Below, piece by piece: positions 1 to 64,000 of a stretch of DNA of 64,000 nucleotides. A program made the position numbers and the translations under genes. The first letter of the stretch is position 1. Each line of letters opens with the position of its first letter. Location: the NCBI GenBank assembly GCA_036244855.1, contig BQKZ01000321.1, positions 3,556 to 67,555 on the forward strand. The letters run 5' to 3'. The notes beneath the pieces were generated by a model. That model was not told the origin of the DNA. It did no database searches and saw only the letters and a program-made list of their open reading frames with translations. The stretch is from Temnopleurus reevesii (lineage: Eukaryota; Echinodermata; Echinoidea; Temnopleuroida; Temnopleuridae).

Positions 1-360
1 CTACATCCCACCCAATCCATCTCATCCTCCTCCTTCCCTGTTCTCCTCAATTCTCTTCTCCTCCACTTCATTTCCACAATCTTTCCTTCTTTTTCATAAT
101 CTCAGCTTATTTTCTCTTCACTGATCTGTCCAAATTCTGTCATAATTTCTTCAAATTGATCACGTTGTCATGCTGTATCATAGCAGGGACCTGTAGCAGA
201 AAAACTGCCAATTGACTTACGATAACTACAAATCATAAGCTTATGGAAAAATGTGAACCAAAGAGATGCAATCAATTACAAAATTAACTGTATCTCTTAT
301 TTTACAGGTCCAAGATGTAAATTTTTTTTGAGGAACTGATCATTCAAAAGGTGTTCTCAC
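1..360 (-). other. Start of the intron after exon 4
   Basis: From the donor at 360-359 to the left edge the sequence is intronic: TC-rich on the plus strand at 1-120, then AT-rich. I see no further transporter exon or RNA gene. Confidence 0.6.
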
Positions 361-541
361 CAAGTACATTCATGCCATTCTTGAAGCCTTGCTTTCGGAC
401 GATCCGCGATCCGACTGTGACGTATTCGTATGTGATGTTGGTCGTGCTGACGTTCCCTGCGCTGTAAGAAGCGTTTAAAAGTGTAGTGGTATTAACAAGC
501 CTCTTCTCGACCACATCCTCGTCCGTCTGGTATGTTTGCGT
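361..541 (-). CDS. SLC1A: SLC1A transporter coding exon 4 (glycosylated extracellular loop)
   Basis: Seen: a 181-base exon, acceptor TTTTTATCAG| (AG at 543-542) with a long T tract, donor CTTG|GTGAGA (GT at 360-359), entering in phase 0 and leaving in phase 1. It encodes residues about 177-236, from TQTYQTDEDVVEKR to GFKNGMNVLG. Four N-glycosylation sequons (Asn 193, 199, 206, 211) crowd the middle, as expected for the large extracellular loop between TM3 and TM4 of eukaryotic EAATs. The end, K-x-G-x-N-x-L-G, matches the conserved entry into the next membrane segment. Later exons with the substrate-binding hairpins lie beyond the left edge, so the gene is incomplete because of the window, not because it is broken. 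Confidence 0.93.
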
Positions 542-1199
542 CTGATAAAAAAAAAGAATTGAAGCAAATAATATAATTTTTTGATGTGTGGGACTTTCGG
601 AAATGATTCTAACCCAATTCAATAGTAACAGTTGAAAATCTTTACTTATGTAATTTTACATTATTGCTTTAGTGTTTAAGTAACACATGTTAAGCGTTTA
701 CAAACAATTGTAATAATTGCTATATAAATGAAGATTATTATCATCAATATTATCATTATCAAAATATTGTATTATATCTTATCAGCTATGTGACGGAGAT
801 TCTACTCATCAGCTCCTTCCCCTTTTAAATATTAGAAGAAGTCATTAATTACAATTAATTAGTAGTCCTCCTACTGAGGACTTAAAGCATTTCTAAAAAA
901 TAAATTCAGTTTAAGATATTCAACCTGTCCATAAAGCTTGCTATTCTTGACTTAATATTTCCTTGAAAGTTACTTCATCAACAGAATAATATGCATGGGG
1001 CCAGAAAAAGTTTCACAAAATTTAGTTTTAAAACTCATCATGTTTACTTTTATTGATGTATTGTGTAGCAATTCTTTGCTTCTTTGTAAATGTTGTATCA
1101 ATTTATTGAAAACATACAGATTCATGTTGAAACATCTACTGACAATTTTTGCGGAAAGACGGGTGACACATATATATGCATTAAGAAAACAAACCTATT

Positions 1200-1322
1200 A
1201 GCGCGTATTCCAATACTGTGGTTTTCAGGGCTAATTAAGTCAAATGTTATTTAAACCCAAGCTAATCAAAACCAATGGTCTAATTGACAATGACTTAATC
1301 CTCGTGACCACAATACAGGACA
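1200..1322. mobile_element. Degenerate inverted-repeat element of the CGTATTCC family
   Basis: GCGTATTCCAATACTGTGGT at the left and a roughly complementary CGTGACCACAATACAGG at the right bracket about 120 bases. The end sequence resembles the better preserved copies at 53765 and 54253. Heavily decayed; no target duplication recognised. Confidence 0.35.
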
Positions 1323-1909
1323 TTGAATTTATTGAGACATAAACGTATCACAAATTATGCCAAAGAAAATGGATGAAAAGAAGCAAAACTGGACAATTAC
1401 TTTAATTATCCTGTACTTTGTAATACAACAATCAGGCATTATCATGCCGGAAATTACACTAACGAGACCATACAATCCATGAACTACTTAGCATGATGTA
1501 AAGTTTAATGTGATGCATATTTTCCACCGAACAAATGCTTCAACAACATGACTGATGTATGATTAATGCACATTTGATGATCTTCATGAAAATCAGAGTT
1601 TTAAGACAAATCACTTTTCTTTTTTTCATGGAGTGAAAATGTTAATTCAATTTCAATTTATTTCATTCAGCTAAAAAAGTACATACATACAGGGTAAAAA
1701 TATATAAAATTTAAAAGAATGAGGAGACAGCTTGGAAGACAAGCGTCTTATTAGCTGCTGCCACCAGAAGATACCCACATCTACAATGAGAAAAGGTGAT
1801 AAAAAATTGATGTAAATTATATTTTCTCAGTGTGCGAACAACACATAGTAGGAGTGAAATTTGTAAAAAGTACTCCTAAATCCTCCAGTTACAAAACTGT
1901 ACCTGTACA

Positions 1910-2115
1910 CTGGCTTTAGCAATGCAGCAATATGCAGTGCTACGTTCGAAGGACAAAAATCTGCCAAGTCCCTATTCACCTCACCTGGGTCAAGTGCAAC
2001 TTAATGTTGATGAAGTTCTTGCTGAAGGAAATTAAATGTCGCTACTGTGATTCAAATCTATGACCCTCTGGTTCATTAGTTTTTACTCATTTTGATAATT
2101 ACGTATTTGGCACAT
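1910..2115 (-). repeat. tRNA-derived SINE (sea-urchin SINE2-like)
   Basis: On the minus strand a B-box-like GGTCATAGATTTGAATCAC is followed by GCACTTGACCCAGGTGAGGT and GGGACTTGGCAG, the same body as the plus-strand copy at 28918-29105. The body resembles SINEs I know from sea urchins; this is recognition from memory, not a search. Inserted in the transporter intron in sense orientation. Confidence 0.7.
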
Positions 2116-2609
2116 CATGCGATTTCCCATCTACTTGTAGTGTTTGTGTCGATGTATGTGTGAGTGTGCATCAAAAGAGAAACTTCCAAACAAAACTTAT
2201 TTACGTTGAAATTGTGCTTCATGCAAACGTTAAAGAAATATTGCCCCTTTTGCTTGAGTAAAACTGTTTAAATGCAGGATTGTCATCAAGATTCAGTTAA
2301 AAAAAAATTATAATCAAGTATTTTCTCAAATTTGTGCTTATGTGCGTTGATTGATTGAAAATGATGATGATGCCCACAAAAATGATGGTGATAGCAATTA
2401 ATGTACATAAATTAGACTAACTTACCTCAATCTAAAATCAAAATGATTGAATAATACATAAGAAGAGAAGTGGAAACATTTTAACCATTATCATGTCTGG
2501 TCTATTCTTTCCACATACATTTTGAATTTATACACTTGTAATTGTCTGCAATTAAAGATTACTTAAAAAACATGAAAAAATTGAACTTTGATAGATCATA
2601 AAGTAGAGA

Positions 2610-3070
2610 TTTAAACTAAATAGAATCAATGTAAATGAACAGCTTTCGACATTGTCATAACACAATGATTAATTTTCTGTCTGATATCCAAAATGCTCTT
2701 GGAACGTGCAATAATAATGCAATGCATCGTATTCAACATTGAAATGTGAGTCTAGCAAAGTTGCAAAACTGCAAAACTGCCAGAATCTTCATGAATCAAT
2801 TGATGTCTAAATTGTAATTTTATAAATATTTGATCACAAAATTTTGTGACTTTATAATGATTTATAGAATCAATGTAAATGAAGAGCTCTATAATTTGTC
2901 ATGATATGAACAATTGATATATATTTCTGTCTGATATTTTAAATTTGATTGGAAGGGTAATATAATGGTGCAATACATCACTTATTCAACAAATGTGAGT
3001 CTAGCAAAGTACTGTATTGACTTGTAAACCGCCCAAATCTTCTTGAATCACTTGATGTATAAATTGTACA
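2610..3070. repeat. Diverged two-copy tandem repeat, period about 250
   Basis: Copies start near 2622 and 2866. They share AGAATCAATGTAAATGAA, a stretch around GTCTGATAT, TGTGAGTCTAGCAAAGT and an end near TTGATGT-TAAATTGTA. Many substitutions and indels separate them. The second copy ends about 150 bases before exon 3. Confidence 0.7.
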
Positions 3071-3223
3071 GTAACTTCATGAAATTGAATTATAGCATTT
3101 TCTATTAGAATATATAAATGTTCATAATATTTGAAGTATATATCTATTATAGTAATTATAATAATTGTGTTGTTATATATAAACAGGATAAGAATAATGT
3201 CTCTTCCGCACAATATAACATAC

Positions 3224-3266
3224 CTGTTGGAAGCAAGCTTGCACCAAATTTGTCGGGAAGAAATTC
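3224..3266 (-). CDS. SLC1A: SLC1A transporter coding exon 3 (43-base micro-exon)
   Basis: Seen: between acceptor TAAACAG| (AG at 3268-3267) and donor |GTATGTT (GT at 3223-3222) the minus strand has G plus 14 codons, NFFPTNLVQACFQQ. The first base completes the Arg codon left open by exon 2, and the exon ends in phase 0, as exon 4 needs. Human EAATs carry the equivalent N-M-F-P-x-N-L-V-x-A-x-F-x-Q at exactly this point, after DAFLDLIR. The exon is too small to find by length, so the call rests on motif, splice sites and phase agreeing. TM3-TM4 linker region. Confidence 0.9.
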
Positions 3267-3382
3267 CTGTTTAGAAAGAAGAAAAAAGACAAACATACAA
3301 AATAAGCACAATTATCTCATCATTGATGCAAAATATAAGGCAAGAAGGAGTATTGGCTTGGCTTTAAACACTTAGAAAACCT

Positions 3383-3474
3383 TTAATAATAATAATAATA
3401 ATATATGCAATTTATATAGCGCACGTATCCACTCTGCTGAGTGCTCAGTGGATTTGGTGCATTATAAATCATAT

Positions 3475-3512
<38 letters not shown>

Positions 3513-3556
3513 ATTACTATGATTATTATTATTGTTATTATCATCATCATCATCAT

Positions 3557-3595
<39 letters not shown>

Positions 3596-3620
3596 TATTA
3601 TTATTATTATTATTATTGCA
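3383..3620. repeat. TAA/ATT/ATC microsatellites around a short 'ATTTATATAGCGC' repeat
   Basis: A (TAA)n run, then TTTATATAGCGCACGTATCC and about 70 unique bases, then (TTA)n, (TCA)n and (TTA)n again. The same 'TATATAG-GC plus trinucleotide' arrangement recurs at 7439-7510, 33787-33855 and 38240-38310, so these are probably 3' tails of one retroelement group carrying microsatellites. Confidence 0.7.
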
Positions 3621-4699
3621 AATTAGAAACAGATTAAGAAGGGCATGTAAAGAAATCGAAATAAAAAGTCAATAGTGGGTATACTTTACATCTTAAATAC
3701 ACTCTTAACAGAAGAGAAACATTCGGCAGAGCAAAATAGGGTCATTCCACTACTCAAAACTAGTCTAATAAATGGAAGAAACATCTTTACTTGCACAGTG
3801 GATATCATAGTGTCAAGAAAGGATTGAATTGGTCATCCATCTTTTTATACATGTATGTTCATGGCAAGAGTAAAGGAACATTAATGTTCATCTTCAGACA
3901 TTCGGGCAGTATTATAAATGGGATTGACCGCATGGAATGGAGAAACTATACATCACATTTCATTGTCTATTTGTTTGAGAATATATCTCATCTATGCATA
4001 CATTTCCTAAAGTTTTCTTCAGTAGAAGAAAGGAGTGGTAGGAGCAAAACATGGGAGAGGGTTGAGATTGAATAATTCTAAGCAGAATGAAACATATGAG
4101 AAAAGGAAGAATAATAAGGAAGAATCAATAATAATAATTCAATTAAAAGCTCAAAATGAAAACAAATGAATTCTATGTGCACTGAACAAGATAGAGATTC
4201 ATTCAAATATTCATTTCTTTAGTTAACCAATATTCAGAAGGTTTAACTGAGATCACTGTCATTATAATTGCTTGTAAACATTATGATCATTCTAAGCCTA
4301 TTAAGTGCATATCAAACGATTTCACATAAAAGAGCAATGCAAAAAACACTTTTTTTCAAAATAATTCTTAGATTATATGGAATAACCACACTAGGAAATT
4401 GTGCCATGAAATATTAATCTTCATCAAATGGCAAGTGCACTTTGCGTTGCCTCCAGCAATAAATGTTCGTGTCATAGGGATTATGTATTACAATGATTGT
4501 CATTCTTAACAGTACAACAATATGAGTGCAGAATTACATTTTCTATTATACTGAAATGAACTCTGGCATTCACATGTATTATTCGAAAGCAAGTATGTGT
4601 TATACAAACTTGCCAAATGCTGGTTGAATGATGCCCTTTTTTGTGCTCATGCTCGAAAATTTAACAGAAAGCTGTAGGTAAATTGCCTAGGACTTGGAC

Positions 4700-4990
4700 T
4701 TTGGAATTTCATGTGTTGAGAGAGTAGAAAAGCGAGCCAGAAATAGAGAGAGGAGGGATGGAGAGAGAAAGAGAGAAAGAGAGAAGTGAGAACAGAGAGC
4801 GAAATCTAACGATGTGCTGAAGATATGAAGAGGGAGATTAAAAAAACGAGAGTAAAAGGGAGGGAGAGAAAGAAAGAGAGAAAGAAAGAGAGAAAGAAAA
4901 GGAGAGAGGAGAGGGAGAGGAAGGAGAGAAAGAGAGAAAGGGGGATAGAAAAAGAGAAAGAAGATATAAAAAAATGAAGACAAAATGAAA
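4700..4990. repeat. AG-rich low-complexity tract
   Basis: Plus strand is almost pure purine (GAGA, AAAG, GGGA). Long apparent reading frames across it (Ser/Leu/Phe-rich on the minus strand) come from composition only. Confidence 0.85.
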
Positions 4991-5564
4991 ATGGCAAAGA
5001 TACAAAAAAGACAGGAACCATGCTTCTCATAGGCGCATAGGCGCATAGATAAATAGACAACCGGTTAACACAATGACTGCTGCACAAACATCCGGCACAT
5101 ACATGTAACATAAATGTAGAAATGAGAAATTTGGGCAATGGAGAGACCAGCATGGAGGAATAGTAGGGCATTTCAGAGAATCCTGATACAGACGGATGAT
5201 TTAGGAGCAGAGGACTAACAGAGAATGTGGGAAACAAAGAGGATGACAGATGGAGAGATGGAGAGAGATTGTGATAGAGAGGGGGAAACAAAGAAAAATT
5301 GAGTACCTTTGGAGATCAATAGTAGGGCAATGAAAAATTGACAAACTGACAAAGGTGAAGGGTTCAATCGCTTGCATCCTGCAATATACTGGACCAAAGA
5401 GAAAAGAATGACTGGACCAATGAACTTTTCATTTCAGGTAATCCTTGTTTGGGACAAATGTTTAAAAGAATGAACAGTGCATCTGCTGAATCAGCTAAAT
5501 CACATTTCCATTCCGGACAATATCAGCCATTGCCTTTAATGAGAAAAAAAAAAACTATAGTGAT

Positions 5565-6212
5565 TTAGATCATCCAAATTGGGATTAAAGATTATGACTC
5601 TCATCCTCTCCAAAAATGTGGTCTATATTCTTGGATCTATCAATCATCTATGTCTATTTTGACAAGAAAATGGATTTATGACAACAGAGGGCAAATTATG
5701 AAAAAATAACAGGAAAAAGCAGCATCCTGCACAAAATGGAGCAAGAATGATTGGGAGAAAAAAGGAGAAAGTGCACTCGAAAAATGCAGACGATCAATGA
5801 ACACAAAATTTAAAAGGTTGCAGCAAAGAGATATTAAAGTAACACATCTTTGGTTGAAGGACTGACAATCTTTACAAATGGCGAATTTAGGCTTTAAATG
5901 TGCTGGATCAAACAAACAGTTGGGTCCTGCATTTTTGGGATGCTTAAGTACCATCTAAAATGGTAATTAGACTTTTGAGTTTTTCGAAAGCAACAATTAA
6001 TCAAGCAAGAAAGAAAGTAAAGAAATAGAAAATAAAGAGATAGTGGCAAAAAAATAATGAACAAAAAGTGAGAGTCATTTAGGGCATCCAAATTGGGATT
6101 AAAGATTAAGACTATTCATCCTCTCCAAAAATTTATTCTATTTTCTTGAATCTATCAATCATCTATCTCTCTTGTGACAGCAAAATGGAAGTATGACAAC
6201 AGAGACAGAAAA
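5565..6212. repeat. Direct repeat pair, about 515 bases apart
   Basis: A block of about 130 bases at 5567-5695 (CATCCAAATTGGGATTAAAG ... TATGACAACAGAG) recurs at 6085-6210 with roughly 85% identity. Between them is AT-rich unique sequence. Either an old local duplication or two copies of an uncharacterised repeat. Confidence 0.65.
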
Positions 6213-6705
6213 TAAATATTTTTAATACAATATTTGCCCAGCTTTGAAATGCAAAATGATAATGTTTGCTTGGGCTCTTCACAAAACCTCCACCAAAGTC
6301 ACCTGGTTGTGGAGGAGAAAGAGAACTTTGACCAATGTCAAACGATGATGAAAGTGTACACTGTGCTTAGCAGTCCTGAGGTAAACATGCACCATTAGGT
6401 CCAGTACCATTTCACTGCATGGTATTAGCTGGAAAATTTCCATGACTTTTTCAGTGATTGCTCTGTCATACTAAATCAGAATTTGAGAAAACTATATGAT
6501 GTGATTCTATTACTGTTATTTACTATGTTACATTCCATTGATTCCTCTACATAGGTTATATACAGTTCTTTACAAGAAAAAAAAGACAACATTTTTTAAA
6601 GGAAGAGTATAATAATATGAATGTAACCCTAAAAATACAAAGTAGAATCATGTAGCCTATAGGTCAGTATTTTCATTTATAATACATTGACATCTGTCTA
6701 GAGGC

Positions 6706-6945
6706 CAGGGTGCTACAAGAATTTTTTTCACCAGTTGCCCAGTCGGGCAACCAAGTTTTCAAATCACTTGCCCGAACAAAATTTCCTTTGCCCCAAATTG
6801 ATGGCCTATGCCAATTTGTACATGTAGATGACACCTAGAAAAAGCTGCTACTTGCTCTTTTGGGCAAGTGACAATTTTATTTACTTGCCCAACAGCTTCA
6901 TTTTGTTACCGCGGGCATGCGGGCAAGTGGGTTTGTAGTGCCCTT
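6706..6945 (-). mobile_element. CAGGG-family MITE, 5-base target duplication
   Basis: Ends CAGGGTGCTACAA and TTGTAGTGCCCTT are inverted repeats. The flanks GAGGC (6701-6705) and GAGGC (6946-6950) are an exact 5-base duplication. The inside is rich in CTTGCCC/GGGCAAG. Antiparallel to the copies at 19364, 23723 and 56040. No coding capacity. A 5-base duplication with CAGGG ends could fit a hAT subgroup, but I cannot assign it. Confidence 0.85.
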
Positions 6946-7842
6946 GAGGCATTTAGAACATGTAACCTTCCTACTTATAGTGGTCACGTACATATACGAT
7001 AAATGGTCCTGAGAAACAGTGGTCATTTTTTTTCTTTTTGATATTGATTTGACTGTAATATCTGGAAGGGGATGGGGTATGTATGCAGCTAGAGAAAGTG
7101 GTAATGTAACGAGAGTGTTTGTAATTTATTTCTTTTGTTTTTAATCTTGTCTTTTTTTAATTCTTTCTAATACCATCTTTTCAAAGATGCATGAACAAAC
7201 TTTGTCCATGTGCTTTTCACCCTAATAAAAGAATATATTATTAATGATGTTTCCTTTAAACTCCTTTTGGAACACATGACTAATGTTTTCAAATGAATCC
7301 CACACTTTTGAGCAACCTCCACACTTCAAACTCAATTATAATCAAAGAAGAAAACTTCATGAGAGATTTCATTCCCGGTTAAATTAGCAAAAGAATATTA
7401 AAGGGTGTCTGAGGTTCAAAACAATAATTTGGTAGTTGATAATAATAATAATAGATACATGTAATTTATATAGTGCAGTCACTATATGGATATACTCTAC
7501 TGCGCTGAAGTTGGCAGTATACACAAAACAAACTCCCCGAAACATGCCATGACATTAAAAACATGTTCAGTTTTTTAATTGTTGAAAGTAAAAATCAAAC
7601 ATTTTTCATGATAAATAAAAAAAACTAAACTTGTATCAAGCCTAGCTCACACGTTTAAAATAAAGGGACGTATACAAAAAGGACGTGCACAAAAAGAACG
7701 CGCATTCAAGAAGCCAGACACAGAGCCGCATTCGTGATGAGGCTCCGTGTGTCAATCGTGAACGAGATATTTATTTGCTTCTACCTCCTAACTAGTAATC
7801 CATATCATGTTGGATAAAGTTAATTTGGGTTAATTATACTAA

Positions 7843-8018
7843 TGGGGTGTTGTTCAAAATCAACTGCAAATCGACTGCAACTCTGCAAATTGTAACATGC
7901 ATTTTCATTTGTGCATGGTATGCGCATTCAACAAGGCGCGCGTGAAACAATGATTTCGATTGGCGCATTCCAATCAACTGCAATTTGCAATCAATTGCAA
8001 CTTTTGAGCAACACCCCC
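7843..8018. mobile_element. GGGGTGTTG MITE flanked by TAA
   Basis: Inverted ends TGGGGTGTTGTTCAAAA and its near complement (TTTTGAGCAACACCCCC) enclose about 175 bases, with subterminal TGCAA-rich repeats. TAA occurs on both sides (7840-7842, 8019-8021). A 3-base TAA duplication is typical of PIF/Harbinger elements, so that is the tentative class. Confidence 0.65.
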
Positions 8019-8124
8019 TAAGTGATATACAAATTATTATTTTTTTTTACCTCAGATACCCCTTTAAAACCCTTTAGAAACAAGTCTTTTAAAAGGTTCC
8101 CACAAGCTACAGAAATCTCCAAAT

Positions 8125-8261
8125 TTAATGCCCCAGTCACATAGAAGCCTGACTGAACAAGATTCAACATAACTCTTAGTTTGGAGGCAGTTGACTGTGA
8201 ACTTAACAAGGAGTCGTGGGTGATCGTGTTGCTTCGGGCTTCTATGTGACTGGGGCCTTAA
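8125..8261. mobile_element. Palindromic TTAA-site MITE (family with GTCACATAG ends)
   Basis: TTAA|TGCCCCAGTCACATAG at the left mirrors CTATGTGACTGGGGCC|TTAA at the right, and most of the 137 bases can fold into one hairpin. Same family as 24807 and 29110. TTAA target sites fit piggyBac or Kolobok superfamilies; no transposase is present. Confidence 0.8.
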
Positions 8262-9204
8262 GCTGAATTATATCAATCCCTAATCAAGTTGACATTTCTC
8301 ACAGCTTGTCACAAAACAGTTCTCATGAAACATTTTCCTTGCACTGATAACTATCTCGATCTCAACCACAAGTACTTTCTCAATAAATATCCTTCAATAT
8401 TATAGACCACAAAGTCAAAATCAAACATTTTTGTTTGTTCTGGCAAAGAGGACAATAATTCACTAGGAGTCAGGTGTTTTAAAGAAGTACAAGCATTCGT
8501 GTAACAGAATGCTATTTCAAGAAAATACTTCCTTTCATAAACACAAAATTATCTAAATATGGTATATATTGTAATGGAAGTAATCGAAAGAACGAAATAC
8601 ACTTTGAATCTCATTTTAGTGAGGTCCTTGAGACCAGCAAATTTTCCTCTTTATATGGAAACCTTGTAGTATCAGGGGTAAAATAAAGTAAAAATTGCCT
8701 GGCTCTGAGGAGAGCATGTTTAATCGTAATCTTTGTGAAGAGGTTTAGTTGCTTGTCACTCCCCTCTTAGTCTTTTTTCCTCATGAATTGTGTGAATTTT
8801 TTTCTCGAAAATGGCAAGGACAGTCAATCATTTTTTTGGCTGATATATCTACTATAAGAGTTCTTCGATGTAATCCTATCCCACTGAAACAATTGATAAC
8901 AATTGATAATAATAATTGATAATAACAATTGATAATAATGATGAGTAAATATTAATGAGTAAATGATGTGTAATAACTGAAGAACATAGTAGACAGACAT
9001 ATTTTTCCAACAGCTTTTTTATAGTGCCACTTTTCATATAATCATTTCCTCATACAAAATACCGCAAAGTATACTAAACATCATTTCTCTCATCATTACA
9101 AAGGACATACAAACAGCTTGTCTTTGTGTATTTAAATCAAGATCACATCAATCAAAAGATGAAGTGTACCGTGTCACAATAGCTGCAAAAGAGATTAACC
9201 TTCT

Positions 9205-9750
9205 TGTTCGTTCGTGCATTAGTGCTGTCTGAACTCATGTTCGGAGTCAAGGCTAATGAGACATAAGGTCTATGAATGAATGCACTTGGTGCATGACGAC
9301 AGTTTAATACAGTTGGAAGCACATCTTTTTTAATGAAATCACAGGGATCTTCTCATTTGTTTGTTTAATATTGTCCGACCTCATGTTAACAGTCATGGCT
9401 AATGATACATAGAGTCTATGAATGAATACGCTTGGTGTATGAGGACAGTTTAATAAAGTTGAAAGCAAACCATTTTCTATAAAATCAGAGGGAATCTTAC
9501 AATTTGTTCACGCATTGGCTCTGTATGACGCCATTTATGAGTCGTAGCTAATGATACATACTATGAATAAATGCACTTGGCATATCTAACAACAGTTTAA
9601 TAATGTTAATTTCTTTATGGAATCATTTGTTCATGCATTAGTGTTGTCTGACCTCCTGTTCAGAGTCATGCCTAATGATACATAGAGTCTGTGAATGAAT
9701 ACGCTTGGCGTATGACGACAGTTTAATAATGTCAAAAGCACATCATTTTC
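9205..9750. repeat. Tandem array, about four copies of 115-155 bases
   Basis: Each copy carries GCATTAGTG-TGTCTGA, a TCATG-CTAATGA-ACATA block, TCTATGAATGAATGC-CTTGG and GACAGTTTAATA. Copies begin near 9215, 9365, 9515 and 9635 and differ by substitutions and indels. The plus-strand array ends in an 11-base G run at about 9771-9781. Confidence 0.75.
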
Positions 9751-10558
9751 TAAGCGACCAAAATATTATCGGGGGGGGGGGCATAATTGACAATAATGCA
9801 ATTATACCATTTCCATGCTTTGCTATTATAATTTACCTATCCACTGTTCCTGTTCATTAACTCTATCAAATAGAGCAAAGAGGACAAAAGAGTTGTATAT
9901 TTTCTTTTTCATTTTAATTGAGTAATAGTATCTGTTGGTTATTGTGGCTTATCCAATATCATTTTTCGCTGTGTCATTTATTTTACATTGGGGGAAGTAA
10001 TTGTTGTGTATGTTGATTATTTATTTGTGTTCTTACTTATATCTTTATTCATATGCGTAAGGGTTGTGTTTCATAATGACTCGTGATCCTTTCCTACACT
10101 ATATAGGAGTTTGCTCCTCATAGAGGGCCACCGTAGTGCAAAGAGTTGTGCATACCTTTACAGAATTTTATGAAAAATGTGTGTGCTTTCTCATGTTGTT
10201 TCCCTCTCTCAGGCTATCACAGTGAGCAGAAGAGATAAAGATTTGGACAAAGTAAACAATTTCATTCAAGCATTCACAGTAGATGGATGCATACAAAAGA
10301 ATCACTTTCCCTCTTATTCTATGGAAAAATGTCAAATAGGCATCGTACAATGAACAGGGAAGGTATTTTCTTTTGCTTAAATCATTAAACTATTGTGAAG
10401 GCTTAAGTGTAGTTGTTCACTTGGTCAAAAAACATTTGTCTCTTCTGCTCACAATGTCTCCTTCATTCTTTGCTTGTTATTGTTACTTGCTATTGTTTAT
10501 TGTTTGTTCAATGCAATGTATTGTTCTTTACAAAAGATAAACATTGCTAATTTTTTAC

Positions 10559-10650
10559 CTGAGGAGATCAAGGAACACATCAAGCGTGGTAAGCTCCTTC
10601 ACTTGGTTTCCATCTCCGAGGATGATTCCGATGACGACGGCGATGCAGGT
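10559..10650 (-). pseudogene. Exon 2 echo B: partial copy of SLC1A exon 2 with intact donor
   Basis: The minus strand repeats the last 137 bases of exon 2 minus an internal 45-base segment. It encodes [11 protein letters not shown] joined directly to [19 protein letters not shown]. The 45 missing bases are 15 codons, and the deletion ends share CCTCG, suggesting a microhomology deletion. The copy starts right after an AG (10652-10651) and ends at CTCAG|GTAAAA, a better donor than that of exon 2 itself. No stop. Its length (92) and entry phase do not fit between the real exons, so inclusion would shift the frame. Confidence 0.85.
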
Positions 10651-11048
10651 CTATTTATTGTTGTTTGCTATTGTTTGTTATCAGTTATTATCTTTGTTGC
10701 TATCATCATCAATCATTTGTTACTGCTTTCTATTGCTGTGTATCTTTATTGTAATCACAAGTGAGGAAATTCAGGGATCAAACATGATTTCTTTATTTCC
10801 AAAAGGTTGTGTATATGGTTGTATATTGTTTGTATAAAATACTTGTATAAACGTTTCTAATTGTTTAATGAGACAATTTTGTTGCTTTTTGTTTACTGAT
10901 ACAAATATTGTTGCTACTTATTCTTTACTGTAATCTCACAAATTGTTGTTCTTTCTTACTTACTGATACAATCCTTGCCGTTTTCATTGCTTAAAGATAT
11001 ACATTTGTTGTTGCTTGTTTTAAAAATAATATTGTTGTTGTCATATAC

Positions 11049-11134
11049 ATGAGGAGATCAAGGAACGCATTGAGGGTGGTGAGCTCCTTCACTTGGATTC
11101 CATTTCCGAGGTTCATCTTGATGGTGATGCAGAT
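11049..11134 (-). pseudogene. Exon 2 echo A: partial, more diverged copy of SLC1A exon 2
   Basis: The minus strand encodes ICITIKMNLGNGIQVKELTT and then LNAFLDLL, matching the end of exon 2 with about 51 bases missing inside, again a multiple of three. It begins after an AG (11136-11135) at exactly the same exon position as echo B. The last exon base is changed (CTCAT|GTATAT), so the donor is weakened. No stop in the family frame. Confidence 0.8.
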
Positions 11135-11367
11135 CTGTTTACTGTTGTTATTTTTATCGATTTGCTGAATGCTATCTTCATTGTTCAATATTGTTTTTTC
11201 TTTTTTATAATTTGCTCATTGCCAGTGTGTGTTTTGATTAGATTAATTTATTTCCGCTTCATTAACACTCAAAATATATTGTTTATTAATTTGTTTACTG
11301 TTCATATACTACTTATTTTTATTTACTATTTACTCTTGTTTGCTATTGTTTACTACTATAATCATAC

Positions 11368-11575
11368 CTGAGCAGATCAAGGAACGCATCGAGCGTGGTG
11401 AGCTCCTTCACTTGGTTTCCATCTCCGAGGTTCTTCTTAAAGTCTGGTCTTCCGGGCCGGATGGCGACCACGAGGATGATTCCGATGACGACGGCGATGC
11501 AGGTCGTGCAGAAGTAATAGAGGAGCGCCCTCCCGCCAAGTTTTCCGCTTGACTTAGCATCAAGGCCAGTGAGAC
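11368..11575 (-). CDS. SLC1A: SLC1A transporter coding exon 2 (TM2-TM3 region)
   Basis: Seen: a 208-base exon with acceptor CACATAG|GT (AG at 11577-11576) and donor CTCAG|GTATGA (GT at 11367-11366). It enters in phase 1, completing the Gly codon from exon 1, and leaves in phase 2. It encodes about residues 93-161: [20 protein letters not shown], then TM3 ([20 protein letters not shown]) and a loop ending in [12 protein letters not shown]. The order (LITG, ALD-SSGK-G, IRPG, DAFLDL-R) matches human EAATs. Codon use is GC-rich against the AT-rich introns. Two truncated copies of its 3' half lie downstream in the same gene at 11049-11134 and 10559-10650. Confidence 0.95.
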
Positions 11576-12738
11576 CTATGTGATGATGAAAATAATGATA
11601 AACAACATTTACATAATGCTTTATTTACAATGAAGTGTTTTAAGTGTTTTTGCAATATAGGATTTTCCGGCCAAATTCACAGGATTTTCATTTGAATCAA
11701 TACTTTTTGCATTTGAATTAGCGTAGATCGTTTTTGCGGTGCAAATTGTCATTCAATTTTTTTATTTTTTCATCACATTTGCGACGTTTGTCGAATATTT
11801 GTGAGGTCTTATCATTCGATTGAGAAACGAGTCAGTTAGCATTCAAAATAATCAGTGATCATCGGAGCGTCATTTCTAGCTTTTAAATTTAGCGGCTGGA
11901 ATTCTTTTTCTGAAAGATATCATTCAAGTTAAGAATGCAGGGAAGTAATACAGGGGAATGCATGGTAAGTGTTTTACAATCTAGGGAAATGTTCAGAATA
12001 TGAGCTTCTTTGTACAGTTTTGAACCGACAGCAGATTGATGGCTTAAGACTCAATTTTACAAACTCATATTCCAAGCCCCACTCATATTATGTAACCCTT
12101 TTCTTCCCCGTCACCCACGATAAATATAAATCAGATGAATCACAATATAGACAGATATATACATCATTTTCATTACTTTCATTTTATGTGCTTAGACTAA
12201 TTGATAAGTAAGATTAATTTCATTCTTAAGTTAATCATCATTGGAAGTCCTTGCATTGATCAACCATTGTATGGCATGAATTCATAAGAAATATAAAGAG
12301 AGAAGTAAATTGATCAAAGATTGTATAAAAAGTAGATAAAAAGAATATTGTAGATAAGAGAGAATAAACAAATAAAGAGAAAATATGATGAGCACTGAAA
12401 ACGCCCTAGAGAAAATTAAAATGCAAAATGTGCTAATTTGATATACTAGAAATGAATTCGAACGATAAAGTCATGCTGCCGAGAAAACGTGAACGGATTT
12501 GTGCTTAATAGAACGACCGCTTCACTCAAAAAGGCAAATTATTATCAATTAGAATGAAACTACCACGCATTCAAATGAAAACATCATGAATTCATAAGCG
12601 AGAAAAAGGAATTTAAACCAGGGATATCTCCGAGTTCACGGAATATGACGAATTTGAAATAAAAGAAAATTAAATCCAATGCTATTATTCCGATTTTCGC
12701 CGGGAAATCCTATATTACCTGTCATTAGCAAAGCTAAT

Positions 12739-12903
12739 TAGTAGCATGTGCCAAGCATACAGGGAGCATACAGAGTTTGCCCATGCTAATAATTTTTACA
12801 CTTGACAAACATTCCAGAAGTTTTGCATGTTTGCTTATTATGCTTGCCATTATTAGCATGGGCAAATTCTGTATGCTCCCTGTATGCTTGGCACATGCTA
12901 CTA
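12739..12903. mobile_element. MITE with about 55-base inverted ends, TA-flanked
   Basis: TAGTAGCATGTGCCAAGCAT at the left is mirrored by ATGCTTGGCACATGCTACTA at the right. The match runs about 55 bases per arm with few mismatches around a short loop. The outermost TA could be a target duplication (Tc1/mariner style), but a longer one is not seen. Long apparent minus-strand frames here are shadows of the palindrome. Confidence 0.75.
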
Positions 12904-13199
12904 ATTTGTAATGGGAAGGTTGCCTTTTTCCCCAAGTATCATTTTGAGGGTCCAGTGACATAGTAACATAACTCCAATGTCGGTGCAATAGAGATTTTGG
13001 AATTGAAATAATAAACACAATAGCATCAAGTGTTTGTTGGCATTAAAAAAAACGTATCGTCCTCTTGAATTGGATCGATATGCTGGGTAATGTTGACCCA
13101 AACACATTTTTCTCTCAACGAAATTGGAGCAACGTCTTTTGGTCACAGACCCCTTGATTGTACTTTGTTGTTGCTTTCAATATGATCATCATTATTTAC

Positions 13200-13338
13200 C
13201 TGTGATCAAGCTGGAAACGATGAGGGGAAGGATAAGCATCTTCAGCAATCTCATGAGAACATCACCAGTGAAACTGATGAGGAGGAGGGCATCTTCGCAC
13301 GGCTCCACCAATATCAGGCCCATACCAAGGAACACTCC
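13200..13338 (-). pseudogene. Exon 1 echo B: older partial copy of SLC1A exon 1
   Basis: The minus strand encodes [20 protein letters not shown], then [18 protein letters not shown] and IVSSLITG, ending at CAG|GTAAAT (GT at 13199-13198). About 18 of 138 bases and 6 of 46 residues differ from exon 1, yet there is no stop or frameshift. The copy starts in the middle of TM1, where exon sequence is fused to intron sequence, and has only a poor acceptor (CAACAAAG). It is the third unit of a 181-182 base tandem series. Confidence 0.9.
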
Positions 13339-13381
13339 GTCCATTGCACTTTGTTGATTTTATATGATTATCATGATTTAC

Positions 13382-13520
13382 CTGTGATCAGGCTGGAAAT
13401 GATGAGGGGAAGGATGAGCATCTTAAGCAGCCTCATGAGGACATCACCAGGGAAATCGATGAGAAGGATGGCATCTTCGGATGGCTCCACCGATCTGAGC
13501 CCCATCCCAAGGAACACTCC
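13382..13520 (-). pseudogene. Exon 1 echo A: recent partial copy of SLC1A exon 1
   Basis: About 96% identical to the end of exon 1 (five differences in about 138 bases). The frame is open, with Gly to Asp and Val to Ile as the only residue changes. Donor CAG|GTAAAT intact (GT at 13381-13380). The spacing from exon 1 is 181 bases, so an intron spliced from exon 1 to this copy would be only about 30-40 bases, too short for normal animal splicing. Read as a tandem-duplicated exon end with attached intron start. Confidence 0.92.
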
Positions 13521-13562
13521 CTCGATTATACTCTGCTGTTGTTTTTAATTATCAATATTTAC

Positions 13563-13839
13563 CTGTGATCAAACTGGAAACGATGAGGGGTAGGATGAGC
13601 ATCTTAAGCAGCCTCATGAGGACATCACCAGGGAAACCGATGAGAAGGATGGCATCTTCGGATGGCTCCACCGATCTGAGCCCCATCCCAAGGAACACTC
13701 CCATCAGCACCGACGCGACGGTGAAGATGATGAGAAGGTTCTTCTTGAACCAAATCCATGCTCTCGTCTTGAAGTCCCGGCTGCGCGGCCTGAAGGTGTA
13801 CTCCTGCTTCCCGCTCTCGACTGCGTCTACGTCGCCCAT
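13563..13839 (-). CDS. SLC1A: Excitatory amino acid transporter (SLC1A family), coding exon 1
   Basis: Seen: the minus strand encodes 92 residues plus one base, starting MGDVDAVESG. A charged cytosolic N-terminus (1-33) is followed by TM1 (about 34-54, [20 protein letters not shown]) and the family-typical start of TM2 (about 69-92, [17 protein letters not shown], then SSLITG). The exon ends in phase 1 at a strong donor, CAG|GTAAAT (GT at 13562-13561). Start choice: the ATG at 13839 sits in ACCATGG, and the same frame has a TGA at 13899-13897 upstream, so no earlier ATG is possible. Known of the family: SLC1A transporters are trimeric plasma-membrane carriers that take up glutamate/aspartate with Na+ and H+ and export K+. 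Their substrate-binding hairpins and TM7-8 lie in the C-terminal half, outside this window. Family assignment is firm; the exact paralogue is not. Confidence 0.95.
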
Positions 13840-13904
13840 GGTGTCAAAGGGTGTAGTCTCTGGAGTTTTTGGTTGAAATGTTGGTTTCAAAGGTACTCAG
13901 TTGC
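13840..13904 (-). other. 5' UTR part of exon 1 with 3' splice site
   Basis: Upstream of the start codon the minus strand reads TTTAATTTCCCACAG|GCAACTGAG, a good acceptor (AG at 13906-13905). This makes 13904 the likely first base of the exon and implies a separate non-coding first exon and promoter further right. I could not identify that first exon. An in-frame TGA at 13899-13897 closes the frame. Confidence 0.7.
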
Positions 13905-13982
13905 CTGTGGGAAATTAAAAAATACAAATAAAAATAGTTTGAAAAATTGGATAAATGACGTCTGATCATAATCCTATTTTCT

Positions 13983-14085
13983 ATTCTTCATTGCGTCTAT
14001 GTCATCCATGGTGTTAAGGGGTGGACTCTCTGGTGATCTTGGCGTTTGGCTGGTGTAAGCTCGTAATAGTGCTTGGTTACTTGCC
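13983..14085 (-). pseudogene. Echo of the start-codon end of exon 1 (nearer copy)
   Basis: The plus sequence CTATGTCATCCATGGTGTT aligns with CTACGTCGCCCATGGTGTC of exon 1, and similarity fades over about 100 bases. On the minus strand it keeps ACCATGG and reads MDDIDAMKNRK then stop, so it cannot start the transporter. It lies upstream of the exon. Confidence 0.7.
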
Positions 14086-14235
14086 AAAAAGGAACAAGAA
14101 AACATTAATCACATGTTTAATGGTCCAACTTCCTGGTGTACATTTGTAACTTGATACCCAATACCCCTCTAAAAATATATTAACAAAAGAAAAGTGTATT
14201 GAAATTTGGAAGAGCATAAATATTGTTGTCAGGTC

Positions 14236-14330
14236 ATGCTTCCGATTCTACTGCATCGTCCATGGTATCCCAGGGCGTCAAAAATTGTCATCAGTGGTAG
14301 TTTGATGCTTTTGGTGCTTGGTGCTAACTT
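14236..14330 (-). pseudogene. Echo of the start-codon end of exon 1 (farther copy)
   Basis: The minus strand reads TACCATGGACGATGCAGTAG, that is MDDAVESEA then stop, against MGDVDAVESG in exon 1. More diverged than the copy at 13983 and followed by the same kind of CTTGGTGCT sequence. If transcribed in the 5' UTR it would be a short upstream frame. Confidence 0.6.
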
Positions 14331-14880
14331 GTGATAAATAATATAGAGAAAATAGTACTCTGAAACCAACATGGAACTTAGTATCTCATGATGCTCCAAC
14401 ATCTGCTCAAGAAAATACACTATTGTGGTTTAACACCGTAGACGTGAACAGGTTCCTTTTCATCTTCCTCCCATTTCTAGGTCTGTCCCTATTTCCCTTT
14501 GTCTATTGCAAGATTTGATTATCACCCATACTATCAATAATAAAACAAAGATATCTCTTCATAACTGCTGGAAAACTTGTCCTAATTCTAAGGTAAACTC
14601 AACACACAGAGTACAACCACAAATCCTTCTTGCCAAGTGGGGCCCTTTCACAAAACCCCTACAGAGGTACGTGGTTGGGTTAACAATAGGAAAATTAAGC
14701 AAGGCTCAGTGGGATGGTCATGAACTTGTCACGATTCTTCTCTCGTGGAAACCCCCTCTGGACGATTTCACCTTCGGCCTAATTGTCTCACTGAGTACGA
14801 TAACAACACATGGAGTGCTACACAGCAACTTCTGACACCTTGCCCGTTAGAAGTTGAATGCCCACTGGAGTAAGCCAAGG
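14331..14880. other. No supported feature
   Basis: Moderately AT-rich, with a 109-codon open frame on the plus strand at 14506-14835 that has no recognisable domain. Probably intron or intergenic DNA upstream of the transporter. Confidence 0.5.
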
Positions 14881-14883
14881 CCT

Positions 14884-15416
14884 GAAAATAAAGTGACATC
14901 TCAAAAAGTTTAGCTAAGGACAGACTCACACCCCAATGCAGTTACCAACACTTTGCTGTCATATCCACCAACTTGTCGCTATGATAGACTGGTGCAACAG
15001 GCCCTCCGTTCCAGTCAATTGCAGATTCACCTTTGTTTGTACCAGGTTAAATAGATCATACCCATTGAGATCAGCAGGAGATATGTCACAACGCATCAAC
15101 AAATCTTTACTATGAAGTATGCAACTCTAATGCTATCTCAGATTTATGCAAGGAACCATTACACTAAACTACTTTTTTCCAATTGAATATACCCATTGGA
15201 AAAAAGAAAATAAAGTCACATCTCTCAAATTTTAGCTCAGGACAGGCTCAAACCCCAATGCACTTATCAACACTTTGCTGACCAACTTGTCGCTATAACA
15301 TACTCTTGCAACAGACCCTCCGTTCCAGTCAATTGCAGATCCACCTTTGTTTGTACCAGGTTAAATAGAACATGCCCATTGAGATCAAAAGAAGATATGT
15401 CACAACGCATCAACAA
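14884..15416. repeat. Tandem duplication of about 320 bases
   Basis: 14884-15111 and 15206-15416 share GAAAATAAAGT-ACATCTC, CCCTCCGTTCCAGTCAATTG, CACCTTTGTTTGTACCAGG and GATATGTCACAACGCATCAA at roughly 85-90% identity, with small deletions in the second copy. Confidence 0.8.
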
Positions 15417-15476
15417 CTAACGGCTGTGATGGGTTCGAAGTTAATAGATGTGAAGGTCTTCGATAAGTCCTCTAAA

Positions 15477-17240
15477 CAATCCCATGTTTCTTCAGCTGGT
15501 CCTATCTCCTCATTATATTTGTATTGTTGTTTCTTGAGATAATACATTACTAATGGAAGCAAAGGAAATGTTAAATGTGACCCTGTAAATTGTTCTTCCT
15601 GTACTGAAAGACCCCTGTACATGAATCTTTAAAATTGGAATATTGAATCTTTATTGACGAGATTTGACATACATCAGTCCTCTTCTAAAAAAAATGGATG
15701 ATGGGTGAGATAGTGATAGTGGTGCTATTACTTGTCGTGGCAGTGGTTGTGGAAGTGGTGATGATGATAATGAAGAATGATGGTTGTGGTGGTGGTTATG
15801 ATGATGATGGTGGTGGTGATCATATAGGTGATGGTGATGGTGATGGTAATGACGATGCTTGTGGTGGTGGTGGTAGTGGTGGTGGTGGTAGTGAGGGTGA
15901 TGGTAATGACAGTGGTTGTGGTGGTGGTGGTGGTGGTGCTGGTGCTTGTGGTATTGATGGTGATGGAGATGATGATGGTCATTGTGATGGTGATCGTGAT
16001 GGAGGTGGTGGTGATGGTAATGATGATGGCGATGGTGTTGATGATAGTAATGATGGAGATTGATGATAATGACAAGCAATCCCATCCAAAAAAGCTGATC
16101 CTTTCTGCTCTCATTATTTGTCTTGTTTCTTAAAATAATAAATTACTTATGGAATCAAAGGAAATGTTAAATGTGGGCCTGTGTTGTTCTTCCTGTGTTG
16201 ATGTCCCTGGCTTGTACAACAATTGGTAAGTGCCCTTCTGAAAATAGAATGAGCCGAGGGCTAATGATAATGGTAATGGTTGTACTTGTCATGCTTGTGG
16301 TGGTATTGTTGGTGCTATAGTGATGATGATGATATTAATGGTGGTGGTGGTATTGGTGATGACAATTATTATGGTGTTAGTGATGACGATAATGCTATTG
16401 CTTGTGATGAAGATTATAATCATGGTGATGATAATGATGATATGAAGATTATAATCATGGTGATGATAATGATAATTATTAACATGACAGTGATAGTGAT
16501 TGTGGTGATGGTGATGATGATGATGAGCAATCCTATGTTTCTTATGCTTGTCTTTTCAGCTCACTAGATTCGTCTTTTTACTTATGAATGCATTACTCAT
16601 AAAATCAAGGGAAAGGTTAAATGGTGGTGACGGTGGTGGAGACGGTGGTGGTGGTGGTGGTAGTGGTGGTGGTAGTGGTGGTGATGATGATGATGGTGGT
16701 GGTGGTGGTGGTGATGGTGATGGTGTGGGTGATGATGACGGTGGTGGTGGTGGTGTTGGTGGTGGTGGTGATGGTGATGGTGGTGGTGCATGGTGATGGT
16801 GGTGGTGGTGATGATGGTAACAATGATGGTGGTGGTGATGGTAACAATGATGGTGATGGTGTGGGTGATGATGATGACGTGGTGGTGGTGGTGGTGGTGG
16901 TGGTGATGATGGTGGTGGTGGTGGTGGTGGTAGTGGTGGTGATGGTGGTGATGGTGGTGTTGGTGTTGGTGGTGCATGGGGATGGTGGTGGTATTGATGG
17001 TGGTGGTGGTGATGGTGGTGGTATTGATGGTGGTGGTGGTGATGATGGTAACAATGATGGTGATGGTGTGGGTGATGATGATGATGGTAGTGGTGGTGGT
17101 GTTGGTGGTGTTGGTGGTGGTGATGATGATGATTGTAGTGGTGGTGGTGGCGAGAATGATAACGGAGATGGCAACACTCAAAGTTACGTCTGATGATGAT
17201 GATGATGATGATGATAATGATGATGATAGCTACTTATCAA
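15477..17240. repeat. GGT/GAT microsatellite complex with three interspersed unique blocks
   Basis: Long GGT/GAT trinucleotide tracts (15700-16060, 16270-16530, 16621-17220) alternate with a conserved block of about 100-130 bases (15477-15604, 16076-16203, 16528-16622; CAATCC at the start, AAAGGAAATGTTAAATG at the end). The whole is a compound tandem repeat. The His-, Val- or Gly-only reading frames over it are not genes. Confidence 0.9.
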
Positions 17241-17960
17241 ATGTTATCTACTTTTGCGTTGGGTGCACACAAATTCACGACCAATAAAGACTATAAAAAC
17301 CAATGAAGAGTCATTAATACATTGACTAATACATGTAGTTTGTTTGAACAGGGACTGTGAATAAAGATATGCAAGTACGTCTAAATAAAATGCAAAAAAC
17401 AACAACAACACTAAAACCTGAAATCTAGAGGATAAAAAATCAAATACAATTCATTCACATGACATTTTGAATGGTAAAATGGCAAATTATCTTCCAGAAT
17501 TTCATGCTGTGTAGTGTCATGTTTCTCTCATAATTTTGTACTTTGAAATGGAGTTCACAGACAATGCAATACAAACTCTATTACCTAAACAGCATGAGGT
17601 TAAAGTGGATAATAGCAGTATGATATCTTTGGAAGATAAAGGCTTATTTGCAATGAGATAAAAAAAAACAATACAGAGGAACATCAAGACATAGAAGAAA
17701 AGAAAATATAATTGAAATAGGAGAAAATAGGAAAAAAATCAGTAACCTTCAATAAAACGGGAGGGAAAATTCTTACAATGACATGTGTAGCAATGTTTTA
17801 TTCGGCAGACTACTTGGCCGTGCAATATGAAAATAAGCTTATTTACAATCAAATAAAAGAATAGATATTATATCCTACTAATAAGATTGTATTCATTGTC
17901 ATTGGTCAATGAGCAGTCATGTGATTAAAAATATTTTCACCCTGAAATAAATTGGATATG
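17241..17960. other. No supported feature
   Basis: AT-rich DNA without repeats or frames I can support. Confidence 0.5.
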
Positions 17961-17963
17961 GCG

Positions 17964-18011
17964 TGACGTCATCCTCGGAATAGTTTTCGTTATGAAAATA
18001 TTATGACGTCA
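17964..18011. promoter_or_regulatory. Two perfect CRE palindromes (TGACGTCA)
   Basis: TGACGTCA occurs at 17964-17971 and 18004-18011, each followed by TC, 40 bases apart. An ATTGGTCAATGAG sequence (CCAAT-like on one strand) lies about 60 bases upstream. Known: TGACGTCA binds CREB/ATF bZIP dimers. Inference: a possible promoter for the short coding-like stretch starting about 70 bases downstream. Confidence 0.5.
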
Positions 18012-18081
18012 TCTTTTACGATAACTGGATTTTCAGCTATCGATATCAAGATCAAAGGTCGTCGAAACATAAACAACATTG

Positions 18082-18204
18082 GCGGCACCCAGTGAAGAAA
18101 TCAACAACGATGAACTGAGATTTAATCTCGTAGATGATGATGATTTGGAGGAATTCATTTCATCGACAGATTACAAGGAGGATATAAATTTGATTACTAT
18201 TTGA
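18082..18204 (+). pseudogene. Possible N-terminal fragment of a Crypton/KIAA1958-like protein
   Basis: 40 codons to a stop: AAPSEEINNDELRFNLVDDD, then DLEEFISSTDYKEDINLITI. The 'LRF-L-DDDLEEFI' pattern resembles the N-terminus of Crypton-derived, ZMYM/KIAA1958-type tyrosine-recombinase proteins common in marine invertebrates, from memory. No in-frame ATG exists; the codon before GCG is TTG (18079-18081) in a start-like context (AACA-TTG-GCGG). The frame ends within sequence leading into the palindrome at 18220, so it looks truncated. The acidic composition could also be chance. Confidence 0.3.
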
Positions 18205-18219
18205 TTTACTTTTGTAAGA

Positions 18220-18402
18220 TATAAATCAAATATACCATGCACATTTTTTGAAGTACTATATGAAATTATGGATTCTTTGGTGACCGGCATAGTGACTATT
18301 TTCTTCGGGGCTGTGCCCCTCAGAAAATAGTGCTATACCAGTCACCTCACAATCCATAATTTCAACTAGAACTTCTCAGTGCATGGTATATTTGATTTGT
18401 AT
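18220..18402. mobile_element. Long palindrome (about 85-base arms), MITE-like
   Basis: ATAAATCAAATATACCATGC at the left and GCATGGTATATTTGATTTGT at the right begin inverted arms. They continue through GACTATTTTCTTCGGGGC and GCCCCTCAGAAAATAG to a very short loop near 18314. Class unknown. The hairpin could also be the end of the element that carried the coding-like fragment next door. Confidence 0.7.
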
Positions 18403-19363
18403 GGAAAGGAATAATGCAAACATTGCAATGCATTTCAAATGAATATCACAAGAGTATTAAATACCTGAAGTTTGAAATGAAATAATTGACACAAATAAAT
18501 CCACGTGGAAATCTACGATACAGGTAGGGGATCAAAGGATTGTGCAGCCACTGGGGGCTTAAAGCCCATGTATAGTTTTGGTAAAGATTAAAGAAATGTG
18601 AATTTTGGGGATATTTACCATGACATATAGTTTCTATACACATTTCAAGATCATAGCATATTTTTCTACGAGCGAATTCTTTTGAAAATTTGAATTTGAC
18701 CGTTAAATCGTATTTAGCGCCCTCTCTTGGTTATAACAATATTTTGCTTCTTATTGGGCATATACAAAATTATTTCCAAGATTTTATTAAAGCATGCTAA
18801 AAAGGAATACATAAAGAATAAATTCTGAAATTTTCATCCAATTCTGTTCATGAGAAGCTGTCCTTTATCAAGAAAGAAAATATTGAATTAGCGTCGGGGG
18901 CTACGACGCTAAAATATTTTCCACACTTTAGGTTATAACTTTTCCAAAACTTGTTAATTTTTCGTACAATTTTTTGTACAACATGTTCATGATATCATGT
19001 TTCTTTTTAAGTAGATTTGAAGACAAAATTTGGCGATAAAAATATTCGCTTTTACCAAAACTATACTTGAGCTTTAAATATTCAACTTTCATACAACGTC
19101 CATATCCTAAACTCATGAATTAGTCTGCCATAAAAACATTGGCTTAGATATTTCTACACATTTCACTTATAAATCCCCCCTCTCACCTTATTGAAGATAA
19201 CTGACTCTTTTCCTATTTTTCCCCATTTCAACTTGATATTTTTTGTCTTATGTCTCGATGACCCTCTGTCTTATTTTTTTCTCATTGCAAATAAACCTCA
19301 TTCGAATAGAGATATCATACTGCTATTATCCATTTTAATCCAATGCTGTTCGGGTAATAGAGT
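18403..19363. other. No supported feature
   Basis: AT-rich, no coding motif. Short sequences around 18890-18910 (GCGTCGGGGGCTACGACGC) form a small GC hairpin in otherwise AT DNA. Confidence 0.45.
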
Positions 19364-19596
19364 CAGGGCGCTACAAACCCACTTGCCTGCATGCCCGGGG
19401 CAACAAAATGAAGCTGTCCGGCAAGTAAATAAAATTGTCACTTGCCTGAAAGTGCAAGTAGCAGCTTTTTCTAGTTTTCATCTTCATGTACAAATTGGCA
19501 TCAATTTGGGGAAAAGGAAATTTTGTTCAGGCAAGTGATTTGAAAACTTGCTTGCCCGACTGGGCAACTGGTGAAAAAAATTCTTGTAGCACCCTG
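19364..19596 (+). mobile_element. CAGGG-family MITE, 5-base target duplication
   Basis: Ends CAGGGCGCTACAA and TTGTAGCACCCTG, flanked by exact AGAGT (19359-19363, 19597-19601). Internal GGCAAGT/CTTGCC words as in the other copies. 233 bases, non-coding. Confidence 0.88.
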
Positions 19597-22278
19597 AGAG
19601 TTTGTAATTGTATTGCTTGAAATCCAATCCTACGCATCACTATAAAACTCCCTAAAGGAAGCAGAAGCCATATATAACCAAACTCTTTCATTATAAATGT
19701 ATCATAAGATTAAATTGAAGAGGGAATCATTTTCTGACAACCATTTACTGGGTAAGGTAAGACCAGTAAAACTCCATCTGAAATCCACTGTTTTGGCATG
19801 CAGTCACGATCCCTGTCACAAAAAAAGCCAAAATCAAGCCTCAGAGCCGCTAAGAGCAGAAGCTTTATAGATCTCCTTGTTTAGATTTGATAGCTTTGTG
19901 TTGCTTAGCAACCAGATGCCTCCTGGGGCCAATCATTGGACATGGACTTGATGGATAGTTGGATACAGGTGGAGATCAGAGGGTCTAGGGTCAGTGATCC
20001 AAACAATCTCTCTTCTGCCGATAATTCAAGCAAACGGACATGGAATTGAATCATTTTTGACAATTATAAGCCATTTTAGACGATCCAGAATAGTATGTTT
20101 TCAGACAGCAAACACCCAAGTCTGGAGATCATTTTCATGGGAAGACAGATTTTCTGATCTAACTAATCTTCTGCTTCTGATTGAAGCAAGCGAACATGGA
20201 ATTTAACATTTTAGGACAGTTTTAGGCATACAGTGCAAGATAGAATTGACCTACATTATGTATGTTTCTAGCTTTGCGTTGCTTAGCAACTCGATGCCTC
20301 CTGAGGCCAATCACTGGTCTTGGACTTGATGGATAGTTGGATAAAGGTGGATGATCAGAGGTTCAAAGGTCAGTGATCCGACCAATCTATCTTGTGGTGA
20401 AAATTCAGGCAACCGGACATTCATTTAACAATTTTGGGGCAGATATAAGGCATTTTAGACAATCCAGAATAGTATGTTTTCAGACAGCAACTACCCAAGT
20501 CTGGAGATAGTTTTCATGGGAAGACAGATTTTCTGATCCAACTAATCTATCTTCTGCTGACAATTCAAGCAACCGGACATGGAATTCCACCACATAAGAC
20601 AGTTTTAGGCATCCAGTGCAAGATAGAATAATTTATTTATGTTTCTAGCTTTGTGTTGCAACCCGATGCCTCCCGTGGCCAATCAGTGGTCATGGACTTG
20701 ATGGATAGTTTGATACAGGTGGAGATCAGAGTGTCTAGGGTCAGTGATTCGACCAATCTATCTTCTGCTGATAATTCAAACAACCAGACATGGAATTGAA
20801 CCACTTAGGACAGTTTGAGGCATACAGTGCAAGATAGAATTGACCTACATTATGTATGTTTCTAGCTCTGTGTTGCTTAGCAACCTGATGCCTCCTGGAG
20901 CCAATCAGTGGTCATGGACTTGATGGATAGTTGGATACAGGTGGATGATCAGAGGTTCTAAGGCCACTGATCTGACCAATCTAATTTCTGGCAATAATTC
21001 AAGCAATCGGAAATGGAATTTAACCATTTTCTGAAAGTTATAAGGCATTTCAGACAATCAAGAATAGTATGGCTTTCATGGAAGGACTGATTTTGTCCCA
21101 GCAAATAATCCAGAGTTAACCAGAGATGATCATTTCATATTTAAATAACGAATAGTCAAAATGTAGGTACAGTTTCACAGAGTGTACCTATCAATTACTC
21201 TGTTTCTCATAGTTTGCTTAAAAAGAAACATTGAACATTGATTCAGGAAAGTATCATTTAATTACATGAAAATTATTTGGGTGGTCACTATTTACTAGGA
21301 CTCCTTGGAATAGATTTCATAGGTTTGTGTTGCTTAGCAATCCGATGCATCCTGGGGCCGATCATTGGTCGTGGACTTGATGGATATTTCGATACAGGTG
21401 AATGATCAGAGGTTCAAAGGTCACTGATTCGACCAATCTATCTTCTGCTGAAAATTCAAGCAACCAGACATGGAATTGAACCATTTAGGACAGTTTTTAG
21501 GCATTTTAGAAAATCCAGAATAGTAAGTTTTCAGACAGCATTCAAGCATTCGATTCTATGAAAACATACTAAAAAGGACTCCTTTTTAAACATTTTGCCA
21601 GTATTGGATTGCTTAGCGTCCCCAATGCCTCCTGGGGCCAATCATTGGTCGTGGAATTGATGGATAGTTGGATACAGGAGGATGATCAGAGGTTCAAAGG
21701 TCAGTCATCTGATCAATCTATCTTCTGCCCATATTTCGAGCAACTGGACATGGAATTGAACCATTTAGAACAGTTTTTAGGCATTTTAGACAATCAAGAA
21801 TAGTATGTTTTCAGACAGCAACCACCCAAGTTTGAAGATAGTTTTCATGAGAAGACAGATTTTCTGACCCCACCAGTCTGCTGAAAATCCAAGCAACCAG
21901 ACATGGAATTCAATCATTTGGGACAGTTTTAGGCATACAGTGCATGATAGAATAGACCTACGTATGTTTCTAGCTTTGTGTTGCTTAGCAACCCGATGCC
22001 TCCTGAGGCTAATCAGTGGTCGTGGACTTGATGGATAGTTGGATACAGGAGGATGATCAGAGGTTCAAAGGTCAGTCATCTGATCAATCTATCTTCTGCC
22101 CATATTTCAAGCAACTGGACATGGAATTGAACCATTTAGAACAGTTTTTAGGCATTTTAGACAATCAAGAATAGTATGTTTTCAGACAGCAACCACCCAA
22201 GTTTGAAGATAGTTTTCATGGGAAGACAGATTTTCTGACCCCACCAGTCTGCTGAAAATCCAAGCAACCAGACATGGA

Positions 22279-23096
22279 NNNNNNNNNNNNNNNNNNNNNN
22301 NNNNNNNNNNNNNNNNNNNNNNNNNNNNNNNNNNNNNNNNNNNNNNNNNNNNNNNNNNNNNNNNNNNNNNNNNNNNNNNNNNNNNNNNNNNNNNNNNNNN
22401 NNNNNNNNNNNNNNNNNNNNNNNNNNNNNNNNNNNNNNNNNNNNNNNNNNNNNNNNNNNNNNNNNNNNNNNNNNNNNNNNNNNNNNNNNNNNNNNNNNNN
22501 NNNNNNNNNNNNNNNNNNNNNNNNNNNNNNNNNNNNNNNNNNNNNNNNNNNNNNNNNNNNNNNNNNNNNNNNNNNNNNNNNNNNNNNNNNNNNNNNNNNN
22601 NNNNNNNNNNNNNNNNNNNNNNNNNNNNNNNNNNNNNNNNNNNNNNNNNNNNNNNNNNNNNNNNNNNNNNNNNNNNNNNNNNNNNNNNNNNNNNNNNNNN
22701 NNNNNNNNNNNNNNNNNNNNNNNNNNNNNNNNNNNNNNNNNNNNNNNNNNNNNNNNNNNNNNNNNNNNNNNNNNNNNNNNNNNNNNNNNNNNNNNNNNNN
22801 NNNNNNNNNNNNNNNNNNNNNNNNNNNNNNNNNNNNNNNNNNNNNNNNNNNNNNNNNNNNNNNNNNNNNNNNNNNNNNNNNNNNNNNNNNNNNNNNNNNN
22901 NNNNNNNNNNNNNNNNNNNNNNNNNNNNNNNNNNNNNNNNNNNNNNNNNNNNNNNNNNNNNNNNNNNNNNNNNNNNNNNNNNNNNNNNNNNNNNNNNNNN
23001 NNNNNNNNNNNNNNNNNNNNNNNNNNNNNNNNNNNNNNNNNNNNNNNNNNNNNNNNNNNNNNNNNNNNNNNNNNNNNNNNNNNNNNNNNNNNNNNN
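22279..23096. other. Assembly gap (818 N)
   Basis: Run of N inside the satellite-like array and directly beside GC-rich palindromes. Any protein drawn across it is meaningless. Confidence 0.99.
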
Positions 23097-23100
23097 ATAA

Positions 23101-23320
23101 ACGGCCGCGGCTCGGCCCGGGCTCGGCCCACTTTCCTTTTACACTACCTCGGGAGGGTGCCGAGCCCGGGCTGAGCCCGGGCTCAGACCACCTCTTCAGC
23201 TGGTCCGAGAACCGGCCCCGGGCTCAGCCCGGGCTCGGCCCTTTTTGCTTTTACACTATCAAAAAGTCGGTGCCGAGCCCGGGCTCAGCCCGGGCTCGGC
23301 ACCGACTTTTGGGTGATGTA
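23101..23320. repeat. GC-rich palindromic repeats (CCCGGGCTC words)
   Basis: Three palindromic clusters of GAGCCCGGGCTC/GGCTCAGCCCGGG are separated by CTTTTACACTA spacers. The last (about 23267-23315) is a perfect 24-base-arm hairpin around one central base, beginning AAAAGTCGGTGCCGAGCC. Very high GC in an AT-rich array. Confidence 0.85.
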
Positions 23321-23722
23321 AAAGGGGTCCTAGACAATCCAGAATAGTTTTCATGGGAAGACAGATTTCTGATCCAACCAATTTATCTTTGGCTGTCAAT
23401 TCAAGCAACCGGACATATGGAATTAAACCACTTAGAACAGTTTTTAGGCATGTAGGCCTACAGTGCAAGATAGAATACTGAGACCTACGTATGTTTGTAA
23501 CTTAATTGCGTTGCTTAGCAACCCAATGTCTCCTGGGGCCAATCATTGGTTAATGGGGTTATGAATATGGATGATCAGAGGTTTGAAGGTCAGTAATCTG
23601 ACCAATCAATCTTCCGGTTGGTTTGAGCAAATACATGACATTCAGAGAGCAACCTTCCATTTTAGATGTTTCATAAAGCAGTTTGTAGAGGTGACTGGTG
23701 ACCCATTCTTGCACTCAATAAC

Positions 23723-23783
23723 CAGGGCGCTACAAACCCACTTGCCCGGATGCCCGGGGCAACAAAATGAAGCAGTTTACTGA
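23723..23783 (+). mobile_element. Truncated CAGGG-family MITE (left end only)
   Basis: CAGGGCGCTACAAACCCACT and GCCCGGGGCAACAAAATGAA match the first 60 bases of the copy at 19364. The rest is missing, and another inverted-repeat element begins at about 23793. Confidence 0.8.
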
Positions 23784-23792
23784 AACAGTCCT

Positions 23793-23941
23793 GGGCGGTG
23801 TTTCATCAAGTTACGACTTTACGCATGACTGGTATCACTTCTTGTACTGATTCAATTTCATGTGTATTAGACATGGTAACATACTCCGGTCTTTCTTAAA
23901 GTCCTGCGTAACTTTAAGAACAATTAGGTGAAACACTGCCC
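23793..23941. mobile_element. GGGC-GTGTTTCA inverted-repeat element
   Basis: GGGCGGTGTTTCATCAAGTT at the left mirrors AATTAGGTGAAACACTGCCC at the right, and the arms continue with (A)GTTACG and CGTAACTTT. About 149 bases, non-coding. It lies where the CAGGG element is cut off, so it may have inserted there. Confidence 0.65.
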
Positions 23942-24435
23942 TGGTTGCAAAATTTGTTGATCGTAAGTGAAAGCCACCATAAAAATTCAATTCATCCTGA
24001 GCACATATTTGCTATTAAAGGTAGAAAACTACATTTGCACACATTACGGCTATGCTTACAACTTGTGCACCTCGGATATATGCCAAAATAATAACCTCTT
24101 TGAAGTATTTTAGTCCAATGTAGTCCCGAATATTTAATTCAAATAAAAATCTATTCTATTATAATTCATCTTGACACCAACAGTATCGCGATACTCCTAG
24201 CGTATTACCACACACACAAAAACATTGTAAGAGCACATAGTGTGCACTTCAATACACTGCCACACCATGCGGAATACGCACTGAGAGAGACACTTGCGCT
24301 ATTGGTCAACGAGGGGTTAACGGTTGTTTTGAATTTTGAACGCACGGTCAATTAGTTCGAGGCCAGAATAAAAGAATTATAATTGGAATAACTATAAATG
24401 CGCTTACCATGACCAATCTGTGTGCTTAATTGATT
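23942..24435. other. No supported feature
   Basis: Unique AT-rich sequence without recognisable genes. Confidence 0.45.
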
Positions 24436-24565
24436 GGTGATAAGTTCTAACATTTAGTACTCTTCAACATAACACAACAATCTTGGAAAGTCAAATTTTA
24501 GGTGATAAGTTCTAACATTTAGTACTCTTCAACATAACACAACAATCTTGGAAAGTCAAATTTTA
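24436..24565. repeat. Exact 65-base tandem duplication
   Basis: GGTGATAAGTTCTAACATTT to GGAAAGTCAAATTTTA occurs twice in a row (24436-24500, 24501-24565) without visible differences, so it is recent. Confidence 0.95.
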
Positions 24566-24614
24566 GGCTGAAAAAGAAGTACTCTACCTTTAAAGCAAGA
24601 GTGTGAAATAGACC

Positions 24615-25070
24615 CAGTCATTCTGTTGGCGTTTGAGGGACAGGGATATTCAGAGCATCACACGGAGCAAATATGAAGTCATGGCAGCACAATAGATATG
24701 ATTGGATGAAAATCATTATTTTCAAAACTAAGCATGCTTTAAATGTTTTATGTACATAATACCAACATATTTTTAAGGCCTCAAATACCCTTTAAAATGC
24801 ATTATGTTAGGCCCTGGACACATAGAGCCCCGGAAGAAACACGATTCAACACAACTCTTTGTGAATTCACAGTTAACTGCCTCAGAAAAAAGAGTCGTGT
24901 TGAATCGTGTTGCTTCCGGGGGCCCTATGTGACCGGGACTAATAAACAAAGAACCGGTCTAGGTCTAGATCGCCCCCTCCATTCTGTTAGCGTTTGAGGG
25001 ACAGGGATATTCAGAGCATCACACAGAGCAAATATGAAGTCATGACAGCACAATAGATGTGATAGGATCA
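24615..25070. repeat. Direct repeats flanking a TTAA-site MITE
   Basis: About 100 bases at 24619-24716 (CATTCTGTTGGCGTTTGAGG ... CAGCACAATAGAT) recur at 24979-25075 with a few changes. The TTAA-family element at 24807 lies between. Confidence 0.8.
24807..24942. mobile_element. Palindromic TTAA-site MITE (GTCACATAG family)
   Basis: TTAGGCCCTGGACACATAG and CTATGTGACCGGGACTAA are the ends. Inside, GGAAGAAACACGATTCAAC mirrors GTTGAATCGTGTTGCTTCC, a near-complete hairpin. Confidence 0.8.
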
Positions 25071-25436
25071 AAATCATCTTTGCAGTGTACACAGGGATCT
25101 CGTTGCTAAGTAAATAATATTGCTTAACAACAGAGACCCACACCCAAATCGGAGTACCATGAGTTATGCATGAATCAAATTGAAACCTAACAGCATATGC
25201 AAGTTCAATGGAAATCGCACCATATTTTTTTCTTCAATTTTAGGGACATTTTGTTTAAATTGTGAATATTGAGTTGATTTATGAACCACACAATTTTATC
25301 ATTTTAAAAGCTTGGATACTGAGCGCAAATAAAAATCATTTGATAGCCCTTACAAAAAGTCATTTAGATATTGAAATAAATATAAAGAATTGTGGGTCAT
25401 TCCAACTTTCCCTTCGCTCAATATATGTGTGATAAA

Positions 25437-25617
25437 TACAGTCAAACTTGTCTTGTCAGATCTGTCTATAGCAGTTACCTGCCTGTAGTGGTCACCTTGG
25501 CTCCCTTCAGACGAAATCTGTATATAATAGAATCTGTCTATAGAGGTATATAACCTGTCTATAGAGACCACTTTTTCTGCTTCTCTTAGATGGCCACTAT
25601 AGATAGGTTTGACGGTA
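25437..25617. mobile_element. TACAGTCAAAC MITE
   Basis: TACAGTCAAACTTGTCT at the left and AGATAGGTTTGACGGTA at the right are inverted ends, with internal TCTATAG repeats. The outer TA fits a Tc1/mariner-like site. The TTGACTGTAATA at 7051 may be one end of a decayed relative. Confidence 0.6.
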
Positions 25618-25699
25618 AACAAATTTATGTAATAAATTATTAAATAAATGAATGTTGAGAGATAACCGGTAAGAATTCTAAACTACTATTTGCAAGAAC

Positions 25700-26530
25700 C
25701 CCACCTCTGACAGTTTAAAAAAAAAATTTTAAACCCCTTTACAAGTGAAAATTTGTCCTCAATCTGAAAATTTCTTCTGTCGTCCATAAGGTGCCTGAGG
25801 TCTGACATTCAGGCCCAACATGAAAAAAAAAACATCAAGTGATGCAAAATCAAATTCATAGAGAAATCATTTTTACATTGATTGAACACCCCCCCCCCCC
25901 CCCCCCCCCCGGGTAAAAAAAAATCCACTACCATCATGAGTGAGAGTCTGTTCTTAATCTTTAGCTCCAGTTTGATATATCAATCATTAAAACCGAGAAC
26001 ATACTTTCAAATATTCCAGAATTTAGTTCGAAGTTGTCTGGGGTCTAACATTCAAGGCCAAAGAGATCATCTTCAAAATAAACAAATAACACCATCACTC
26101 CAAATATATATAGAGAGAAGTTGTTTTCTTACATTCCTATAACTATTTATAGAAATTTACACTGCCTCCATGTAGTCTGCTAGAACAGACCCTTGGATTT
26201 CGTTGTGCGCATACACAGAGATCTGTGGTATGCATTGTGTGTCTGCATGCTCTGCTGTATGTGTGTGATGTACTCACACAATGCATATCCTGTATCATGC
26301 TCTGCGCACGCACACACCGAAAGTCTAGGGTTTGTGCTTTCAAACTAGCCTCCATGAGTGAAAGTCTGTTCATAATCCTAAAATCTAGTCCACTGCAAGA
26401 CTTTGATATATCAATCAGTAAAGCTGAAAACTTGCCCATAAGAATGCGAAATCTGGTCCACAAGATGGCAGCGGTTCAACATTCAGGGCCAAAAAGATCA
26501 TCTCCAGAATAAACAAATAACACCATCACT
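25700..26530. repeat. Three diverged copies of a local repeat
   Basis: ATGAGTGA-AGTCTGTTC, TTGATATATCAATCA, CATTCA-GGCC and AATAAACAAATAACACCATC are shared by 25935-26100 and 26350-26530. A poorer copy of the end lies at 25785-25850. A 22-base C run (25889-25910) precedes the middle copy, and a TAGT-family MITE is inserted at 26173. Confidence 0.7.
26173..26347 (-). mobile_element. TAGTYTGC-family MITE, exact 9-base target duplication
   Basis: Inverted ends TAGTCTGCTAGAACAGACCC and its counterpart GGGTTTGTGC-CAAACTA, flanked on both sides by GCCTCCATG (26164-26172, 26348-26356). Known: 9-base duplications with long inverted ends are characteristic of Mutator-like elements. No transposase inside. 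Confidence 0.88.
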
Positions 26531-27860
26531 GGAACAGGTTTACATGAGTTTGACCTGGGGTGATTTTTCATAAGGTAAAGGAAGGGTTCGTTAACACAGC
26601 ATGCACGTTTCTGTTGGAATATACATGAAGAATTGGTCTTGTGTATCCCTAAAGATTCAATGACCATAATTATATACAGCAGTTGGTAGCTGATATGAGT
26701 GGAAAAGGGATAAATGCCAATTCAAACTTCAGCATTATCTGTTATCATTAGTTTATCACATCAGATTTAGGCTTTTGCTTTGCAACGTGATCACTATATA
26801 TTAACAATGTGAAATCAATGATCTGACATTTTCAATGGTGAATTACGCATTTTGTAAAGGTTACTATTTTTGGGACAACATGACTCATAAGGCTCCTTGG
26901 ACCTCATTGTATTCCTGAGCATATTATCCTCCACTTTAGCTCCCCATAGATCTAATGTTGTTAACGTTGTAAAGCGAAAGCCCAGTATTATTCTACGTCA
27001 AGCACCCTTAAAATCTATAGGCTATTGATTGGTTGATATAGATTTAATAAGTTCTCTATAGTACTTTACCTTTGGAATTCATGATATTTGAAAATAGTGA
27101 CATGTTCTGGATCTAATGGAAACCAACCTCAAACTAAGTTTTCCTGTCATTCGCACATATTTGCTGGGAGCAAAATAAATGTTTTAACCCGGTGATTACT
27201 AAAAGGAATGGCACAGAACCTACTTACTTATTAAGAGTCAGCAGGATTTGAGAAGATCTAACAGGAATTTGCAATTTATGGCAATTAACATCTTGTAATT
27301 AACTCCTGAGTATGGATAAGGGTACAAGCATACTTTATGAAATTCAGTTTTTGCTTATTTCAACCAATCTGCAAAGAGTGTTGAAAGCAAAAGTAAAACT
27401 AGTAATTAGAGTGCATTGAGAATTGGAATTGTTTGATATTTCTCCAATTGGAAAGCACCATAAAAGTTTTGAGCCTGAGCAAATCTATTGTACCAGCCGT
27501 AAGAATAACGATCATATAATCATATAAATCAATGGACATAATAAAATGGTCTAAACCATTTCATCATTGGACAAAGAGCTCTTAAAAGATAAACTATTGG
27601 CATTTTCACAACAAAGCTTGATCTAATTCCAAACCTCTATTGGGATACTGCTGACCACTAAAACATTGACTTTCGGGTAAAGTTAAAATTTAAAAACTGC
27701 TCATCAGATACGGAGCAATTGAATTACTTCCCTAGTTTCCTGTTCAAATTTCCTATTTGTGGTAATACAGATCTGATTAAAAACAAGTTTAGGTATTGTA
27801 CATCGGTTACGGTCAAGAGTTAGACATAAAACTGTAAAAGGGGTAGACAAAACCACTGTC
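26531..27860. other. No supported feature
   Basis: Unique AT-rich DNA; only short open frames, none with a recognisable motif. Confidence 0.5.
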
Positions 27861-28450
27861 TTTAAAGGGGAACTTCCCCCTGACATTGATGTGCTGGCAG
27901 TAAGTAAAGAAAAATGGGATGAACAAACTGTGAAAATTAGAGCAAAGTCAGAAAACCTGGTAAAAAGTTATGAATTTTCAAAGTCACAGAGATATGACGA
28001 TCCCTACCGCTGTTGGGCATCCAGGTGATCAACAACATTGACAGAGCCCGTGATGTCATTGTCATACTTCTCTTTACTCTTTATACAAAATTTCGCATTT
28101 TGTTAAAAAAAAATGTTGGGTTTTTCGCTTGAGTATATAGCATTCCTTTATCAATTCTACATGTATTTTTAGAAGAATTATGTAGAACTCTTGCTCCAAA
28201 TGTTAAATTTATCAATTTTTCATAATTTCATTTACAAAGTAAATGAGAAGTCCTCCTGCATGACATCACAGATTCCATCGATATTGCCGACCGGACAGAT
28301 CCCCATCAACAGCAGTGATCTTTATATCCCTGTGAATTTGAAAATCTATAACTTTTAAACGAAATTGTCAAAATTTGCTAATTTTTTCACTCTTTGTTCA
28401 TCTGATTTTTCTTTATTCCATGATCATTTCAGGGATGGTTCCCCTTTAAA
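27861..28450. mobile_element. AAGGGGAAC inverted-repeat element, TTAA-flanked
   Basis: TTTAAAGGGGAAC at the left is mirrored by GTTCCCCTTTAAA at the right, each containing TTAA. About 590 bases, no open frame. A decayed relative covers about 57760-58075, sharing TTTTTCGCTTGAGTATA, GATCCCCATC and GGTTCCCCTTTAAA. Confidence 0.7.
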
Positions 28451-28917
28451 TAGGAGACAGGCATCAATGATTTTTTAAAGCATAGGAATCTGTACAGATT
28501 GGAACTAAAGGTCACCTATCGACCTCAGAAATGAGACTCCCTGGATAAATATCATAAACTATTTAAATAATTCATAAACATATTCCTCCTCGTTCCTGCC
28601 ATCTCTTATCTTCCATCGCCATCCCAATTAACCCTCTTTAGAAGAAAAAATATGTATCCTTCTGTTTTTCCGCTTGCTGTAATGATCTGGCCCATTTGCA
28701 AAGGGGAACAGGTGCAATTGCGACCTGAAGCAGGTGGCAATTGTCATCTTCTTCCTCTATCGAGGGGTTGTTTTACTGGAATCGGAAGAAATTATTAGCT
28801 TCCTGGACAAGACTCGGTCGGTCGGTTGTGCACTGATGAAATATTTAATCTATCATTATTGCGTAGTTTGTGTATTCAGTGTATATGATAAAAGTTCAGC
28901 AATGTTCTTGATAATAG
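28451..28917. other. No supported feature
   Basis: Unique sequence; a short open frame (28734-28931) has no family I recognise. Confidence 0.45.
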
Positions 28918-29105
28918 ACGTGGAAGCGTAGTCGTGTAGTGGTTCAGACTCTCAGCTTAAAACCAGAGGATCGTAGGTTTGAATCCAACCCTAGCATTCA
29001 ACTCTATCAGCAATTTTTTTTTCATATTGTGCTGCACTTGACCCAGGTGAAGTAAATGGGGACTGCAGGAAGAAATTCCTTTGATGCGAGGCGTCGTTAT
29101 GGCTG
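28918..29105 (+). repeat. tRNA-derived SINE (sea-urchin SINE2-like)
   Basis: An A-box-like GTAGTCGTGTAGTGGTTCAG and a B-box-like GTAGGTTTGAATCC, 35-40 bases apart, resemble a degenerate tRNA. They are followed by the body GCACTTGACCCAGGTGAAGT and GGAAGAAATTCCTT. The tRNA-like head cannot fold as a proper tRNA gene. It ends just before a TTAA-site MITE. Confidence 0.75.
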
Positions 29106-29109
29106 CCTG

Positions 29110-29246
29110 CTAATGCCCCGGTCACATAGGACCCCGGAAGAAACACGATTCACCACGACTCGTTGTTCTGAGGCAGTTAACTGTGAATTAACAAAGAGTC
29201 GGGGTGAATCGTGTTGCTTCCGGCGTCCTATGTGACCAGGGCCTAA
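29110..29246. mobile_element. Palindromic TTAA-site MITE (GTCACATAG family)
   Basis: CTAATGCCCCGGTCACATAG and CTATGTGACCAGGGCCTAA are the ends. Inner arms are ACGATTCACCACGACTC and GAGTCGGGGTGAATCGT. Same family as 8125 and 24807. Confidence 0.82.
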
Positions 29247-29533
29247 AACCTCCATAGATTTTATACAATCAACACCCGGTTCCCGTATGCAATGGTTAAA
29301 AATTTAATTAGCACGAAATTAAAAAAATATGTACACTATTAATTTCTTGATATTTTGTTAGCAAAACATTATATTTTCAGGTGTAGAAACAGTGAAACCA
29401 TCCCTGACATTCGTCATTTTATTAACTATGTTATGCAGTTTAAAGCATGTGAAGAATTAATATAAAGCTAAAAGACGAAACAAATCAGATTGCCACGACA
29501 AAAAATGGAGATTGATTTCACAAATGGTATAGA

Positions 29534-29670
29534 AATATACAATGACTCTCGAGGTTCTGGTTAAAACTATTCGCACGATTGAGCATCAGAATAGTACCAT
29601 GTGGTACTATTCTGATGCTCATGAGTGCGAATAGTTTTAGCCAGTACCGAGAATCAAGTCATTGTATATT
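29534..29670. repeat. Large hairpin with about 65-base arms
   Basis: ATACAATGACTCTCGAGG and onward to ACTATTCGCAC mirrors GTGCGAATAGT to CATTGTAT. The centre is a second perfect hairpin, AGCATCAGAATAGTACCA / TGGTACTATTCTGATGCT. The right arm continues into the tandem array that follows, so this may be the end of the element that was amplified. Confidence 0.8.
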
Positions 29671-30495
29671 ACTTTTATATCCCTTCTTACAACAACATTA
29701 ACAATAAAGTAGTCTATTGCAGCAGATTGAATAATCTTACCTTGTCTTAATGATAATTTGATAATCTGATAAATTGTTTTTCTAATCTCTGTCTCGTCTT
29801 CTCGTTGAGCACATCATGCAAACGAAGCCCGCCAGAAGTTCCCCGTGCCGCGTAGCTGAGAAGCACTGTCTCTCTCGCGCGCGGGCAGGTCTCTGCGTGC
29901 AGGCAGTGCGAAAAGTTTTAGCCAACAGTACCGAGAATCAAGTCATTTTATATTACTTTTATATCCCTTCTTACAACAACAACAACAACAACAACAATAA
30001 AGTAGTCTATAGCAGCAGATTGAATAATCTTACCTTGTCTTAATGATAATTTGATAATCTGATAAATTGTTTTTCTAATCTCTGGCTCGTCTTCTCGTTG
30101 AGCACATCATGCAAACGAAGCCCGCCAGAAGTTCCCCGTGCCGCGTAGCTGAGAAGCACTGTCTCTCTCGCGCGCGGGCAGGTCTCTGCGTGCAGGCAGT
30201 GCGAAAAGTTTTAGCCAACAGTACCGAGAATCAAGTCATTTTATATTACTTTTATATCCCTTCTTACAACAACAACAACAACAACAACAATAAAGTAGTC
30301 TGTAGCAGCAGATTGAATAATCTTACCTTGTCTTAATGATAATTTAATAATCTGATAATTGTTTTTCTAGTCTCTGGCTCGTCTTCTCGTCGAGCACATC
30401 ATGCGAACGAAGCCCGCCAGAAGTTCCCCGTGCCGCGTAGCTGAGAAGCAGTGTCTCTCTCGCGCACGGGCACGTCTGTTCCGTCGTCACAAATT
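29629..30495. repeat. Tandem array: three units of about 292 bases with a CpG-rich core
   Basis: Units start near 29629, 29911 and 30204 (AGTTTTAGCCA-AGTACCGAG). Each holds an (AAC)n tract, AT-rich sequence and a CpG-rich core (CGAAGCCCGCCAGAAG, CTCTCTCGCGCGCGGGC). Units 1 and 2 are almost identical; the third is more diverged at its end. Each gives the same 75-codon or longer frame from ATGC-AACGAAG, which I judge a by-product of repetition. Confidence 0.92.
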
Positions 30496-30523
30496 CTTCA
30501 CACGTCTGTGTTCGCGCAAAGAT

Positions 30524-30556
30524 AGTAACTTTTTTTCCCTAGGGAAAAAAGGTTAC
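30524..30556. repeat. Short perfect hairpin after the tandem array
   Basis: GTAAC then TTTTTTTCCCTAGGGAAAAAA then GGTTAC: a near-perfect inverted repeat of about 15 bases per arm, followed by ACTATTCGTACTATTCAATG, which resembles the hairpin words at 29590. Confidence 0.7.
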
Positions 30557-30659
30557 TATTCGTACTATTCAATGGCAAACGGCTTTCTTAGCAAATCTAT
30601 TCATTTTTCTCACCTGTACACTGTCAATGCAATGATCTTTATGTAAGGGATATAATAGA

Positions 30660-32222
30660 AAATAATCAATTGTGAAGCAAATGTTTGACGAGTAGGCGGG
30701 ATAAGTAATCGTTGATGTCTTTTTTTGAATTTTCATTGTTGTTTGTTAGTATTTACAAAATATCCAATTGATGTTTTATTTAACTTGTTATTTTCTATGT
30801 TATATTATATTTGATTATTTCTATGTTATTTAAACTATGTTGAGTATATTTGGATTAATAAAATATGAATTACAAAAAAAAATATTTTTTCAAAGGCTGA
30901 AGTCTAAAATTGTTCACATAATAAGACTGAAAACTAGGAGACGGTTCATTTTGTAAGGCACAAACTTACCAAATTGGTCACTGTATTATTCCAAAAGGAT
31001 TCAGGCTTCAGCAAGTAATAATTCCACTGTATTTCTAGAGCAGCTTATTCCTTTCTGAATCTGCAAAATACAATAATAAGCAAGAAACAATATTAACATA
31101 TTTAATTCCATATATACATGTACCTAGGAAATGTAATATTACTTTCTTTGCAACTTCAAATCCAAAAACTTCTGTATAGTTGAGAAATTTGAGATATCTT
31201 TGTGAAACTTATACCTTTGCTAATTCTTCTTTTCAATACCTCTGCAATATATATATAATATATATAATTCAAAATATCTAGAAACCAATCAATATCAAAT
31301 AAAGAATTCAGAATAAATGTGAAAGCAAGGAATTTAAAGAACAAATATGGCATTAACTATCATTGGGTAATGGACAATACATGCATGTACCAGTAAATAC
31401 CAATTCTCACCCGACCTAATTCTCTCACAAGTTTTTTTTGCACTTGAAAATGAAAGAATAAATATAGCTAACAAGTGTCACAAAACTGCAAAATAAACTA
31501 TGGTAAATGGAATACTCCTGAGCACAAATAGCAGAACAATCACCATGAATCATAACCAAAAGACTCTCACCAGAATAAAAATAAATGGCTTGCCTTGAAA
31601 GTTCTTTTCTACTCGAAGAGAACAAAATCTTACTCAAGCTCAAAGCATCTCACAGACATACTAAAAATGCTATGCCATGGGCTTTGCTCTTGAAAATGGA
31701 GACAAATCTTCGGAAAGAAAATGTTTTGAGCTGCTATTTCAGCTGATGAAAAGGGTTTCGGAGTGGGTAAACATATGTGGAACAAACTTTCCTTTTCAAT
31801 CTTGTGCGTGTATCAAATAGAGACCCAATTACACTGCAAATTCAGGGCTGGAACATTTCAATAAAACTCTTCTGGTTTACAATCAGGCATGAGAAAGAGG
31901 GTTTTCAAGGGAAAAAAAAGAAAATGCCTCCGGCACCAACTTGGGGTGGCAGAGGTATAAAAATTGTTGGCCTAGTAAAGGGGGTTTCTTCCTTTGATGG
32001 CAGAAATTTTCAAAAATCGACTACTTTCTTTCTGCACATATGCATTTTAAACTGTCCACAAGCTAAAGTTACATATAGGCCTATACTATATAGCACACTA
32101 AAACATGATCACAGGATTACCTCCAGCTTTAAATCGAAAATGATTTCATAATTTCATTATTTCAATTACTATAAGAATCTGCCAAAATCTAAAAATCTAC
32201 TGTGAAAACTCATGTCTGTGCA
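30660..32222. other. No supported feature
   Basis: AT-rich DNA with only short chance frames. Confidence 0.5.
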
Positions 32223-32232
32223 ATGGTCAAGA

Positions 32233-32677
32233 TAGTCCAGTTGAGGACTCTGTGTTCTGATAGTAACTGCCTCTGCATATGTATCCTTGCCCTGAACACA
32301 CAGGGACTACACCACTCAACCATAGTCTGCTAGAACAGACCCTTGGTCTTCGTTGTGCACCTACACAGAAATACAGGGTATGCACTGTGTGCCTCATTTT
32401 GTGTCTTGCATGCTGTAAGTGTGTGATGTAGTCACACAATGCATGCCCTGTATCATGCTCTGCACACTCACACACCGAAAATCTCGGGTTTGTGCTTCAA
32501 ACTAACTCAACCACAGAGTCTCACATACACATCTGATCAAAGTCCAGTTGAGGACTCTGTGCACCTGCCTCTGCACATATTCTTGCCCTGAACACACAGG
32601 TACTACATATTCTCACATAATCCTCATACCTCCACAGTCTACCCCTCTGATCGCACACACAGTCCTCAATTGGACTA
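32233..32677. mobile_element. TAGTCCAGTTGAGG element with a nested MITE
   Basis: TAGTCCAGTTGAGGACTCTGTG-type ends (left 32233, right about 32656-32677) are inverted. The flanks TGGTCAAGA and TAGTCAAGA are a 9-base duplication with one mismatch. A second element (32323-32504) sits inside with its own 9-base duplication. A shorter relative is at 38341-38534. Mutator-like by duplication length. Confidence 0.8.
32323..32504 (-). mobile_element. TAGTYTGC-family MITE nested in another element
   Basis: TAGTCTGCTAGAACAGACCC and GGGTTTGTGCTTCAAACTA are the ends, with exact ACTCAACCA on both sides (32314-32322, 32505-32513). The duplication lies within the outer element, so this insertion is the younger one. 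Confidence 0.88.
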
Positions 32678-33454
32678 TAGTCAAGACTGCACTCTACATG
32701 GGATAGTCCAGAATTTCAGGGGTGGCAATTTACAGTGTAAATGAGCCCCCAGATGTCCAATTGTTGTCCATATTTGCTAGGTCTATTTGGGTTAGTTTAC
32801 AAATCCGAAAAATCTGCCCAAAGAGGTCAAATATAGCCCCAGGGAGGAATAAATACTTGTAGTTTGGGTATAGAGGTGAAGGTGATTCTGTCATGGAAAG
32901 AATGTCAAGTTCAGGAAATTTTTTTCTGTTTGAACTTCATCTGTCTAGGAATTTTTTGTGACATTATGTATGACCTACTAACACCTAAAACCAGTAGGCC
33001 TACTCTCTCCAACCAGTTCTTGATTTTTTTTAAAGAGAGAAGAAATTGTAAGACTTCGAAGGGTAGTATTGAGAGCCACTTTCAGATCCAATTCATTAGA
33101 TAATGTATAGTTGCAGAGCTACCACCCTCAAATCTATAAAAAATAATTTCAACCAAAAAAATCATATTTTCAGAAAATAAATCCAATTCTTCACTTCCAT
33201 GCCATTTCCAAGTGTATCTCAGTGACTTAAAATATCCTATTTTCTCCTGTAGCATCCCACTTTCACAAAAAAAAACTAGCTAATTATGATAAAATCCTAC
33301 TAGTTGACAGAAATGTAATTGTATCTGAAAAAACCTTACTAATCTCAATCATTCTTTTATGGAAGTAAAATATTTTGACAATTTCAGGCTGGCATGAAGA
33401 GAGGCATACACTAATTATGGATGTGGAGGCATCGTAGTGTGCTAGTTTTGACTC

Positions 33455-33706
33455 TTGCCTATATACGATCCTTCCCCTGTATACTTGCAAAATTCAATTC
33501 CAAAGTACAAATCTACAAGACATCTCCGCTCATCATCAGATACACTGCTGTTAAATATTCCGAGAACTAAACATTGTATCGGTGATCGTGCTTTTTCAGT
33601 GATTGGCCCAAAATTGTGGAACGAGCTCTCTCCCCAATTACGCCAGCTATCTTCAACAGAAGCATTCAAATCCCAACTTAAAACCTGCTTGTTTGTTTCA
33701 TCATAA
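33455..33706 (+). pseudogene. C-terminal end of a non-LTR retrotransposon reverse transcriptase ORF
   Basis: 83 codons to a stop, containing NIPRTKHCIGDRAFSVIGPK, LWNELSPQLRQL and FKSQLKTCLF. 'GDRAFS-GPKLWN-LP-FK--LK--LF' is the familiar C-terminus of LINE polymerase proteins (CR1/Jockey-like or relatives). No polymerase core or endonuclease is present, so this is a 5'-truncated copy. Its ATG is internal to the original protein and only marks the truncation. Confidence 0.85.
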
Positions 33707-33855
33707 TATTTCAATACCTGTTTTGTGTCCAGTATATTCACTTCCATTTGTATTGTCTTCATTAACTTTTCTATTCCAATTAAAGCGCCATAAGCACCGA
33801 AAGGTGGACCTGTGCGCTATACAAGTAGCCACTAATATTATTATTATTATTATTA
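33707..33855 (+). mobile_element. LINE 3' UTR with ATT microsatellite tail
   Basis: After the stop come GCGCCATAAGCACCGAAAGG, TGCGCTATACAAGTAGCC and (ATT)n. The tail style matches the other TATA-GCGC repeats in the window (3383, 7439, 38240). Confidence 0.75.
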
Positions 33856-34416
33856 TACAAGATGTTTGTAGTTCAAACCCCATCCACAGTGTCAATTTTA
33901 TTCAGCAAAAGTAGATGGGTCTAAGTCTTTCCAAATCCTTCTTAAGAGTATGGAAAGCATTGTAAGTTTTTAATTTGTGTTCAGACGGAGAGCCACTATC
34001 ACCGGCTGAAAACAAGGTCAGAGGCCATGTAGATTAGCGTACGGTGCAAGCTTCAGTGGGGGATCCCCGTATATCCTTGTATCTTTACAGTGATATTAGC
34101 AAGCCGCTGATAGCGGCTTATGTAGTATTTTATCGCGCCGATGTGAGCGGTGCGCCGTAGTGAAAGAGTTAAGCCAACAAATAAAAAGAGGTTAATGGTC
34201 ACAAAATGCATTGATCAAGAAGTTTGTATGATGCTGGTTTAAAACCATGTTCATTGCTTGAGAGCACAGCAATTACCTGTCTGCTGTGCCACCCATAAGC
34301 TACAGGAGGAGATAAATGGCTCTAATTGGTCTCAGGACCTTGCTAACAGAAAGTGGCTTGCTGTGACTACATGGAGTTTTCAAGCATCAATCCAAACTTA
34401 TTTAGCCCTGTTCAGA

Positions 34417-34417
34417 N
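34417..34417. other. Single-N contig join
   Basis: One N. The sequence to its right starts in the middle of the MITE at 32323 (CTCGGGTTTGTGCTTCAAAC), and the sequence to its left recurs at 35545. Confidence 0.9.
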
Positions 34418-35690
34418 TCTCGGGTTTGTGCTTCAAACTAACTCAACCACAGAGTCTCACATACACATCTGATCAAAGTCCAGTTGAGGACTCTGTGCAC
34501 CTGCCTCTGCACATATTCTTGCCCTGAACACACAGGTACTACATATTCTCACATAATCCTCATACCTCCACAGTCTACCCCTCTGATCGCACACACAGTC
34601 CTCAATTGGACTATAGTCAAGACTGCACTCTACATGGGATAGTCCAGAATTTCAGGGGTGGCAATTTAAAGTGTAAATGAGCCCCCAGATGTCCAATTGT
34701 TGTCCATATTTGCTAGGTCTATTTGGGTTAGTTTACAAATCCGAAAAATCTGCTCAAAGAGGTCAAATATAGCCCCAGGGAGGAATAAATACTTGTAGTT
34801 TGGTTATAGAGGTGAAGGTGATTCTGTCTTTGAAAGAATGTCAAGTCCAGGAATTTTGTTCTGTTTGAACTTCATCTGTCTAGAAACTCTTTTGCGACAT
34901 TCTGTATGACCTACTAACACCTAAAACGCTACTGCCTCCAACCATTTCTATTTCTTTTCTTGTGAGAGAATAAATCGTAAGACTTCCAAGGGTAGTATTG
35001 AGAACCATTTTCAGATGCATTTCATTGGATAATGTATAGTTGCAGGGCAGTCAATTTACACAAATTGTATCATTCTATTTGGGGATGAAGGAGACGGTGC
35101 CAAATTCGAGGTCAAATGGGTCCAAAATTGTTGAAGGGTCCCAAAGTTGGTGTTGATTACATTTCATTTTACATTTTTTGGCTTGTCGGGGGCCCCACAA
35201 AAATTTCCAAAGAGGAGGGGCACCAAAATATGAGCTCATGACTTTTGTTTTGATTGTCAGCTCCTCTAAGGAGGGGGGGGGGGGGGTTATAATAATTTCA
35301 AATTGGTTATAAGCCCAAACCTGGGCTGGGTACATGAAGCCTAGCTCTTATTCTAGCTCTTTTTCTTTTAAACTTATCAATCCTAGAAAATTGTTCTCTT
35401 ATCGCATCATTTTTTTCTCCAAAACCTGCTAAGGGTCATAAAATTTACATTTTCAGGCCAACAAGCGAAACGAGACAAGTGCTAATAAAATGTAATGTAA
35501 TATGTACATGTATATTCACTCGTTGAAGGAGGTTTCATGACAATTAGCTGTGCCACCCATAAGCGGCAGGAGGAGATAAATGGGTCTAATTGGTCTCAGG
35601 ACCTTGCTAAGAGAAAGTGGCTTGCTGTGAATACATGGAGTTTTCAAGCATCAATCCAAACTTATTTAGCCCTGTTCAGACAACTCAAAT
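34418..35690. repeat. Second copy of the overlap pair
   Basis: Matches 32484-33110 and then 34258-34416, without the SINE/LINE insertion. It contains its own segment (35045-35545) with a 14-base G run at about 35273. Confidence 0.8.
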
Positions 35691-38240
35691 TGATAACTTG
35701 ATATCAGCTTCTATTTCTAGCAATGGATATGTGTATTTGCAATAGTTATCCTTGGAGTATTCTGACAATTTCTTTGTTGACCAGCTGACTGGCTCTCTTT
35801 ATCAAGCTTCCAATTCCTGATTGATAATAATACATGTACAATGTAAAACTTTTTTTTCCACATTAAAACAATATTCTCAGCATTCTGAGAATTAAAACAA
35901 AATGTATGAAAAAAAAATATAAATCAAATATCTAAAATATCTGGGCTTAGAGTTCTTTCAAGATTAGTGTTTGCCATCTCATGGAATAATTTTGTTCTTT
36001 ATATTTGTTTAGCATATTAAAATGTTGAAGAAACATTTCTTTAAACACTAAGCTCCACGGTTCTGCATAAGATTCTTGTTATCAGTTCAAATTCAAATTT
36101 CTTTACTCTGCTTAAAAACATACATGATACAAAACACCTTTTGTGTAGCAAACACGCTAAACTGCATAGCAATTTATGCAATACAGAGAAAATTATGAAT
36201 ATGGAAATGCATGGAATGTGAAGATAATCTAAATTTCATGATTCAGAAACCTTCAAGTTGACAAACTTTTTTCGTCTTACACCCTCGATAATGATGACAT
36301 TATGAATAAAACTGGGTTACATCCACTAACAAAGGTTACTTACACTCAAATATCAAACTAATCAACAAGCATAAGGTAGTGTTTGTTGCTTAGTCCTTTA
36401 ATTCTTTTAATTATCAAGCTTACTTACCAAAACTTAATCTATCATAAATCAAAATGAATTATGATCTCCCTCAATATTATAAAAAAATATATTTCTGTAT
36501 AAAAGTATTGTTGTATGAACAGACACTACATCTTACCTTCAAATCAAATAACTTACGATTCCACGCTGAGTTCTCACGACAAAACACTAAAACGAAACTA
36601 CTCCAGATGAAACAAAAATTACCAGACAAAATCTCTTCATACTTGACGTATGTCCTTACAAGCCTAAGGAGTTAATCGAATGTGAAAAAAGTATTACTAA
36701 TGCGATCACTCTGCCGTGTAACACAACAATTGGACAATTGGGTACGAAAATCAATAGTATCACTATTCAGTTAAAAGATTGTTTCGTTTTAATCAATGGT
36801 TCCACAATGCCCTATGAAGGATGATTGATTCTATAATTGAATGTAACTTTTAATGCTAAGAAGTATCTGACAGTTCAAAAACCTTGCGATATAAAGTGAC
36901 GTGGTCTTTTTGTGTAGCATCGAGCAACATGTATAGAAGTTTTTTTATGAACTCAGTGTTATTTATTCATGAGGTATTTAACACATTATCTTGTGTAATT
37001 AGGTATATTTCAGCACCTGGCCTCCAAATAATCTGACAGTTCAAAACACTGGCCTTACAAGTGACACCATGCTTTTGTGTAGTATCGAGCTACTTTATTA
37101 ACAATTTTTTTTTTTAAAAACTATCATTTATTTTATATATAATAAGGTATTTAACATCATTATCTCTTTTTAGGTATATTTCGGCCACTGTTACATGTAT
37201 CTGAAAAGATTGGCAGCTCATAACACTAGTGTAACAAGTAAAGTTGGACCGAATATTACATAATTTCAATAGATAATAACTTTTGTAACAAACTTTGATG
37301 GTAGAGTAGCAATCTATAATCCACCTTTTTCTATCCACTTTTTGTCTAATTCTACTGAGAGAAATCCTGTTTTGTTAACTCAAACAAAAAGGTCAAAGTA
37401 AACAAGTTTTTTACTGTATACAGTTAAGAAAATCTCAGATTATCTTATAATTGAGTTTAATCCTTATTTTGTGTTCTCATCTAAAAGTGAGATTCTTGAA
37501 CCACTTAACTGTAAACAGTTAATCTCAAATTGTTAATTGATTCTAAAATCCTTCCTTTGTATTTTTAATCTGACCCCATAACAAGTTAAAAGGGGATTTA
37601 AACAGGTTGTTTTTCAACAATGCCACATCATTGCAAAACATGTAGGCGATGCTCTTGATATTTTGAAAGATAAAAATATCTGATAGTATAACAGAATAAT
37701 ATAAACATTTACTGTACAAAAAGAGTAAAAAATAAATAGCGCTCTGAAAACACATGGGTTTGGGCAACTGTACAAACTTGCATGCTGTACGTATAAGCTT
37801 ACTTATTTCTGTTGCGTTTTCTGAAACCTTAAGGTTTCGGATTCAAATGTGAATCATACTAGTATCCGTTTGCCAATAGGCGCAAAGAAACACCAATAAC
37901 GGCACCAAAAACTTCATAACCCAACCAAAAGCACTCATTCTCGCAAACTGACAACTGATTTTATCCCTTTGCGCGCTGCCCAACCCTCTGCAGATGACCT
38001 GCCTGTGATGAGCGTTCGTTGCCATTATGTGAAAAATTGGTAAATTCCCCTAATTTGAAGTCTAATTATATCTTATGTCAATATAATTGGGTTTTGGTAA
38101 CATTGTCTACGAAAGTCCTGACTTTTCTCATTCTGATAATCAAAGTTTTTGTTCTTGAAATTATTGAATATGAATTAGTATTTCATTGGTTAAAAGCCGA
38201 CTACATTTCTTAAACCTTCGTAGAAGCCTGTCAACAAATG
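35691..38240. other. No supported feature
   Basis: AT-rich DNA. A diverged two-copy block with CTGACAGTTCAAAAC and GTGTAGCATCGAGC lies at about 36870-37090. No genes seen. Confidence 0.5.
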
Positions 38241-38310
38241 ATGATGATGATGATGATGGCCACTTGTATAGCGCCGGTCCCCGCCACAGCTGGGCGCTCA
38301 TGGCGCTTGA
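38240..38310. repeat. ATG microsatellite with TATAGCGCC repeat
   Basis: (ATG)n followed by CACTTGTATAGCGCCGGTCC and TGGGCGCTCATGGCGCTTGA, which can fold as a small hairpin. Same arrangement as at 3383 and 33787. Confidence 0.65.
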
Positions 38311-38340
38311 TTACTAAAAAAAAAACAGGGACTAGACACC

Positions 38341-38534
38341 TAGCTCAGTTGAGGACTGTGTGTTTCTGATAGCACCCACTGTATCTGTATTCTGAGGCGC
38401 GATCAGAGGGGTATACAGATCAGAGAGTTATGTAAGGACTCTAAAGGTGGAGTGCTATGCAGTACATGTGTGTTCAGTGTAAGAGAATATGCAGAGGTGG
38501 GTGCTATCAGAACACACAGTCCTCAACTGGACTA
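38341..38534. mobile_element. Short copy of the TAGTCCAGTTGAGG element
   Basis: TAGCTCAGTTGAGGACTGTG at the left and CAGTCCTCAACTGGACTA at the right, with long inverted arms continuing (GATAGCACCCAC / GTGGGTGCTATC). CTAG follows on both sides but a full 9-base duplication is unclear. Confidence 0.75.
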
Positions 38535-38739
38535 CTAGCTCAGCTTCTGTGGGCACCTATCGAGTCTAGAGCGTTATGCACACGTATTGAGTAAACTGAA
38601 TTTGAATATTTGTATCACTTGATACAATTTCTCATTTTGACAGATCCTTAATAGAATCATTGAATCATCGAATCTAACCAAAGGCATGAAAACAGGATTG
38701 GGAGGGGAAAACACCAAACTTTGGGTATTAATTCAAACT

Positions 38740-39200
38740 ATAATAGCCTAGGAGGATAATTTATATCCATTGTAAACAATTTCACATCTTGTTGCATACC
38801 ATTTCTCAATAAAATCCACTCCCGTGATTCTAACCATAGGCTATTATCAGATCCTTTTCATCCCATGCTATATATCTTAATCAATTTAAACAATTTCTCG
38901 TCTGGTTAATACCCTTTCTCAATAAAATCCACTCCCATAATTCTAACCATAGGCTATTATAAGATGCTTTTCATCCATGCTATATACCTTATATCAATTT
39001 AAACAATTTCTCGTCTTGTTAATACCATTTCTCAATAAAATCCACTCCCGTAATTCTAACCATAGGCTATTATCAGATGCTTTTCATTCCATTCTATATA
39101 CCTTATATCAATTTCTCATATTTTTAATAGCATTTCTTCATAAAAATCCACAATTATACACCTGTAATTCTATCCATTGGGTGTTATTAAGCGCTTTCCA
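38740..39200. repeat. Tandem array, about four units of 120 bases
   Basis: Units share TTTCTCAATAAAATCCACTC, ATTCTAACCATAGGCTATTA and TTTAAACAATTTCTCGTC. The last unit is degenerate. Confidence 0.85.
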
Positions 39201-41117
39201 TGGCGTTCTATTGAAAGTCATGTCTGAAAGGAGTGCATCAATTGGGTAAACATCGGAATAATGTGAAATGCCCCTGGCTGCTTAATGAACAGTGACGCAT
39301 GCCCAGGTCAAACGGGCTGGTTTACACGTGACTAGCTCCATGTAATTAGGTGTAGACGAGCTTTAAACAAGTACCTGGAAAAAACGAAACTTGGCACCGT
39401 TCACCGTTCTGTTCATATTAAAATCATTATGCTGCAATATCTGTGCTCAGAACACATGAAAAAGCACTTTTAAAAATCAATAGATCAACTGGTAGTTTCA
39501 CCTGCAAAGCAAATGAAACCGATACTACCACTAATAGAAGTCACTACTAAGCCCTCTCAAAAGCCTTTCTTTCAAAATGCTAAAGAATTTATGAAACATC
39601 TCTCAACGATGCTGAAAGAATTTGATTATAATTCTATGACACTCATTAGATTTTCTATAGGGAGAACAATTATATCTATCAACTTTCATTTTAGAAGGGA
39701 ACAGAAGTCCAAAAATATAAAAGATGACATATCGAAAAAGACAATGAAGAGAGATCCAAGTCTTGTGTTCAGATGTCATTGACTGCTTTTATTCTACCCT
39801 CATTTTTCCCCTGTTATTTCACTGAATCAATATTGGAACAATACAGGAGCAAACATACTCAACATATTTCATTTTCGTTTCCCCTTTCCTACCAGATATC
39901 AAATCCTATCTTTAAAATCTCGGCCTGAAGTTCATACATCTCCGTACCTCACTGGATATCCACTTATCTGATCTCTGCGAATCAATAAATGGGAGTTATT
40001 ACGATTGTCATTTGATTTGAATCTAACGAGCTCGGTAATAATCATTACTCTAATGGTCTGTGCAATGCCGTCATCAAACTATGCCCCCAAGGAGGAACGT
40101 TGGAGCTGGGAGGGGAGAGAGATAACGATGGTTAAAGATACGGTTCATTTTCCTAATAGAGGTCCAGACTCTAAAATATATTTGATCTGTAAAGAGAAGC
40201 TAAATGCTCCTTGTATCATTTTTATTTTAATCAAAGTGTTTGACAGAATATCATATTTACAGGAGTTGGAAATGAACAAGAATCTTAAATTATTACATGA
40301 TGCATATTCACATTTTGGAGGTCAAGTGCCTTCAAGACCTGGCCATAGTTTTCCAAAATCACTATGATTTGTTGAATGTATATCAAGGCAGAATTGGCAG
40401 GTTTACTAAAAGATCTACGCAAATTCTATGCAAACTCAATACGCAGAGATTGTCCTTTTTCAACCCCCAAAATTTACGCCAGGCTTGTCCGACATAGCAA
40501 CAAGTAATGTGCAAACTGGATTCCAAGTAATGTTGTTCAAATGTTAGAAAAAAATTTTAAAAAATAACCCAGAACTATATTTATGGCACAAAACGCAGAT
40601 AACTTTAAATCTATGAGTAGACCGGTCCAGGGAATCTCTCGAAGGTGCCTAGGTTCCTATATTCAGCCATCAAAATATTCCAATAGTTGGAATGGTAATA
40701 AAGTATTTTATCTCTTTAATAAATTACGAATATTCTAATACCTTCTCTTTAAAACGCCAGTTGACGTTCACAATCCTGTAAATGACTTATCCTATGTCCT
40801 TGATGTGCCCAATAATCGTCATAGACTTGCTAATATGACGCACAATGGCTAATTCACGCAAAAATGGGGTAATTTTCATAATCATCATCAAGATTATTGA
40901 GATATTACAAAAATGAGCTGGATGAAGTTGTCTTTGAAGGGCATGGTATGTGAATGTGAAAAGGTATACAGTGAAATGCTTTTTAACCAATTGACAGAAA
41001 CAGCCGGGTTGTCCCTGCACAAGGACTATGGGACTTCCACAATTTGGTAGTCAATGGGTTATTAGAGCTATCCTTGTGGACAGCTATCTAGCATCCCACC
41101 GCTGCCACCATTTATGC
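39201..41117. other. No supported feature
   Basis: Unique AT-rich sequence. Apparent frames of 89-120 codons at 39513-39782 and 40005-40367 have no recognisable domain or splice context. Confidence 0.5.
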
Positions 41118-41436
41118 AAAAAAAATTGTTTGGATGCACTCAGATGCTATTTTGGAAAAATAGAGTCGATCAGACTTAATTAGAATAAAGATTATTCTTT
41201 CACATTTTACTCTCACAATTCATATAATACTTTATAGAAAAGACTTGGAATGGAGTGAAAAGCCAAAGATTATCTGAACATGACTTTCCAGTGTGTATTC
41301 TGCATGTTTAGTTATAATCATGCTGTGATGTTTCCATTTAAAGAGTGAAAATTTAAAAAAAAGAAGAAGATTCAGGTCAGATCATTTTCAAAGATAAAGG
41401 GCCGGTTGAGGGCATCCAAACAGTTCTTTTTTTTTT
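41118..41436. mobile_element. TTTGGATGCC inverted-repeat element with homopolymer ends
   Basis: AAAAATTGTTTGGATGC at the left, GGCATCCAAACAGTTCTTTT at the right, running into T and G runs. The internal TGGAATGGAGTGAAAAGCCA is shared with the copy at 44825. Non-coding. Confidence 0.7.
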
Positions 41437-41639
41437 GGGGGGGGGGGGCTTATCTTCTTCTTCCTCTTCTTTTGTCATTGTACAGTCCACTTCACAGTGT
41501 AGTATGTAGGCCCTACAGTTTGACAGGGGCTGGTCACCAGAAAAAAAAAGAAAAAAAAAAGATCCCATTCTCACGTATCTGATTAATTTAAAGGGGAATG
41601 TTGAAACCCTGGAAAAACTGTGCTCTCAGTAGATGAAGA

Positions 41640-41745
41640 AAAATAAGTGTGACTCGAATCGCGATCCATATCACCAGTAAATTGTGACAGTACTTTGATT
41701 TACCATGATCCTGACAACGATGTAATCCTGAACAATAATATTAAG
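41640..41745. repeat. Dispersed repeat shared with 50907 and 62930
   Basis: TCGAATCGCGATCCATATCA and AAATTGTGACAGTACT resemble ATCGAGATCCAAATCACC and AAATTGTGTCAGCACT at 50910, each following a G-run/GCTTAT sequence within a few hundred bases. Confidence 0.5.
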
Positions 41746-43389
41746 AACATATCAATTCAAAGTAGTGTGTTCTGATTCATACTTCGCTTTCTTTTACCTG
41801 TCAAAGCAAATCAACACAGAATTTAGAATGATACCTGTTTACATACCACTAAATGAATTCCATCAAAAGCACATGACAAATCATGTCATGCCAAAATGCT
41901 TGGCTCGTGTTAAAAAGATATCATTTTTCAACGAAAAAAAACTGCGCCAAACATCCAGTACCACACAAGCAGACCCAAAACATTTAATCAACAGCACACT
42001 ATCAGTTTACAGACCTGCGCATGAACTTTGAAAGGTAGTAGAACTGTACCCAGCTTGATAAAAAGTACACTCAGTTAAAAGAAAATATCAACAACTATTC
42101 ATCATTTTATACGAGCTTCGTTATTGACTTGAATGACTGTTTGATACTTTTCTATCAAAACGCTAATCCATCAAAAAGTTTTCCTCACAAAATTATTGAA
42201 CAGGCACTATTCAAAAGTATCCAGCATACTCTATGGTATTATTTGACTTAATTGTACAAAATACCACAATGTCGCGAAGTTTCCAGTTTAAATTTATATC
42301 CAGGCTATAAAAGGCTATTCTCCATAATTTACAAACCTTGAAATTAACTATATGCGCTATGATCCAGAAAAGTTTTGGCCTATTTTCACAACTTAGAAAC
42401 TTGGATGCACTTGCCAGTAGTAACCCAACTTGTTGACTTTATTAACAAAATCACAGAACAATGAGCACAGCAAAATGTCCACACAAAATCATGTGCATGC
42501 CATCAACAGATATTCAAAATGTGCAAACTTTGAGTTGGAGCTCTATATGATCAAGGATTTAGGTATTAGTACTTAAAAACTTGGTGACAATCCAAGTTTA
42601 CCTGACTTCACGTATAGTGTACAAGTTACAATTCAAACACGACAAACTTTTCCCCACACAAAGTATGCCAATGGCAATGTTCTCAAGAACATAAATGAAT
42701 GCTCCAGAACTATAGATCCAACACTGATGCACCAATACAGCCTCAAGATGAGACAGTTTGCAAGCATGAACATCAATGAATTCGTCCATGAATAAATGTA
42801 ATACTTTTTCAGTAGATCAACAGTATTGATCATTTACACTTATTTATGACTTACAGCTTTATAATCATTTACCAAGCCTTGAATTAAGCTCTAAGCATTA
42901 TAAATCCAGTATTCACACTTCAAATCTTTATTACAAACTCCCAAAATTTCACCCCCATGAACAATTCGAACAAACACCAAAGCTCAGCAAACTTTCCCAG
43001 ATCTAAAAAACTATTCCTGCCATCAAATCTTGAAATTTACTAACCTTTTTATCAACTGAAGCCCCAATTATTATCCAAAAGTAACTTCAATACTTTAATG
43101 CAACACAACTTGTCTTCATGTATGAGTACAAAACACCACAACGCAGCAAACTTTTCCTAATACAAAGTGTGTGAATGTACTCCAGAGCTAATATCCAAAA
43201 TGCTCCCATACAAGCTCAACTCCAGACAGTTTGCGTGCGTGCAAACCAATGTAAAGGTCCAGGGATGAATGTAATATTTTCCCAGTAGATTGACAAGGGC
43301 TGTCTGTTCTCAAATCTCTGAATGGTAGGCACTCGCTGAATGGACCGTTCCGCAGATCCATGAAGCACAGGCACGCACTGTGTGCTTTG
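41746..43389. other. No supported feature
   Basis: AT-rich sequence; weak internal similarity between 42590-42850 and 43080-43290 (AACTTTTCC-ACACAAAGT, GTAGAT-AACAG) suggests an old duplication. No genes. Confidence 0.45.
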
Positions 43390-43834
43390 GAATCGCTAGA
43401 GCGAGAGAAGAGAGACAGAGAGAGAGATTGCTAGTAGGCATTTGAGGCAGAAAGTGGAGTGCAGGGGAAATAGGGAGAGAGATGAAAATGAAAAAGAGGA
43501 AGCAAAATATAAAAGTATAGAGGGAGGAAAAAAGAATGAAAAGTTTCTCTAAGTGGATTGTTCCTCCGATCCGCTAGGCACGCAGTCTGTGCATTTGGAA
43601 TCACTGGAGCGAGAGAAGAGAAGAGAGACAGAGAGAGAGAGATTGCTAGTAGACATTTGAGGCAGAAAGTGAAGTACAGGGGAAATAGGGAGAGAGAAGA
43701 AAATGAAAAAAAAGGAAGCAAAATATAAAAGTGTAGAGGGAGGAAAAAAGAATGGAAAGTGTCGCTGAATGGATCGTTCCGCAGATCCATCAGGCACGCA
43801 CTGTGTGCTTTGGAATCACTAGAGCGAGAGAAGA

Positions 43835-43875
<41 letters not shown>

Positions 43876-44275
43876 CAGTGGGGCAAAGATTGGAGTAGAA
43901 GGGGAGACAGAGGGAGGACAAAGAAAGAGAAAGTTTCAAGGAGGGAAGAAACTGATGTATGCTGCCTTTAGAATCGCTACAGTGTGAGAGAAGAAAAAAA
44001 TTACAGGAGCAAAACCATTGGNAAGAGAGAGGGAGAGAGGGAGAGACAGGGGTAGCAAGAGAGAGAAAGGGAGTGAAAGAAAAGAGAGAGGGAGAGAGGG
44101 AGAGACAGGGGTAGCAAGAGAGAGAAAGGGAGTGAAAGGAAGAGAGAGGGAGAGAGGGAGAGAGAGAAAAAGGGAGAGAGGGAGAGAGAGAAAAAGGGAG
44201 AGAGGGAGAGAGGGAGAGAGAGAAAAAAGGAGAGAAAGAGAGAGCGAGAGAAAGAGATAGAGGGAAGAGATCTCG
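43390..44275. repeat. AG-rich array with about 205-base units, then GGGAGA repeats
   Basis: Units at about 43390, 43597 and 43810 share GGAATC-CTAGAGCGAGAGAAG, GGGGAAATAGGGAGAGAGA and AAGCAAAATATAAAAGT. From 44023 a shorter GAGAGGGAGAGA-based repeat follows, with a 70-base unit (GACAGGGGTAGCAAGAGAGA) seen twice. A single N lies at 44022. Long frames here are compositional. Confidence 0.85.
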
Positions 44276-44824
44276 GAACCACTAGAGGACTGATAACACT
44301 AGAAATATTTCAAAGAAACACATTTTGTAATGTCAAAAAGTTTCTTTCTCCCTCATTTTGCGCTGGCAAAAGCAGCCCACTGTCCATCCACAATGTCACA
44401 GCAGGCGAAATCTCTGTGAGTGCAGAAAGGTGACTCCTTGAAATAATAAGACGGATGAAGAAAATAATACCTCTCTGACGTTTCAGAGGTCATCAGAGTT
44501 AAAATCAAATCCGAACTGAAAAGGACCAGACAGGGGTTCCTGGCTTTATTTCCTTTCAGCGCGGAACTGGAATCAAAATGAAAAGGCAGGAATCAAAACT
44601 GGATTTGGGTAGAGTTGCTGGTGACGAAGAAACGCTACTTTGGGGAGGAATTTAGAAAGCTGGTTTGTGAAGTAGCATAAGTCGCTGTGAAGTGCTGGGA
44701 TCATCTAGCTGGGGAAAAAAAGGACAAGAAAAGGAAAGAGAGAGAAAGAGGGCAGATAGAGGTGTCGGAAAGTGCCTGGGAGGATAGACTCTAACCTTAT
44801 TCCCACAGATAAGCCCCCCCCCCC
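44276..44824. other. No supported feature
   Basis: Mixed-composition unique sequence, richer in GC than its surroundings. No motif recognised. Confidence 0.4.
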
Positions 44825-45120
44825 AAAAAAAAAAATTGTTTGGATGCCCTCAGATGCTATTTTTTCTTTAATTTATAATGTGAGTCAGTTGGATTGCTTT
44901 TTTATTCATTAAACAAAAGATTGAACATAATTCATTAATCAGAATTGGAAGGGAGTGAAAAGCCAAACATCATCTGAAAATAACTTTTCAAGTTGTACTC
45001 TACATGATTATTTATAATTTTTCTGTGATTTATCAATTTGGATGAAAAGTAGAAAAAAAATAATAATAAATGACAATAAATAAGCTAATTTTCTGGTGGG
45101 GGCATCCAAACATTTTTTTT
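44825..45120. mobile_element. TTTGGATGCC inverted-repeat element
   Basis: AAAAAATTGTTTGGATGCCC at the left and GGGCATCCAAACATTTTTTT at the right. A C run lies just outside the left end. Internal block AAGGGAGTGAAAAGCCAAAC as in the copy at 41118. Confidence 0.75.
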
Positions 45121-45186
45121 CTTGTCTATGACCATACTTGTTTCTATATAATTTTCGGAAGTAGGTTACAATTTTGACCTCCTATA

Positions 45187-46688
45187 TCAGAATTTTGGAA
45201 GGGAAATTTTTTTAAAATTTTACACTTTGGGAAAGGAATAGAAGAGAAGGGATGAATATCATCTCTATCTAAAGATAATTCAGAGAAATTTCATTGGTAG
45301 ATAATCACTTGACAAATAAACATTTGAAACCCAGGTGATGCCAGTAAAAGTACATTGGATGAAAAAAATTATGGGATCCAGGCAGGAGGGGTAAAGCCTG
45401 CCCTCTTGAGTTCACATGAAGGTTAATGACCACCTAATTTCAATCCAAGATCACAAAATGTACAAACAAACAAAAATTGATTTCTTCAGCATAGCCCCAA
45501 CATTGATTTGTCATGTCAAAGTTTAAGTGACCAGTTATTCTATTCAAAGAATAGCTTATCACCGCAAAAGCATAACCTCTAAAAGTAGTTAGTGAAATTT
45601 ACTCTGGAAAGACCGCATTTCAAAAGTAATGAAATTGGAGTGATCTTTTTTTGTAACTTTTACTCAAACTTTATTCCTTCCTCGAGAGGTGAACATTGGC
45701 ACTCATTATCTTTTAGAGAGTAATATGATAAATGATACAACTTGCTAACCGAATATTTGGATGGTAAAAAATAAACATTCAGGCACTACTTCTCCCTCAA
45801 CATACATTCTGTGAAAGAGATAGTGAGGGAGATGACTGGAAAACTACCGGAAATTTCTTCAGCAACTACTGAAACACCCCCTTTTCATGGAATTTTCTGC
45901 ATTTCTCCATTGCGATTTTATTCATTGCACCTTCTTCATTTCCATTAAAGAGAAAATGAATGTGCTGTCATGTAACTTCTGAGAATTACATTCGAGAAGA
46001 CATTCTATGAATCATTTCGAAGCTTGGACACTTAAAAAGGGTGGAAAGCCAGTAAAGTTGGCCGCTATCCGAATGTATATCAAAAAAATATTTAGTTGCC
46101 CAAGAGTGTCATTGTTGAAAAATGGTGTCAGTTAGTCAGCATCGGAAAATTTGTTAGGTTTTTTTCCTAGTTTAGGAATATATTTCATCAGTAAAATAGG
46201 GCTGAGTGAGTGTAATAGAAGTAAAAGGCCAAAGAACATCAGGAAACGACTTTGCAGGATGTATTTCACATGTTTTTTACCAATCTACAATGATATTAAT
46301 TTAAGCACTTTGTCTTCCATTCAGGCATGGATTCAGGTCAGGCCATTTTGAGAGGGTCGGTTAGTCAGTGGAGGGCACCCATACAACTTTTCTTTTTATG
46401 CCTAATGATCATCATCAATGCCTTTATTGGTGCAGCCAAATTGATGCTTCTCATCGGTTACATGATTCTTCCTCAAATTTATTCAGGTGATAATTTAACT
46501 TTTCACATTTAACTAGCCCTTTCAGACATTGAGGAAATATTTTGAACACTTTACTTTACAGTCCTATGTAAAACAGTTAAAACACACTTGGTATAGCTTG
46601 CTATCAATCCTGCTAAAATGCATAGCAAATTGCAATGTGATACCAGGGAAATTATTCCCTGTTATTGACACAATCATATTGCTTTCTA
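45187..46688. repeat. First copy of a 1.5 kb near-identical duplication
   Basis: Recurs at 46690-48197 with a handful of differences plus a replaced block near 45297-45400. The two copies touch at the single N (46689). The right end (46070-46390) contains a decayed relative of the GGATGCC element (GGAGGGCACCCATACAACTT). Short frames in both copies are identical, which shows recent origin and not coding function. Confidence 0.85.
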
Positions 46689-46689
46689 N

Positions 46690-48197
46690 TCAGAATTTTG
46701 GAAGGGAAATTTTTTTAAAATTTTACACTTTGGGAAAGGAATAGAAGAGAAGGGATGAATATCACCTCTATCGAAAGATAATTCAGAGAAATTTCATTGT
46801 TCGGTAATCAAATGAAAAATAGCATTTTGAGATCACTCTTACAGAAACCCAGGGCAGTATAAATATTGGAAGAAGTAATGATGCTGACAAGATACGAGGG
46901 GTAAAGCCTGCCCTCTTGAGTTCACATGAAGGTTAATGACCACCTAATTTCAATCCAAGATCACAAAATGTACAAACAAACAAAAATTGATTTCTTCAGC
47001 ATAGCCCCCACATTGATTTGTCATTTGAAAGTTTAGGTGACCAGCTATTCTAGTCAAAGAATAGCTTATCACCGCAAAAGCATAACCTCTAAAAGTAGTT
47101 AGTGAAATTTACTCTGGAAAGACCGCATTTCAAAAGTAATGAAATTGGAGTGATCTTTTTTTGTAACTTTTACTCAAACTTTATTCCTTCCTCGAGAGGT
47201 GAACATTGGCACTCATTATCTTTTAGAGAGTAATATGATAAATGATACAACTTGCTAACCGAATATTTGGATGGTAAAAAATAAACATTCAGGCACTACT
47301 TCTCCCTCAACATACATTCTGTGAAAGAGATAGTGAGGGAGATGACTGGAAAACTACCGGAAATTTCTTCAGCAACTACTGAAACACCCCCTTTTCATGG
47401 AATTTTCTGCATTTCTCCATTGCGATTTTATTCATTGCACCTTCTTCATTTCCATTAAAGAGAAAATGAATGTGCTGTCATGTAACTTCTGAGAATTACA
47501 TTCGAGAAGACATTCTATGAATCATTTCGAAGCTTGGACACTTAAAAAGGGTGGAAAGCCAGTAAAGTTGGCCGCTATCCGAATGTATATCAAAAAAATA
47601 TTTAGTTGCCCAAGAGTGTCATTGTTGAAAAATGGTGTCAGTTAGTCAGCATCGGAAAATTTGTTAGGTTTTTTTCCTAGTTTAGGAATATATTTCATCA
47701 GTAAAATAGGGCTGAGTGAGTGTAATAGAAGTAAAAGGCCAAAGAACATCAGGAAACGACTTTGCAGGATGTATTTCACATGTTTTTTACCAATCTACAA
47801 TGATATTAATTTAAGCACTTTGTCTTCCATTCAGGCATGGATTCAGGTCAGGCCATTTTGAGAGGGTCGGTTAGTCAGTGGAGGGCACCCATACAACTTT
47901 TCTTTTTATGCCTAATGATCATCATCAATGCCTTTATTGGTGCAGCCAAATTGATGCTTCTCATCGGTTACATGATTCTTCCTCAAATTTATTCAGGTGA
48001 TAATTTAACTTTTCACATTTAACTAGCCCTTTCAGACATTGAGGAAATATTTTGAACACTTTACTTTACAGTCCTATGTAAAACAGTTAAAACACACTTG
48101 GTATAGCTTGCTATCAATCCTGCTAAAATGCATAGCAAAGTGCGATGCGATACCAGGAAAATTATTCCCTGTTATTGACACAATCATATTGCTTTCT
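46690..48197. repeat. Second copy of the 1.5 kb duplication
   Basis: Starts with TCAGAATTTTGGAAGGG exactly at the N, equal to 45187 onward, and continues beyond the point where the first copy is cut. That is the pattern of two contigs whose overlap was not merged. Confidence 0.85.
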
Positions 48198-49255
48198 TCA
48201 GATGTGCGGTAAGATGTCAAGAGGCGTTCCAAAAAGTCATTTCGTAGAGGAGATGGAGAAAGCTGCATCAGTAGTGAACATTAATGATGTTACCTATCGT
48301 TTTTCTCAGATGGACAGTGTGATCCATTATGTCATATGTCATTATTATAACATATTAATGTTTTCGTCACAGAAAGTTTGATGCATGGGGAGTGAAAGGG
48401 AAAAGAGCTTAAATCCTGTCCCCTCCCTAAATATCCATCCCTGCTTTTTAACTGATGTCAGAGTGTGTCTGACAAATGCAGCCTGATATGTTCTATGATG
48501 TAAATTTACAAATTGACATCACAGAACATGCATGTACATTTTACCCAATGTAAAGTTGCCACAATGGGTGAAGGGGGGGGGGGCGGTTTTCAGTGCCTGC
48601 TCCATCCCAAAGCTAAATAACCATCCCGTTAAAGTGAATAAAACAGATCAGGGTGCCAAAATGGGGATGGGCATCTATGGCAACCATCCCCTATTCTTTG
48701 GTGGAGTAGAACAGGATCTCTAACCATTTCTGCCCCCTCTCTGCATATAGTCATACACCAACCCTGCACTTATCACTGACGCCAGATAGCTTTCGTCACA
48801 TACAGCACAATGTTGTGTTATGTGATGGAGGCGCATTAAAAGGCCCCCCAATTCACGCTTTTATCACAAAAAGTAATAATATGGGGCATCATTTTATGCA
48901 AAATCATCTAGATAATTGCTACCATTGGGCAGTCCGAGCAAATGGCCTTATTTAGCTATCATAATATTAGCCCAGAATAGCTATCGCTGGCTTGGGCTTC
49001 TTTCAAGTTTACACGCAAGTCTATGGGGGTTGAAACAACTTGATAATAGATGAAAGGGAAGCACACGGTGGATCGATTTTATTTTTGGAGTACGAAAAGA
49101 TGAATAGTCTTTCATCTCACAGACATTTTTCCAGATCGATCCACCGTGTGCTAATTCCTTAAATCATCCATGTTTGCAAGTGCCTTAACAAGATAGATTT
49201 TTTCAATTCGCTCTGAATTTTCAGGCTATTCTAACAAAATGCAACGTCGAACGTG
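48198..49255. other. Unique sequence with one short inverted repeat
   Basis: No gene recognised. GCACACGGTGGATCGAT (49061-49077) is mirrored by ATCGATCCACCGTGTGC (about 49135-49151), a 17-base perfect inverted repeat around about 57 bases, possibly a tiny transposon. Confidence 0.5.
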
Positions 49256-49651
49256 NNNNNNNNNNNNNNNNNNNNNNNNNNNNNNNNNNNNNNNNNNNNN
49301 NNNNNNNNNNNNNNNNNNNNNNNNNNNNNNNNNNNNNNNNNNNNNNNNNNNNNNNNNNNNNNNNNNNNNNNNNNNNNNNNNNNNNNNNNNNNNNNNNNNN
49401 NNNNNNNNNNNNNNNNNNNNNNNNNNNNNNNNNNNNNNNNNNNNNNNNNNNNNNNNNNNNNNNNNNNNNNNNNNNNNNNNNNNNNNNNNNNNNNNNNNNN
49501 NNNNNNNNNNNNNNNNNNNNNNNNNNNNNNNNNNNNNNNNNNNNNNNNNNNNNNNNNNNNNNNNNNNNNNNNNNNNNNNNNNNNNNNNNNNNNNNNNNNN
49601 NNNNNNNNNNNNNNNNNNNNNNNNNNNNNNNNNNNNNNNNNNNNNNNNNNN
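49256..49651. other. Assembly gap (396 N)
   Basis: Run of N. The first base after it is the exact start of a duplication whose other copy begins at 61542. Confidence 0.99.
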
Positions 49652-51980
49652 CTTTCGAAGACCAACCCAACCAACTTCGTCAATCATACAAATCTCTATG
49701 TATGTGAATTTGAATTGAAAAAATGATACTGTTATCATTAAGTTGTTTACATTCAGTAACCACTCCAGTAGGCCGGTTTAGTAATAGATATTCTTGTCAA
49801 CAACCATATCTTTGTACCTTTGCGATATTCCTTAAACCGGTTAGTAACAATCAAATGACAGCACTTGGAATCCACTTTCCATTCATAACTTGTTGCTATG
49901 CCGGGCACAACTCAGACATGCTTTAGGGTCATGAAGAACAAACTTTATGTGCAAAAGACACACACAATTTGTAGATCTTTTCGTAAATCAGACTATCCAA
50001 AACTTTCTCCAAAGAGTTTTAGTGGATTTATAAAGTGCCAAATATGGGCTGCTGCATTGGAATGAATAAACCTATGTTCATCTGATGTAATTGTACCTTC
50101 ATCTATTCTTATTTCATGCAATAACTAATTGTTTATTTGCCTACTTGTGATGCGAATATTCTTCCATTTACTGTTTTAAGTTGAAAACTGTTCAGTTTAT
50201 CATGGAGCACACCCCTATCAATTGAAATGTAAATCTATCAGAAAGCAAATGTGTCAATCTTTTCAAAAAGTATTTCGAAAATGGTAATGACCTCCATATG
50301 ATCTGACCACTTACATAATATCCTAATCTAATTTGTTCAAAATCGAGATGATCTCTCTATGACTAACATGGCCGCCGACATATTCTTCAAACCTCTTTTC
50401 GAAGAGCTTCACGGTGGTATCAAACATAATATCATTACAAAACGTTTCCTTGAACGTTTGTCGTCATCGTCGTAAGTAAGGCAAACGAAATCCCTGCCAC
50501 AGGCGTTCTCGACACGCGATCTACATAATCTCCCAATGCAACAGTCCCGGAATGCGCCCATCCATTCTCTTCCTGGGAGATCGGAGAAAGGTCTTATAGA
50601 AAGGAAACATTAGGGGCGTTCGCACCAGGGTGAAAAGTTCTCTTTTTTACAGGGGATCTTTTTACATCCTGAAAAATAGCCCCCATAATACATTTTGGAA
50701 AGGCTATTCGGGAGCCCAAGGGGGTTATTTCTACGGGGTTCTTTTTTTTTTGGGGGGGGGGCTTATTGCACTTCGCCCTCATTTTTTTTCTCGATGGTTT
50801 GCAATACGAAATCAGAGTGATTTGGATCAAAATCCAAGCATTGATGTTATTTAGCAATACAGTCGAAAAGGTGACGTAACTGAATAATTATTGAATAATT
50901 ATACTCCAAAGGATCGAGATCCAAATCACCAGAAAATTGTGTCAGCACTAAGAATTACCATAAGTCTGGACATCGATATCAAGATCGTAGTAATTTGTCG
51001 TTGTGCGAACGCCCCGATTATTGCCAAGAAGGAAAACGACAGGGAAAAGGAACCAATTTCAAGTTGAGATTGATATTGCCTCAAACTCCTGTGGGAGGAA
51101 ATTACCTAGCCTTTGTGTACTCGATACTAAGTTCCTTTAGACCTGGTAAAACGAACCCAAACATTGGAAATATTTTTCCCAGGACATCAACAGAAATGAG
51201 AGCATAGTTGTTGAGGTGGGGAGCGATTTGTTAACCGTTTTTGTTCCAAAAAGTCTGTGATATTTGGGATACAATGTTTTTCTAACATGTTTGTCACCTG
51301 AGAAAACACTTTATGGAAGCTATAAGTGTTACTTTTGCAAATCCTACAACTACTACTAATGATGATTCATACAATTTTCAAAGGTTTTGCAAATCGAAGA
51401 AAACTTTTTAGCCATGAATAAGTACTTCTAAAAATTCTAAGGACCCCTCCCCTACGGCTACCCCTTTTTAATTGCTTCATTTCACTAACAGTTCATTTTT
51501 TAAGGATATGTAGTGGAGCAGGAGAGATGATGCAACAGCTGAAATCACTCATGTGTGAAAATAATTACAGGGTGCTTGGAAACATATAAAATAGTTGCAT
51601 TTGGGGGATTCACAGAAATATATAACCGTGTATAAAATTGATGTATACATTGGATGATGATCCCTAATTTTTCAAATAGTGCATGAAAATTTAGAAGGAT
51701 GGTCATTGACTTATAATAAAGCAAAAACAAAAACATATTTTGGATGCCCTAAAACGAAAGTGGCCTGACCTGAACTTAATTTTTATCCCCCTTTTTTGTT
51801 GCCTTTCAACAGTTTGACAAATTACAGTAAAATCAGACATAAACATGTGAAATGTGACCTGAAAAGATAGTTTCTCATGCTCTTTGGCGTTCAGCCACTT
51901 TAAGTGCTTTATTTTACTTGTAAATTGCATGAATTGTGTTTGAAATATAGAAAGAATTATCAAAAACAAAATTTTTCCAT
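49652..51980. repeat. First copy of a 2.3 kb duplication
   Basis: CTTTCGAAGACCAACCCAAC onward equals 61542 onward for at least 2.3 kb, to the window's right edge. The copies differ by substitutions, by small indels around G runs, and by one insertion of about 144 bases present only at 62112-62255. Confidence 0.88.
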
Positions 51981-52034
51981 CTGACCAACATTTTTTTTCA
52001 AAAATAGATTTGGAGGCCATCCAAACATTTTTTG
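51722..52034. mobile_element. TTTGGATGCC inverted-repeat element
   Basis: ACATATTTTGGATGCCCT at the left, GGCCATCCAAACATTTTTTG at the right, about 310 bases. A second copy of this same insertion starts at 63742 in the duplicated block. Confidence 0.7.
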
Positions 52035-52800
52035 CCTTAGCCTGGAGCGAAATGGAACCATCTGCACAGGATGTACAAAGCCGTCATCTCATAAGTTCCG
52101 GTTGGAAGAATTCATCCCTCAACAAGTCACTGTCTTTGTTTTCTAATTACATCTGAGATCAATTTCTCCATGAGTATAATTTTTCTAGGAAGTGCACAAT
52201 GGTGTACATTTCATATTTCTTACATTAATTGCATACTTTCATATTTGGATGCCATCAAATTCACACAATCTGTCTTTATAGCTATCTTGTCGCATATAAC
52301 ACAATTCAAAATAAAATTGATCTTAGATCATTAAAGATATATTCTGGTATTTGTTAAAAAAATAAAATGAATGTTCACAGAATCGCACAAAATGTGAGAA
52401 GAATGTTAAGAACTATGAATAAATAATATGTGCCAAAGTGTTTTGCAAGAAAATGTATAATGGCAGAGAAATGTGCAAATAAAGGGTNAAACACAATTTT
52501 TATTCCACTATAATCAGAGTTTCACCTAGTTTTCGAGTTGCCTCTTCTTTTTTGTTTTTTATGTTCATTCAAAATAGTCCAGTTCCCCTTATTCAAACTT
52601 GGTCAAGATTAGATTATATATGAAACATAGTAAAAATAGACCACAGGCCAAGGCGAACTTGACCAATGGAATTAATGAAATGGGGGAGTATGTTGGGGGA
52701 ATCAAGAACAAAGAGATAGATTGCGTATGATAGGAAGAGTGGTAAGGGGGGGGGGTGAAGTGTTATATATTACATTTATATATCTCAAACTTTCTGCTTC
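52035..52800. other. No supported feature
   Basis: AT-rich; a single N at 52488 marks another join. No genes. Confidence 0.5.
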
Positions 52801-53290
52801 GTTTAGTTTAGTTTAGCTGAGCCAGCTCAATTGATCTTACCTAAGCTCAGTTTAAATTGGTTAAATCCATTCTAGTTTAGTTTAGTTAAACTTTTTGCTA
52901 ACCTAGCGTGGTGCAGTTTAGCTTCGTCTTGTCTAGTCTAGTTCAGTCCAGTAAAATCTAGTTAAGTCTGGCTCAGCTTACCTTAGCTAAGTTAAAGTAG
53001 TCTGGTCTAGTGTAGTCTAGTCTAGTCTAGTTTAGTCTAGTCTAGTCTAGTCTAGTCTAGTCTAGTCTAATCTAATCTAGTCTAGTCTCGTTCAGTCTGG
53101 TTCAGTCTGGCTTAGTTTAGCTCAGTATAGTCTAGTCTAGTCTAGTCTAGTCTAGTCTAATTTCATGTAGTCTATATCGCAGTCTATTGTAGTTTATTGT
53201 CATCTGGTGTAGTCTAGTCTAGTCAAGTCTTGTCTAGCTTGATCTAATCTTGTGTACTCTTGTCTAGTCTTGTCTAGTTTTCTTTTGTCT
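52800..53290. repeat. CTAGT-type pentanucleotide array
   Basis: Core of perfect TCTAG units at about 53005-53090 and 53128-53160, grading outward into degenerate TTTAG, TCTGG, TTTAGCTTA variants on both sides. Confidence 0.9.
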
Positions 53291-53764
53291 ATGTAAGTCA
53301 AGGTTAAGCTTCTTCTAATTTAAACTGGACACCTACTCTCCAACGAAAAGATTCATTTGGAACCCTTGTTGGGTAATAACTTTGTTAATCCACACTCCCT
53401 TCTCCAATTATCATCATCTGGATATGCCCCTGTCCCTAAGCGGGCCAATGGAAAAAATGCATTGTTGTGTTTGTCTGGGAAAACATTTTGATTGCGTGGG
53501 GGGCTCCCATAAGGTGTAGTGTGACGGAGATGGTTGGTTTGACATCGGCTTCTCTCCGTTCGTTTGTTGATCTGATGACAAATGAACTTATAAACACGGC
53601 GATGATTTACTTAACCCATAGCTGTGACCCGTTTTCATTATGGAGCTGAGATAAATCATGCCTGCCAATCTGCTGGACTAGCAGACATAAGTTGGGTGAT
53701 TCTGCTTATTCATTATTACATGTTGTATGACTCTATGGTTGCCAATCATTCCAAAATACATATT
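53291..53764. other. No supported feature
   Basis: Unique DNA; a 60-codon frame at 53467-53649 has no recognisable domain. Confidence 0.45.
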
Positions 53765-54076
53765 GGCCCGTATTTCGATAGCAAGGTTTAAGTTAACCCT
53801 GGTCTAAATCTGTGGTTTAAGTATGGAGAGCCAAAAGAGGCTTGAATCTATAATAGTCAATGTTTAATTTACCAGCACATTTGGCACTCATACTTTTTAA
53901 AATTGTCTCGGAATAAAAACTTCAATAGTTTTCTACATTATTAGAGTATGGGAAAAAAGAGCAGTTAACATACGCATTATTCATTGTAAATAAAATTTTG
54001 GCACTTTTGGCTACCCATACTTAAACCACAGATTTAGACCAGGGTTGACTTAAACCTCGCTATCGGAATACGAGCC
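53765..54076. mobile_element. MITE with about 65-base inverted ends (GGCCCGTATT family)
   Basis: GGCCCGTATTTCGATAGCAA at the left is mirrored by CGCTATCGGAATACGAGCC at the right. The arms continue through ACCCTGGTCTAAATCTGTGG. ATT on both sides (53762-53764, 54077-54079) is a possible 3-base duplication, as in PIF/Harbinger elements. Non-coding. Confidence 0.8.
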
Positions 54077-54252
54077 ATTAGGTCTACATATAAATTTTTA
54101 TTTGAATTCAAGGCTTTCATTACAAGTGAATGGCTGAGAATTTGGTTATTGCTATCATGTTCTCTATCACTTTATTCAGCTGTTGCGATATTCACATTCT
54201 ATCTTTTACTTCCTGCATATTCAAGAATGGTTGACATCTCTGAACTCAACAT

Positions 54253-54390
54253 GACCCTTATTCAGATAGTGAGGTTTAACTTAATCAAGGGACCAAGCTA
54301 TTTTTTTTAGACCCGGGCTATTCAAACGGGTCTAAATGACAATGACTTAGACCTGGGTTAGGTTAAACCTCAGTATTGGAATACAAGCTT
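54253..54390. mobile_element. Shorter, decayed copy of the GGCCCGTATT family
   Basis: GACCCTTATTCAGATAGTGA with GGTTTAACTTAA, mirrored by GGTTAAACCTCAGTATTGGA and ATACAAGC. Only about 140 bases. Confidence 0.6.
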
Positions 54391-55241
54391 ATGATTGTAG
54401 CATAAACCTGGCTGTTATTTGGTGCATAAATATAAAATAAGTTTAAATTAATTTTCATACCAGGTACCCTTTCACCTTATCGTTAAGGCATCACAATATA
54501 CACTTCCTGCTAAAATTGTACAGTTCCTAACATGCCTAATGAAAATGTATAGAAAACTCCCGTCAGAGATCAGTTTTGAACCCATAATTTCCTGTAACTT
54601 TACAGGGAAACACTACAATGGGTTACCGTGACAGTTCTGCACACAGTAGCAAAACCATAGCTCATCCATTATGCAGTGATATAATGTGACAGTCTTGTAC
54701 TAGGATGGAATTAACACAATTTCCAGGCATCACAAAAAAGGTGCTTGGTCTTTTTTAAACGATGTGGATCAAAACCATCATGAAGAGCATTGGTAGCAGA
54801 GTACCAACATGTCATCACAACAAAAACATTGATGTCTTCGATTCATTACCATACCTAGAGATATCAATGATTGTTTTCAAATTGAATGAATCGCATAAGT
54901 CAAAGTCCTGCATGTTCCCAATAATCTAGAGCATAGATAAAGGCTTGCAGGTTCATTCAATATCTTTATCCCATATTCATATTGTTCAGCTCATGCCAAT
55001 AAACTGCTAAACCAACAAAACGGAAATTTGAACAAATCATATCTAGCAGGTGTTTCGATCACAATCCAATTGAATTTGATGTTTGAAGGTAGATGGGAAT
55101 TAATGCTAATGTTTGGCCTCAAAGTAATGGGCAAACAAACATTGGCCCTATTCACATTTCTAAGAAATCTTTGATATTGGATCTATTTTTCAGCGTAGTA
55201 TACCTGGGTTTCATATCATAATGCTGTTCATAGATCGATGC
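54391..55241. other. No supported feature
   Basis: AT-rich unique DNA. Confidence 0.5.
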
Positions 55242-55446
55242 TAGTTTACAAGCACATGCCCTAGACTTTCGGTGTGTGCGTGTGCAGAGCATGATACAGG
55301 GTATGCATATTGTGTGACTGCATCACACACGTACAGCATTGCTCTACCCTCAGTCTCGGGGAGAGCATGCAGACACACAATGCATACCCTGTATCACTCT
55401 CTGTGTATGCGCACACCAAAACCAAAGGGTCTGTTCTCGCAGACTA
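55242..55446 (+). mobile_element. TAGTYTGC-family MITE, exact 9-base target duplication
   Basis: TAGTTTACAAGCACATGCCC at the left, GGGTCTGTTCTCGCAGACTA at the right, flanked by GATCGATGC (55233-55241, 55447-55455). Inner arms ATACAGGGTATGCAT / ATGCATACCCTGTAT. Confidence 0.88.
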
Positions 55447-55455
55447 GATCGATGC

Positions 55456-56039
55456 TTGACTCTACAAAGGACTGGTGACCCTTTCCTGCTCTCTATGATA
55501 ACTGCTGTCGCTAAATTGCCCCTGAGAAACATTTGTCACCAGTCGTTCATAAAGTTATGCATAGATATAAAAACAGTTTTCTGAAACACAACTTCTGAAA
55601 GAGTGTGTGTGTCTGAGCAAGCTGCTCCAATTCGGCGATCTAGTACCCATGACAATATTCCTGTGCCTTCTTTTCCTACCATCAATCAATTGGAAAATAT
55701 TTGTAAAAATAGAGTTACAATAGGGTAATACCCCACCCCTGATTTCCCCTACCTGAAATTCCTGTTTTGTTGTTAAAAACTTTACCCTACCTGATTCAAC
55801 TGGAACTTCAAAGACACTGTTCTAAGTAAATGTGTGCCAGTGACATTGATCATTCATTCCACAAGCAGCATTTAATAAGAATATGGTAAGGAGGTCCCTG
55901 AAATGAAAGCTCAGTCCTCCTCCCCCTCCACATCAACCACAGTTTGGACGAAAAAATTGTCATCAATTGCAACTTTAAACGATTTCTTTATGCTGATTGT
56001 TTGTCATATTATGTTATCATGGAAGTGGCCAATACTATC
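55456..56039. other. No supported feature
   Basis: Unique sequence between two elements; no gene. Confidence 0.45.
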
Positions 56040-56275
56040 TAGGGCACTACAAACCCACTTGCCCGCATGCCCGGAGCAACAAAATTCAGTTGTCAGGCAA
56101 GTAAATGAAACTGTCACTTGCCCAAGAAGGCAAGTAACAGTTTTATACTAGTTATCTTCTATATGCAACTTGGCATTGGCTATCAATTTTGGGCAAGACA
56201 AACGTTTGTTCAGGCAACTGATTTGAAAACTTGGTTGCCCAGGGCAACTGGTGAAAAAATTCTTGTAGCACCCTG
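56040..56275 (+). mobile_element. CAGGG-family MITE, 5-base target duplication
   Basis: Ends TAGGGCACTACAA (first base changed from C) and TTGTAGCACCCTG, flanked by exact CTATC (56035-56039, 56276-56280). Confidence 0.88.
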
Positions 56276-57760
56276 CTATCAATGGAACAGTGAAAGTTTT
56301 TATGCAACAGTGAAAGTTTTTATGCAACTATACTTTGGGTAGTTTAGGAATGAAAAAATTGAAAAAAAAGAACCACGAACAACTTTCTTCTAATCCCTCT
56401 GTGGTCAATGTCAGAACTTCACTGCTAACTGAACAATTTGTATGTCACTGTGAGGTGTGAACTTGTTGACAGACACTTGAACTGTAAAAATGCTCTGCGG
56501 CCAACTATAAGTTCAAACTAATCACCAAGACGCCTGACATCATTTGTCATCATGGTCATTACCAAATCATTTATGTCCATTCCTTGTAGCATTGTTACTA
56601 GCTTTAGGAAATAGTGAACTAGTCTTCAAATATATCCCCAATAGAGTTCTTTATTTAATAGTATCTCCATATATTAAAAAAAAAGTATGCACATTACTGA
56701 GCATGAAAAAAAAATACATGGGAGTAAAAGGATAACTAACCCCCCCCCCCAAAAAAAAAAACATTTAGAATTTGCCACTTGAGCTCCAAAATACCCCCGC
56801 AAGATGTATTTCGGGGATGATTTTTAACGAGGTAAATGTTAAAAAAAAGGCCCTCATTAACAACAAAGTGTTATTTATCCTGATGCCTATACCTAGAACA
56901 AAGTTGTGCATACCCATCAACAATAGCATGAAATTAAAAAGACAATCCTGCCTGTAACCATGCTATAAACTGGAGACTTCCCTCAAACAGATTTATACTG
57001 ATGATTGGACTAAGTAGATTGGGTCTCAATAAGCAGACTGAGAGTTCATATAATTGGTAAACCACAGGGCAGTATCATGGGTCCATTACTATTCACAAAA
57101 TCTCTCTTAAAATGTGTGTAAAATCTATTGAACACATTTCACTGTGATAACTCTGGTTTTCATTGATTACAGTTTTGTCCAAGACACTTGGAACCTTGCG
57201 ACTGAACCACTTTTAGCCAAATTTAATTTTACTGACATTGTTTAGATCTTCTATCCTCTGCAGAATGGCAGCAAATTCCATCTCATTATACTCGTATGTT
57301 GGGCAATGTGTTAAGACTTTTAAGATCATTCTTCGGCATAAAAGAAGAGTTATAGCACCACTAAAAGCTTCTAAAAGGCATAACAACATTATATCCATTG
57401 GCGACAATTTGATTTTTGACACAGCATGCATTTCCTGAGAACTCCAGTTAGAATTATATCTGGCTCTGTGTTCAGTATGGGATATATTTAAAGTGCTGTC
57501 AGTGGATGAGGAAAATTGAGATGCCTAGACTGAAATCTTTGAACAAAATCGACTAATCTGTAAAAAAAAAAGTTATGAATTCTCAAATTCTCAATGATAT
57601 CAGAATCAGTGTCAACGATGGGGATCCATGCAATCTGCAAATTTGACAGAGACTATGATGTTGTGTCAGAAAAATTGCATTTCATTCTGCATGTCAAATT
57701 TCACATTGTATTGTATCTTTATATGACGGAAAATAAAATCAATCAAAAACATTTACTTTT
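56276..57760. other. No supported gene; small tandem repeat
   Basis: AACAGTGAAAGTTTTTATGC occurs twice in a row at about 56287-56330. The rest is AT-rich with C/A homopolymers at about 56741-56762 and chance frames. Confidence 0.5.
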
Positions 57761-58075
57761 TCTTGCAGAAGAGTCAATAGAATGTTACTTTTTCGCTTGA
57801 GTATAGCATGTCTTTATAATTCCAACATGTATTTTGCAAATAATCTTGATAAACCGTTGTTCTAAATTTTTAAATTTATCCCTTTGGGGTAATTTTTAAG
57901 AAAAAGTGAATGAAGGTTTTCCTCTTAAACATGAGATTTTGACAAAGTTGCCAACCTAAAGATCCCCATCAGAATACATCATTCAAATAAAAAAAAATGA
58001 TAGCTGATTTGTTCACCTGATATTTCTTCATTCAATGAGAGCATAATAATTCCAGGGGTGGGTTCCCCTTTAAAC
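57760..58075. mobile_element. Decayed relative of the AAGGGGAAC element
   Basis: Shares TTTTTCGCTTGAGTATA, the GATCCCCATC region and the right end GGTTCCCCTTTAAA with 27861-28450. The left end is not found. Confidence 0.5.
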
Positions 58076-59679
58076 CTAGTGATTAAACATAGAATACATA
58101 CTATGAGGAGAGTGAAGATTCACAAAATAAATGTTTCTTGCTGCGAAGCATTCAGCATGCACTTGACATATTATTAACCTTCAGATTTTCACTAAAGTTT
58201 CTTGCTGAGAAAGTTGGATGTTCTGAATTCAAAGATAATTGGCCACTATCCTGGCGCTGAACATTTGTCTTTGTGATGGAAAATCTTTGTATGTTCTTGA
58301 ATTCTTGAAAGGAAGAGTGAAAATGTTTTGGTAAAACTCAGACTCAACATGACAGGTTCACAAGAAAATTTCCAAACTTTGAAGGAACCAAATGGTAATG
58401 AATATTTGAAATCACCCTTTTGTCATTACATCTCCTTCAAACATCAGAAAAGAAATGTCATCAATGTTTTGTTTTAGCATGTTCTAGAAGTGATAAATGC
58501 AATGAATTATTCCGAAAGAAATCTGAAGCAGAGTGAAATTATATAATCATGAAGTCGTATCGTCACTACTACTGTCATGAAAAAAAATTGTTTCTACCCC
58601 AAATAACTAAAATAAGATGACCAAACAGTAAGTGAACATCATTTGACGGATATTCAAAGGAACACGACATATATCGCCATACAAGCAGTATCAAAGCTGA
58701 AGATAATCGAATAAGAGACAACGTGCTTCGGTGCATCACTATTTGGGGGGGGGGGCGCAAAAGCCCTACCAAAAATTGGGGGCTTTTTGACAGAGCCCCC
58801 TCTTTTGTCCTAAGCCTACAGGTAATAATCAGACAGCATATTCATCGCTTTGGTACTCTATACAGAAAAGTTTGTTGCAAAGAGGATTCGAAAATGGGTT
58901 CATGCATGGAAACTATGTCGAAGGTATTCATGCTGTATATTTTCTATTAATTTCACACCGGTCTACAAGTGATTTTCCTTTTTCTTTCACCGCAATCTGC
59001 AAGTGATTTTTCTTTTTTCTTTCACAGCAGTCTGTGAACGATTTGTCAGTGTTTGTATATTTGGAATACATGTTTTGTGTGGCACGATCATGCACGCGAG
59101 GCATGACCACATGACTTCGGCAGAAATGGGGCAAATTACAAGCAGATGAACATCTTCAAGACATGAAGATATTCAAGGATGACACAAATGGTGTCTGTTC
59201 ACGAAGAGAAATACCCCCCATTCGTCACCTCACGACTTCTCTAACCTATGGACTTGGAAAAAATGTCTTCATTCCAAATAATCTTGTGATATTTGGCCAT
59301 GTTCCGACAAAGTCTGTCTCTAATTATCAAAAGTGTACAGTACAGCATCACCATTTTGCTGAAGTCTTCATCATAGATATTTGTCCTGCACAAGCACACA
59401 TCACACCTACACACTAAGAAATTGAAATAAGGGTGCTAGTTTGCACCCTCGGGAGTGCAGACCATGGTACAATAGCAGCATCCTTGAGGGTTTAGGAAGG
59501 TGATCGGTGGAGATTTAAATGTACCCCATCATACAAGTGGCTGCACCTCAAACCGTGCAAATTGCGCAGAGATTTATTAGTGTGTCAGTGTAGCAACTTT
59601 TTCCATCCATTTACCACTCTACATTCTAAAATTGTTTGCCTCATGTACCTCCAACCCTCCCTCTAATCCACCCTCTAAC
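58076..59679. other. No supported gene; short 40-base tandem repeat
   Basis: TTTCACCGCAATCTGCAAGTGATTTT-like units occur about three times at 58950-59042. Otherwise unique AT-rich DNA. Confidence 0.5.
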
Positions 59680-59878
59680 TATTTTGCAAGCACATACCCA
59701 AGACTTTTGGTGTGTGCATGCGCAGATCATGCATATTGCGTGACTACATCACACACATACAGCATTGCTCTACCCTCAGTCTAGTCCTTGGGGAGAGCAT
59801 GCAGACACACAATGCATACCCTGTATCACTCTGTGTGTGTGTGCACAACGAAACCCAAGTGTCTGTTCTGGCAGACTA
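59680..59878 (+). mobile_element. TAGTYTGC-family MITE, 9-base duplication with one mismatch
   Basis: Left end TATTTTGCAAGCACATACCC, right end GTCTGTTCTGGCAGACTA, flanks CCCTCTAAC (59671-59679) and CCTTCTAAC (59879-59887). Body as in the copy at 55242. Confidence 0.82.
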
Positions 59879-60089
59879 CCTTCTAACCCTCCTGCCAACT
59901 CTACCCCAAGTCCCTCTCCCTTTGCCCCTAGTACTACTTTCATTTCTCCCTCCTATTTTTCCCACTTCTCCATCCTTCACCCCAACATCCCTTCCAAACG
60001 TGGGTTCCTACACCATCTCTACCACTTTCCACTGCCACCATATCCATCTCCTCCATCATTATGATGAATAAAGTTATTTTGAGGAATGT

Positions 60090-61200
60090 CAAACAAACAT
60101 TGTTTTCTTCTTAACATTATCCATTCATCATTTCCTCCTAAAATGACATGAATATTCCCAGCAGTTGGCATGATTCACTCTTTTCAAGAAAAGCTTCTAG
60201 ATTTCTCCCTTCCTCCTTTTCTTACTAATCACCAAATAGGTGGGTGTTCTATACCAATATTGAAATTTGAATGTTCTTAAATTGCTCTTTCGAACTAATT
60301 GATTAATCATTTTCTCCTACAATAGAAATATAGCTCTTAACTGGGTTGCAAGGGTTTTTTGTTCTTATCTTTCTTTTTTCCCTTCATTCCTTCCATTAAA
60401 ACGTGCTCGAAGGTTCCCAATTTTTGGAAATGCCTCCCTATCATGCTCTTTCCCACAATTGTCAATGATTGTTTTCTTCTAAACTGAAAAGGATATTCAG
60501 CTACATTATCAACTGAGTACTATACTCCGCATTCATTCTTTTCAGCAAAACATACTCTAAACTTCCCAAATTTCCTCAAAATTCCCCTTTTCATTTTCTT
60601 TTTCACAATTTTCAATCATCATTTTCTCCTAAAATGGAAATAATACTCTGCCCAAGTTTCACACAGTGTAAGTGTTACACTATCTATTTTATCCTCATTC
60701 ATTCCTTTTCAGCAAAACCTGCTCTAAACTTCCCAAATTTCATCAAACTCATCACTTAAATGTTTCATTATTTATTGTAGGGAAAACACATTCTAATGTT
60801 TCCAAATTCCTTTTCAATTCCTCCTTTTCACACTTTTCTTCTAGAAAATGCAATACCATTCATTATTTTCTCCAAAAATGAAAATAAAACTTATGGTTTT
60901 AAAAGAGTTTTGTTAATTTACTTTTCCTCTTCTCCGCATTCAATCTTTCCAGCAAAACCTGCTCTAAAGTTTTCAAATCCCTTCAAAACGCCATCCTTCA
61001 GCTTGTTTTCAAAGTATTCATTCATCATTTTCTCCTAAAAAGTGATAAGAATACCCTCAAATATGTTTGTAGAAATTGTACGTTCCACTCTTTATTCTTG
61101 TCCCCATTCATTCTTTCAGCAAAACACGTTCAAAAGTTTACAAAATCCCTTTAAATTCCTCTCTTTCCCACTCTTCGCATCCACATCTCACTGTGTTCTT
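60090..61200. repeat. Diverged tandem array, period about 165 bases
   Basis: CAGCAAAACCTGCTCTAAAC-type blocks followed by TTCCCAAATTTC and TCATTTTCTCCTAAAATG recur at about 60390, 60543, 60710, 60778, 60950 and 61118. TC-rich plus strand; frames across it are chance. Confidence 0.75.
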
Positions 61201-61541
61201 TAGAAAGTTCCCCAATAGCCATTAGTGTTTAAAAAGTGGCACCTTCTTCTGTCACAGTATTCTTTACCCCAATTACAATAGGACTTTATGTCTTCAAGTG
61301 AGTGGTATAAGTAAGGAAAACAAATTGACTCAATTTCTTACAGCATCCACTTTGCCTGAAAATGAACACTGCTCTATTCAGGGATTGTTTACGGAACATC
61401 TTACTTCACCCAAGGGCTGAGTATACACCAGTTGCAAATTGTTTTGCACAGGTTTTCTACATGCAATTTTATCTAAGTTTATGATGTTGCAAATTGTTTT
61501 GCACAGGTATTCTAAATGCAGTTCTAATTAAGTTTATGATA

Positions 61542-64000
61542 CTTTCGAAGACCAACCCAACCAACTTCGTCAATCATACAAATCTCTATGTATGTGAATT
61601 TGAATTGAAAAAATGATACTGTTATCATTAAGTTGTTTACATTCAGTAACCACTCCAGTAGGCCGGTTTAGTAATAGATATTCTTGTCAACAACCATATC
61701 TTTGTACCTTTGCGATATTCCTTAAACCGGTTAGTAACAATCAAATGACAGCACTTGGAATCCACTTTCCATTCATAACTTGTTGCTATGCCGGGCACAA
61801 CTCAGACATGCTTTAGGGTCATGAAGAACAAACTTTATGTGCAAAAGACACACACAATTTGTAGATCTTTTCGTAAATCAGACTATCCAAAACTTTCTCC
61901 AAAGAGTTTTAGTGGATTTATAAAGTGCCAAATATGGGCTGCTGCATTGGAATGAATAAACCTATGTTCATCTGATGTAATTGTACCTTCATCTATTCTT
62001 ATTTCATGCAATAACTAATTGTTTATTTGCCTACTTGTGATGCGAATATTCTTCCATTTACTATTGAAAAGTTGAAAACTTTTCAGTTATGGAGCACATC
62101 TCTATCAATTGGCCTTTGGCCTCTGTATATCCCTCACACTTGTATTCGTTCTATATTTATGTATTATCTTTCTATTACATTATGCCTTCTGTATGTTGTT
62201 ATTGTTTGCAATGCAAATTGTGAAATAAATGAAATTGAAATTGAAATTGAATTGAAATGTAAATCTGTCAGAAAGCAAATGTTAAAGTATTTTCAAAAAG
62301 TATTTTGAAAATGGCAGTGACCTCCATATGATCTGACCACTTACATAATATCCTAATCTAATTTGTTCAAAAGCGAGATGATCTCTCTATGACTAACATG
62401 GCCGCCGACATATTCTTCAAACCTCTTTTCGAAGAGCTTCACGGTGGTATCAAACATAATATCATTACAAAACGTTTCCTTGAACGTCCGTCGTCATCGT
62501 CGTAAGTAAGGCAAACGAAATCCCTGCCACAGGCGTTCTCGACACGCGATCTACATAATCTCCCAATGCAACAGTCCCGGAATGCGCCCATCCATTCTCT
62601 TCCTTCGAGATCGGAGAAAGGTCTTATAGAAAGGAAACATTAGGGGCGTTCGCACCAGGGTGAAAAGTTCTCTTTTTTACCAGGGATCTATTTCCATTTT
62701 CCTCTTGAAAAATATCCCCATACATTTTGCGAAGGCTATTTGGGATCCCATCGGGGCTATTTTTACAGTTTAGGGAGGAGGGGGGGGGGGGGGTAATTGC
62801 ACTTCGCCCTCATGAATTTTTTTTGCTGGTTTGCAATACGAAATCAGAGTGATTCGGATCAAAATCCAAACATTTGATGTTATTTAGCACTAATATCGAC
62901 CAGGTGATGTATCTGAATAATCATACTCGAAAGGATCGCGATCCGAATTACCAGAAAATTGTGTCAGCACTACGAATTAATTTAAGTCAGGACATTGATA
63001 TCAGGATCATAGTAATTTGTCGTTGTGCGAACGCCCCGATTATTGCCAAGAAGGAAAACGACAGGGAAAAGGAACCAATTTCAAGTTGAGATTGATATTG
63101 CCTCAAACTCCTGTGGGAGGAAATTACCTATCCTTTGTGTACTCGATACTAAGTTCCTTTAGACCTGGTAAAACGAACCCAAACATTGGAAATATTTTTC
63201 CCAGGACATCAACAGAAATGAAAGTGTAGTTGTTGAGGTGGGGAGAGATTTGTTAACCATTTTTGTTCCAAAAACCGTGATATCTGGGATACAATGTGTT
63301 TCTAACATGTCTGTCGCCTGAGAAAATACTTTATGCAAGCTACCAGTGTTACTTCTGCATATCCTACTACTACTACTAATGATGATTCATACAATTTTCA
63401 AAGGTTTTGCAAATCGAAGAAAACTTTTTAGCCATGAATAAGTACTTCTAAAAATTCTAAGGACCCCTCCCCTACGGCTACCCCTTTTTAATTGCTTCAT
63501 TTCACTAACAGTTCATTTTTTAAGGATATGTAGTGGAGCAGGAGAGATGATGCAACAGCTGAAATCACTCATGTGTGAAAATAATTACAGGGTGCTTGGA
63601 AACATATAAAATAGTTGCATTTGGGGGATTCACAGAAATATATAACCGTGTATAAAATTGATGTATACATTGGATGATGATCCCTAATTTTTCAAATAGT
63701 GCATGAAAATTTAGAAGGATGGTCATTGACTTATAATAAAGCAAAAACAAAAACATATTTTGGATGCCCTAAAACGAAAGTGGCCTGACCTGAACTTAAT
63801 TTTTATCCCCCTTTTTTGTTGCCTTTCAACAGTTTGACAAATTACAGTAAAATCAGACATAAACATGTGAAATGTGACCTGAAAAGATAGTTTCTCATGC
63901 TCTTTGGCGTTCAGCCACTTTAAGTGCTTTATTTTACTTGTAAATTGCATGAATTGTGTTTGAAATATAGAAAGAATTATCAAAAACAAAATTTTTCCAT
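61542..64000. repeat. Second copy of the 2.3 kb duplication
   Basis: Equivalent to 49652-51980. It includes G runs, the dispersed repeat at 62930-63015 and the beginning of the GGATGCC element near 63742. It leaves the window still matching. Confidence 0.88.
62112..62255 (+). mobile_element. Retroelement 3' end with ATTGA tail, present in one copy only
   Basis: Inserted at CAATTG relative to 50210. It ends with GCAATGCAAATTGTGAAATA, AATGAAATTGAAATTGAAAT, a typical non-LTR 3' end with a short tandem tail. Neighbouring AATTG on both sides may be the target duplication. Confidence 0.65.

Follow-up and report, generated by a model that had tools for sequence, protein, structure and literature searches.

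Why should a single transporter gene carry incomplete copies of its own exon edges, with pieces of 3' ends downstream of the exon and pieces of a 5' end upstream? This arrangement was reported in a stretch of 64,000 nucleotides of Temnopleurus reevesii DNA (contig BQKZ01000321.1), here called the window, and a preliminary description read it as six echoes of two exons, left by repeated slippage or gene conversion at exon edges or retained for regulatory use. Our analysis indicates that the echoes are very probably ordinary small tandem duplications across exon-intron borders and represent neutral remnants rather than a novel splicing system.

The identification of the host gene as a glutamate transporter was borne out by protein matches, which assign it to the sea urchin EAAT/SLC1A genes. 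Judged from its sequence, it is an EAAT2-like gene (SLC1A) on the minus strand, with exons 1 to 4 in the window (slashes mark splice boundaries here and below):

13563..13904, minus strand: exon 1, coding, with part of the 5' UTR, the ATG at 13839 and the end of the coding part at 13563; acceptor-like ...TTTCCCACAG/GCAACTGA, donor ACAG/GTAAAT; based on protein matches to EAAT2 and sea urchin EAATs
11368..11575, minus strand: exon 2; acceptor ...CACATAG/GTCTCACT, donor CTCAG/GTATGA; based on protein match
3224..3266, minus strand: exon 3
361..541, minus strand: exon 4; the gene continues past the window start

These exons encode a normal N-terminal part, with 83% identity to the S. purpuratus and L. 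variegatus proteins, and homology to SLC1A was found over this part. The protein search matched the EAAT2 chain 7xr4 at an E value of 4.7e-44 and sea urchin EAATs down to 5.7e-124, PF00375 (SDF family) being precomputed on the latter matches. Self-BLAST of the window detected no local duplicate at exon 3 or at exon 4.

At exon 1, the 3' end was found two extra times, in a head-to-tail array of 181- to 182-bp units:

13701-13563, minus strand: copy c1, the last 139 nt of the real exon 1
13521..13562, minus strand: c1 spacer, 42 nt, intronic, the start of intron 1
13382..13520, minus strand: echo c2, the last 139 nt of exon 1 copied with the donor; 5 differences from c1 (3 synonymous, 2 replacement)
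13339..13381, minus strand: c2 spacer, 43 nt
13200..13338, minus strand: echo c3, the last 139 nt of exon 1 copied with the donor; 18 differences from c1 (12 synonymous, 6 replacement)
13152..13199, minus strand: c3 spacer, alignable with the c1 and c2 spacers; the array ends here

Each unit consists of 139 bp of exon and 42 to 43 bp of intron, contiguous and head to tail, as in a tandem duplication that crosses the exon-intron boundary, and the spacers between c1 and c2 and between c2 and c3 are A-rich and only 42 to 43 nt long. The self-BLAST E values (1.4e-125 and 3.2e-51) are far beyond chance, confirming the three 3' ends previously placed at 13563, 13382 and 13200. Similarity along c2 is uneven (permutation p, 0.0004): in its first 107 nt, 16 sites side with c1 against c3 and none with c3 against c1, and in its last 32 nt, none sides with c1 and 2 side with c3. 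Echo c2 looks like a mosaic of the kind expected from conversion or unequal exchange, faster change in the first 107 nt of c3 being the alternative reading of this test.

The same comparison bears on the quality of the assembly. When the spacers of c1 and c2 are aligned, they differ in 12 of 42 ungapped columns, against 5 of 139 positions in the exon part, which would be too divergent for alleles. Mis-joined alleles or draft-assembly errors might be suspected from the N gaps elsewhere in the window and from long repeats, nearly identical and next to a gap (49652-51980 vs 61542-64000), such as haplotypes left unmerged can produce. However, positions 10000-15500 are free of N, every echo has private substitutions, to which the exon 2 echoes add private deletions, and we consider an assembly artefact most improbable.

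The 3' part of exon 2 is also present in two further places, one of them adjoined by a piece of intron 2:

11049..11134, minus strand: exon 2 echo A, 86 nt, with a 51-nt deletion and 7 replacements
10651..10676, minus strand: copy of intron 2 (+17 to +42), directly 5' of echo B, forming a tandem-duplication junction
10559..10650, minus strand: exon 2 echo B, 92 nt, with a 45-nt deletion, 1 replacement and an intact donor (CAG/GTAA)

The parent segment of both echoes is 137 nt long, and both were shortened by deletion, in frame; in the parent, a CCTCG direct repeat flanks the 45 nt deleted from echo B. In echo A, the donor reads AT/GT vs AG/GT in exon 2, and the donor consensus is lost. Self-BLAST gave E values of 1.9e-22 for echo A and 6.7e-22 for echo B against the exon and of 2.8e-20 between the echoes, again far beyond chance, and the ends reported at 11368, 11049 and 10559 lie at those positions. 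The piece of intron 2 that abuts echo B, which indicates a boundary-crossing tandem duplication at this exon too, is identical at 24 of 26 positions, and the best ungapped alternative anywhere in the window, both strands considered, reaches 20 of 26. Had the unit included the full 42 nt of intron, it would total ca. 179 bp. The units at the two exons would then be nearly equal in size (181 and ca. 179 bp, each with 42 nt of intron), for which we know of no reason beyond coincidence and which counts against the explanation preferred here. A possible common origin of the spacers of the two units was also considered: when the start of intron 2 was compared with the array spacers, the score was reached in 7/1000 (c1), 152/1000 (c2) and 32/1000 (c3) shuffles of this A-rich sequence.

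The 5' end of exon 1 had also been reported three times, the real exon included, with two candidate copies:

13969..14042, minus strand: 5' echo A, the start-codon part of exon 1 with its 5' UTR, 73% identity
14215..14330, minus strand: claimed 5' echo B, around 14236, indistinguishable from chance

The first (the echo at 13983) was significant both by self-BLAST (E value of 1.3e-5, 13822-13872 vs 13992-14042) and by its score of 52, the best of 300 shuffles reaching 27. The second was rejected: its score was 22, and shuffling its own stretch gave at least as much in 12 of 300 cases, shuffling the larger interval 14060-14480 in 40 of 300; in this shuffle test, the exon start was taken as 13905, one base off. 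Of the six echoes claimed, in a description where "three times" counts the real exon, five stand and the one at 14236 fails.

The rule that echoes of 3' ends lie downstream and those of the 5' end upstream is a geometric necessity and hence uninformative: any tandem duplication that has one breakpoint inside an exon and the other in an intron leaves a truncated copy on that side. Local direct duplications are dense in the window as a whole, where self-BLAST gave 74 pairs within 1.5 kb; with hard masking, there were 64 local pairs in 17 clusters, two of which are the echo loci. Outside 10400-14400, they cover 8357 of 59999 bases (13.9%), a background that includes simple-repeat-rich clusters (e.g., 14884-16623) and refers to one window only. 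Inside 10400-14400, a region that was chosen for them, they are denser (944 of 4001 bases). For random exon-size intervals, the probability of at least 2 of 4 being touched was 0.19, where an overlap of at least 30 bp sufficed and neither a breakpoint inside the exon nor repeated hits were required. A special mechanism acting at exon edges was rejected in view of the geometric polarity and the many local duplications in the window. Local duplication as the cause agrees with the head-to-tail units of exon plus intron and with the echo B junction. With regard to slippage or conversion at exon edges, conversion is a likely contributor, as the c2 mosaic suggests, and the 17 clusters show nothing special to this gene.

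Splice signals and coding constraint bear on whether the pieces are used. By base count, which is not a trained splice-site score, there are 4 to 7 pyrimidines in the 17 bases preceding the four 3' echoes, against 12 to 14 in those preceding the four real exons. A polypyrimidine tract was found before none of the four, which thus do not have the acceptor of their own that alternative tandem exons possess. Of the 16 replacements in the echoes, 10 changed residues that do not vary among seven echinoderm proteins (one of these comes from the window itself, and two are nearly identical S. purpuratus entries), including R55, S60, G68, P70, A156 and D155; given that 85 of the 150 compared positions are invariant overall, there is no avoidance of invariant residues. 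Because of these replacements and the missing polypyrimidine tracts, the 3' echoes look non-functional.

The open frame kept in all four 3' echoes was rejected as a sign of functional exons, since 59% of the neutral simulations had no stop in any echo. Under the neutral model (present exon as ancestor, equal branch times, kappa of 2 and parent omega of 0.05), 22.0 replacements were expected for the four pooled, and 16 of 36 differences were replacements (fraction, 0.015). For c3, the value was 6 of 18 against 10.8 expected if neutral beside a constrained parent, and 0 of 400 simulations were as low. The echo omegas tried were neutral and 0.1 only; the latter predicts 7.3 replacements vs the 16 observed and is excluded for the set, yet c3 alone fits it. 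This replacement deficit would pull against neutral debris, and a small doubt stays.

It is very unlikely that c2, c3 and the exon 2 echoes are, or recently were, alternative (mutually exclusive or cassette) exon pieces, through which transporter isoforms would differ around TM2 or TM3. Such a role is suggested by the open frames, by the c3 deficit and by the donors, intact in c2 and c3 (CAG/GTAAAT) as well as in echo B. It is opposed by the want of polypyrimidine tracts, the short A-rich spacers, the replaced invariant residues and the lost donor consensus of echo A. Moreover, the copies are 3' parts of exons only, so the parent would need an internal donor too. The echo segment was in none of the four aligned sea urchin proteins (P0001-P0004), each a single predicted protein and not RNA evidence. 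These proteins, together with the weak acceptors and the replaced invariant residues, also leave little support for the retained regulatory use originally proposed. Along similar lines, the c2 and c3 donors might act as decoy or poison splice sites whose use leads to mRNA decay and tunes the transporter level. The identity of c1, c2 and c3 over CAG/GTAAAT and the early in-frame stop of a retained spacer (ACA GGT AAA TAT TGA) are consistent with this; however, recent duplication and conversion also give identical donors, and the echo A donor has decayed, making the proposal extremely unlikely. It appears distinctly unlikely that c3, perhaps together with c2, formerly served as an alternative exon 1 end under selection, or still acts as a regulatory decoy donor. 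Were it so, a transporter exon would have been caught in gain or loss by boundary-crossing tandem duplication, conversion from the main exon would keep c2 fresh, and the near-equal unit sizes would reflect a size-limited duplication process.

According to the preferred explanation, neutral tandem duplication, an EAAT2-like gene with intact exons 1 to 4 was probably struck by several short duplications in a duplication-rich stretch. One would have taken ca. 181 bp from within exon 1 over the donor into intron 1, and grown to three units; another, ca. 179 bp over the exon 2 donor (137 bp of exon and ca. 42 bp of intron); and a third, the 5' edge of exon 1. Later deletions would have shortened the exon 2 copies, now apart in A-rich intron sequence. 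Because the breakpoint lies inside the exon, one whole exon stays and the surplus piece comes to lie in the intron on the extended side, where it would be removed with the intron by splicing and then drift neutrally, except that conversion or unequal exchange may have kept the first 107 nt of c2 c1-like.

Thus, the striking polarity of partial exon copies needs only tandem duplication with a breakpoint inside the exon, and the locus offers a natural example of boundary-crossing duplication and of exchange among tandemly repeated copies. Should the c3 signal reflect selection, the locus would further illustrate how part of an exon can be gained and subsequently lost. Compared with the EAAT/SLC1A genes of sea urchins, the N-terminal exons are normal, and the intron-borne echoes may set the gene in the window apart; no paper among the matches listed describes such echoes in sea urchin EAATs, and a search of PMC9741552 for relic or partial duplicates brought up no passage. 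Unannotated intronic exon copies are common: PMC9013439 counts 4,027 targets within introns of human genes and, for the share of animal genes with tandemly duplicated exons (ca. 10%), refers to a 2002 study. Tandem exon duplication, an intragenic source of mutually exclusive exons, likewise places local coding-exon copies inside one gene. Unlike in that process, one edge per exon was copied here, and therefore the sea urchin EAAT copies have no acceptor of their own. In the potato RdRp gene (PMC4974935), the acceptor boundary was involved and a new intron was created, whereas in the sea urchin EAAT gene donors were copied and a new intron is not demonstrable. In both, a tandem duplication over a splice boundary takes exon and intron together, and such boundary-crossing duplications supply the material from which alternative exons and new introns can arise.

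The EAAT2-like gene is encoded on the minus strand, and we found a single open frame across its first four exons once joined:

Exon 1: 13904-13563, minus strand; ATG at 13839; AG acceptor and GT donor
Exon 2: 11575-11368, minus strand; AG acceptor and GT donor
Exon 3: 3266-3224, minus strand; AG acceptor and GT donor
Exon 4: 541-361, minus strand; AG acceptor and GT donor

Exons 1 and 2 matched EAAT2 chain 7xr4 (E value of 4.7e-44), and the 237 residues of the joined exons scored 83% against the EAATs of Strongylocentrotus purpuratus and Lytechinus variegatus and 70% against that of Diadema setosum (best 120 of 1317 hits). Judged by sequence similarity, the gene is a sea urchin EAAT, from a species with no closer match among those best 120 hits. 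The four exons look intact, and the remainder of the gene lies beyond the window. Partial copies of the exon edges (echoes) were absent from the sea urchin EAAT proteins aligned to exons 1-4.

As the preliminary description had claimed, the 3' end of exon 1 is repeated, forming a head-to-tail array of three units (offsets of 181 and 182 bp), each made of the final 139 nt of the exon plus ca. 42 nt of intron, with self-comparison E values (1.4e-125 and 3.2e-51) far better than expected by chance. The real exon end (c1, 13701-13563) differed from the first echo (c2, 13520-13382) at 5 of 139 positions and from the second (c3, 13338-13200) at 18 of 139. Along c2, similarity was uneven (permutation p of 0.0004): the first 107 nt shared 16 sites with c1 against c3 and none with c3 against c1, the last 32 exon nt shared 0 and 2, respectively, and the intronic spacer shared 3 and 5. 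Thus, c2 looks like a mosaic, best explained if c1 and c2 underwent conversion or unequal exchange, which makes the gene conversion proposed earlier a likely contributor for this copy; faster change of c3 within the first 107 nt is an alternative.

The 3' end of exon 2 also recurs where it had been reported, at 11049 (echo A, 86 nt) and 10559 (echo B, 92 nt), compared with 137 nt in the parent. Echo A lacks 51 nt and echo B 45 nt, with a CCTCG repeat at the edges of the latter gap. Bases +17 to +42 of intron 2 are copied immediately 5' of echo B (24/26 identical; no other ungapped position in the window exceeded 20/26), and the sequences 5' of both echoes are similar. We infer a parental tandem duplication of ca. 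179 bp (137 + 42) spanning the donor. The near-equal size of the exon 1 and exon 2 units (181 versus ca. 179 bp), each with 42 nt of intron past the donor (13381-13563 and 11326-11368), may be a coincidence. The c1 spacer weakly resembled the beginning of intron 2, a similarity equalled by 7 of 1000 shuffles.

Upstream of exon 1, the 5' echo at 13983 proved real (51 nt at 80%, E value of 1.3e-5; score reached by 0 of 300 shuffles). The one claimed at 14236 did not exceed chance, its score being matched by shuffles (12/300 and 40/300). The arrangement of 3' pieces downstream and 5' pieces upstream had been described earlier as part of the pattern. Duplicating a segment from exon interior into the next intron would always leave the whole exon first and the 3' piece downstream, and duplicating one from the preceding intron into the exon would always place the 5' piece upstream of the whole exon. 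Tandem duplication with one breakpoint in the exon cannot give other orders, and polarity is therefore uninformative.

Self-comparison of the window gave 74 direct pairs at most 1.5 kb apart. Hard masking and a minimum spacing left 64 pairs, grouped in 17 clusters, two of which are those of the echoes; several clusters were rich in simple sequence, and clean duplications are accordingly less frequent than this figure suggests. Local duplications covered 8357 of 59999 bases outside 10400-14400 and 944 of 4001 inside. Four random exon-sized intervals had at least two touched (overlap of at least 30 bp, repeated hits on one exon not being demanded) with a probability of 0.19. Conversely, exon copies probably remain identifiable for longer than intronic ones, given that one of the two partners is under conservation. 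That two exons were affected, highlighted earlier, is therefore not a great surprise. No echoes of exons 3 and 4 appeared in the self-comparison; an intronic direct duplication near exon 3 (2620-3068; 209 nt, 75%) does not touch it. Another local direct duplication lies upstream of exon 1 (14884-15416; 219 nt, 87% identical, 322 bp apart), and a tandem 1.5-kb duplication (45187-48202; 96% identical) has a single N at 46689, where the copies join. Tandem arrays at 29624-30477, 38761-39114, and 43333-43855 (periods of 293, 113, and 215 bp, respectively) likewise indicate that short tandem duplications are frequent in this region. Intron 1 also holds a near-perfect inverted repeat (12736-12906; 58-nt arms, 98% complementary, 55 nt between them), perhaps, at a guess, a small hairpin-like mobile element. 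The stretches 49652-51980 and 61542-64000 (98% and 93% identical), starting beside the N gap at 49256-49651, may represent either a second haplotype left unmerged or a repeat of recent origin.

Several features argue against function of the four 3' echoes: 4 to 7 pyrimidines in the 17 preceding bases (12 to 14 ahead of the four real exons), 10 of 16 replacements at residues invariant in a seven-protein alignment (85 of 150 compared positions invariant), and an AT|GT donor in echo A. Low replacement counts argue for it. In c3, 6 of 18 differences were replacements versus 10.8 expected for a neutral echo with a constrained parent (a value reached by 0 of 400 simulations). Pooled, the four echoes had 16 of 36 versus 22.0 expected under neutrality (1.5% of simulations as low). 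The three echoes other than c3 were individually compatible with neutrality (fractions of 0.29, 0.14, and 0.91). An echo omega of 0.1 would predict 7.3 replacements for the set, far below the 16 observed, but for c3 alone it would fit (3.9 versus 6). The results for c3 conflict: a period of constraint following the duplication and then decay could account for both, and so could chance, c3 being one among several tests.

The matches listed included no literature on echoes in sea urchin EAATs, which does not prove its absence. The boundary-crossing duplications belong to an already described type of event. According to PMC9013439, tandem duplication of exons is widespread, with unannotated copies in introns among the cases, and PMC4974935 describes a potato gene in which, as in the EAAT2-like gene, a tandem duplication crosses an intron-exon boundary, there creating a new intron.
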